The notes under the pieces: model-generated | What the model was told of the DNA's origin: nothing | Databases searched by the model: none | The model's input: only the letters and a program-made list of their open reading frames with translations | Origin: Pilaira anomala | Lineage: Eukaryota > Mucoromycota > Mucoromycetes > Mucorales > Mucoraceae | Length of the DNA: 51,952 nt | NCBI GenBank assembly: GCA_025716855.1 | Contig: JAIXMQ010000117.1 | Location: forward strand, 1 to 51,952 | Direction: 5' to 3' | Shown: positions 1 through 51,952 of the stretch, piece by piece | Numbering within the stretch: the first letter of the stretch is position 1 | Layout of the letters: each line of letters starts with the position of its first letter | Made by a program: the position numbers and the translations under genes

Positions 1-2338
1 GAACTAAAGGAAGCTTAGCTCTTGCTGTAAAAATATAGTTTCTACTGTCTCTTGTATATTTTGGGATATTGATTCCAAGTTCAGGCACACGTTGTCTTCG
101 ATTCATATTGATGGTAGCCGTTCTTCGTGGATCAAAAATCCCTACAAAAGGAGAATCACTTTCTTCACGCTCAGTAATTGTCATAGTGAGCTGATATCTT
201 GTAAGATATTCCTTCATAGTAAGATTTTGAACATTTGTACCACGGTGAAAGTATTTTCGACTTGGGTTCTTGTATAAATATCGGTTGAGCCTGGGTCTAA
301 CTGATTTAATTGTTCTAGGGGCTTCAGTTGTCTTCTTTATTCGAGATGAGGCATTGTGGTGTCAATATAGAGAACATCTCTGCTGTTTTGATGCTTGTGA
401 TAGCTAAGCAAGTCGTAAATAGCTTCAATAATACCAACTTTGCGTGAAGCAAAGTGTTCACCTGCTGTACCTGATCGTAAATTGACGTGCGTGTCTGATT
501 TTGATAGGTATTTGCTAAGATATACTTCTACTTGTCTGTCGTAACATATTTGTATATCCATAGTTGCTTGCCAAGCTGAAAGTAAATATGGGCTATATTG
601 ATTGACGTAATCAGAATGAGCGTTACGTTTGATATATACTCTGCCGTCAGTATCAGCAAAAGTAAAGTTGCAAGGAGGCTTGGGAAATCCAAATCTACAT
701 TGTTGATTGTTGTTTTTGAAACAATAGTTTGTGCAGTGATGGGTTTGTACTCTGGCTACTAATCGGTTCAAATCAAAGTGCTGAGCTTCGTCAGGGAGAT
801 AGGCAACGATAAGGTTCTCAACTTGGAGGAGTTCCTCTACTGATTTGCCTGTCCAAAGCACCATGTGAATATGAGGTGACCCACGATCTTGTAGTTCCAT
901 TACCCATGAAAAATCGGTAATACCACCTACCATGTTGGCAAAAACCTAAAAAAATATCAACAGGTTAAAAAAAAAGGTAAAACGTGTTTTAATATTATGA
1001 ACTTACCCCTTTGACACACTTGTTGCTAAATTGAAGGAAACGGTTTTTAAAGAAAGAAGCAAACTTCACAGGATCTTCCCATGGGCGTAAACCACCACAG
1101 GCACGATGGTACTCTTCAGAAAAGTCATCGCAACTAAAGGTTAAAAAGAGTTGAGGAGGTCCCAAGTGATTGAAGATGCACTGTAAATCTAGAGCATGAA
1201 TACGCTTATAGGCGTAGCTACTACGTAATGTATCAGGTACAATAGAAGCAATGTTTGTGTTGTATTGAGTTGCAGAGGTAGTGACATCATCACGTGTGAG
1301 TGTTCTTCGTGTTGAAACAGTATGTCTGTTTGCGCTTTGAATGTAAGCTTTTTCGATTAAATCGAACATAAAAAAGATCCATGCAGGGGAACGAGCAAAT
1401 CTTCTGTCTTGACATAATAAGAGTTGCTTTACATATTTTTTTAAAGTACCAATTCTATTTGCAGCTGGTCTACCACCAAATTCCTCAGGTAAGTTCTCAT
1501 CATGTGTAGTTTCCAAATCGTAGTGACCTTTACCATCGGTATACAAGTAGGGGAAAATTAATGAAAACAATCCATGGAATTTGAATTGAATATCTCTGTT
1601 GTTGATATCTGTTCCAATAGTTAAATCCAACAGGTTAATGCGAAAAGCAGAGGGAAAAACATCATCGGCGGGTAAGAGATAGGATGGCCAATCAGTGTTA
1701 CCCTCGTCACCTGTGGTGTGGCTTGATCTGGCTTGGTTTGTTTGAGCGTGAACAAATGCTTGGGCAATATTTTGTGCTTGGTATGCACGCAAGAAGTTGT
1801 TAGTTCTGCTCAAACGAATATAAGCGTCACGGACTTTTTGTTGGTCAATTCCTCTGGTCGTATCGGGGTAAAAAGGAAAACCAAGGAGTCCGCCATACAA
1901 GACATAAAGGAATTCGCGATTTGCGGTAGCCCACACGGATCCGGAGAGCATATAATGACCACTGTACGTATTGTTTGCACTAAGATTACGATTGATTAGA
2001 GTCATAATTTTAATTGGTGATAAAGCAGAAAGCTCCTTGTAGTTAAAATCATCAGTGTTAAAGGGAAGACCAGGATAAGTGATGGTAGAGCTAAATACAT
2101 CAATGGGTCCAGTACTATGTAAATTGCAAACCATGATCTCATTGGCACTGTTAAGGAGTACAGGAAGAAGCCATTTTGGACAAGTTAAAACTTGGAAGTT
2201 GGTTCCTTCAAAACCTCTAAAGTGTTGCTCGTTTGGTAACAACATGGTAATACAGACAGAGCAATAACCAGTGTAAATATTAGTTTCGTTCCAACGGCGG
2301 AATGCATTAACAGATTGAATCATATATTGGTTTAACAT
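1..2338 (-). pseudogene. Helitron A Rep/helicase, 5' portion, broken
   Basis: This is the N-terminal part of a rolling-circle (Helitron) replication initiator-helicase; the helicase part lies beyond the left window edge. Exon 1 is 2338-1007 (444 codons, starting MLNQYMIQS). A 61-bp intron (1006-946, GTAAGT...TTTAG) follows, then exon 2 from 945 to the window edge. The HUH nuclease motif is visible as PHIHMVLW, followed by a Cys-rich CRFGFPKP segment and the two-tyrosine motif EVYLSKYLSK. These are the hallmarks of the Helitron Rep domain. The frame is broken: a TAA at 337-339 replaces the Gln codon of the HLEQRRQ segment seen in copies C and D, and one base is missing near 252-258. The copy in B (35158-37399) shares the TAA, so inactivation preceded the duplication. 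Family assignment is firm; the copy is not functional as read. Confidence 0.93.
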
Positions 2339-2612
2339 AGTAGAAAATAACTAAATAGGTGAATGTTATTAAGCACGTTTTATTTTTTAAAAAAAAAAGA
2401 AATAACCTACAGTTTTTTGATGTTGTTGAAAATGAGATATGGTAATAGAAAAGAAAAAGGTTTTGTTAATTATATTGTTATGCTAAATCGCATAGTATAT
2501 CATGCAAGATGTTATCTGTAACTGGTTTTGTATCGTGGGAAATTTTTGATAAACTACTTTTCTTTTCTTTTTCCTTCCTTTTTTTATATTTCTTTACTCA
2601 AATTTACCTAAC
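2339..2612. promoter_or_regulatory. Divergent promoter region between Rep/helicase and gene X (copy A)
   Basis: This 274-bp gap separates the minus-strand Rep/helicase start from the plus-strand start of gene X, so both must be driven from here. The 45 bp before the X ATG are almost pure pyrimidine (CTTTTCTTTTC, CCTTCC, poly-T), a common fungal leader feature. No clear TATA position was assigned. The same layout is seen at 14316-14621 and 37400-37673. The promoter role is inferred from gene arrangement only. Confidence 0.5.
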
Positions 2613-3938
2613 ATGGCAAACCAATTGAATCTTGTTGTAACTAATGCCATTATCGTACCTGCCACCTATGTGTATGCTGTCCCTCCAGATCCAGAGGATC
2701 CTAATTCCGATCCCGTCATCTCGATCATGGCATGGGTTGATTACCCAACCTCCATCATATCTTTGCGCATGAAGCAAAGTTTAATTTTAAGAGCTGATCC
2801 TCAGTTTTTTAATTTTACAAGAAATGAAGGAAGAAGAATAAGATGTACGGGCGAGGTATCGTATATGCGTATTCATGGTATGAATATTCCTGCCGTTGAT
2901 GCTCGTTTCTCTCTTGGTGTTTTCGAACTTGAGATTTTACCTGGAGTAGTACCTATCAGCGGGCATTTCCAAACCTTTTTGAGAATTCATGAAGGGCCTC
3001 TTCATGCAACTCGTGGTACAAGGGGTGAAGGAAATACCATTTTGGATTTCAGAACCAACGTTTATTCCTTTAATCCAGATCGAGAAGATCCTCAAGACAA
3101 TCGAACTGGTAGTCAAGAAACACCAGTACCTGGTAGCCAGGGAACACCAGTACCTGGTAGTCAAGAAAGTCAAGAAACCGTAAGGGGTGGTCAAGGGCGA
3201 CCAGGAACGGCTGTTAGTGAAGAAGAACCATTACCAGGTGAAGACGATATTGACTGGGAAGAGGAAACTGAGGTTCAGCAGGAACCTAGTCAAACCCATG
3301 AGAATCAGATGGATTTGTTTGATATTTCTGAAGGTGAAGATAATTTTTCTGTTGAAATAGAAAGAACAATGGGTACAGAACAAGAAGAGGTAAATGAAGA
3401 AATTAGACGTGACCTGATGAGAGGGATGGGAGTTGATTTAGAAGAGGATCAAGAAGTAGAAGATGTAATGACTCAGGGACAAGGTCAAAAAAGAAGATCG
3501 GTTGGTGTCGAGCCTCCCAGTTCGGCATTGAGAAGATTGAATATTTCAAGTAAATCAAGCCAATCCAGTCAGTCTCGTGACAGAATGAGAGTTACTAGAT
3601 CCATGAGTATTAAAACGGAGGACAGTACGTCAGTCAGTGGTAGAAACAGGGCAAGCGGAGAAGAGGAAAGAGATGACAATACGTCAGTCAGTGGTAGAAA
3701 CAGGGCCAGCGGAGAAGGGGAAAGAGACGACAATACGTCAGTCGGTAGTACATGAAGTAGTAGTAGAGTACCAAGTGCAAGTCCGGTAGCACCGGAAGGC
3801 AGTTCTACTAGAGGGGCAGGTTTACGAAGAGCTCCTCGTGTAGTTAGACGTGTTTTTGGTACTGGGGATGGTAGCGGTACACCACCAAGAAGATTCCCTC
3901 GTACGAGGGGAAAGGGAAAAGGAAAAGAAAAAAGTTGA
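2613..3938 (+). pseudogene. Cargo gene X, copy A, single nonsense codon
   Basis: This is an unrecognised protein of 441 codons, essentially identical to the intact copy B (37674-38999). Here the Arg codon of the STRSSS segment is TGA (3753-3755), which would remove the basic C-terminal ~60 residues. Residues 1-155 look globular and beta-rich (VTNAIIVPATYVYAV, then DPNSDPVISIMAW). Residues 160-290 are acidic and low in complexity, with TGSQ/PGSQ repeats. The tail holds two near-identical tandem segments (SVSGRNRASGE) and, beyond the stop, an Arg/Lys-rich end. It is divergently transcribed from the Rep/helicase gene and followed by Y and Z. Because it is conserved with the Helitrons, it is probably an element protein rather than a random passenger. 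No function is assigned. Confidence 0.8.
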
Positions 3939-4077
3939 GCTTTTTTGCGGTGGTTGATTTAAACCTCAGTTTAATAAAAAAAATTCTGTTTATATGACTG
4001 GTTTAATAAATCATTGGTCTTTTATCTTGCTTTTTGTTTAGTTTTTTTTTATCTTTCTCTATATTTTTTTTAAAAAA

Positions 4078-4635
4078 ATGAATTACATCGAAGATCGCAT
4101 TGCTGAAAAGACAGGCATTTTGATCGTTGGGCTAATGCCATCACCATCCTGGGATGACGATCGTGAGAATGTATTTTTCAATGGGAGGAGAGAGCTGTTT
4201 TGGCGCTTCGCTGTTCAATGTAAGTTTTTCCTTTTTTTTTTGTTATATTCGGAAACTAATTTACGTCTTTTTTTTTTTTTAGTTGGTATTGTGCCAAATG
4301 ATGACATGGAGGATCTGGTCGAAAACCATTTTTACTCTTTTATATACTTAGTAAATGAGGCTCATCGTTCGTTTACACAAGTGCCAGAAGAGGAAGTTGA
4401 GGAGGGACTTCAGAAGGTTCAAAGATTTATTGAGGTTGAAGAGCCAAGAACCGTGATTGTTGTTGGAAAACAAATTGGTTTAAGATGGTGGGGTCGACCG
4501 ATTCGTCCAGCAGGACCTATCCATGATGAAGAGGATCTAGATGTATATCTTTTGCCGGGTGTAGTACCTAATCCTACATATTCAAGACAGGCAATTGAGG
4601 ATGAATTTAGACGTTGCGGGGAGTGGCTTGATTAA
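4078..4635 (+). CDS. Cargo gene Y, Mug/TDG-like DNA glycosylase paralog (copy A)
   Basis: Exons are 4078-4219 and 4283-4635; the 63-bp intron (GTAAGT...TTTAG) gives a 164-residue protein. The fold assignment to the Mug/TDG (G:U/T mismatch uracil-DNA glycosylase) branch rests on the order of motifs. A hydrophobic strand plus VGLMPSPS stands at residues ~15-22 in the place of the family's GINPG motif. Then come a FFNGRRELFW segment, a helix-VGK segment (TVIVVGK), and YLLPGVVPNPTYSR near residue 140, which resembles the family's second motif (PNPSxxSR). The catalytic Asn of motif 1 is absent (M or P in its place), so on its own it is probably inactive as a classical glycosylase. It lies 140 bp after X and just before paralog Z, all on one strand. 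Nuclear action is likely for a transposon protein, by inference. Confidence 0.75.
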   Translation: MNYIEDRIAEKTGILIVGLMPSPSWDDDRENVFFNGRRELFWRFAVQCKFFLFFLLYSETNLRLFFFLVGIVPNDDMEDLVENHFYSFIYLVNEAHRSFTQVPEEEVEEGLQKVQRFIEVEEPRTVIVVGKQIGLRWWGRPIRPAGPIHDEEDLDVYLLPGVVPNPTYSRQAIEDEFRRCGEWLD

Positions 4636-4697
4636 TAGTTTTTTTTTCCTTTCTCTTTTTTTTCGCTCTTATCTTTTTACTCTCACATTTAATAAAA

Positions 4698-5294
4698 ATA
4701 CTTTTAAAACAAAACGCTTCTGTCTTGTTTGTTGGTATCAATCCTGGTTTAGAACTTTCTCAAGGATTTTTTGGGACTTCCAAAAATCAGTTTTTTTCAT
4801 TATTGAAAGCAAGTGGTAAGTGTTAAAAAAAAATAACTTTTATTGATATAAACTTTAGGTTTTATTGAAGCTGAAAATAATGAAGCAGCGTTTGAACCGT
4901 ACAACATGAGCTTTATGAATTACGTGGATATGCCTACAAGAAGTGAAAAAGAGATCAAGAACGATGAATTGTTACATGGAAAACACCGTTTAGAACAAGT
5001 TGTAGAGGAGTACAAACCGCGTGTTGTCTGTTTCGTTTGAAAAAAATGCTGTAAACTCCAGTTGTATGTTCCTCGTACAAATAACGAGGTAGAATTTGGT
5101 ATTCAAGACAGAAAAGTAAAAGACAGGGTAGTGATCTGTGTCCCTCATGGAAGCACGGAAGGAGCTCAAATGAAATTTGAAGACAAGTTGAAGTAAGTCT
5201 TTTTTTAAACAAAAACAATAGTGTGTGTAAATTGACTTTATTTAAATTTAGGATCTACCATCAGCTGTTTACTCTTTTAAATAAAAATATCTAA
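4698..5294 (+). pseudogene. Cargo gene Z, Mug/TDG-type uracil-DNA glycosylase (copy A, broken)
   Basis: Exons are 4698-4815, 4859-5192 and 5252-5294, with introns starting GTAAGT and ending TAG. The deduced protein has the canonical Mug/TDG first motif VLFVGINPGL, with the catalytic Asn; then GFFGTSKNQFFSLLKASG, a YVDxPTRSEKE segment matching the family's L-V-x-R-P-T region, and PRVVCFV before a VGK site. The second motif is altered (VPHGSTEG). Two defects are visible. The expected start codon (ATG in copy C) is ATA at 4698, with no ATG upstream in frame. A TGA at 5038-5040 replaces the Gly of VGKKC. Copy B shares the ATA but not the TGA. Family membership is strong; this copy is a pseudogene unless a non-AUG start is used. 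Confidence 0.8.
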
Positions 5295-5339
5295 GCTATG
5301 TATGTCCTTGTCATGTTTATTTTTTAAAAAAAAAATATC

Positions 5340-6432
5340 CGGCTAAAAAAAAAAGCGCTCTCTGAAAAAAAAAGCCCACTCGAGAAAAAAAAAGGGCGTT
5401 CTTAAAAAAAAAAAAGCGCGCCCTTAAAAAAAAAAGCGCGCTCTTAAAAAAATTTATCGTGCCCTTGCCTAGAAATTTTTTGGTAGGCCACTTTCTCTAC
5501 CGGGCCCTGCCTAGAAAAAAAAAATCTGCCAGCGAAAAAAAAAAACTTTTTTTTCGGGAACTTGCCCTGATAATTTTGGATAGGCCATTTTTTTTACTTT
5601 TCTCTGTTTAAAAAAAAAATAAAAAAAAAATAAAAAAATTTACCGTGCACTTGCCCAGAAATTTTTTGGTAGGCCACTTACTCTAGCGGGCCCTGCCTAG
5701 AAAAATAAAATCTGCCAGCGAAAAAAAAAAATTTTTTTTCGGGAACTTGCCCTGATAATTTTGGATAGGTCATTTTTTTTACTTTTCTCTGTTTAAAAAA
5801 AAATAAAAAAAAAATAAAAAAATTTACCGTGCACTTGCCCAGAAATTTTTTGGTAGGCCACTTTCTCTAGCGGGCCCTGCCTAGAAAAAAAAATCTGCCA
5901 GCGAAAAAAAAAAAATCTGCCAGCGAAAAAAAAAAACTTTTTTTTCGGAAACTTGCCCTAATAATTTTGGATAGGCCATTTTTTTTACTTTTCTCTGTCT
6001 AAAAAAAAATAAAAAAAAATAAAAAAATTTACCGTGCCCTTGCCTAGAAATTTTTTAGTAGGCCACTTTTTCTACCGGGCCCTGCCTAGAAACATTTAGG
6101 TGGGGCATTTTTTCTACCAGGCAATGTCTAGAAAAATTTAGGAGGGGCATTTTTTCGACCAGGCCCTGCCTAGAAAAAAAAAAATCTCCCAGCAAAAAAA
6201 CTGAATTTTTTTTCGGGAACTTGCCCATATAATTTTGGATGGGTCATTTTTTTTATTTTTCTCTTTCTAAAAAAAAATTAAAAATAAAAAAAAAAAAATT
6301 TACCGTGCCCTTGCCTAGAAATTTTTTGGTAGGCCACTTTTTCTACCAGGCACTACCGAGAAAATTTTGGCCGCCCCACTTTATTTTTTTTACCGAACCC
6401 TGACTAGAAAATTTTAGGCGGGTGGGCATTTA

Positions 6433-6466
<34 letters not shown>

Positions 6467-6567
6467 GCCCCAGGCTCAGTGTATTATTGGTATATATAAT
6501 AAGGTTATATTTATTATTTATTATAGCTAAATACATTACTTGTACCTTGATAAGATGTAAGAAATAA
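5340..6567. repeat. rDNA spacer (left of 5S), subrepeat array, copy A
   Basis: No gene is present. From about 5450 there are five imperfect units, each starting near AATTTAYCGTGCMCTTGCC (about 5452, 5638, 5822, 6026 and 6297). Each carries AGAAATTTTTTGGTAGGCCAC and GGGCCCTGCCTAGAAA. Unit spacing is roughly 184-270 bp. Copy B (40518-41330) has only four units, so the array changes length. The last part is an AT dinucleotide run and a poly-T tract before the 5S gene. The stretch at 5340-5450 is A-rich with GCGC blocks and may still belong to the Helitron. Confidence 0.7.
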
Positions 6568-6684
6568 GCTACGGCCATACAATATTGAAAGCACCGGATC
6601 CCGTCCGATCTCCGCAGTTAAGCAATATCTGGACCAGTCAGTACTATGGTGGGGGACCACATGGGAATACTGGTTGCTGTAGTT
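6568..6684 (+). rRNA. 5S ribosomal RNA (copy A)
   Basis: This is a full-length ~117-nt 5S gene. It starts GCTACGGCCATAC and ends GGTTGCTGTAG, and the two ends pair. The internal control region is present: AGTTAAGCAATATCTGG (box A region) and AGTACTATGGTGGGGGACC (box C region). It is followed by a long T-run serving as Pol III terminator. It lies in the spacer between the 28S 3' end and the next unit, and is transcribed opposite to the 28S fragment. Ends are approximate by 1-3 nt. Confidence 0.92.
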
Positions 6685-6689
6685 TTTTT

Positions 6690-8127
6690 ATTTATTTTTT
6701 ATTTATTTATTTTTTATTTATTTTTTATTTATTTTTTTTTTATTAATCTTTTTTATTGTTATTATCATTATTATTATACATTCTGTTTATACTTTTAATT
6801 TTATTCAAACATGTTTTTATTTAACTTTTATTACAATATTTAAATCAAACTAAGTAGGTCGCGCAATCGAAACTTAACGGGGATACACTTTTTTTTTGTT
6901 TTGTTTTTTTTTTTTCTTTAATAGTTATGTATATAGTTATTATATATAAATATGTTTACTTAAGGGAATATTTAGAAAAAAAGAAAAAGTTTATTTAAAC
7001 TAGTATTATCATAATCATATTTATATTTGAAAATATATTTTAAGTATGAATATATTCGAAATCATACTATATAATAAGGCATATTATACTCAAAAAATTT
7101 ATTATTCTCTCAAAAGTTACTTGAAAAACTTTATTTACACTAAAAAACCATTTACGTACTGTTTATAATAACATACACGTCGGTTTTCCCAAAAAAAGAA
7201 AAAAAAAAAATTTTTAAAAAAAAACGTACACTTCCAAGACCCACAACTTGGCCATACCTTTTTAATTAATACTTGAATCACAGTCTGAGTTCAAACGTTA
7301 CTATTTCCTATCGGTGCTTATGGGGTTCAATCTCCGTAGGCACCTCCTAGGGTAGGTCCTAGGAATTGGGCCTAAGATAGGGTCCTCTTCCTAGAAGGAC
7401 CTTCCCCCTAGAAAGACAATCCTTTACCATTACTTGTAGGTAAAAAAACCTCCCGCGCTTAAAAAGTCTGAAAGGAGTGGGCACTAAATACCCCTTGTTA
7501 GCCCGAAAAAAATGATTAAATAAAATACGTGCGTTTAGAAGAAAAAAAAATTTTTTCCGCCTAAAAAACTTTTCTTCAGCTAAGCTTATGGCGTAAAGCC
7601 TCGTTATAAACCTCGCCTAAGAAAAACTTTTCTTCAGCCAGGCCTATAGCCTAAAGCCTCGCTATAAATTTCGCCTAGAGTTTTTTTTTTTCCAACGAAA
7701 CTTTTACACCTAGCCTCGCTATAAATCTCACCTAAGAAAAAACTTTTCTTCAGCCAAACCTCTAGCCTAAAGCTTCGCTATAAATTTCGCCTAGAGTTTT
7801 TTTTTTTCAAGCGAAGCTTTTACGCCTAGAATATTTTTTTTTTCCAGCGAAACTTTTACGCTTAGCCTGACATAGTCTCAGCTTAAAAAGTATTTTTTCT
7901 TAATACCTCCCCGAAATTTAAAAGCTACAGAAGAACGAGCATTGCTCATTACAATTCAATAAAAAAATAAATAGTTTAATCCCGTGTGAAAGTAGTAGCA
8001 TTAGCTTGGGCATTGCTGTTACTATACACAAAAAAAAATAAAAAAATAAAAAAAATAATAAGATAAAAAATAAAAATAAATTTATTTAATATTAATTATT
8101 TATTTATTAAAAAGTGTTCCCAGAGGA
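6690..8127. other. rDNA intergenic spacer between 5S and 28S 3' end (copy A)
   Basis: No coding gene is seen. It contains an AT-rich part (6700-7200) and a unique G/C-richer part near 7230-7500. At 7560-7870 is a short array of units with CTTCGCTATAAATTTCGCCTAGAG, T-run and CCAGCGAAACTTTTACGCCTAG. Copy B carries more units of this array (42420-42860). A short A/T tract precedes the 28S 3' end. Confidence 0.65.
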
Positions 8128-8524
8128 ACAAATTCAATGACAAAGGCTTAATCTCAGTACATCGTAGCAACAAAGGCTACTCTAGTACTTACAATACCCC
8201 GTCCATTTCATGTCGTCTGCATGCGATTTATCATTTTGATGTATTAGCATTATCATTAGCAGGTAGACCAAGCAGCATTTCCGCTACAAGACCTATCCCA
8301 CAAGTAAAGGTTTTCAAGCCGAAGCTTTATTAGTACACATCTGGTACAATTCAAAACACAGTAGTACCGTTTTCAGCATGGATTCTGACTTAGAGGCGTT
8401 CAGCCATTATCCAGCAGATGGTAGCTTCGCGGCATTGGCCTTTCAACCAGCCGCAAATACCAATTATCTGAATGAAGGGTTCCTCTCGTACTGACTTCAA
8501 TTACTGTTACGATACCAATACCAT

Positions 8525-8579
<55 letters not shown>

Positions 8580-8697
8580 ATTAGTGGGTGAACAATCCAA
8601 CGCTTACAGAATTCTGCTTCTGTATGATAGGAAGAGCCGACATCGAAGAATCAAAAAGCAACGTCGCTATGAACGCTTGGCTGCCACAAGCCAGTTA
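8128..8697 (-). rRNA. 28S rRNA, 3'-terminal fragment (~570 nt), copy A
   Basis: The minus strand reads the conserved 28S 3' portion from TAACTGGCTTGTGGCAGCC, through the alpha-sarcin/ricin loop (AGTACGAGAGGAAC), to the 3' end near AATTTGT. It begins abruptly at 8697: the universally conserved upstream sequence ending CCACAGGGA is replaced by the Helitron C terminus. The fragment therefore lacks the rest of the 28S gene in this window. Conserved segments look intact (for example GCTGGGTTTAGACCG), unlike copy B. Confidence 0.93.
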
Positions 8698-8805
8698 ATC
8701 AGATAGATTATATCTTCGATATACGAAGTACTGATAGGAACTATCAGTAGTTGGTATACCAAAGGTATACTATCATCCTGTTGTAACTTTTCTAGGACCT
8801 GTCAG
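8698..8805 (-). other. Helitron C 3' terminus with hairpins and 28S-like block
   Basis: Three hairpins are stacked here: CTTCG/CGAAG around 8715-8730, CTGATAG-GAA-CTATCAG around 8731-8748, and GGTATACC-AAA-GGTATAC around 8753-8770. Further in, at about 8778-8800, is a 24-nt block whose minus strand (AGAAAAGTTACAACAGG) closely matches the 28S sequence that normally precedes the insertion point (AGAAAAGTTACCACAGGGA). Helitron D carries a similar block in the same place. Confidence 0.75.
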
Positions 8806-8879
8806 TACGCGTTGATTCCATGGTAAGAACAAAAAAAAAAGGAACGATAGATTGGAGAATTGGAAAAACACGTTTTTGG

Positions 8880-10300
8880 AGGAAGAAAGAACCATGACCA
8901 AAAAATGACGCGAAAAAAATGAAAAAAACGCGAAAACTCACATAATAAAGTTGAGTCATCCATTAATTTGCAATCTATCAAAGTTCTTAAAATTCAAAAA
9001 GAAACGGGATTAAAAAAAAACGCGTAAAAAAAATTCTTTTTCATTTTGTGATCGACACAATTAATTTGATAAAATTTGCAATCTATTAAAGTTTTTAGAA
9101 TTTAAAAATTAAGTCAATAGACATAGTATAACCAAAGAGTAAAAAAAAAGTTTGATTTAAAAAAACGCGAGGAAAAAACACAGATGATTGATTTTACAAT
9201 CCTTCAAATTGCTTAAAATTCAAAAGAGAATATATACAAATCAAAAAACGCGTTGATTTTTTTTGTTTTTTATTTAACACCGTCTGTAATCGATTGCTAC
9301 AATTCTACAATCTATTAAAGTTTTTAAAAATTTAAAAAGAATAGATAATCCTAAAAAACCTCCATATTTTTTCTTTTTCGTCAATTACACGATCGATGAT
9401 CAACACCAATGTATGTACAAACTATTAAAATTTATAGAATAAAAAAAAGCATAGATAATCCTCCAAAAAAATAAAAAAATAAAAAAGTAAAAAAACGTGT
9501 TTAAAAATATAGATGATTGGTTTTATTGATTCTACAATTAATCAAAATTCTTAGAATATAAATAAATGTAGATAATCATCAAAAACAAGTGTAAAAAAAT
9601 TTATTTTTTTAAAAACGTGTTTAAAAAACAGATGATTCATTTTAACAAACTCTACAATCTACCAAAGTTCTTAGAATTTCAAAAAGAGTCGATAATCGTA
9701 AAAAAAATGATAATAAAAAAAAAAAGTTGAAAAAACGCGTTTAAAAAACAGATGATTCATTTTAACGAATTCTACAATCTACCAAAGTTCTTAGAATTAA
9801 GAAAAGAGTCGATAATCGTAAAAAAATGTAAAAAAAAAAAAAAAAATTGAAAAAACGTGTTTAAAAAACAGATGATTCATTTTAAAGAATTGTACAATCT
9901 ATCAAAGTTCTTAAAATTTAAAAAAGAATAGATAATCGTAAAAAAAATGATTATAAAAAAAAAAGTGAAAAAACGCGTTTAAAAATACAGATGATGGAAC
10001 CTATTGACTCTACAATGTACCAAAATTCTTAAGATTTAGAAAAGAATAGATAATCGTAAAAAAAATTATATAAAAATAATTTCTTTTGAAAAAATGTGTT
10101 TAAAAAAGCATATGATTGATTTGACAAACTACCAAAGTTCTTAGAATTTTACGTAGGTAATCTTTAAAAAAACAATGCGCTTTAAAAAAAAAACAGATTT
10201 TACAATCTGCGCAAAAAGACACAGAGGATGGATTCTATTGATTTTATAATCTATCAGATCTTTAAAAAAAAAACAGGTGTGTCGAGCTTAAAAGCTATTT
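8880..10300. repeat. Subterminal tandem repeats of Helitron C (~100-110 bp units)
   Basis: There are about a dozen degenerate units. Each contains AAACGCGT or AAACGTGT, CAGATGATTNATTTTA, TCTACAATCTACCAAAGTTC, TTAGAATT and GATAATC followed by an A-run. The most regular units lie at 9590-10080. There is no open reading frame. Related units occur in Helitron E at 24100-24990, in the same position between the 3' terminus and the helicase stop codon. From 10300 to 10440 the sequence is only AAAAGA-type low complexity. Confidence 0.8.
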
Positions 10301-10461
10301 ATTATAATTCATAGATATATAAAAAAAGATAAAAAGTAAAAAAAAAAAAAATAAAAAGAGATATAAAGAGAAGAGAAAAAGATAAAAATAAAAAAAATAA
10401 AAAGAGAAAAAAAAAGAATAAAAAAGATAAAAAAAAGATGAAAAAAGATAAGAATGAATTG

Positions 10462-13400
10462 TTAAAATACGTTTTGTTCACAGATTTGAATTGCTTGAAT
10501 ACAATCTAAGCTTGTTTTGATGGAAAGTTGATTAGTTATAGGAGGGAAAAAGTATAAATCTTGTAATCTTTTTACACGACTGGCAGCAACATAAAGTTGG
10601 CCTGGACTTGGAAAATCGTTTCTTGTGCAAATGGCAATGGAATCGAGAGTTAAACTTTGTACTTTATGTATCGTAGTAGCAAAGGCGATATCTAAAGGAA
10701 GTTGTGTTCGGCTAATGGATGATTTATACACAAAACGTGTGATTGGGTTAATAATTTTGGTAAGGCCGTCTAATCTTCTAATTTCTACTGAATGTTGATT
10801 AAGTCTGGAAACAACGGCCATGGTTCCGTTGACCCAGCCTTCAGAAACTGATAAATTATGTAAATGCATGACGGGTACGCCTATTTTTAAAATTAAGATT
10901 TCTTTGAGGTGAGTTTCGTTGAATGCTAAAGAGTGTCTGAAACCAGCAGACCTATCTTTTGCATTGTAGTATCGGGGAACACTTTGGATTTGTCTAATTC
11001 GGAAATCGTTGTAGGTAGAAGTTTCCTCGTTGGAGATAAAAACGCGAATAATATGATTGGGGGGGTCTTGAAAAGAGCGAGCTTGAATAATTTGGAAAAG
11101 ATGATCAGTGAAGCGATATAGTCTAAGATTATTTAAAATTGTTTGTACTGGAGTTCTTCAGGCTGGGCACGGACAAAGGTGGTCATGGGGTGGGTATGAC
11201 ATGCTTGCAACAAAGGGTGGAAAAAAGGAGGCTTTAAAATAGGTTCTGCTGGGTTTGGAACAGGAGTAAGCTGACCAAAGTCACCAAAACAAATAGTCAA
11301 TACACCACCAAAAGGTCTATCTTGTAAAGTAGTATTTATGAAAGAACGATGAATTGTATCAAGCGTGTAATAAGAAACCATGGAAATTTCATCAATCAGT
11401 AAAACAAGGCGTTGATTTGAGTCTATATCAGTAAAGTACTCGTTTATTCTACGAGGGTTGGGAATATTCGGTCGATTGGTAATACCAAAAAAACGGTGAA
11501 TCGTTTGCCCATCAACCGTGACAGCAGCAACCCCGGTGGGTGCTAATTTAATAGGTATAAAGTTGAGTTGCTTTAATGCAATATAAATCATTCTTAAAAG
11601 TTGAGATTTTCCTACACAGGCACCGCCGTGCACAAGATGAAATCCAAAAGGAGAGCTGAGAATGGTTTCAAAAATACCTCTTTGTTCCCGGGTGGCCACA
11701 TTTAAATACTGATGCAAGAGATATAATTCGGATTGTGTTACTTCAGGATTTGTTTGACGAACTTCACGGTCTAAAATATCTTCGGCTTCTACAATAGCAT
11801 TAAGTTCATCATCGGTGAATCTTGAACGGAACAGTTCATTCGTATCGATTAATTGATGGAAGAGTTCTCTCCACGTCAAATCTCCTTTCTCTGTTTCAAA
11901 ATTACGAGAAACATGATGTAAAACAATTTTTTGGTAATAGAATGCTTCACCTTGATTAACATTAACATTGTACACGCGAACCAAAGGAATTTTAGTTCTT
12001 GCTGTGAAGATATAGTTTCTTGAATCTCTAGTGTACTTTGGAATACGTAAATTTAATTCAGGAACACGGACAGTGCTGTTCATGTTTATATTTGCGGTTC
12101 GTCTTGGATCAAAGATACCCATAAAAGGTGAATCACTTTCTTCACGTTCAGGAAGAGTCATTGTTAGCTTGTACCCGGTAAAGTATTCCTTCATGTTTAG
12201 ATTGAGTACATTAGGCCCACGATGAAAATACTTTTCAACTTGTGTTCGGGTATAAATATCTGTTGAGCCTGGCTCCAATCTATTTAACTGCTCTAATGAT
12301 TTTAATTGCCTTCTTTGCTCCAAATGCGGCATAGTCGTATCAATGTACAGGACTTCTCTGCTGTTTTGATGTTTGTGATAACCTAACAAATCGTAAATTG
12401 CCTCAACGATGCTAACTATTCTAGAGGCGAAATAATCTGAAGCCGTACCAGAGGTGATGTTGATATGTGTATCTGATTTTGATAAATATTTTGAAAGATA
12501 TATCTCCACCTGTCTATCATAGCAGATTTGGATATCCATAGTAGCTTGCCAGGCGGAAAGTAAGAAAGGATTATACTGATTTATATGGTCTGACTGGGCG
12601 TTACGTTTCACATGAACTCGGTCATTGGTGTCTACGTATGTTTGGTTACAAGGAGGTTTGGGGAAACCAAATCTACACTGGGTGTTGTCATTTTTAAAGC
12701 AGTAGTTTCGGCATGTATGTGTTTGAACTCTTGCTACGAGACGATTCAAATTAAAAAAAGGTTCTCGTCGGGTAAGTCCGCCACAAGAAGGTTGTCTACT
12801 TCAAGTAATTCATCAACTGTTTTGCCTGTCCAAAGGACCATGTGAATGTGAGGAGAGCCACGGTCTTGCAATTCCATAACCCAAGAGGAATCGGTGATAC
12901 CTCCAACAATAGTAGCAAATCGCTAAAAAAAAAATCATTTAAGTTTACAAAAAAAAAAAAGCAATTCATGTATAAACTTACCCCTTTTATGCAAGCTGAA
13001 TTGAATTGTAAAAAACGATCTTTAAAAAAAGAAGAAAACTTAACAGGGTCTTGCCAAGGACGTAAATTACCACCACACGCTCTGGTATACTCTTCGGAAA
13101 AGTCATCACAGCTGAATGTTAAAAACAATTGAGAAGGGCCTAAATGGTCAAAGATACATTGAAGATCTTGGGCATGAATACGTTAGTAGGCGTAGCTACT
13201 GCGTAATGTATGAGGTACAATGGATGCCACTCTTGAATTGTATTGCGTATCCGATGTAGTGACATCATCACGTGTAAAATTTCTTCTGGAAGAGACGGTG
13301 TGGCGATTGGCACTTTGAATGGTCTTTTTTTCAATCAAGTCATACATGAAAAAGATCCAAGAGGGTGACCTAGCAAATCGTCTGTCTTGACACAACAAGA

Positions 13401-14315
13401 GCATCTTGACGTATTTTTTTAAAATACCAATTCGGTTGGCGGCAGGTCTACCACCGAATTCTTCTGGAAGATTTTCGTCATGTTGGCTATCCAAATCGTA
13501 GTGACCTCTGCCATCTGTATAGAGATAGGGAAAAATAAGAGAGAACAAGCCATGATGTCTGAATTGAATATCTCGGTTGTGAATATCCGTACCCACAGTC
13601 AACTCTAATAAATCCACGGTGGAAGCTGATGGGAAGATATCATCGGCGGGTAAAAGATAAGAAGGCCAATCTGTGTTACCTCGATCCTCAGTGGTATGGT
13701 TTGTCTCTACTGAATGCTCTTGAGCAAGAGTAAACGCTTGGGCTACATTTTGGGCTTGATAGGAACGCAAAAAGTTGTTGGTACTAGCTAATCGAATAAA
13801 AGCGTTTCTCACTTTTTCCACATCAATGTCTCTACAATATTGGGATGAAATGGAAAACCAAGAACACCACCATACAGGACATGAAGAAATTCACGATTGG
13901 CAGTCGCCCAGACCGAACCAGTGAGCATGTAATGACCGCAGTAGGTGTCATTGGCGGTGAAATTACGCATGATGATGGTCATGATTTTGATGGGGGAGAG
14001 AGCAGAAAGTTCTTTGTAATTAAAATCATCAATATTGAAAGGTTCACCAGGATACGTGATGGTAAAACTAAAAACATCAATAGGGCCGGTTTGATGTAAG
14101 CGGCATACCATGATGTGACCGATACTGTTTACAAGGACAGGAAAAAGCCATTTAGAGCATGATAAAGTATGCAGCTCAGTAGAGTCAAAACTTCTGAAAA
14201 ACTGTTCCGTTTGATACAACATAGTAATACAAACTGAGCAGTAACCGGTGTAAATATGCTGTTGATTAAAGTTTCGGAAAGCGCGAATCGATTGAATCAT
14301 ATATTGGTCTAACAT
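10462..14315 (-). pseudogene. Helitron C Rep/helicase (Rep + Pif1-type helicase), broken
   Basis: The full-length gene is present, from MLDQYMIQS at 14315 to the stop at 10462. It has an N-terminal Helitron-like region, an intron (12981-12923, GTAAGT...TTTAG), the HUH motif SPHIHMVLW, CRFGFPKP, and the Y2 motif EIYLSKYLSK. The Pif1-like helicase follows: Walker A HGGACVGKSQL, Walker B LLIDEISMV, and the C-terminal GQLYVAASRV motif. Defects are a frameshift near 13815-13830, TAA at 13183-13185 (Lys in A), a T-run frameshift near 12755, and a frameshift near 11130. The third Walker A residue is Cys instead of the Gly seen in E and D. It is divergent from cargo X. Several breaks fall in homopolymers and could be sequencing errors. 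Confidence 0.93.
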
Positions 14316-14621
14316 AGTGTTTAAGAAAAAAAAATAAGAGAGAAAGAGGTAAAGGATAACTTTTTTTTTTTTTTTTTATATAATAAAGAAAAAACAAATA
14401 AAAAAAGGAGAAAGGGTCGGAAATTTTTTTTTTTTGATAGATTTTGTTTTTTTTATGATAGATTTTTTTTTTGATAGATTTTGTTTTTTTATGTTCGGAG
14501 GTTTTTTTTTTTTATATCTTCGGAGGGTTTTTTTTTTTTTTATATATCTTTTTTATCTTTGGTTTTTTTTTTCTTTTATTTCCCTTTTTTTTCTTTTCTT
14601 TTTCTTTTTTTAAAAAAAAAA
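14316..14621. promoter_or_regulatory. Divergent promoter region between Rep/helicase and X (copy C)
   Basis: This 306-bp gap is dominated by T-runs, with repeated GATAGATTTT and TTCGGAGG-T-run motifs. It ends in a pyrimidine leader of ~60 bp before the X ATG. An ATG at 14481 opens the same frame but lies inside the T-tracts. The ATG at 14622 was chosen because it aligns with the start of copies A and B. Confidence 0.45.
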
Positions 14622-15422
14622 ATGCAACAACCTATTGAAAATCAAATTAGTATGACTTTAACGAATGCAGTGATTGTTCCTACCACTGCAGTCTATGCAG
14701 TTGAGCCCGATCCCGATGATCCTAATTCTGATCCAGTGATTTCAATCATGGCCTGGATTGAATATCCAAGATCAATTATTTCGTTAAGAATGAAGGAAAG
14801 TTTGATCCTTAGAAATTGCCCAGATTTTTTTAGAAGCACTCGACACGAAGGACGCAGAATCAATTGTACTGGAGATGTATCGTATATGCTTATCCATGGG
14901 TTAAATATTCCTGCAGTAGATGCTCGTTTTTCTCTTGGGGTGTTTGAAATTGAATTTTTACCTGGTATCGTTCCAATTAATGGTCATTTTCAAACCTTTT
15001 TAAGAATCCATGAAGGGCCGCTTCATACTACTCGTGGTACACATGGTGAGGGGTATACTATCTTAAATTTTAGAACATTCGTAACCTCTTTTACTCGTGA
15101 TGCAGACCAGCCAACGGCTGAGACATCGACAGCGGGTAGTCAAGACCGACCTCAGGCGCCACCAGCAACCGGTAGTCAGGCACAACCAGCAACCGGTAGT
15201 CAGGCACGACCAGTGACAGGTAGTCAGGCGCAGCCAGAAGAAGAATTTGGAACCAGTACTCAAGAGCGACCTCCCACAGCTGAAGAGGATGTTATTTTGG
15301 GTGATGAAGAAGAAGCTGAAGTTCAACAGGATCCACCTGAAGAACAACACCAAGGGAGAGAAGTTCAACAGGATGCGCCGGAAGATGAAGCGGTTAACTT
15401 ATATGATATTTCCGAAGCTGAA

Positions 15423-15453
<31 letters not shown>

Positions 15454-15905
15454 AGGCAATGGATGCAACAGTTGAAGCTGATAAGGAAGTAGAAAGAGTG
15501 GCTAATGCAGAAAGAAGACAAAAAAGAAAGTCAGAAGGAGAGGAACCACCCACTTCCGCTTTAAGAAGATTAGAGATTTCAAGTCAATCCAGTCAGGGTT
15601 CAGAAAATCGGGTGAAAGTTACACGTTCTTCCAGTCTTTTGAGTACACAGAGTGAAACAGCAGAAGAAGGTACGTCAGTCAGTACAAATAGTAGTGAAAG
15701 AGAAGAAAGTGTACCTCCTGCTTGGACAAGTAGAGGCTTTCGGAGATTACCTCGCGTCGCCCGACGTATCTATAGCAGTGCAGAGCCAGCAGGGCCTTCA
15801 GAGACACCTGCAGCACCGACACCATCAACACCCCCTTTAAGAAGATCGACGCGAAAGGTAAAGGGAAAGGGAAAGGCAAAGGATGACACTTATCGCGGTG
15901 GTTAA
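14622..15905 (+). CDS. Cargo gene X, copy C (intact, 427 aa)
   Basis: This is an unrecognised protein and the intact homolog of X in A and B. The N-terminal ~155 residues are well conserved between copies (VIVPTTAVYAV, DPNSDPVISIMAW, SLGVFEIEFLPGIVPINGHF, FLRIHEGPLH). The middle is repetitive and acidic: a TGSQAQP/TGSQARP heptad-like repeat, then a run of eleven Asp codons near 15425-15450. The C-terminal 80 residues are Ser/Pro/Arg-rich and end in KGKGKAK. A conserved core, an acidic linker and a basic tail suggest a nucleic-acid or chromatin-associated protein, but that is inference. An OB-fold single-strand-binding role is one possibility, since some Helitrons carry RPA-like genes; no diagnostic motif was seen. 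It is followed at 160 bp by Y. Confidence 0.82.
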
Positions 15906-16066
15906 AGTTTTACCATCTATCTATCACTAAACTGTGAATAAAATCTATGATATCAGTTACATGTATGCTTAATCCAGATAAATTTTTTCCTTTTCTTTTT
16001 TATTTTTCCTCTCTTTTTTTTCTTTTTATTTTTTCCTTATTTTTTTTTTAAAAAAAAAAGGAAGTT

Positions 16067-17242
16067 ATGAATTACATTGAAGATAGAGTTGCTAAAGACA
16101 CAGGGATCCTAGTGGTTGGTTTAATGACTTCTCCTAATTATGATGAAGTTTTGAAAAATGTTTTCTTTAACGGGAAAAGAGAGTTATTTTGGGAGTTAGC
16201 TGTAAAACGTAAGTTTTTTTTTTTTTTTTTTGTTTGGATGATCAGAAAAGGTTAATTTACATTTTTTTTTTTAATGTACAGTGCATCTATTCTTAAATCA
16301 AAAATTTTTAGCCCTAGCTAATTTTTTTTATAAAACTGCAAATTTTCTACCAAAAAAAGTAATTTAATCATTTAGAATGAACATAGATCTTTTAAATTAG
16401 ACCTGTTAAAGATATGTATGAAAATAGATATTTAATTTTGAAAACAAAAAATTTCAAAATAAGTTGATAAAATATCGACTTAATAGCAGGGCCGACTCGA
16501 AAATGTCCGGCTATTTTGGCAACCAAAGTTCATATCAGAGCAGTAGTAACACATGATATTGCAGTATGTGGTCACACCAATGTTTAAAATGTTACAGGAA
16601 AAGGCTTCAGATATAGACATCTACAAAACTGGGGTTGAAGAAGTTCTCCAAATCTTATAATCACATGATTAACTTCATTTGATTCAATAAAAAAATATTT
16701 ACTCACATTATATGAGTTCAAACAAAAAATTTAAATGTGTTTTATTGGTTTAAACTATCAAAAGCTGTGAGAACTTCCTAAATTAGTAACTTTTTTATAT
16801 ATAAACTGAGTTTAAACCCAAAAACTGGGAATGTCCGTTTTTTAAAAAAATTCGATTTAAAAATAGATGCACTATAGACGATATTATTCCTACTGATGAT
16901 ATGGACGACCTTGTAAACACTTACTTTTTCTCTTTTTTATATGTGGTGAATGAGGCCCATCAAACGTTTCAGCAAGTACCTTCAGAGGAAGTGGAAGAAG
17001 GGATTCAGAAAATAAAAGATTTTATCAAAGACAATAAACCCGGCACCGTGATTCTTGTAGGTAAAGTGATTGCTTTACATTGGTGGGGTCGTCCCATGCT
17101 TCCCACAGGACCTATCAAATACGGAGAAGGTGATGAGATGGTGGAAATGTATCTGTTACCAGGGGTGGTACCCAACCCAAGTTATTCAAAAAGAGCTATT
17201 GACCAAGAGTTTAAACTTTGTGCCCAGTGGCTTTTAGAATAA
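16067..17242 (+). CDS. Cargo gene Y, Mug/TDG-like paralog (copy C), intron hosting a MITE
   Basis: Exons are 16067-16208 and 16878-17242 (168 residues). The intron at 16209-16877 is enlarged from 63 bp to 669 bp by a 596-bp MITE. The protein aligns without gaps around the splice with copies A and B. It has ILVVGLMTSPNYDE in place of GINPG, FFNGKRELFWELAV, TVILVGK, and YLLPGVVPNPSYSKR, which resembles the second Mug/TDG motif PNPSxxSR. The catalytic Asn of motif 1 is missing, as in the other copies, so the loss is old and conserved. The reading frame is open once spliced. It may act with Z as a complementing partner (inference). Confidence 0.78.
16279..16874 (+). mobile_element. 596-bp TA-flanked MITE, copy 1 (in intron of Y)
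   Basis: Terminal inverted repeats CAGTGCATCTATTCTTAAATC (left) and the complement of TAGTGCATCTATTTTTAAATC (right) are flanked by TA on both sides (16277-16278 and 16875-16876). It has no coding capacity. A second copy of the same length, in opposite orientation, is at 29650-30245. TA duplication and a CAGT start point to a Tc1/mariner-type nonautonomous element. The right TA plus the following G re-forms the TAG splice acceptor of the host intron. Confidence 0.88.
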
Positions 17243-17336
17243 TTTTATCAGTACAAGCCTTTTTTTTTTTTTTTAAAAATCTCTTCTATCACTTTTTTTT
17301 TTTTCTTTTGCTATTCTTTTCTTTTAAATAAAAAAA

Positions 17337-17993
17337 ATGCTTTTGAAAAATAACGCTTCGGTTCTTTTTGTTGGAATCAACCCAAGTTTAGAGCCATCTC
17401 AAGGTTTTTTCGGAACACCTAAGAATCAATTTTTTTCTTTATTAAAGGCGAGCGGTAAGTTCACATATTTCTAGAGATACATATATATATATATATATAT
17501 ATATCAAAGCGAAAAAGCAAGTTTGGGATTCATTTCTTTTTTAAAAAAAAAAAAAAAAAGGGTTTTATCAGGCTGAAAATGATACAGTTGCTCATGAAGT
17601 GTACAACATGGGTTTTATAAACTATGTGGATCGACCTACTAAAAGTGAAAAAGACCTTGGCAAGGAGGAACTTTCAGAAGGGAAAAGAAGATTACAAAAC
17701 ATCGTAGAAGAGTATCAGCCCCGTGTCGTTTGTTTTGTGGGGAAAAAGTGTTGCAAATACCAGCTTTACGTTGCAGGTACAAAGAATGACATTGAATTTG
17801 GGTTGTAAAGCCGAAAAATTGGTGATACAGTCGTTTTCTGTGTACCCCACGGTAGTACAAAAGGGGCGCAGTTAAAATTTGAAGACAAGTTGATGTACGT
17901 TTATTTTTTTTTTATTTGCATGAAACTAAACGACGCATTTTATTATTTACGTTTAGATTTTACCGTCAACTTTTTAACCAATTAAATAAATAA
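17337..17993 (+). pseudogene. Cargo gene Z, Mug/TDG-type uracil-DNA glycosylase (copy C, one stop)
   Basis: Exons are 17337-17454, 17561-17894 and 17957-17993 (163 codons). Copy C keeps the ATG that A and B have lost. Motif 1 is VLFVGINPSL: the catalytic Asn is present and the following Gly is Ser. Then come GFFGTPKNQFFSLLKASG, YVDRPTKSEKD, PRVVCFVGKKC and VPHGSTKGAQ. A TAA at 17806-17808 replaces the Gln of EFGIQDRK in copy B, cutting off the last ~50 residues. Intron 1 has an (AT)n run. The family's reaction is removal of uracil or thymine from mismatches with guanine by base flipping. Whether any copy here is active is not shown by the sequence. Confidence 0.82.
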
Positions 17994-18009
17994 ATTCTTT
18001 TTTTTTTTA

Positions 18010-18270
18010 TAAAAAAAAAATTAAATCTAGTCAAAAAAAAAAAATTACGCGCTTTAAAAAAAAAAAAAAAATTTTAAAAAAAAAAATCTCGCGCTTTAAA
18101 AAAAAAAAAATTTTAAAAAAAAATCTCGCGCTTTAAAAAAAAAAAAAATTTTAAAAAAAAAATCTCGCGCTTTAAAAAAAAAAAGAATTTCGCGCTTTAA
18201 AAAAAAAAATTTTAAAAAAAAAATTTTTAAAAAAAAAATTTTCGCCCTTTAAAAAAAAAGATATAAAAAG
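18010..18270. repeat. A-rich tandem repeat with CGCGCTTT units
   Basis: About six units of TCTCGCGCTTT followed by A-runs and ATTTT-A-run, with a period near 35-40 bp, lie between Z and W. A comparable A-run/GCGC array follows Z in copies A (5340-5450) and B (40400-40515). No gene is present. Confidence 0.7.
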
Positions 18271-18328
18271 GGAAGTATTTTTTCCATAATTTTTTTTTTT
18301 TCATTCTTTTTTCAATTTAAAAAAAAAT

Positions 18329-19200
18329 ATGTCAAACAAGCAAGTTACAAAGGATTTTATGGCTGCTTCTCCACATTATATTACTGGTGTTGTCAGGGGT
18401 ATCATCAAGGTGCCATGCCGTTTGAATGTTGCACTCATCAAGGATGTGTCTGGGAGCTTAAAACTGACCAGTGGGGGTAAAACCGTGAATGTATATATCA
18501 ATGATTATCGTATGTTGTTTCGGTTTTTAAAGTTGAAAGGTGAAATTCAAGAAATTGTGGTCACAGGTATGTTAAATTATTTTTTTTTTTTTTTTAAATT
18601 GTTTGGTGTGTGAAATATTTATATTTTTTTTTTTTTTTAAAAAAAAAAAAAGGTCCTTTATCAGTTAAAGCATTTATTGATGCGGCGGGAAAAAAGGCAG
18701 GTGCAAGTACAAGAGTACAAGCAGAGAGTATCCTGGTGTTTGTGGTAAACGGTGACGTTCTTAAAAAGGTCAATTTATTCAAAGAAGAAAATCACGTGGG
18801 TCAAGAGACTTGTAAATATTTTTTAATGCGTCAAGCCTATCAATTCTTTGAAAAAGAAGACAGAGTGATTACTGGCAAGTGTCCACCCGACAATCTATAT
18901 GAAGAATTAACCAAAATACATACGAAATTATGTAAGTTGTTGTGACACTGTGTGATTGCAATGGGTTCTTATTTTTTTTTTTAAAAAAAAATAGGCTTTG
19001 AACAGGAACAGGGTAAAGATACGAAAAAGGAATTGGTACCCAATATTGAGAAAAGAAGCGTTGAAAAAACACTTCAAGACTACATAGTTAGAAGTAATAA
19101 ATTTACGATAGAATTTGTTGAAGCGGGTGAAAATAAAAAATTGGAACTCTTGGATGATGACAATATTGGTGATATTGAAATGGGTGAAATGAATGAATAA
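18329..19200 (+). CDS. Cargo gene W, unknown 240-aa protein (only in copy C)
   Basis: Exons are 18329-18566, 18653-18931 and 18995-19200. The introns begin GTATGT and GTAAGT, end AG, and contain long A/T runs; the splices keep one open frame to TAA at 19198. The protein starts MSNKQVTKDFMAASPHYITG. It has a beta-rich first half (GIIKVPCRLNVALIKDVSG, KTVNVYINDYRMLFRFLKL), a middle with KAFIDAAGKKAGASTR, and an acidic C-terminus. I do not recognise the family. Spacing and strand place it in the same cargo series as X, Y and Z. It is absent from A and B, where rDNA spacer follows Z directly. A small OB-fold-like binding protein is possible but unsupported by a named motif. Confidence 0.75.
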
Positions 19201-20353
19201 TACCTATCCATCCTTTTTTCTCTATCCATGCATATATATATACATACATAAAAAAAAACACAAAAAAAAAAAACTTATAGCTCTTTCTATTATAATACAT
19301 ATCAAAAAAAACACAAAAAAAAAACCTTATAGCTCTTTCTATTATAATACATATCAAACTACTTTTCTCATAGCATAATAAATATCAAATTACTTTTCTC
19401 ATATTAAATTCTGAACCAAATCGATAATTATTTTCTTTCGTCAAGGGGTTTATAGTATCAGTTTTATGAATGATTTGGAGAGTATGATTTCTGCTTCAGT
19501 ATCTAAATCACAGCGTAACATTGATAAAAACGCGTGATTATCATGTGACTTAATACAATCGGAAGTACAAATAAATTAGCGGTAAAAAATTTTATACGCG
19601 CGGAATGATACAAAAAAAAATTCTCATACACAAGAAAACACTCATAAACACGTGATTATCACGTGACATTACAAAGTATATATTTACGAATAAATTAGCT
19701 AGAGGTATTGGTTTCAAATAAAACAAAGACAGCGGCAAATAAACATCTTTCTTTTTCCTTAATTGTATATATTACCTTCGTAATAAGTATTTGTAACATG
19801 AACCTAGTAGATCTTGAAGTAGTGTCGCGGTCAGTCCGGCAATTCCAGAGTTATTATGAAACAATGACTTAATGAAAGTAACAAGATCTACAAAAGAAGA
19901 TTCAAGCGTTATAGCTAATATGTTCCAAACTTAACTGTTTTCGTTCTTTTTATTTTATTGTATATTATTTTATATTCGAGTCATGTAAAGATCACGTGAA
20001 ATTGACGTGTAATGTGCAGAGCTCGGATCTCTGCGACGTACTTGCTTTTTTACTTCAATCTGCTGCGGTTAAGTGTGAATTTGGGAGCTTGAAAAATATT
20101 TGAATTTGGGTGTGTTGAAAAAATATTTGAATGCCGGATTTAAAAATTCGTTTGATTTCAATTTGTGATGAAGGTGTCTTAAATGGTGTTACTTGAATTT
20201 AGCTGGTGTTTGAAAACTATTGAATTCGGGAGCTTGGAAAATACTTGAATCCCGGTTTTTGAATTCCGAGGCCTGAAAAATATTCGAATTCAGGAGTTTG
20301 AAGTTTGTTTGATTTCAATAAATTCTTGTTCAGGTTGAATTAATTTAAGAACC
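19201..20353. other. Non-coding stretch with E-box palindromes
   Basis: No gene is supported. At 19240-19370 a ~70-bp unit (ATAGCTCTTTCTATTATAATAC) is repeated. At 19649-19665 is a perfect 17-bp palindrome CACGTGATTATCACGTG, with a diverged copy ~120 bp earlier (CGCGTGATTATCATGTGAC, near 19531). Between 20080 and 20330 are degenerate units of the type GAATTYGGGAGCTTGAAAAATATT. The 5' end of Helitron C may lie in this stretch but no boundary was recognised. Confidence 0.5.
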
Positions 20354-20509
20354 CTCAGTTTATAGCAGTGTAAAGACCGCTCAGTCTGCAGCAGTTTAAA
20401 GGCCGCTCAGTCTGCAGCAGTTTAAAGGCCGCTCAGTCTGCAGCAGTTTAATGGCCGCTCAGTTTGCAGCAGTTTAAAGACCGCTCAGTTTGCAGCAGTT
20501 TAAAGACCG
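20354..20509. repeat. 26-bp minisatellite, 6 units
   Basis: Six head-to-tail units of CTCAGTYTGCAGCAGTTTAA plus AGRCCG cover exactly 156 bp. Changes are limited to a few positions; the first unit is most diverged (CTCAGTTTATAGCAGTGTAA). There is no coding potential. It lies just downstream of the stop of the small minus-strand gene at 20555-21057. Confidence 0.9.
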
Positions 20510-20554
20510 CCAACGTAAAAAAAAAATAGAGAGAGATGGAGAAAAGAGATAATT

Positions 20555-21057
20555 TTATTTTATTAAGGAAAAAAGAACAAAAAGTTCCACTAAATTTTCA
20601 AATTTTATAAGAGATGGTGATTTGAGCTCGAAATAAACAAACACCATCTCATATTCACAAAACTCGATCAAAAGATCAAAAGCTTGATCGTCTGCTTCTT
20701 CATAAGGCTCCCACAGTTCGGTAAAAATCAAAGAATGTAGGCCAAATTTATTCACCGCTTTGTTGATATTCTTATCTTTTTGGGAATTTCTTCCACTGGC
20801 GTACTTGTAGTAGGTGGTATACAGGTCCAAAACCTTCAAGATATTTGGATCCAGGATGACGATGAATTGATAAAAAAACAATCAAAAAGGTCGTTTAAGT
20901 TATTTGTGTTCCAGCAGTCTTCCAGGGGAATGGTTGCCATTGCTGCGATCCTTCTTGTTAAGTTATCACGTACTGTGAAAACGTGCTCCGTGCTATCGAA
21001 AGCAATTCTGTCCAAATGTTCGCGAAAATCTTTATATAAACGGACTGCTCTGCTCAT
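20555..21057 (-). pseudogene. Unknown small gene with one apparent frameshift
   Basis: Two overlapping minus-strand frames read as one protein of about 165 residues. The first starts MSRAVRLYKDFREHLDRIAF at 21057 and runs to about 20870. The second carries on with FIVILDPNILKVLDLYTTYYKYASGRN to the stop at 20555. The switch falls in a run of seven T's (about 20868-20880), so a single homopolymer indel, real or technical, explains it. I do not recognise the family. The composition looks like a normal soluble helical protein. It is divergent from the polyglutamine gene at 21960, about 900 bp away, with satellite DNA between. Confidence 0.55.
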
Positions 21058-21081
21058 TTTTGAATAATTGATATAATGTGG

Positions 21082-21118
<37 letters not shown>

Positions 21119-21183
21119 GTTTTATAGCCTTTTTTTTTAATATCTTTTGTTCGCTATATTAGAGGATTAAATACAGGTTAATG

Positions 21184-21309
21184 GCAGGATTAACAACAAT
21201 TTTTTTTTCTGCAGGATTAACAACAATTTTTTTTTCTGCAGGATTAACAACAATTTTTTTTTCTGCAGGATTAACAACAATTTTTTTTTCTGCAGGATTA
21301 ACAACAGTT
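21184..21309. repeat. 27-bp tandem repeat (GCAGGATTAACAACAA + T-run)
   Basis: About 4.6 nearly identical units of GCAGGATTAACAACAATTTT followed by TTTTTCT are present. Degenerate derivatives (GGCAGGA, AACAACAGTTG, T-run, TTCTGGGG) continue to about 21520. There is no gene in 21060-21955 apart from a 38-nt A-run at 21085-21113. The stretch separates two divergent genes. Confidence 0.8.
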
Positions 21310-21959
21310 GTTAACTGTATTTTTTTTTTTTTTCTTGGGGAAGTGAATGAATACCAGTAAGAAACTTACAATACGATCTTTTTTTTTTCTGGGGTAGGTG
21401 ACAACCTGTTTCCGAGTTAACAACTGTGGTTAACTGTATGCAACTACAGTACCATTTTTTTTTCTGGGGCAGGACATAACCTGTTTGGGTTCTGGGCAGG
21501 ATTAACAATTGTTTTTTTTTCACACGATAAAACTTGTTTTTTTATGGAGAATAAAAAGATGATAAATTTTTCCCTGATAAAACGTGTATTCATCAAGTTA
21601 CACTAGATAACATCATTTTTTTTTCCTTTTGCAAGAAACAAATAAAGAATATAAAACTTTTGGGGTAGACCATCTTGTTTCATTTTTTGGCATGACTAAC
21701 AACAGTTGCTTATTGTAAAGAAGTTAATATACAGTACCAGTTTTTATTTGGAGTTCGTGGCAGGAATAATAGTAACTTACACTTTAATTACGTGGCAAGT
21801 TACACCAGGCGATCATTTTTTTGTTTTACACATGTTTTACACATGTTTTATCAGAAAGATAGAACAATGAAATAAAAAAAATATAAATACTCTAGGTCCT
21901 TTTTTTTTTTATTATTATTATTATTTCTTTTATTTTTTATCACTTACTCTTCTCTAAAA

Positions 21960-23183
21960 ATGGATAACGCTCTTTTGCAAATTGATGTTCAACTTAATGA
22001 TCTTATGAATCGTTACGGTAATTATGCTTTGGATGGTCTCCTTCGAGTGTTAACTCGTCATGTTGAGTTTGGGCAGTATCGTAAAAATTTGTATCTGTGT
22101 GTGCGTGATGAGGATGACCAGCTTTTATCTTACCAGCGAGGTGTCAACATGATTGATTTGGCATATAATGCAACACCTCCACCTCAACCTCAACCTCCAA
22201 TTGAACCTCAACCTCAACCTCAACCTCAACCTCAACCTCAACCTCAACCTCAACCTCAACCTCAACCTCAACCTCAACCTCAACCTCAACAACAACAACA
22301 ACCTCAACCTCAACAACCTCAACCTCAACCTCAAGAACAACCTCAACCAGACCAACAACAACAGCAACTTCTTGAACAACAACAACAACTTCTTGTACAG
22401 CAGCAACAACAAATTCAACAACAGCAACAACAAATTCAACAACAACAAGAACAACTTGAGCAGCAACAACAGCAACTTCAACAACAGCAACAACAGCAAC
22501 TTCAGCAACAGCAACAACTTGAGCAGCAACAACAGCAACTTCTACAACTTGAACAACAGCAACCTCAGCAACAACAGCAACTTCAACGATTTCAACAGGT
22601 AATTCCTCAGGAATGGACTAGCACGGTCAACAAGTATAGAAATACCCATGAAAGGTTGATTGAAAACAGAATCAATCGTCTTTTGAATCCCAGTAGAGAT
22701 TCAATTTTTGTGTTCCAGGATTATTTATCCAAAGTATTTACTTTGGATGATCTTGTTACAAAAATGTCCAGTCTGTTTACATACGTCACCGGGAAAGAAA
22801 AAGACATGATCTTTTACCGCCGTCTTCTCTGCTGGTACTTCTATTTGATCAACAATATTTTACTTGACCGTGGTTTGAACGTTGAAGAAGCTTGTGATTT
22901 CTTAATTCGAAATCAATTCCTGGAATCAACCAGTGATTATTCCGATCGATTACTTATCGGTAAGAAGGCAGAAACTATTCTCTCTGTTGTTGGTCCTGTT
23001 GGTTTGCTTTCCACTGAATTGATACTAGAAACTCGATTCAAATCTTCTGAAGATAAACTCAGTTTGTACTTGCAATTTTTAAAAGAAAACCATATGTTTT
23101 CGGCTATGGAATTTAACCACAGATTTACGATTTTTTTGATACCATTCCAAAAAAATTTTTTTCCCTTTTTTAAACTTAAATAA
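21960..23183 (+). CDS. Glutamine/proline-repeat protein, 407 aa, unknown
   Basis: This is an intronless open frame starting MDNALLQIDVQLND after a T-rich leader. Residues 1-70 form a compact N-terminal segment. Residues ~72-125 are a PQ dipeptide array. Residues ~125-220 are almost pure polyglutamine with Leu every few residues (QQLLEQQQQ type), expected to form a helical or coiled stretch. Residues ~220-400 form a second globular part with no recognised motif (LVTKMSSLFTYVTGKEKDM, IFYRRLLCWYFYLINNILL). The intact frame across such a repeat favours a real gene under selection. The DNA repeat (CCTCAA)n could expand easily. The last residues run into an AT-rich tract, so the true C-terminus may be spliced. 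Function is unknown. Confidence 0.7.
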   Translation: MDNALLQIDVQLNDLMNRYGNYALDGLLRVLTRHVEFGQYRKNLYLCVRDEDDQLLSYQRGVNMIDLAYNATPPPQPQPPIEPQPQPQPQPQPQPQPQPQPQPQPQPQPQQQQQPQPQQPQPQPQEQPQPDQQQQQLLEQQQQLLVQQQQQIQQQQQQIQQQQEQLEQQQQQLQQQQQQQLQQQQQLEQQQQQLLQLEQQQPQQQQQLQRFQQVIPQEWTSTVNKYRNTHERLIENRINRLLNPSRDSIFVFQDYLSKVFTLDDLVTKMSSLFTYVTGKEKDMIFYRRLLCWYFYLINNILLDRGLNVEEACDFLIRNQFLESTSDYSDRLLIGKKAETILSVVGPVGLLSTELILETRFKSSEDKLSLYLQFLKENHMFSAMEFNHRFTIFLIPFQKNFFPFFKLK

Positions 23184-23936
23184 AATTATGAATTTTTCTT
23201 ATTTGTTTCCCTAAAAAAAAAAAAAGCAGTGTATGATAATAACATTTATAAATGTGGATAAAGAATAAAGTTTTTTTTTTTGTTTAGAATAGTTTTTTTA
23301 TTTAGATATGAAATTCATTCGCATAAGGATTGCGATATCCTTTATTGAATTAGCCCCTTTGAATTTCTTATCGCTTTCTTTATTTCTGCTGCGACGAATT
23401 CGGCGTCTGACAATAAGCCTTCACCGGGAGGATCACCGAACACCACAAAGACCGTTTGTATAATGATGATAGCATCAGAGCCGCGTCTAATCACCGGAGC
23501 ACTTCGATATCACCGAACCTTGCTTTTTTAGATGAGTTAATTTACAGTTTTATTTTTTCACAGAAAAAAAACAAAAGAAAGTGAGTTCTTTAAAGAAGTC
23601 ATTAAACGGACTTTTTCAACACCTTCTTCAACATAGGCAGAATCTTTGCCAGTAACCAAAATCCGGAATCAGGTATGTCTTGTCATAGATCATGGGATGT
23701 TTAGACTTCTAGGGTGTTAGGTGAACGCAATAGAAATGTAAAAAACCGACTTTACCTGGGTTTAAAATCGATTTTCAGATTTATGCACTGAAAAACTTAA
23801 AAAATGACCAAGTTAAATAACGAGTGGGCATCAAAAATGGACTAACAAAAAATAATAAACCAGGATGATGTTTGTGAAACAATCATCATCCTGGTTTTTA
23901 GCGGTAAAAAAAATAAACAGAAGATAAATAAATAAG
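23184..23936. other. Intergenic stretch with one strong hairpin
   Basis: No gene is supported. 23380-23520 is relatively GC-rich with repeated ATCACCGAAC/ATCACCGGAG motifs. A perfect 14-bp stem (AAACCAGGATGATG, 23857-23870, pairing with 23884-23897) with a 13-nt loop lies 40 bp before the 28S-like block at 23937. It may be a terminator or the 3' hairpin of another element, but no CTRR end follows it at the usual distance. Confidence 0.55.
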
Positions 23937-23971
23937 TCGCTATGAACGCTTGTGTTGCGGCAAGCCAGTTA
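23937..23971 (-). other. 35-bp 28S-like block at the Helitron E terminus
   Basis: The minus strand reads TAACTGGCTTG, then an altered loop, then CAAGCGTTCATAGCGA. This is the first 35 nt of the 28S fragment found at the other two Helitron junctions. The hairpin stem GGCTTG/CAAGC is kept, but the loop differs from real 28S and homology stops at 23937. So it is either a strongly diverged rDNA remnant or a 28S-like target outside rDNA. Confidence 0.7.
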
Positions 23972-24061
23972 ATCAGATAGATTATATCTTCGATATGCGA
24001 AGTACTGATAGGCACGGTCACGTGACTAGTAGGAGTATATCGAAGATACAATCTATCTGAT
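23972..24061 (-). other. Helitron E 3' terminus with 25-bp inverted repeat
   Basis: ATCAGATAGATTATATCTTC at 23972, continuing to 23996, is repeated in inverted form at 24037-24061 with one mismatch, with a CACGTGACTAG-containing 40-bp spacer. The inner hairpin CTTCG/CGAAG is the same as in copy C. The minus-strand end is CTGAT, followed by 28S-like TAACTGG. Confidence 0.75.
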
Positions 24062-24099
24062 GTAATTTATCTGTCGCCTCGAGCTTCGCGTTGAATCAA

Positions 24100-24990
24100 A
24101 GGTAAGAGCAAAAAAGAAATCGAATGATCGTTTGGAGAATTAAAAAAATTCGCTTTTGGAAGAATAAAGAACCATGACGAAAAAATGACGCGTAAAAATT
24201 GACAAAACGTGAAAAATGTCTTAATAAAGTTGAGTTATTGATCAATTTCCAAGCTACCAAAGTTTTTAAAAATAAAAAAAGAATTGACTCAAAAAAAAAA
24301 ACGCGTAAAATTAATTGTCTCTCGTTTTGCGATTGACACGATCGATTCAAATAAATTTACAATCTATCAAAGTTATTAGAATTTAAAACTGAGTAGATAC
24401 ACGTAGTTTAAATTTATAATCAAAAAAAATTTCAAATTAAAAAAAACGCGTGTAAAAAACACGGATGATTGAATTTACAATCCATCAAAGTGCTTAGAAT
24501 TTTAAAAAGAATAGATAGGGTAAAAAAAAACGCATTGATTTTTTGATTGCGTTTAAAACCATCGATGAGCAATTCATATGTATCTACAAGCTATCAAAAA
24601 TCTTAGAATTCCAGAAAGAATAGATAATCCTAAAAAAAAAGAAAACGTTTTTTGTTTTTGCTTATTACACCATCGATGCTTCATTTCAATAAATCTACAA
24701 GCTATCAAAAATCTTAGAATTCCAGAAAGAATAGATAATCCTAAAAAAAAGAAAATGTTTTCTGTTTTTGCTTATTATACCATCGATGCTTCATTTCAAT
24801 AAATCTACAAGCTATCAAAATTCTTAGAATTCCAGAAAGAATAGATAATCCTAAAAAAAATGGTATATTGTTTCTCTTTTGGCCTCTTACGTCATCGATA
24901 ATCAGTTTGGTGCCATTTATTGAAAAAATATGATGATTGTTTTTACAATCTATGAAAATGAAAAAGAACGGGTAGATTTAAAAAAAATAG
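24100..24990. repeat. Subterminal tandem repeats of Helitron E
   Basis: The units are related to those of Helitron C (AAACGCGT, CTATCAAAGTTNTTAGAATT, GATAATCCTAAAA). Three units at about 24570-24860 are nearly identical and ~125 bp long, each with CTACAAGCTATCAAAAATCT and TTAGAATTCCAGAAAGAATA. Small ORFs here are produced by the repeat and are not genes. Confidence 0.8.
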
Positions 24991-25085
24991 AAGGAGAAAA
25001 TACATTTAATAGTGATTGCTTGTGATAATAGAATAAAAGTAAAAAGAAAAAGATATGATGGTGAACCAAGGAAAGTGAAAATAGA

Positions 25086-26679
25086 TTAATCTGTAACTAT
25101 ATTTTTTTCGGCAAATTGGATTGCTTGGGCACAATCCACATTGGTTTTGACAGACATTTTATCGCCGAGAAGGGGGAAAAAATACAAATTTTCTAATCTT
25201 TTGACACGGCTAGCTGCTACATAGAGTTGACCCGGGGTGGGAAAATCGTCTCTGGTACAGATGGCAATTGAGTCCAAGGTTAAACTTTGCACTTTATGTA
25301 TGGTGGTGGCGAATGCAACAGATAAAGGTAACTGTGTTCTGCTGACTGTTGATTTATATACAAAACGTGTGATTGGATAAATAACTCTTCTGATACCATC
25401 TGCTCTTGTAATCTGTACAGATCGCTCACCAAGTGCTGATATAGTGGCCATGGTTCCATTTACCCAGCTTTCCGCAACAGATAAGTTGTGAAGGAGCATC
25501 ACTGGTACACCAAGTTTCAGGATGAGAATTTGTTTGAGGTGTGTCTCATTGTACGCCAAAGTGTGTCTGAAACCTGCAGATCCGTCTTTAGATACGTAGT
25601 ATCTTGATACACCAACGGTTTGTCTAATGCGTAAATCGTTATAACGTTCAGTCTGTTCGTTGGAGATGAAAGCTCTCATAATGTGTTCTGGTGGATCTTG
25701 GAAAGATCGATTTTTAATGGTCTGAAGTACATCCGGGTTGAATTTATGCAACCTCAAACTAGTCAAGAACTGTTTATACTCCATTTCTTCTGGTTCAGCG
25801 CGTACAAAAGTTGTCATAGGGTATGTGCGGCATGCTTGGAATAATGGGTGGAAGAAAGGAAGCTTGTATATAGCTCAGCCGGATTGGGTACGGGCGTAAG
25901 CTGGCCAAAATTGCCAAAGCAGATGGTCAGTACATTACCAAAGGGCTTGTCTTGTAAAGTAGTATTCACAAGCGAACAATGAATTGTATCTAATGAATAA
26001 TACGAAACCATGGAGATTTCGTCTATTAATAAGGCAAGATCCTGATCAGGATTCAAGTCAGTGAAATATTCGTTAATTCTTCTAGGGTTTGGGATATTCG
26101 GTCTATTGGTAACACCCAGGAAACGATGAATCGTCTGGCCATCAACTGTGACCGCTGCAACACCAGTGGGTGCTAATTTAATAGGAATAAAATTGTATTG
26201 CTTTAACCAAATGAAGATCATTCTAAGGAGCTGAGACTTCCCTACCCCTGCGCCTCCATGAATTAAGTGAAAACCAAAAGAATAGCTGATGATTATTTCA
26301 TAGATTTGTCTTTGTTCTAAGGTTGCCATGGCCAAATACTGATTTAATTGATCCAATTCTGAATCTGTTACACCAGGTTTGTCTGGCGGATCTCACGATC
26401 CAAAATCTCTTCTGCTTGATTAATTTCTTGAAGCTCCTCGTTGGAAAAGCGTGTTCGAAACAATTCGTTCTGATCAAGAAGTAAATGGAAGAATTCTCTC
26501 CATGTCATATCTCCTTTTTCTGTTTCGAAATTTCGAGAAACATGTACAAAGCAATTTTTTGGTAATAAAACTCTTCACCTTGATTTACGTTTACATTGTA
26601 AACCCGAACTAAAGGAAGCTTAGCTCTTGCTGTAAAAATATAGTTTCTACTGTCTCTTGTATATTTTGGGATATTGATT
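25086..26679 (-). pseudogene. Helitron E helicase half (Pif1-type), cut off by CACTA insertion
   Basis: This is the C-terminal half of the Rep/helicase gene. Visible are Walker A HLIHGGAGVGKSQLLRM, Walker B LLIDEISMVSYYSLDTIH, a FGQLTPVPN segment, and the C-terminal helicase motif GQLYVAASRVKRLENLYFF ending at 25086. It is interrupted at 26680 by the CACTA terminus; its other half continues at 35158. Frameshifts near 25868 (after PVPNPAE), near 26370 (RQTN-PG) and near 26545 (one base short against copy C) show the gene was also decaying by small indels. The enzyme would unwind DNA 5'->3' during rolling-circle transposition, as known for the family. Confidence 0.92.
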
Positions 26680-26696
26680 CACTATGGCGGATTAAT

Positions 26697-26910
26697 TGTT
26701 GGACTCAAACAAGTTTGTTAACAGAACAAACAAAAATAGTTGATATTATCACCCAGTTTGTTGGAAATGCGAACAAGTGTTTTTAATTTTTAAAAATTAT
26801 ACTGGTCAAAAAAAAAAAAAAAAAGAATTACTTGTTGGTACCAGACAACTTCGGTGACAAATTAAACAAGTTACTTGTTGTTTGCTACTTTATTGTTGGT
26901 TTACTTGTTG
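26697..26910. repeat. CACTA left subterminal repeats
   Basis: Several copies of ACTTGTTGG/ACAAGTTTGTT and GTTAACAGAACAAAC-type motifs in both orientations lie just inside the left end. Matching motifs (ACTTGTTGGTTTAA, GTTAACAAAACGAACAA) fill the right end at 34858-35130. Such subterminal clusters are the transposase-binding sites of CACTA elements in known cases. From 26911 to 27570 no gene is seen. That interval has an AT dinucleotide run near 27040 and a 34-nt T-run at 27539-27574. Confidence 0.7.
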
Positions 26911-27535
26911 GTTTATTTTTCACTTATTTATTTTTTTGAAAAGAAATAGAATTTACTATATTAAATATTTTCGGAAGAAAAAAAAAAGAGATTGAAGCAT
27001 ATTACATGACGAATTCTTTATGACAGGTTGAATCGATATATATATATATATATACATATTCGAACCAATCTGATATTTTATAACTCTGTTCAATATTATC
27101 GACAACAATAAATAAATCGTCTCTTAATATATATGTCGGTTTAGACTATAGTCAGTGAGCTTAAATGGTAAAACAGTTGTATGAGAATAAATTGTTATAT
27201 TTTGTAAGTTTATATAGTCTCTATAACGTTTAATAGAGTAGGAATAGGCTATCATATATATTTTATGTAACAAAGAAAATAAAACGAAAAAAGTTGACTT
27301 GTAAAAAAATAGATCTTGAAAAAAAAATGAATGTCGAAAAAAAAAGGATCTTGAACAAATAGATCTCGGTAGTTTTCAAGTTGTAAAGAAAAGTAGGCGT
27401 TATGGAAAAAAAGACCGAAACAAATATAAGCAAGAAATATAAAGCAAATTGATAATTGAGGAAAAGTTAAAAATAAAAAAAAAAGATTTTATTACGTCAG
27501 TCTAAATAAAGTACGTATGTATGTACATGGGGGAA

Positions 27536-27572
<37 letters not shown>

Positions 27573-27578
<6 letters not shown>

Positions 27579-29223
27579 GTTTCTTGCGTTACCCATTTTG
27601 GAGTCCAAAAGCTCTTTAAAAATATGGTGAGAGATAACTTTGTAATGTCTTTCAGACTTGTTGAATCTAACTAATCCTACATTGCAGACAATATCGTCAA
27701 AGCGACAAACAACATATTTGTGATGACCTGGGCGACGTAAAACAACCTTAGGCATGAATTTGTCGTATTCAACCACGCCATGAGCTTCTGCAACATCAAG
27801 CAACACAAGAAATTCCTTATTATTATCAAAAGAAGTTTCAAAAAAGAAAGTTATGGATCCAACGTATAATTGGGTGACAATTCGATTGGCATTGCTAAAA
27901 AAAAAAAAAAAAGTTTTAGTAATAGGACAAGATATGCAACAATAGTCAAACTTACTTCATATGAGAGGCGGCAAACATAACGTAATTATTACCTCTTCTT
28001 CTTTCGTTGATATGATCTTTGTACAACGTGGAGGTATATGTATAACTATTGAACCAAGCACGACCAGCAACGTTGATAACATCATCATCGAAAGTAATAG
28101 ACATATTATCGGGCACAGAGTAGATGCGTTGGTATAGTTTCTTTACAGCAGTTGTCATTTGAAGCATGGATACACCTGAAGGTAAAGATGAGAGTGAATG
28201 CTGTGAGAGTGGTGACCAAAGCTGAGGTGCAGTTTTATCATGTTGATCTAGGGAGATAAAACTGTTTGTTGTATACTGCTTTGGTTCCAAAAGGTCAAGT
28301 GTTTTAATAATATTCACATTCATACTATTAACATATCCATATATAGTAAATCTTTCAAGAACATTACCCGCATTGGCACCAGCATCTACTTTAGACTTGA
28401 TCATTTTCTTATATCTACCAATCGTTCTTTCCATTGATCTTCCTGAATACGCCTTCAATACACCTTGCTTTTCAATCATATATGGGATATGAGTCAAATA
28501 GTGCTGTACAGGCTTCAAGACACCAGGCTGGATCCGTTTATTACTAATTTCGTTTAACAAAAAAATATTCCATTGTTTGAGTGCACTTTATGTTTTCAAA
28601 AAAAAAAAGTTAGTTTTATAATAACGGTAAGACATACATATAATGTTTTTTTTTTTGGTCGTTATTAACTTACTTTTTCATCATTGATAAATCATTCCGA
28701 GTAATTCTCCATTTTAAAGCAACTGCACACGCCTTGGTAAGAAGTAATAGTGGCTTTTTTGCGTTATTGTTGGTAAGAACAGGAATAAATACCGTAGGAA
28801 CCATATAGAGCAAAAAGTCAATCCAGTCTACACCACGATTTCCACCACTTTGCTCAATCGGATTTTCCCATTTTGAAGAAAAAGATGAAGGTACAGTTGA
28901 TCTTGACATTTCAATAAGTTTACCTATTTCAATTAATTTGTCTTTAGGTATTTCAAATGTATATGGCCAGTCAGCAGCTGATGTAATTTCTTCTTCATCT
29001 AATTCTTCTGGAGTTGGTGCATATTTGAGAGGGATGGCTTTGTTGTAAGATTTGTTCATGGAAACAGTAACCAGTTCATATATGTGCTTGGCTACACCCT
29101 GGCCCACGGCATGAAGTTCCTCAAGAGCGTAACAAGTAGGATGTTGGAAAGTAGGAAGCGAGGAAAACAAAGGTTCTATAGTAATTCCATTATTCTATAA
29201 AAAAAAAAGTTGTTAAATTTTTA

Positions 29224-29260
<37 letters not shown>

Positions 29261-30249
29261 ACAAAAAAATCACCCCCACTTATGAAATCACTTTTATCAC
29301 GCAAAGGAGCATTCATATCAAGATAGCAGGTACGACTATCGACACGTTTTGTCACAATACGACAGAATCTACACCCGTTTCTACTCATGTGTCCAGTATG
29401 ATGCGCTAATGAAGCAGCAGCAGGAATGTCACCAGTTGCAATAACTAGATTCACTCTTGCTTTGCATACTTCTTCACCATTTCGTCTAATCAAAAGACCG
29501 TGGTTGCTAAGGTCTTTGAATTCATCAACGATTGGTTTCAAGAAAGAATCGAGATCCTTGGGAGAATTCGGGCCAGGTAAGATTGCAAGCTGGAACATGT
29601 ACTCATTTTGGAATCTGTTATAATAATTATTCAGTTATTAAGTTGCTTACAGTGCATCTATTCTTAAATCGTATTTTTTTAAAAAACGGACATTCACAGT
29701 TTTTGGGTTTAAACTCAGTTTTTATATAAAAAAGTCGCTCATTTAGAAGTTTTTCACATCTTTTGATAGTTTAAATCAATAAAACACATTTAAATATTTT
29801 GTATAAACTCAAATAATGTGAGTATATTATTTTTTATTGAATCAAAAGAAGTTAACCATGTGATTTTAGGGCTTGGAGAACTGCTTCGATCCCAATTTTG
29901 TCGATGTCTATTTTTGAAGCCTCATCCTGTAACAGTTTAAAAATTGGTGTAACCACAAACTGTAATGTTATTGGCTGTTACTGCTCTTATATGATGTTTG
30001 GGTGCCAAAATAGACGGACATTTTCGAGTCAGCCCTGCTATTAAGTCTTCATTTTATAAACTTATTTTGAAATTTTTTTTTATCAAAATTAAATTTCTGT
30101 TTTCATACATCGCTTTAACAGGTTTAATTAAAAAGTTCTATGTTCATTCTAAATGATTAAGTTACTTTTTTCGGTAGTAAATTTACAATTTTATAAAAAA
30201 AAGTCGTTAGGGCTAAAAATTTTCGATCTAAGAATAGATGCACTGTACT

Positions 30250-30284
<35 letters not shown>

Positions 30285-31299
30285 TGTATTCTGGAGGAAA
30301 ATTCAGATTCACAATAGGTAAGATGGAGAGCTTGTCACCAGTAGAAGCTTTTCCAGGCTGGAATCCATCAAAAAACAAGGCGATCGCGACGTCATCTTCA
30401 GAGGAAAAGAAGTCTGTACTAGCCTTAAGAGACTTGTACTCTTCGCCGTCAAAGTAATCCTTGGACACATTTTCTTCATATTGGTAATTGTGCCTATACT
30501 TCATCAGCTCCCTGAATCGGTCATTAGCCAAAACAGCTGCAATCCGATCGCCAATAGACATCATCTTCATTTGTCTGGAAGGTTTTTTGGTGATAGAGCT
30601 TGAATATCTTGGTTGATTACAGCTACTGCAAGTCAAGGTATCTTCGTCGTTCTTTTGATATAATCGGCAACCATTTGGACAAATATCATATAGGTGACTA
30701 CGAACTTTTACCTTTTCTGCTAGTCTTCTTTCCAGAGTATCTTGAAACAGAATGGTGGAAGGTATTTTTCCTAATTATGTAATTCATGTTAAACACCTAT
30801 TAATTTTTTTTTTATTAGCTTACCATTCTTAAACTCTGCACCTTTCAAATTTTTTCGAAGTATTGTTCTAAAAAGATAAATTAACTCTCTTGAAGCCTCT
30901 CTTGATATTCCAAAAGTTTCAATGATTTCCATGAACTTAATACTATTAAGTTCAGTTTCATCAAAACTAGGATCTGCACCAAAATTGTATACATGTTTTT
31001 CACCATGGCCTTCTTCAAAAGTAAATGATGAATGGTAAGGTACTGACTCAGTTGATAAAGCTAAAAAATTGACACATTATTTTAGAATAACTGTTTTAGA
31101 AATATATGGATAAGAATTGGTAAAGCAACTTACGAGTAATGCTGGATGGAATATAGGACTCAGTTTCTTCCATAACAATGTCATCGTCAATTATTTTATG
31201 ACTTGGGAACAGCTGGTAATGACTGTTAAGCAAGCGTAAAGTGGAAAAAGGCATACCACAAGAACAAGTGTGTTTATTGTAAATACGTGGAGTAGGCAT
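27573..31299 (-). CDS. CACTA transposase (TNP2-like), seven exons
   Basis: Proposed exons, all with GT..AG ends, are: 31299-31136, 31060-30824, 30770-30284, 29614-29263, 29194-28674, 28585-27956 and 27894-27573. The protein starts MPTPRIYNKHTCSCGMPFST (Cys-rich N-terminus). It has a CSSCNQPRY zinc-type segment, DDVAIALFFDGFQP, then LPIVNLNFPPEYR joined to NEYMFQLAILPGPNSPKDLD across the MITE-bearing intron. A GDIPAAASLAHHTGHMSRNG segment followed by CRFC is the signature region of CMC transposases. Later exons have a helical region with no named motif. The catalytic DDE residues cannot be pinned down by eye. Exon 1/2 phases were not fully verified. Intron polypyrimidine and A-runs are extreme (30-34 nt). 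Confidence 0.82.
29650..30245 (-). mobile_element. 596-bp TA-flanked MITE, copy 2 (in CACTA transposase intron)
   Basis: It begins CAGTGCATCTATTCTTAAATC and ends with the complementary repeat (...GAATAGATGCACTG), with TA on each side (29648-29649, 30246-30247). It has exactly the same length as the copy at 16279-16874, in opposite orientation. It lies inside the intron between exons ending NFPPEYR and starting FQNEYMF, so it does not disturb the transposase reading frame. Confidence 0.9.
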
Positions 31300-32089
31300 A
31301 ATAAAAGGTAAGTTATAAAATAATGATGAAAATATATTGCTTTTTTTTTGTTCTTCTTTATACTTTTTTTTTTCAAGATTTATAATCCAAAAAACATAAA
31401 ATCAACCGTATTGGATATATTATCCGTTTTTTTTTTTCTATTCGGGTGTTCTCTTTTGTGAATTTGTAATATAAATGGCATACAATCAAGAGTATTGGAT
31501 ATATTTTTCTTTTTTTTTTTTGGGAATATCTTTGATCAGTTTAAAATTAAAAATGACATAATGTTATATGTAATGGATACTGCGGGTAAACTTGATCGTA
31601 ATACCTTCTATTGGTGCAATAGTGAGATATCGATATACATACACGTTTGATTTGTTGTTTTAAAAATTTACAAATACATAAACTATGGCTAAATTATTTA
31701 CTTTCCTTTTTTAAAACTAAGAGTTACAATTCTATTTGATAACATATTTTGGTAGAAATATATTACCGGTTCCTTACTAATCTAAATATGTTTTACTGCG
31801 GTATCTATCTAACCAACTACCAGTAAAAACGCTTAATCTTTTTCTTACTCAGATATGAGTATAAATAACGAGAAATAATTGGTTCGGCTCATCGGTATTT
31901 CGGCCATTTACGCACGGACATGATAATTTGACGTATTAAAAAAAAAAAAAAAAAAGAAAAAGAAAAAAGAAAAAAAAAAAAAAAAAAAAAAGAAAAAGAA
32001 AAAAAAATGAATATCGTTTGAATATTTAAGGAACAAGAAATTTTATTTGTACATTTCTTTTATTAAAAATCTTTATATTTTTTTTAAAC
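31300..32089. promoter_or_regulatory. Divergent region between the two CACTA genes
   Basis: This 790-bp gap separates the minus-strand transposase start and the plus-strand second gene. It is AT-rich, with T-runs and two related stretches near 31380-31520 (ATTGGATATATT, T-run, TCGGGTG/GGGAATA). An AAAAGA-rich tract at 31938-32008 precedes a short leader. No specific operator or TATA position was established. Confidence 0.4.
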
Positions 32090-33224
32090 ATGAACAACCA
32101 AACTGCACTTTTCAGAATTACCAAATTAGAAAAAGAAATTAATAGCTTGAACGAAAAGTTGGACCATCAAAACGTTTTATTCAAGGACTTGATTAGATTG
32201 TTGGCACCCTCTTTTTCATCTGCTGATAATACTATCAATAATGATCTTGTTGAAGCAAGCACTCAAGGTATTAAATACAGATTTTATTGTTTTTTTTTTT
32301 TTACTAATTTTCTTTTATCTTATTAAAAGCAAGAGAAAATGGTACTGCCAACCCTTTGAACCCTGACTTGTTAGGCAAACGTGACATTCCTAAAGTACTT
32401 GAGGAAGTAACAAAAGCCTTTGATAGTACTTACCCAAATTCGTATCCTGGTCCTCTTTTGCGTTTACTTGGTCTCATCAATCATTTCAACAAGGAAAGAG
32501 ACGTTACTGGTCTTCGAATTGATGACGAAAGAAATAAACAAGAATATAGAATTCTCAAACAGTAGCTAGAAAAATCCATGATGATATGGTCGACGAAATC
32601 TATAAAGAGCTGAAGAATAAAAACAAGTCAGTGGTTTTACCTGTTTGGTCCCAAGTTTCCTCTGAAATAACCTCAAGATACTGCTATAAGCTTGAAAAAG
32701 CTGCAGCTCAACACGGGTTTCCTCTTTCAAGATGCCAAGATTCTTGGGCAGCTCGTCTTCTTTTATCTGAGACACATAAGCATAGAAGTAACCGATCTAG
32801 GAATGTGAAAGATACTGGGTCAAGTGGCTCTTCTGCTTTCACGTAAGTAAAATATATTACTTCTTTTTTTTCTCAGGCATTAAACGTTACCTTTTTTTTT
32901 ATAGTGACACGCAAGTCAATGCTGAAGCTTTGAGAGAAGAAAGACCATCTTCTGACTTTGTCAACTTGAATTGCGGCGATGACTTTTATGACATGTATGA
33001 CTATGACCGAGAATTCACTCCTCTCTCTTTATTCCCTCTTCCTTATCTCCTTCTCTGTTCCTCGCTCTCCTTCTCCTCCACCTCGTAGTCGTGTCATACA
33101 AAAAAAAAGAGTTATTGCCAGAGATGATGACAGTAGTAATGAAGTAGAAGACATGGTCAAACCTTTACCTGCCAAGAAAAAACGTGCAACCCGAACACGT
33201 CAGAGTAAAAGACAAAAAAAATAG
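32090..33224 (+). pseudogene. Second CACTA gene (coiled-coil N-terminus, basic tail), frameshifted
   Basis: Exon 1 starts MNNQTALFRITKLEKEINSL, a heptad-like coiled-coil with Leu spacing. Intron 32266-32328 (GTATTA...AAAAG) follows, then exon 2 (NPDLLGKRDIPKVLEEVTKAF). The frame breaks near 32560 (TAG after RILK) and resumes one base off with ARKIHDDMVDEIYKELKNKN to FT at 32842. After an intron (32843-32904, GTAAGT...TATAG) there is an acidic exon. Another frame change near 33060 is followed by a basic Lys/Arg C-terminus (KKKRATRTRQSKRQKK) resembling a nuclear localisation signal. By position it is the accessory (TNPA-like) gene, but no sequence motif proves that. Two single-base shifts make it nonfunctional as read. 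Confidence 0.6.
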
Positions 33225-34800
33225 TCACTTTTAAATAAAAAATTTTTAGACTTGAATTGTCGTCTTTTTTCTTTTTTTTTTTTTTTTTTTGTACGCAATC
33301 ACCTTTCAATTAATGACTTTACTGAAATCTTACTACCGAGGAACTCGTAAACAACCACCAATGTAATATTTTTTTCTGGAAAGACAATTGCTCATCTAAT
33401 TAAGTCATCTTTTTTTTTTCTAGCACTTGACAAGATCTTTTTTTTTTTTTGTTAGATCTTGACAGACTCTTCAAAATAAGGGTCTTTTATAATGGAGTTG
33501 ACTTACGTATAACCACCCCCGGTATATAATGGTAACAATTTTAGTTACTTATTGGTTACTTGTCTTATTGGTCTATTGTTACCTGGTTTCATTCTAATTC
33601 GAAATCTACTTTAGCTGACTCATCAACTGGGAACTCCAGAATCACCTCTAAAGAATTAAACACTGTACTGCGTCACTTTTTGGATTCAAAGTGTCTGCTG
33701 ACATAGCTTTTTCTTTTTTGTGGAAATGTATGCTTACCTATTGTTCAATAGCCTTGTGTCGAGGTTAACTTGTAAGTTTTTTTTTTTGGGTTCTTTTTCT
33801 TCAGTTTATGTAAGAATTAATGAATTTATTCAACCTCTATTGTGTAGTCTGTCAGAATCGGATCGATATTCTTTCTTTAAAGACCTTCTTTTAGAATAGC
33901 TTAACCGGAATACCCTTTTTTTTTTGGTGTGTTTGGGTATTATACATATTCTATTTATCCATTCTTTTACTTAGATGCTTTTCCTTAGAACACTGCTTAT
34001 CAAGGGTTTCTTTTTTTTTTCAAGGTGTAAATATGGTCATCGAGTTTTTGACTCTTGTTTTTACTTCTTGGACACTTTAGTACAGGATTGAATACCAGTT
34101 TTCCTCTTATATGTCTACTTTGGTGTCATGTTTTTTTTTTAGGTCCATTTGATGAATGTCTATTTTTTTTTTGGAGTCTTTTTGGTAATGTGTATGTATA
34201 TTTTAGGTTGTTCTCTTAATCGGATATACTGGCCAATTCTGGATTGAAGTAAGTGTCACATGCATGGAAATTGATTCACTGCTTTACATAACTGACTTTT
34301 TTTTAGGTTGTCCTTTTTTGTTTTTTTCTTTCGGTTTCCCTCCTACATGTATCTGTATTTTGTTATTACACTTGACATTGGTCATTTCTGAATTGAAGTA
34401 AGTGTCACTTGAATTGATATTATTACGCAGCTTACATTACTGACTTTTTTTTTTTAATTCATCTTGCCTTCCAATCAATCAGTTTTTGATTCTACATTTT
34501 GCCCAAGTAATCTAGTAAGCTGTCTTGAAGAAACACATGTGTTGGAAATAAGCGAGTAGGTATTTTTATAAAGTTGAATTTTGGTAAATCTGGTAGAGAG
34601 TATGAATGATATTTGAGTATTTGGCGTATATATTTATAAGAATCATTGATGTATACATGCTATTGACGAGGTATGAATAAACATAATGTATATATATATA
34701 TATATATTGCTCATGACCCAAAGTATCTATGACTATAAACGATATTGTATAATTAAATAAAAGTAAAATTCAAATAATAAATTAATTTTTATACGTAAAA

Positions 34801-34847
<47 letters not shown>

Positions 34848-34857
34848 GCTGTTTTAT
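33225..34857. other. Non-coding 3' part of the CACTA element
   Basis: No gene is supported. It is T-run rich, with a loose repeat of about 130 bp near 34130-34450 (AGGTTGTYCT, TTGAAGTAAGTGTCAC, CATNACTGACTTTTTTTT). Around 34690 and 34800-34850 are (AT)n tracts. Right subterminal repeats start at about 34858. Confidence 0.55.
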
Positions 34858-35157
34858 GAACAACTGAGGTAACAAAAAGAACAAGACACTTGTTGGTTTA
34901 ACGTAAGTATTTGTTAACAAAACGAACAAAGAACTTGTTGGTTTAATGTCAATACTTGTTAACAAAAAGAACAAAAGACTTGTTTGCTTTACGAACGGAC
35001 TTGTCGCATTTCCAACAATAAACTTGTTAACTTTTCCAACAAACTTGTTGGTCCAAAAATTGAGCAGTGCTATTTCTCAAACAAGTATTTATATGTAAAA
35101 TTTGTTCGTTTTGCCAACAAGTTTAGTCGAATAGTATCCAAGGAATCTGCCATAGTG

Positions 35158-37399
35158 TCCAAGTTCAGGTACACGTTGTCTTCGATTCATATTGATGGTA
35201 GCCGTTCTTCGTGGATCAAAAATCCCTACAAAAGGAGAATCACTTTCTTCACGCTCAGTAATTGTCATAGTGAGCTGATATCTTGTAAGATATTCCTTCA
35301 TAGTAAGATTTTGAACATTTGTACCACGGTGAAAGTATTTTCGACTTGGGTTCTTGTATAAATATCGGTTGAGCCTGGGTCTAACTGATTTAATTGTTCT
35401 AGGGGCTTCAGTTGTCTTCTTTATTCGAGATGAGGCATTGTGGTGTCAATATAGAGAACATCTCTGCTGTTTTGATGCTTGTGATAGCTAAGCAAGTCGT
35501 AAATAGCTTCAATAATACCAACTTTGCGTGAAGCAAAGTGTTCACCTGCTGTACCTGATCGTAAATTGACGTGCGTGTCTGATTTTGATAGGTATTTGCT
35601 AAGATATACTTCTACTTGTCTGTCGTAACATATTTGTATATCCATAGTTGCTTGCCAAGCTGAAAGTAAATATGGGCTATATTGATTGACGTAATCAGAA
35701 TGAGCGTTACGTTTGATATATACTCTGCCGTCAGTATCAGCAAAAGTAAAGTTGCAAGGAGGCTTGGGAAATCCAAATCTTCATTGTTGATTGTTGTTTT
35801 TGAAACAATAGTTTGTGTAGTGATGGGTTTGTACTCTGGCTACTAATCGGTTCAAATCAAAGTGCTGAGCTTCGTCAGGGAGATAGGCAACGATAAGGTT
35901 CTCAACTTGGAGGAGTTCCTCTACTGATTTGCCAGTCCAAAGCACCATGTGAATATGAGGTGACCCATGAAAAATCGGTAATACCACCTACCATGTTGGC
36001 AAAAACCTAAAAAAATATCAACAGGTTAAAAAAAAAGGTAAAACGTGTTTTAATATTATGAACTTACCCCTTTGACACACTTGTTGCTAAATTAAAGGAA
36101 ACGGTTTTTAAAGAAAGAAGCAAACTTCACAGGATCTTCCCATGGGCGTAAACCACCACAGGCACGATGGTACTCTTCAGAAAAGTCATCGCAACTAAAG
36201 GTTAAAAAGAGTTGAGGAGGTCCCAAGTGATTGAAGATGCACTGTAAATCTAGAGCATGAATACGCTTATAGGCGTAGCTACTACGTAATGTATGAGGTA
36301 CAATAGAAGCAATGTTTGTGTTGTATTGAGTTGCAGAGGTAGTGACATCATCACGTGTGAGTGTTCTTCGTGTTGAAACAGTATGTCTGTTTGCGCTTTG
36401 AATGTAAGCTTTTTCGATTAAATCGAACATAAAAAAGATCCATGCAGGGGAACGAGCAAATCTTCTGTCTTGACATAATAAGAGTTGCTTTACATATTTT
36501 TTTAAAGTACCAATTCTATTTGCAGCTGGTCTACCACCAAATTCCTCAGGTAAGTTCTCATCATGTGTAGTTTCCAAATCGTAGTGACCTTTACCATCGG
36601 TATACAAGTAGGGGAAAATTAATGAAAACAATCCATGGAATTTGAATTGAATATCTCTGTTGTTGATATCTGTTCCAATAGTTAAATCCAACAGGTTAAT
36701 GCGGGAAGCAGAGGGAAAAACATCATCGGCGGGTAAGAGATAGGATGGCCAATCAGTGTTACCCTCGTCACCTGTGGTGTGGCTTGATCTGGCTTGGTTT
36801 GTTTGAGCGTGAACAAATGCTTGGGCAATATTTTGTGCTTGGTATGCACGCAAGAAGTTGTTAGTTCTGCTCAAACGAATATAAGCGTCACGGACTTTTT
36901 GTTGGTCAATTCCTCTGGTCGTATCGGGGTAAAAAGGAAAACCAAGGAGTCCGCCATACAAGACATAAAGGAATTCGCGATTTGCGGTAGCCCACACGGA
37001 TCCGGAGAGCATATAATGACCACTGTACGTATTGTTTGCACTAAGATTACGATTGATTAGAGTCATAATTTTAATTGGTGATAAAGCAGAAAGCTCCTTG
37101 TAGTTAAAATCATCAGTGTTAAAGGGAAGACCAGGATAAGTGATGGTAGAGCTAAATACATCAATGGGTCCAGTACTATGTAAATTGCAAACCATGATCT
37201 CATTGGCACTGTTAAGGAGTACAGGAAGAAGCCATTTTGGACAAGTTAAAACTTGGAAGTTGGTTCCTTCAAAACCTCTAAAGTGTTGCTCGTTTGGTAA
37301 CAACATGGTAATACAGACAGAGCAATAACCAGTGTAAATATTAGTTTCGTTCCAACGGCGGAATGCATTAACAGATTGAATCATATATTGGTTTAACAT
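35158..37399 (-). pseudogene. Helitron B Rep half, other side of the CACTA insertion
   Basis: Exon 1 is 37399-36068, intron 36067-36007, and exon 2 runs from 36006 to 35158, where the CACTA end cuts it. It is almost identical to copy A. Defects are: the TAA at 35421-35423 shared with A; a private TGA at 35781-35783 (Cys of QQCRFGFP in A); and a private 23-bp deletion near 35969 that removes codons just before the HUH motif PHIHMVLW. The one-base loss near the start of the cargo-distal part (35340) is shared with A. Joined to 25086-26679 it would span the whole Rep/helicase gene. Confidence 0.92.
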
Positions 37400-37673
37400 A
37401 GTAGAAAATAACTAAATAGGTGAATGTTATTAAGCACGTTTTATTTTTTAAAAAAAAAAGAAATAACCTACAGTTTTTTGATGTTGTTGAAAATGAGATA
37501 TGGTAATAGAAAAGAAAAAGGTTTTGTTAATTATATTGTTATGCTAAATCGCATAGTATATCATGCAAGATGTTATCTGTAACTGGTTTTGTATCGTGGG
37601 AAATTTTTGATAAACTACTTTTCTTTTCTTTTTCCTTCCTTTTTTTATATTTCTTTACTCAAATTTACCTAAC

Positions 37674-38999
37674 ATGGCAAACCAATTGAATCTTGTTGTA
37701 ACTAATGCCATTATCGTACCTGCCACCTATGTGTATGCTGTCCCTCCAGATCCAGAGGATCCTAATTCCGATCCCGTCATCTCGATCATGGCATGGGTTG
37801 ATTACCCAACCTCCATCATATCTTTGCGCATGAAGCAAAGTTTAATTTTAAGAGCTGATCCTCAGTTTTTTAATTTTACAAGAAATGAAGGAAGAAGAAT
37901 AAGATGTACGGGCGAGGTATCGTATATGCGTATTCATGGTATGAATATTCCTGCCGTTGATGCTCGTTTCTCTCTTGGTGTTTTCGAACTTGAGATTTTA
38001 CCTGGAGTAGTACCTATCAGCGGGCATTTCCAAACCTTTTTGAGAATTCATGAAGGGCCTCTTCATGCAACTCGTGGTACAAGGGGTGAAGGAAATACCA
38101 TTTTGGATTTCAGAACCAACGTTTATTCCTTTAATCCAGATCGAGAAGATCCTCAAGACAATCGAACTGGTAGTCAAGAAACACCAGTACCTGGTAGCCA
38201 GGGAACACCAGTACCTGGTAGTCAAGAAAGTCAAGAAACCGTAAGGGGTGGTCAAGGGCGACCAGGAACGGCTGTTAGTGAAGAAGAACCATTACCAGGT
38301 GAAGACGATATTGACTGGGAAGAGGAAACTGAGGTTCAGCAGGAACCTAGTCAAACCCATGAGAATCAGATGGATTTGTTTGATATTTCTGAAGGTGAAG
38401 ATAATTTTTCTGTTGAAATAGAAAGAACAATGGGTACAGAACAAGAAGAGGTAAATGAAGAAATTAGACGTGACCTGATGAGAGGGATGGGAGTTGATTT
38501 AGAAAAGGATCAAGAAGTAGAAGATGTAATGACTCAGGGACAAGGTCAAAAAAGAAGATCGGTTGGTGTCGAGCCTCCCAGTTCGGCATTGAGAAGATTG
38601 AATATTTCAAGTAAATCAAGCCAATCCAGTCAGTCTCGTGACAGAATGAGAGTTACTAGATCCATGAGTATTAAAACGGAGGACAGTACGTCAGTCAGTG
38701 GTAGAAACAGGGCAAGCGGAGAAGAGGAAAGAGATGACAATACGTCAGTCAGTGGTAGAAACAGGGCCAGCGGAGAAGGGGAAAGAGACGACAATACGTC
38801 AGTCGGTAGTACAAGAAGTAGTAGTAGAGTACTAAGTGCAAGTCCGGTAGCACCGGAAGGCAGTTCTACTAGAGGGGCAGGTTTACGAAGAGCTCCTCGT
38901 GTAGTTAGACGTGTTTTTGGTACTGGGGATGGTAGCGGTACACCACCAAGAAGATTCCCTCGTACGAGGGGAAAGGGAAAAGGAAAAGAAAAAAGTTGA
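37674..38999 (+). CDS. Cargo gene X, copy B (intact, 441 aa)
   Basis: The open frame runs from MANQLNLVVTNAII to a basic end RTRGKGKGKEKS. The conserved N-terminal core (1-155) is shared with copy C at roughly two of three residues. The middle is acidic, with PGSQ repeats and two tandem SVSGRNRASGE(E/G) segments. The final 60 residues are rich in Arg and Ser. Copy A is the same except for a premature TGA and a few substitutions, so B represents the duplicate's original coding state. Function is unknown. The start is fixed by the pyrimidine leader and by alignment with C. Confidence 0.83.
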   Translation: MANQLNLVVTNAIIVPATYVYAVPPDPEDPNSDPVISIMAWVDYPTSIISLRMKQSLILRADPQFFNFTRNEGRRIRCTGEVSYMRIHGMNIPAVDARFSLGVFELEILPGVVPISGHFQTFLRIHEGPLHATRGTRGEGNTILDFRTNVYSFNPDREDPQDNRTGSQETPVPGSQGTPVPGSQESQETVRGGQGRPGTAVSEEEPLPGEDDIDWEEETEVQQEPSQTHENQMDLFDISEGEDNFSVEIERTMGTEQEEVNEEIRRDLMRGMGVDLEKDQEVEDVMTQGQGQKRRSVGVEPPSSALRRLNISSKSSQSSQSRDRMRVTRSMSIKTEDSTSVSGRNRASGEEERDDNTSVSGRNRASGEGERDDNTSVGSTRSSSRVLSASPVAPEGSSTRGAGLRRAPRVVRRVFGTGDGSGTPPRRFPRTRGKGKGKEKS

Positions 39000-39138
39000 G
39001 CTTTTTTGCGGTGGTTGATTTAAACCTCAGTTTAATAAAAAAAATTCTGTTTATATGACTGGTTTAATAAATCATTGGTCTTTTATCTTGCTTTTTGTTT
39101 AGTTTTTTTTTATCTTTCTCTATATTTTTTTTAAAAAA

Positions 39139-39699
39139 ATGAATTACATCGAAGATCGCATTGCTGAAAAGACAGGCATTTTGATCGTTGGGCTAATGCC
39201 ATCACCATCCTGGGATGACGATCGTGAGAATGTATTTTTCAATGGGAGGAGAGAGCTGTTTTGGCGCTTCGCTGTTCAATGTAAGTTTTTCCTTTTTTTT
39301 TTGTTATATTCGGAAACTAATTTACGTCTTTTTTTTTTTTTAGTTGGTATTGTGCCAAATGATGACATGGAGGATCTGGTCGAAAACCATTTTTACTCTT
39401 TTATATACTTAGTAAATGAGGCTCATCGTTCGTTTACACAAGTGCCAGAAGAGGAAGTTGAGGAGGGACTTCAGAAGGTTCAAAGATTTATTGAGGTTGA
39501 AGAGCCAAGAACCGTGATTGTTGTTGGAAAACAAATTGGTTTAAGATGGTGGGGTCGACCGATTCGTCCAGCAGGACCTATCCATGATGAAGAGGATCTA
39601 GATGTATATCTTTTGCCGGGTGTAGTACCTAATCCTACATATTCAAGACAGGCCATTGAGGATGAATTTAGACGTTGCGGGGAGTGGCTTGATCAATAG
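39139..39699 (+). CDS. Cargo gene Y, Mug/TDG-like paralog (copy B, intact)
   Basis: Exons are 39139-39280 and 39344-39699, with a 63-bp intron. The protein is 165 residues and ends LDQ because the stop differs from copy A (CAA TAG versus TAA). Motifs are as in A: VGLMPSPS where the family has GINPG, FFNGRRELFW, TVIVVGK, and VVPNPTYSR. Y is the best preserved of the cargo genes: all three copies keep an open frame after splicing. That suggests it is, or recently was, under selection in these elements. Confidence 0.78.
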   Translation: MNYIEDRIAEKTGILIVGLMPSPSWDDDRENVFFNGRRELFWRFAVQCKFFLFFLLYSETNLRLFFFLVGIVPNDDMEDLVENHFYSFIYLVNEAHRSFTQVPEEEVEEGLQKVQRFIEVEEPRTVIVVGKQIGLRWWGRPIRPAGPIHDEEDLDVYLLPGVVPNPTYSRQAIEDEFRRCGEWLDQ

Positions 39700-39760
39700 T
39701 TTTTTTTTTTCCTTTCTCTTTTTTTTCGCTCTTATCTTTTTACTCTCACATTTAATAAAA

Positions 39761-40357
39761 ATACTTTTAAAACAAAACGCTTCTGTCTTGTTTGTTGGTA
39801 TCAATCCTGGTTTAGAACTTTCTCAAGGATTTTTTGGGACTTCCAAAAATCAGTTTTTTTCATTATTGAAAGCAAGTGGTAAGTGTTAAAAAAAAATAAC
39901 TTTTATTGATATAAACTTTAGGTTTTATTGAAGCTGAAAATAATGAAGCAGCGTTTGAACCGTACAACATGAGCTTTATGAATTACGTGGATAGGCCTAC
40001 AAGAAGTGAAAAGGAGATCAAGAACGATGAATTGTTACATGGAAAACACCGTTTAGAACAAGTTGTAGAGGAGTACAAACCGCGTGTTGTCTGTTTCGTT
40101 GGAAAAAAATGCTGTAAACTCCAGTTGTATGTTCCTCGTACAAATAACGAGGTAGAATTTGGTATTCAAGACAGAAAAGTAAAAGACAGGGTAGTGATCT
40201 GTGTCCCTCATGGAAGCACGGAAGGAGCTCAAATGAAATTTGAAGACAAGTTGAAGTAAGTCTTTTTTTAAACAAAAACAATAGTGTGTGTAAATTGACT
40301 TTATTTAAATTTAGGATCTACCATCAGCTGTTTACTCTTTTAAATAAAAATATCTAA
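39761..40357 (+). CDS. Cargo gene Z, Mug/TDG-type glycosylase (copy B; ATA in place of ATG)
   Basis: Exons are 39761-39878, 39922-40255 and 40315-40357 (164 codons), with no internal stop. Motif 1 VLFVGINPGLELSQGFF is canonical for Mug/TDG, including the catalytic Asn. The YVDRPTRSEKEI and PRVVCFVGKKC segments also match the family, while motif 2 is VPHGSTEGAQ. The first codon aligned with the ATG of copy C is ATA, and no in-frame ATG precedes it. Either the gene is dead, or it starts at a non-AUG codon, or it is joined by splicing to sequence upstream (Y ends only 62 bp before). Confidence 0.72.
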
Positions 40358-40379
40358 GCTATGTATGTCCTTGTCATGT

Positions 40380-41446
40380 TTATTTTTTAAAAAAAAAATT
40401 TCCGGCTAAAAAAAAAAAGCGCTCTCTGAAAAAAAAAGCCCACTCAAGAAAAAAAAAGGGCGTTCTTAAAAAAAAAAAAGCGCGCCCTTAAAAAAAAAAA
40501 GCGCGCTCTTAAAAAAATTTATCGTGCCCTTGCCTAGAAATTTTTTGGTAGGCCACTTTCTCTACCGGGCCCTGCCTAGAAAAAAAAAATCTGCCAGCGA
40601 AAAAAAAAAAACTTTTTTTTCGGGAACTTGCCATGATAATTTTGGATAGGCCATTTTTTTTACTTTTCTCTGTCTAAAAAAAAATAAAAAAAAATAAAAA
40701 AAATTACCGTGCCCTTGCCTAGTAATTTTTTAGTAGGTCACTTTTTCTACCGGGCCCTGCCTAGAAAAAAAAATCTGCCAGCGAAAAAAAAAAATCTGCC
40801 AGCGAAAAAAAAAAACTTTTTTTCGGGAACTTGCCCTGATAATTTTGGATAGGCCATTTTTTTTACTTTTCTCTGTCTAAAAAAAAATAAAAAAAAAATA
40901 AAAAAATTTACCGTGCCCTTGCATAGAAATTTTTTAGTAGGCCACTTTTTCTACCGGGCCCTGCCTAGAAACATTTAGGTGGGGCATTTTTTCTACCAGG
41001 CAATGTCTAGAAAAATTTAGGAGGGGCATTTTTTCGACCAGGCCCTGCCTAGAAAACAAAAAAAATCTCCCAGCAAAAAAATGAATTTTTTTTCGGAAAC
41101 TTGCCCATATAATTTTGGATGGGTCATTTTTTTTATTTTTCTCTTTCTAAAAAAAAATTAAAAATAAAAAAAAAATTTACCGTGCCCTTGCCTAGAAATT
41201 TTTTGGTAGGCCACTTTTTCTACCGGGCACTACCGAGAAAATTTTGGGCGCCCCACTTTATTTTTTTTACCGAACCATGACTAGAAAATTTTAGGCGGGT
41301 GGGCATTAATTATATATATATATTTTTTTTTTTTTTTTTTTTTTTGCCCCAGGCTCAGTGTATTATTGGTATATATAATAAGATTATATTTATTATTTAT
41401 TATAGCTAAATACATTACTTGTACCTTGATAAGATGTAAGAAATAA
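40380..41446. repeat. rDNA spacer left of 5S, subrepeat array (copy B)
   Basis: This block is homologous to 5340-6567, with four instead of five main units (starting near 40518, 40702, 40906 and 41174) and many A-run length differences. It carries the same GGGCCCTGCCTAGAAA and TTGCCTAGAAATTTTTT cores. No gene is present. Confidence 0.7.
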
Positions 41447-41563
41447 GCTACGGCCATATAATATTGAAAGCACCGGATCCCGTCCGATCTCCGCAGTTAA
41501 GCAATATCTGGACCAGTCAGTACTATGGTGGGGGACCACATGGGAATACTGGTTGCTGTAGTT
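41447..41563 (+). rRNA. 5S ribosomal RNA (copy B)
   Basis: It is identical to copy A except for one base near the 5' end (GGCCATATAATATTG versus GGCCATACAATATTG). Internal control elements and the T-run terminator are intact. It lies on the strand opposite to the 28S fragment, in the same spacer position. Confidence 0.92.
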
Positions 41564-41569
41564 TTTTTA

Positions 41570-43113
41570 TTTATTTTTTATTTATTTTTTTTATTAATCT
41601 TTTTTATTGTTATTATCATTATTATTATACATTCTGTTTATACTTTTAATTTTATTCAAACATGTTTTTATTTAACTTTTATTACAATATTTAAATCAAA
41701 CTAAGTAGGTCGCGCAATCGAAACTTAACGGGGATACACTTTTTTTTTTTGTTTTGTTTTTTTTTTTCTTTAATAGTTATGTATATAGTTATTATATATA
41801 AATATGTTTACTTAAGGGAATATTTAGAAAAAAAAGTTTATTTAAACTAGTATTATCATAATCATATTTATATTTGAAAATATATTTTAAGTATGAATAT
41901 ATTCGAAATCATACTATATAATAAGGCATATTATACTCAAAAAATTTATTATTCTCTCAAAAGTTACTTGAAAAACTTTATTTACACTAAAAAACCATTT
42001 ACGTACTGTTTATAATAACATACACGTCGGTTTTCCCAAAAAAAGAAAAGAAAAAAAAATTTTTTTTAAAAAAAAAACGTACACTTCCAAGGCCCACAAC
42101 TTGGCCATACCTTTTTAATTAATACTTGAATCACAGTCTGAGTTCAAACGTTACTCTTTCCTATCGGTGCTTATGGGGTTCAATCTCCGTAGGCACCTCC
42201 TAGGGTAGGTCCTAGGAATTGGGCCTAAGGTAGGGTCCTCTTCCTAGAAAGACCTTCCCCCTAGAAAGACAATCCTTTACCATTACTTGTAGGTAAAAAA
42301 ACCTCCCGCGCTTAAAAAGTCTGAAAGGCGTGGGCACTAAATACCCCTTGTTAGTCCGAAAAAAATGATTAAATAAAATACGTGCGTTTAGAAAAAAAAA
42401 AAAAAATTTCCGCTTAAAAAACTTTTCTTCTGCTAAGCTTATGGCGTAAAGCCTCGTTATAAACCTCGCCTAAGAAAAACTTTTCTTCACCCAGGCCTAT
42501 AGCCTAAAGCCTCGCTATAAATTTCGCCTAGAGTTTTTTTTTTCCAGCGAAAATTTTACACCTAGCCTCGCTATAAATCTCGCCTAAGAAAATCTTTTCT
42601 TCAGCCAAACCTCTAGCCTAAAGCTTCGCTATAAATTTCGCCTAGAGTTTTTTTTTTCCAGCGAAACTTTTACGCCTAGCCTCGCTATAAATTTCGCCTA
42701 AGAAAAACTTTTCTTCAGCCAAACCTTTAGCCTAAAGCTTCGCTATAAATTTCGCCTAGAGTTTTTTTTTTCCAGCGAAACTTTTACGCCTAGCCTCGCT
42801 ATAAATTTCGCCTAGAATATTTTTTTTTCCCAGCGAAACTTTTACGCTTAGCCTGACATAGTCTCAGCTTAAAAAGTATTTTTTCTTAATACCTCCCCGA
42901 AATTTAAAAGCAACAGAAGAACGGGCATTGCTCATTACAATTCAATAAAAAAATAAATAGTTTAATCCCGTATGAAAGTAGTAGCATTAGCTTGGGCATT
43001 GCTGTTACTATACACAAAAAAAAATAAAAAAATAAAAAAAATAATAAGATAAAAAATAAAAATAAATTTATTTAATATTAATTATTTATTTATTAGAAAG
43101 TGTTCCCAGAGGA
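41570..43113. other. rDNA intergenic spacer between 5S and 28S (copy B)
   Basis: This is homologous to 6690-8127. The CTTCGCTATAAATTTCGCCTAG array at 42420-42860 has more units than in copy A. No gene is seen. Small ORFs in the AT-rich part near 41464-41650 overlap the 5S gene and are not credible. Confidence 0.65.
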
Positions 43114-43509
43114 ACAAATTCAATGACAAAGGCTTAATCTCAGTACATCGTAGCAACAAAGGCTACTCTAGTACTTACAATACCCCGTCCATTTCATGTC
43201 GTCTGCATGCGATTTATCATTTTGATGTATTAGCATTATCATTAGCAGGTAGACCAAGCAGCATTTCCGCTACAAGACCTATCCCACAAGTAAAGGTTTT
43301 CAAGCCGAAGCTTTATTAGTACACATCTGGTACAATTCAAAACACAGTAGTACCGTTTTCAGCATGGATTCTGACTTAGAGGCGTTCAGCCATTATCAGC
43401 AGATGGTAGCTTCGCGGCATTGGCCTTTCAACCAGCCGCAAATACCAATTATCTGAATGAAGGGTTCCTCTCGTACTGACTTCAATTACTGTTATGATAC
43501 CAATACCAT

Positions 43510-43547
<38 letters not shown>

Positions 43548-43682
43548 GCCAGCTCACGTTCCCTATTAGTGGGTGAACAATCCAACGCTTACAGAATTCT
43601 GCTTCTGTATGATAGGAAGAGCCGACATCGAAGAATCGAAAAGCAACGTCGCTATGAACGCTTGGCTGCCACAAGCCAGTTA
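43114..43682 (-). rRNA. 28S rRNA, 3'-terminal fragment, copy B (mutated)
   Basis: It has the same extent as copy A and the same start at TAACTGGCTTG. It differs at sites that are normally invariant. The minus strand reads GCTGGCTTTAGACC instead of GCTGGGTTTAGACC, and one C is missing in the CATTATCAGCAGATGG region. These changes fit a decaying copy not used for ribosomes. It is preceded (minus strand) directly by the Helitron D terminus. Confidence 0.92.
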
Positions 43683-43775
43683 ATCAGTAAGATTATACCT
43701 ATTAGGTATCCAAGGCAATGAGCCGAGGATATCTTAGGTATAGAATATTCTGTAGTAACTTTTCCGACACCTGGA
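43683..43775 (-). other. Helitron D 3' terminus with 28S-like block
   Basis: The outer hairpin is ATACCTAATAGGTAT (about 43696-43710). Near 43750-43775 the minus strand reads CAGGTGTCGGAAAAGTTACTACAG, resembling 28S just upstream of the insertion point (AGGTGCCAGAAAAGTTACCACAG). The equivalent block in Helitron C is at about 8778-8800. Confidence 0.7.
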
Positions 43776-43799
43776 GATAAGAATGGTTTTAGGGTAATT

Positions 43800-44945
43800 T
43801 TGCGATTTTAAACATAATGGCGGTATGTAATAGTGTTAAAAATGACAAAAAAAAGTTGTCAGTGAACCTTAAATGTTGTCAGTCAACCTTAAATTAAGTC
43901 GATCATCGATTGAATTACATACGCCCAAACGATTTTAAATTAAATTTCTAGGGCAAAGTTTTTTATTCATCCAAAAATATCAACGTTGCCTTTTTTAAGT
44001 ATGATGGGAGCAGATGTTTGAAAATTACTTACTGCCAAACGATTTTAATTGTTTAAACAAAGACATAATCCTTGTAAAAACATAAAAATAACAACATGCT
44101 CTCAAATTTTGTGTTTCTACATCAATTGGTACAAATTACAAACCACCAAACGATTCAAAATTAAATGTAGTTGCGATATCCATTTTTTAATTTACGATTT
44201 GAATGTTGTCAAACGAACTTATTATGGTCAATAAAATGTTTAAAAAAAGAGTTTAGTAATATTACTAACTGCCAAACGATTTAAAATTTGAAAATGACTA
44301 AATACCGGTGTATAGGTAGCTAAAAAAATGGCATGACCTTTAAAAAGATGTTTAGAGCAACTTATGTGGGAATTACATACAACCAAACGATTTAAAATCC
44401 AAAAAAGTGTTTGTATGTATCTACAGAATTTTAAAATTCGATATGACATTAAAAACTAGTAATACAAGCGATCTACTACCGAATGCCCAAATTACATATC
44501 ACAGAACGTTTTAAAATTCAAAAAAGAGTACGTATATATCTATAAAAAATTAAAAAAGTGACATGACCTGCAAATACCTGTTTTTAGCGGTCTAGGTGCG
44601 AATTACATAGCATAAAACGATTCAAAATTCAAAAAAGAGTACGTATATACATATCTATAAAATATTAAAAAAGTGACACGACCTTCAAATACCTGTTTTT
44701 AGCAATCTAGGTGCGAATTACATAGCATAAAATGATTCAAAATTCAATAAAGAGTTAGAAAGTATCAACAAAAAGTTAAAATTCCATATCCCATTAGAAA
44801 AGTCTTTTTTTCACTGCAAACGGTGTGAATTAAGGGAAATTACTAACTTTAAAACGATTTGGAATTCAAAAAAGAGTCTGTACCTGTTAACCATTTTTCA
44901 AAATTTGGATACGTGCTTCCAACATGATAACAACTTGTACCATTC
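43800..44945. repeat. Subterminal tandem repeats of Helitron D
   Basis: About ten degenerate units of ~100-125 bp are present, each with AATTACATANNNNNAAACGATTTAAAAT or ATTCAAAAAAGAGT. Two adjacent units at 44500-44720 are close copies. They differ in sequence from the C/E subterminal repeats but occupy the same place. They end in a run of about 52 A's (44949-45001). Confidence 0.75.
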
Positions 44946-44947
44946 TC

Positions 44948-45003
<56 letters not shown>

Positions 45004-45056
45004 AAAAAAAATATGAATAGGTTGATATAAATTTATTATAGTGTAGATATAAAAAA

Positions 45057-47121
45057 TCAAAAAATAGCTTCTTCAGCAAATTGAATTGCTTGATTACAGT
45101 TTAAATCTGCTTTAATTTTAATTCCACCTAAATTTGTGATAGGGAAAAAAAAGAGATCTTCAAGTCTTTTGACACGACTTGCTGCAACGTAAAGTTGGCC
45201 GTGACTTGGAAAGTTATTTGAAAGACAAATGGCAATACTGGGAAGAGTAAGACTTTGTACTTTATGGATAGTAGTGGCATACGCAACATCTAAAGGCAAT
45301 TGGGTACGGCTGACTGAAGATTTATAAACAAACCGAGTAATTGGCATAATGGTACGAACGGCACCGTCAGCTCTTCGGATTGCTACACCGTTTTGGAATA
45401 GCGACACAACTACTGCCATGGTACTGTTTACCCACCCAGTTGCCACAGACAGGTTGTGGCGAAGCATGACGGGTGTGCCCACCTTTAAAATCAAAACTTC
45501 CTTTAAATGTGTCTCGTTAAAAGCTAAAGAGTGTCGGAAACCAGCTGAACCGTCTTTACATTTGTAGTATCTTGCTGCGTTGGGTGCTTCTCTAATCTTA
45601 CGATTGTTGTAAGTGTTTTTTTCTTGATTAGAAATAAATACACGCATAACATGAGGAGGAGGTGTATCAACAGAACGATTACGAATGATGTTTATGACAT
45701 TTTCATTGTAGTTAGATAAACGTAAATCGGTTAAAAACTGTTTATAAATAAGCTCATCTGTTTCGGCACGAACGAAAGTTATCATTGGATAGGTTCAGGA
45801 TGGTTAAAAGGAGGCAGATGAACCGGTTCAGCGGCAGTTGGCACAGGAGTAAGTTGACCAAAGTCACCGAAACAAATTGTTAAGACACCACCAAAAGGTC
45901 TGTCATAGACTTGAGTGGCTGTAAATGAACGATGTATGATATCAATCGTGTTATATGAAACCATGGAGATTTCGTCAATTAAAATAGCAAGTTCTTGGTC
46001 AGGGTCTATATCCGTAAAAATTCATTGATTCTTCTGGGATTCGGAATGTTGGGACGATTAGTAATACCCAAGAAACGATGAATAGTTTGCCCTTCTATTG
46101 TTACAGCAGCAACACCTGTTGGAGCCAATTTGATAGGTACAAAGTGTGATTGCTTTAATCCAATGTAGATTATTTTAAGAAGCTGTGATTTACCAACACC
46201 AGCACCGCCATGTATTAAATGAAAGCCCCAGGGATTAGAAAGAATGGTATTATAAATCAGTCTTTGTTCAAGGGTAGCAATAGCAAGGTACTGATCAAGT
46301 TTCTCATTTTCTTGAGGATTATTTTGCAAGTTGGTTTGACGAATTTCATGTTCTAACTGCTCCTCAGTCTCTCTTAAATCTGCCATAAACTTGTCACTGA
46401 ATCTTGCACGAAATAATTGATCGGTGAGAATAAGATGGTGGAATAATTCACGCCAAGTCATGGTATCTCTTTCCATTTCAAAGTTACGTGAAACAGGATT
46501 TAAAACAATATTTTGATAATAAAATGGTTCCCCTTGGTTGGCATTGTACTTGTAAACACGTACTAAAGGAAATTTAGTTCTGGCAGTATAGATATAATTG
46601 CGACTGTCCTTTGTGTATTTAGGAATACGACGACGTAATTCAGGAACGTAAACAGTAAGATACATATTAACGTTTGCGTTACGACGTGGATCAAAAATAC
46701 CTGTAAAAGGAGAGTCACTGTCTTCACGTTCAGTAGTAGTCATAGTAAGTTTATATCTAGTAAGATACTCCTTCATGTTAAGATTGGCAACATTAACACC
46801 ACGATGAAGATACCTTTCAACTTGCGTACGGGTGAAGATATCAGTTGATCCCGGTTCCAATTGATTGAGTTGATCCAACGACTTGAGTTGACGGCGTTGC
46901 TCCCAATGAGGCATAGTAGTATCAACGTACAAGACATCAATACTATTTTGTTGTTTATGGTAACCAAGAAGATCATAAATTACTTCAACGATACCTACTT
47001 TTCTTGAGGCAAAATGTTCATTGGCTAAACCCATAGTAACGTTCACATGTGTATCAGATTTAGATAAGTATTTGCTGAGATAGACTTCAACTTTACGGTT
47101 ATAACAGATCTGAATGTCCAT
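45057..47121 (-). pseudogene. Helitron D Rep/helicase, C-terminal two-thirds, broken
   Basis: From 47121 the minus strand reads MDIQICYNRKVEVYLSKYLSK (the Rep two-tyrosine motif). The linker follows, then the Pif1-type helicase: HGGAGVGKSQLLKI (Walker A, intact), LIDEISMV (Walker B), FGQLTPVP, and GQLYVAASRVKRLEDLFFF near the end at 45057. Breaks are a one-base loss near 46015 (NEF-FTDIDPDQ) and a short deletion with frame change near 45785. It is roughly 60% similar to C and E by eye, so it is a separate lineage. The upstream exon is displaced to 50588-51545 by an insertion. Confidence 0.92.
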
Positions 47122-47661
47122 AGTGTGGACAATCAGTAATTAATGAGAAAAGACTTAAGGTTGATTTATTCGATAAAATAAAACTGAAAGAACTCTTCTA
47201 AACTAAAATAATAATCATCTTTTATATCTTGAATATCCTGATGAGTTGTGTTTGAATAAGGACCATCTTTTTGATGGGTTTAAATGAATCTATACCCAAC
47301 TCTTCTGCTTTTGAATAAGTACGTTCTATTCTTTCGAATTGACCATAAATAATCGTGGATCCTATCTACCCGATTGGATAACAACATATCTGGTTCCTGA
47401 CTAAGGCTATTCTCAAGTAGGATTTTTGCCCTGGCCTGGACTGAGTTAAAAACGCGGAGTTGCCTTACAGAGTAATTTTGGGACAAAAACCCAGGGAAGA
47501 ATCCAGTGAACTTTTTCTTCCCTGTACTCTACTCAGGTAACACGAACCCGTTTTCTAATTTGACGAAAAAATTTTCAATTGACATTTTTTTATTTTATTT
47601 GATATTTTTTTATTTTTTTTTACATCTCCTTTTATCTTTTTTAAATAAAATTATTTTTACA

Positions 47662-48378
47662 ATGGAACAACAATTAATCCAAGTAACTCAAAATGAAGAA
47701 TCTCAAACAAAGAAACTTCAGAGTAAGCATTACACGAAGGACGATATGATGCATATTGCAGAGTTGTATGAGGGCTATTACTTGATAGTCAATACCCGTG
47801 GAAATGTTCTCTCTCCACACAGAATGCAGATCAACAAGGCACATTGGACCGAGTTAACTGCCAAGTATAATGAGCGTCAAGAGGCTATTCCCAATAACGA
47901 AGATATAGTCAGAACCGAAAAGGCCTTGACTGATAAATGGCTTGCTATGAGGGGCCAGTATCAAGCTAAAAAAGATAGCATCAAGTCGACTGGTTCCGGT
48001 GGTGGTCCAATTAGTGGATACCTTATGAAGATGCATGAGTTTCTTCATGAGGATCCTCAGTTCCGCCCAAAGGCGGTGTACATCTCTCTCAAAAGATGCT
48101 ATACTATTCGAGATAATGATGAAGATCTTGACTTGTCTGGCGATGAGGGTTCTTCTACCTCTGCCTCTACCCCTTCCGCTTTCTTCTCCTCAAAAAAGAG
48201 AAAGCAAAAGAAATCAAGAACGTCGGTTCAAGATGAGAGGGAGGTGGCTCGCTTGAAGTCAAGAGATGAAGCCCTGGATCAAATGAAGCAGATCACGGAG
48301 AACATAACAAGCAAGCTTGAGGAAGTCATGAGCAAGCCTCTTGTTGTTCAGCTTGTAGATTCTGATGAGAAGAAGTAA
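47662..48378 (+). CDS. Harbinger Myb/SANT-like DNA-binding protein
   Basis: The 238-residue open frame starts at ATG 47662 (MEQQLIQVTQNEES), after a pyrimidine/T-rich leader; the longer upstream frame runs through low-complexity leader and is unlikely. Residues ~25-110 carry the aromatic/helix pattern of Harbinger second proteins (HYTKDDMMHIAELYEGYY, NKAHWTELTAKYNE, LTDKWLAMRGQYQ). A TGSGGGPISGY-MKMHEFL segment follows. A basic patch KKRKQKKSR (~residue 185) could be a nuclear signal, and the C-terminus is a coiled-coil-like helix. In known Harbingers this partner binds subterminal DNA and brings the nuclease into the nucleus. Confidence 0.82.
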   Translation: MEQQLIQVTQNEESQTKKLQSKHYTKDDMMHIAELYEGYYLIVNTRGNVLSPHRMQINKAHWTELTAKYNERQEAIPNNEDIVRTEKALTDKWLAMRGQYQAKKDSIKSTGSGGGPISGYLMKMHEFLHEDPQFRPKAVYISLKRCYTIRDNDEDLDLSGDEGSSTSASTPSAFFSSKKRKQKKSRTSVQDEREVARLKSRDEALDQMKQITENITSKLEEVMSKPLVVQLVDSDEKK

Positions 48379-48466
48379 TTTTATAAAGAGTTTCTTGACA
48401 TTATGAGAAAGGGCTTACAATAATTTTTTTTTTAAATAAATATATGATTTTTTTTTATTAAAACAA

Positions 48467-49780
48467 CTAGTTTAAAACGGTATTTACATAGCTTTTCAAC
48501 ATGTCTCTTCGAAGAGCTCCAGAAGATCTGTCTAATGGGTTAGCTGTCATGAAAGCTGTGCGATCAGAGGTTGTTTGTTGAAGAGCTAAATCTACAATTT
48601 CTTCATCCGATATTTCAATTGTATCCTTAGCATTAATGCAAAAGTTATGCAAGATACAACTGACATTAATGATCTTGATTAACCTTAATTGATCCAAGAT
48701 GAAAACGTATTTCCAAAGAAACCTCCATCTCTTTACAAGAATTCCAAATGCTCTTTCTACAACCTGTCGCATTGCACTGAATTTTGCATTGAAAATAGCC
48801 TTTTCCGGGTCAACGTTTGATTCCAATTGAGAAAAGGGCGTTATCAAATGGTAATTCAGTGGGTAGGCTGAATCTCCCAGCAAATAGGCATCTTCAAAAA
48901 AGTATCTCTGGGGATCCTGTAGCATTTTTGAAAGGTCACACACGTTGAATACATGAGCGTCATGACATCTTCCACTCTCACCAGCATACACATAACTGAA
49001 CTTACAATCAGAAGTAACGACAGCAGTCAGGTTTACTGACAGATTTGACTTACGATCCCTATAACTCTCGGAGGTGTCTTTTGGTCTAAGAATAACGACC
49101 AATTTGCCATCAACAGCCCCGATAACATTTGGGAGTCTTCTGATAGCTCTGTCTTCAGGGTAGGGATATTCAAATTTACTCTTTACATCCCTAAACTCAT
49201 ATTCGGTAGAAGGCCAAGAAACTAAATGACCTAGTTTGTCATTTACTGCCTCGAGGAATCTTTCAGTGAAGTTGAACAAAGATCCTTGGCTGAATCCCAA
49301 TGTTGCTTCCATCATTCTGTATCCAAAATGACAATTGGCAAATCTCCAGATAACAACTGCTACTTGCATGTATGTTGGTGTGCTGTTGTTTGATTCCAAC
49401 ATAAATGCTGGATGCTCATCTAAGATCTGTACAAGGCTATTGAATGTTGCCATTTTCATTCTGTAATGGGCCATGTAACTTTGTGTCTTGTTATCATCTT
49501 TTAAGTTATCATGGATATATGTCCAATACCCCTTATTTTTAACAAGTCTAAAGTGAATTGGACTTGACTGGAAGACGTCTTCTTCAAACTCGGTAAACAT
49601 TACTCTAGGAACAATGTTGATCGTATCTAACAATAATTGACGATATTCCTCAAAAACAATCTTCAATGCATTAAGGACTCTTGCGTTTTCATCGTCTTCC
49701 AATTGCTTAAGTAGAAGCGGCATACATTTAATAATATGAAACATTTTCTCTTTTTGAGATTTGATTAATTCAGAATTCAT
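48467..49780 (-). CDS. HARBI1-like nuclease (PIF/Harbinger transposase)
   Basis: This is an intact 437-residue frame, typical length for the family. Residues ~215-390 are the DDE_Tnp_4 catalytic domain: first Asp in NVIGAVDGKLV, second Asp in AYLLGDSAYPL, and Glu in RQVVERAFGILVKRWR. The intervening RDRKSNLSVNLTAVV and SGRCHDAHVF segments are also family-typical, as is CILHNFCI near the end. The N-terminal ~210 residues include an HTH-like helical region (FGYRMMEATLGFSQGSLFNF). It catalyses excision and insertion at TWA sites, working with the Myb-like partner encoded convergently 88 bp away. No damage is visible, so this element may be recently active. Confidence 0.94.
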   Translation of the reverse strand: MNSELIKSQKEKMFHIIKCMPLLLKQLEDDENARVLNALKIVFEEYRQLLLDTINIVPRVMFTEFEEDVFQSSPIHFRLVKNKGYWTYIHDNLKDDNKTQSYMAHYRMKMATFNSLVQILDEHPAFMLESNNSTPTYMQVAVVIWRFANCHFGYRMMEATLGFSQGSLFNFTERFLEAVNDKLGHLVSWPSTEYEFRDVKSKFEYPYPEDRAIRRLPNVIGAVDGKLVVILRPKDTSESYRDRKSNLSVNLTAVVTSDCKFSYVYAGESGRCHDAHVFNVCDLSKMLQDPQRYFFEDAYLLGDSAYPLNYHLITPFSQLESNVDPEKAIFNAKFSAMRQVVERAFGILVKRWRFLWKYVFILDQLRLIKIINVSCILHNFCINAKDTIEISDEEIVDLALQQTTSDRTAFMTANPLDRSSGALRRDMLKSYVNTVLN

Positions 49781-50587
49781 GATAATATTAATTTTATTTT
49801 AAAAAAAGGAAAAAGGTACAAGAAGATAAAGTTTGCTCCCTCAGTTTAGTATTTTAAATTTTTTTTTTGCTGTCACACGGCAACAGTTTAAATGGCGCAT
49901 TACAGCTCAGCCCAGGCCAGGGCAAAAATCCTACTTGAGAATAGCCTAAAGATCACCTTGTAGTTACTTACATGGTTGTTATTAGTCTGGATTCCGTTGT
50001 TACAGATTTCATTGGTAAATGCGCATACTATTAAATTGACAAGAACTTTTTTTCTATCATACGACCTGATCAACCTTATTCTTAGATTGATATCATGTTT
50101 TCCCAGTTTCGGGATAGAATTGACAGTTGCTGGGATAATCTTTATTCCAGCAATGTTATTCTTTTTTATTTATTTTGTAAACAGGTTATATAATATTACT
50201 ATTTAATATTAATAGATTATAATGTATTTTTGCCCGTAATAGCCGTTCTTACCCCAACACAAGGTAGCTAAGCTTGTATCGAGGCTATTAACGGTAAATA
50301 TCTCTTATTTTCTATTAATATGAATTGAGTATTTACTTTATTTGTATTGTTTTATTCTCAATTATATTTTATTATTTGATCTTGGTTTTTACCATTGATC
50401 TTATTTTACGTCAATTTGTAGATACATTTGAATATAGAATATTTTCTTAGGTTCAAGATATTGATAATAACATACAATGTTAAACATGTATATTATTTTG
50501 AAGATAAGCCAGGTTTTTATTATAATGTTTAGTTTATAACCCTGATCTACTTATATTTATAAGTAGAGATGACGCAAATACGACACA

Positions 50588-51545
50588 TAGTAACACCCCA
50601 AGCAGAAATGGATTGTACTGATTAATATATGCCGATTGAGCATTACGCTTGATATGTACTCGATTATCGTTATCGACAATAGTTTGATTCAATGCTGGCT
50701 TGGGAAAGCCAAAACGACATTGGTTCATATTGTTTTTATAGCAATAGGGGCGGCAGTTATGGATTTGTACACGAGTAACAAGCAAGTTCATATCATAATT
50801 TATATTTTCGTCAGGAATATCAGCAACAATGAGGTTAGGTGTCTCAAGTAATTGATTGACTGTTTTACCAGTCCAAAGTACCATATGAATATGAGGGGAA
50901 TTTCGGTCTTGTGTTTCCATTACCCATGAAAAGTTTGTTATACCGCCTACCAATGTAGCAAAACGCTGAATACAAAAAAAAAAAAAAAATAGAATTTGGT
51001 ACAGATAAAATTGGTTATAATTATTACATACATGTTTAATACATCGTTCGTTAAATTGAAGAAATCGATCTTTGAAAAAGGCTGTAAAAAGAACAGGATC
51101 TTCCCAACGGCGTTTATCATGACAAGCTCTGATGTAATCATTGGAGAAATCGTCACAACAAAAAGTAAAAAAAAGTTGAGGTGGACCCAAATGATCAAAA
51201 ATACATTGCAAGTCTTGAGCATGCGTAACTGCTACGAAGATTATGAAGTACGACAGAAGCGATATTGTTGTTGTAAGTTGCGTTGTCGTTCATTACGTCA
51301 TTGCGAGTCAAAGGTCTGTTTGTTGACACAGTATGACGGTTGGCACTTTGAATGTTTTGCTTTTCGATCAAGTTATACATAAAAAAAATCCATTGTGAAC
51401 ATTCGGCAAACCGTCTATCTTGACACATGAGTAATTGTTTTACGTATTTTTTAAGCGTACCGATACAATTGGCAGAAGGTCTACCACCAAAAATCTCAGG
51501 TACATTGGCTTCATGATCGTTAGATAAACACTATGACCGAAAGTA
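50588..51545 (-). pseudogene. Helitron D Rep, N-terminal portion, broken and truncated
   Basis: Reading from ~51545, homology starts weakly at the GHYD segment (frame unclear). It continues VPEIFGGRPSANCIGTLKKY and MCQDRRFAECSQWIFFMYNL to SSYA near 51225, then breaks frame and resumes with LQCIFDHLGPPQLFFTFCC. An intron is at 51031-50966 (GTATGT...TTCAG). Exon 2 has LVGGITNFSWVMETQDRNSP, the HUH motif HIHMVLW and CRFGFPKPALNQ, ending at NQYNPFLL. There it runs into the insert at 50587. The first ~190 residues present in copies A and C are missing. Confidence 0.9.
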
Positions 51546-51952
51546 TACTAGCATTCCCACCAATATTGGGCATTATTGGTGGGAATGCTGCCCTACGCTT
51601 AGCTGTAGAAATTGGCAGTATTGAGTTAGTGCGTTTACCATTCAGGTAGTTTCATACCAATTGAGTTGGTAATTATTATCTCCAATCTGGTGTTATATAC
51701 ACCCATTCAATAGGTAACATAAATGCACATTTGGTAAGATACCTTCCAATATCCTGTGCAGTATTGATTCTTTACTTGTAGTAAAAAGGACAACTTTATT
51801 AACAGCACAAACCACATCTCTCGTATAAAATACTACCCAAAAATTAACCGTTTTGAACGATCCGATTGATAAATTCATAAATTTGGCGATAGGTTTTTAT
51901 TTAAAAAATAGGCAGGTTTTAATCATCATAGAATAGACAGGTTTTAATATAT
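51546..51952. other. Unassigned right-hand end with a 16-bp stem hairpin
   Basis: No gene is supported. A strong hairpin has the stem AGCATTCCCACCAATA at 51550-51565 and 51574-51589 with an 8-nt loop, placed exactly where homology to Helitron Rep ends. It may mark the end of another element. The rest is AT-rich with GATAGACAGGTTTTAAT/ATAGGCAGGTTTTAAT repeated near the window edge (51908-51950). Confidence 0.5.

Follow-up and report, generated by a model that had tools for sequence, protein, structure and literature searches.

The window analysed in this work is the entire contig C21 (51,952 bp) of the genome of the fungus Pilaira anomala, a member of the Mucorales (34.25 Mb, 225 contigs), and it raises the question of what a piece of the 28S rRNA gene is doing at the end of a Helitron. 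On its minus strand, two different Helitrons join 28S sequence at the identical base (8697/8698 and 43682/43683), as the initial annotation had pointed out. This had been attributed to site-specific targeting of the 28S gene by the elements. We take the site to lie in the peptidyl-transferase-centre segment and, presumably, close to the position of the omega group I intron in mitochondrial LSU rRNA.

Organization of the window

The first Helitron (H1) was complete and occupied positions 8698–23971 of the minus strand, from its 5′ end at 23971 to its 3′ end at 8698 (15,274 bp). It was recognized by a 5′ word at 23936–23971, a 3′ terminus at 8698, a PIF1 helicase ORF and HUH and YxxxY motifs, its frame being broken in places. 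The second one (H2; 43683–51952, minus strand) had its 3′ end at 43683 and its 5′ end past the contig limit. Between both, a composite Helitron unit (H3; 23972–43682, minus strand) extended from a left end made of 28S sequence (TAACTGG, at 43682) to a right end CTGAT at 23972, and its left part consisted of 567 nt of 28S beginning exactly at TAACTGG, a spacer and a 5S gene, followed by the H3 genes and 3′ end. A second composite copy with the same 28S, spacer, 5S and H3 genes (H3-prime; 1–8697, minus strand) was cut by the contig end. Thus, the two 28S-led copies follow different Helitrons, H2 preceding H3 and H1 preceding H3-prime. The corresponding 28S 3′ parts (Rfam RF02543) were located on the minus strand at 43116–43682, as the left end of H3, and at 8130–8697, where the second copy also starts exactly at TAACTGG. 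Both 5S rRNA genes (Rfam RF00001) lay in the spacer on the plus strand, opposite to the 28S, at 6567–6685 behind the second 28S piece and at 41446–41564 inside H3.

Comparison of H3-prime with the copy at about 35158–43682 gave 564 identical bases of 567 aligned in the 28S piece and identities of 97.7% in the spacer and 99.7% in the H3 genes. The copies therefore differ unevenly (0.5, 2.3, and 0.3%, respectively), and the spacer may exchange with rDNA or mutate faster in A/T runs. Five dispersed 28S fragments of 39–83 bp with 82–97% identity were also present in the genome, all on contigs of at least 100 kb: L003 (C168), L005 (C153), L006 (C1), L007 (C206), and L008 (C165).

Other elements were observed in the window. 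H3 was interrupted by an approximately 8.5-kb insertion at about 26686–35157 (limits set by eye), with end sequences CACTATGGC(A/G)GA (also by eye) and several ORFs (27952–30774), three of which had no match in NCBIfam and one of which had none in Pfam. The H2 Rep gene was split by a PIF/Harbinger-like transposon (DDE_Tnp_4) at 47408–49950 with long inverted ends GGCCAGGGCAAAAATCCTACTTGAGAATAGCCT (by eye). Copies of a repeat of about 600 bp, 87–92% identical, were found at 29648–30248 and 16276–16876 of the window and at 260–864 and 2935–3539 of contig C61, one of them in what looks like an intron of an H1 cargo gene. Three regions (2553–5250, 14478–18000, and 37614–40330) contained Helitron cargo genes divergent from Rep; one gene had a sub-threshold uracil-DNA-glycosylase match (PF03167, E 0.0049), and cargo ORFs of another family (2553–3755 and 14478–15905) gave no match in Pfam or NCBIfam.

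Rep and helicase of the elements

The GSPHxH motif (as GSPHIH) was identified in H1, H3, H3-prime, and the C61a element of contig C61, and the YxxxY pair, as VE(V/I)Y(L/P)SKY, in these four and in H2. Pieces of H3, H3-prime, and C61a matched the Helitron_like_N domain (PF14214) above the cut-off, and H1 did so below threshold (E 0.0022). PIF1-type helicase (PF05970) was detected in H1 (E 2.7e-18) and H2 (E 1.4e-7). We classify the elements as two-tyrosine rolling-circle Helitrons. In addition, the structure model of a homologue (P0121) retrieved the Helitron transposase 7lcc as its only match at E < 0.001; the model was poor (mean pLDDT 47.8; TM-scores 0.17 and 0.11) and the top match alone was used. 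No endonuclease domain was found in the scanned Rep and helicase ORF pieces, whose frames are broken.

Protein relatives were found in Rhizopus and Choanephora. A P. anomala homologue, BD770DRAFT_454234, was 100% identical over its 241 residues to a frame of contig C61. Among the best 120 of the 7560 matches of the first protein search, most were PIF1-type helicases. The P. anomala genome itself contained 30 helicase matches, further Helitron lineages among them, and no further copy of the word described below was seen in the loci covered from these lineages (L023–L052). On contig C30, a helicase piece 63% identical to that of H1 was accompanied, within the 20 kb examined, by neither the word nor a copy of the 28S left flank. 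The 16 and 23 stretches retrieved by two pattern scans of IMG/VR viral contigs all lacked the full word, and one of them (L086) had the CTTG..CAAG pair alone. Searches for Rep relatives in IMG/VR and for relatives in prokaryote genome contigs gave none, and no solved structure was matched by sequence up to E 1.

Helitron 3′ ends abut one fixed word

At 8697/8698, the minus strand reads the H1 end ATAATCTATCTGAT (8711–8698) and then 28S TAACTGGCTTGTGGCAGCC from 8697. At 43682/43683, the H2 end ATAATCTTACTGAT at 43683 is followed by the same 28S TAACTGGCTTG from 43682. Rfam LSU_rRNA_eukarya matched 8130–8725 (E 1.2e-125) and 43116–43709 (E 3.4e-119); the Rfam 28S consensus across the site is CAGGGAUAACUGGCUUGUGGC, and clear homology ends at the junction. 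The two Helitrons upstream are distinct, as had been proposed: their last 60 nt aligned with 42 identities, 12 mismatches, and 12 gap columns, and their helicases were 65% identical. The window contained a third 3′ end that was absent from the initial annotation, at 23971/23972, and this one adjoins 28S-like sequence that is not 28S.

The P. anomala assembly (34.25 Mb) was then scanned with patterns. The pattern GGCTTGN{5,10}CAAGCGTT had exactly seven matches in the 34.25 Mb, all seven at Helitron junctions (0 matches with the reversed pattern as control). Six 3′ ends met TAA(C/A)TGGCTTG directly, three in the window and one each on contigs C61, C41, and C34. At 23971/23972 and at the C61 and C41 ends, the sequence continues as TAA(C/A)TGGCTTGCCGCAnnACAAGCGTT, which is not 28S; the C34 junction has the 3′ end of another lineage, ACAATCTACAAGTGGT. 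At the seventh junction, on C41, about 43 nt had been lost across the end and GGCTTGCCGCAACACAAGCGTT was kept. A 31-nt pattern with up to 3 mismatches gave four matches genome-wide, all at Helitron 3′ ends (control 0). A longer pattern including the 3′ terminus gave four exact matches and one with 1 mismatch at junctions; at 3 mismatches its six matches were no excess over the control (11). The H2-type 3′ end had four exact matches in the genome, three of which run into the word, the fourth being the inner copy of a 66-nt 3′-end duplication on C41 that runs into its own repeat. At two or three mismatches there were 58 matches versus 45 in the control, which we read as noise except for the two H1/H3 ends among the 58. 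A 20/23 match to the C34-type 3′ end on contig C154 is followed by ATAAGG, and nothing Helitron-like was found upstream of it.

Since the partners begin with the same 11 letters, TAACTGGCTTG, the joining point can be placed no more finely than within this stretch, the exceptions being a partner that starts with TAAATGG and another whose first letters were lost. The proposal that 3′ ends meet TAACTGG was borne out by six direct junctions and one with a small deletion, besides the inner C41 copy. None of the located 3′ ends ran into unrelated sequence. All junctions come from four contigs of one species (the window, C61, C41, and C34), which are short (25.5–52 kb, C61 having 25,519 bp).

Helitron 5′ ends copy the 28S right flank

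In five of the seven junctions, the sequence next to the 3′ end is the 5′ end of another Helitron. The starts at 23971 of the window and at 13249 and 30465 of C41 have related stretches within the next 300 nt, and a gene of the same family is found near the three of them (window 21876–23183, C41 13769–14302, and C41 31308–32114; by eye). The unit starting at C61 11120 leads on to a Rep that has about 35% identity with the H3 protein. These starts after the junctions, together with the completeness of H1, indicate that the word is a 5′ terminus and that the elements are arranged head to tail.

The five 5′ ends aligned with the right flank of the 28S site with 32/36 (H1, 23936–23971, minus strand), 27/32, 24/30, 24/27, and 22/26 identical columns. 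Their scores against the 28S site (34–54) exceeded the maximum of first-order resampled sequences (26–28; 0/5000 in each case), and against the remaining 28S piece they reached 14–18, H1 scoring at best 14 against 54 at the site. The possibility that these copies were decayed remnants of real 28S genes was also considered. All five share a loop change in which CCGCA replaces TGGCA. As this change is absent from 28S, the five copies go back to one ancestral element end, and separate 28S remnants are not their source. In addition, Helitron 5′ regions lie behind them, three of which are interrelated. Both results rule out decayed 28S.

The word is short compared with what surrounds it. Local alignments of H1 with the downstream units on C61 (C61b) and C34 extended over just 32 nt, of which 29 were identical, and 27 nt, of which 26 were identical, respectively, and a word of about 27 nt is common to units with Rep proteins only about 35% identical (H3 versus the C61b unit). 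The confinement of the alignments to 32 and 27 nt points to a conserved function of the 5′ word. The word contains an inverted repeat, whose stability did not exceed that of shuffled sequence (z −0.1 to −0.7); for the 28S form, another fold was preferred over the inverted-repeat hairpin. As folding energy gave no support to a DNA hairpin as the recognized feature, we speak of a word and not of a hairpin.

Helitron 3′ ends of one group copy the 28S left flank

The Rfam consensus left of the site is AGGUGUCAGAAAAGUUACCACAGGGA. A copy of this flank was present 65–156 nt before the terminus in all five 3′ ends of the group formed by H1, H2, H3, C61a, and C41a, with 19–21 of 23 positions identical in four of them. 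In H1 it lies at 8777–8800 of the minus strand (AGGTCCTAGAAAAGTTACAACAGG, 20/24 identical to the Rfam consensus; 0/2000 resampled sequences reached its score), and in H2 at 43750–43772 of the same strand (AGGTGTCGGAAAAGTTACTACAG, 21/23 to the Rfam 28S consensus). The H3 copy (24057–24087, minus strand) is more decayed (24/31; score 34 versus a resampled maximum of 26, 0/2000). Altogether, the left-flank copies scored 30–38 against a resampled maximum of 24–26 (0/2000 each). With the remaining 527 nt of the 28S piece, the same 3′ ends gave scores of 24–28, so these copies rise less above background than the right-flank ones. The flank was absent from both C34-type 3′ ends (two of the seven junctions). 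A genome scan for the left-flank pattern, in which up to 3 mismatches were allowed, gave five matches (control 1), four of them at these 3′ ends and the fifth in the dispersed C168 fragment, an uninterrupted and decayed 28S site without a Helitron.

The H1 3′ terminus (8698–8728, minus strand) comprises a hairpin, CTTCG-TATAT-CGAAG, followed by ATATAATCTATCTGAT; its fold had a z of −1.9, and 10 of 200 shuffles folded as well. The distance from hairpin to end was 16 nt in H1 and 12 nt in H2. Elements of the H1/H2/H3 group finished with CTGA and an extra T (CTGAT), and those of the C34 type with GTGGT. Just inside the 3′ end of H3, at 24037–24061, its 25 terminal nt recur in inverted orientation, giving a long palindrome.

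The 28S piece as a probable surrogate Helitron end

The pattern TGGCTTGN{5,10}CAAGC had a single match in the searched left 8.5 kb of H3, namely the 28S word. In turn, similarity of the 5.8-kb 5′ region of H1 to 28S and spacer was limited to the initial 36 nt and to a further match of 31 nt on the other strand. With no other word in this part of H3 and the H1 match confined in this way, the 28S occupies the place of a Helitron 5′ end. Rather than as mere insertion flanks, the 28S pieces are best understood as the left ends of composite units arrayed head to tail. The second unit may have been copied from TAACTGG, or H1 may have inserted into an older tandem at its 28S word, and in both cases the 28S word would have been treated as an element end or as a target.

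The claim of site-specific targeting consequently held in part. Different Helitrons do meet 28S at one nucleotide, but three results favour reading the 28S as a surrogate Helitron end: the same junction occurs without 28S, the next 5′ end copying its right flank; its left flank is copied in the 3′ ends of one group; and 28S, spacer, and 5S stand in the array at the place of a Helitron 5′ region. The initial annotation had suggested looking for 28S genes with an insertion after GGGA. The junction of 28S left flank and Helitron 5′ end had 0 matches in the assembly with up to 3 mismatches; the pattern was taken from the Rfam consensus, because the decayed C168 fragment is the sole source for the left flank of the species' own 28S. 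The assembly also lacked an intact 28S 3′ part. Given the lack of both, insertion into a 28S gene was not seen directly, and present-day targeted insertion at this site is what we infer.

Comparison with other transposable elements

The comparisons that follow draw on portions of the cited papers. In the Helraiser work, Helitrons are described as inserting at A/T, with precise joining of their ends and formation of circles, and arrays of them are known (PMC5876387). By this rule, the junction GGGA/TAAC has an ordinary A/T Helitron dinucleotide; the initial annotation had considered a fixed site unusual for elements needing only A/T or T/T, and the dinucleotide itself is not. As in canonical Helitrons (Helraiser/Helibat; PMC5876387), the Pilaira elements have an HUH Rep with two tyrosines four residues apart, a PIF1-type helicase, a 3′ hairpin (12–16 nt before the end here, about 11 nt before CTRR in the canonical form), head-to-tail arrays, and an A/T site, here in 28S with no left junction found in the assembly. 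Unlike these, their 5′ ends start with TAAC or TAAA and not with TC, their 3′ ends read CTGAT (CTGA plus one T) or GTGGT in place of CTRR, their ends copy the two flanks of one gene, and the located junctions are at one word and not at any AT (PMC5876387).

Helitron2/Helentron elements, including FoHeli of Fusarium, as described in parts of PMC5148889 and PMC4067079, share with those of Pilaira a fungal host, an inverted repeat inside the 5′ terminal sequence, and tandem copies (in Metarhizium). The Pilaira elements differ from them in having no endonuclease domain in the scanned, frame-broken ORF pieces and no asymmetric terminal inverted repeat: when the inverted form of one common 5′ word was compared with the final 150 nt of six elements, no uninterrupted match exceeded 7 nt.

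Among elements inserting in RNA genes, R1, R2, and Pokey are named for 28S and Dada for small RNA genes, and the available portions of these two sources mention no target-specific Helitron (PMC3706591; PMC8869645). R2 (non-LTR) and Pokey (piggyBac) use the 28S gene as landing site, as the Pilaira elements may, with different enzymes and at another 28S site, and only the Pilaira element of this comparison holds copies of both target flanks (same sources, in part). The fixed 28S position in Pilaira refers to the right-side junction, in two of two 28S cases; the left side was not found in the assembly. The titles and abstracts searched contained no report of Helitrons in 28S or of Helitron ends copying their target, subscription journals and Repbase reports lying outside that search.

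The Pilaira elements can also be compared with bacterial ones. IS91 and IS200/IS605 are bacterial HUH elements that transpose as single strands without target duplication. The Pilaira elements share with them HUH single-strand transposition and probably, with IS608, which integrates site-specifically (PMC5876387, in part), site specificity, and differ in their eukaryotic RepHel enzyme and in a word of about 27 nt that matches an rRNA gene.

Proposed mechanism and alternative explanations

The Helitron 5′ terminus copies the 28S right flank, one group of elements has the left flank near its 3′ terminus, and Rep probably nicks the sequence GGGA/TAACTGG. The mechanism that we infer goes beyond the sequence facts and would operate as follows. 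Rep would nick 28S at GGGA|TAACTGG since this site resembles the element's own end. It would bind TAACTGGCTTG..GCA..CAAGCGTT, in 28S as in the element 5′ end, and attach to the T after the nick. The freed GGGA end of 28S would then take the element 5′ end and the TAACTGG end its 3′ end, giving an insertion exactly at the 28S site whose left junction would read GGGA|TAACTGGCTTGCC. A resident Helitron 5′ end, bearing the same word, would be an equally good target, and head-to-tail arrays would arise. The 28S site could also stand in for a 5′ end, with copying that begins in 28S, proceeds through its 3′ part, the spacer, the 5S gene, and the downstream Helitron, and stops at the 3′ end of the latter, which would have given rise to H3. 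Finally, the left-flank copy near the 3′ end would likely be a relic of a former insertion at this point, followed by read-through to a new 3′ end, the end-bypass described in part of PMC5148889. If Rep recognizes the word right of the nick, 28S and a resident Helitron 5′ end would be equivalent substrates, and this equivalence would account at once for the fixed 28S joint, the head-to-tail arrays, and the composites starting in 28S.

The main rival is past capture followed by ordinary recombination within the shared stretch. The 5′ end would be an old piece of 28S, with no recognition of 28S by Rep today, and the 28S junctions would come from recombination of the 26–36-nt stretch with real 28S in the rDNA. 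There is enough common sequence for annealing (up to 32/36 columns), the dispersed fragments show that 28S pieces move about the genome, and the higher divergence of the spacer (2.3% versus 0.3% in the H3 genes) may mean exchange with rDNA. Capture, however, gives no account of the other 28S flank in the 3′ ends of one group, nor of a word of about 27 nt kept at about 35% Rep identity while the adjacent sequence diverged. We therefore regard it as rather unlikely.

An ordinary tandem array without sequence preference, generated by circle or concatemer copies and with a single 28S-led junction duplicated, is already disfavoured, and we assign it a low probability. Plants and bats are known to have Helitrons arrayed head to tail (PMC5876387) and Metarhizium has three tandem copies (PMC5148889), according to portions of these papers, and both 28S-led units of the window are copies of each other. 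However, the Helitrons upstream of them differ in the last 60 nt and in their helicases (65% identical), which excludes junction duplication, barring a replacement of the upstream element at exactly that base; a single ancestral junction copied twice, an outcome raised in the initial annotation, was thus ruled out. Moreover, the 28S flanks are matched by both element ends. An assembly artefact, in which short words common to Helitron ends and rDNA reads caused false joins, would fit the short junction contigs (25.5–52 kb) and the lack of an intact 28S 3′ part or left flank elsewhere, but it is very improbable because the junctions recur with different partners across four contigs, a mechanical join would not be expected to yield a deletion of about 43 nt private to one junction and a 3′-end duplication private to another, and the flank copies inside the elements are independent of any join.

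Implications for Helitrons and rDNA

Canonical Helitrons are described as A/T inserters, whereas the junctions of the Pilaira elements stand on one word that matches 28S. Genome engineers would also have an interest in a single-strand transposase directed specifically to a multicopy site. The wider reading, which we advance tentatively, is that 28S flanks have been built into the ends of a Helitron clade, for which the 28S gene may act as target, docking site, and spare replication origin. If this were true, rolling-circle copies launched by Rep would carry 28S, spacer, and 5S along with them, and the rDNA of this fungus would itself be mobile.
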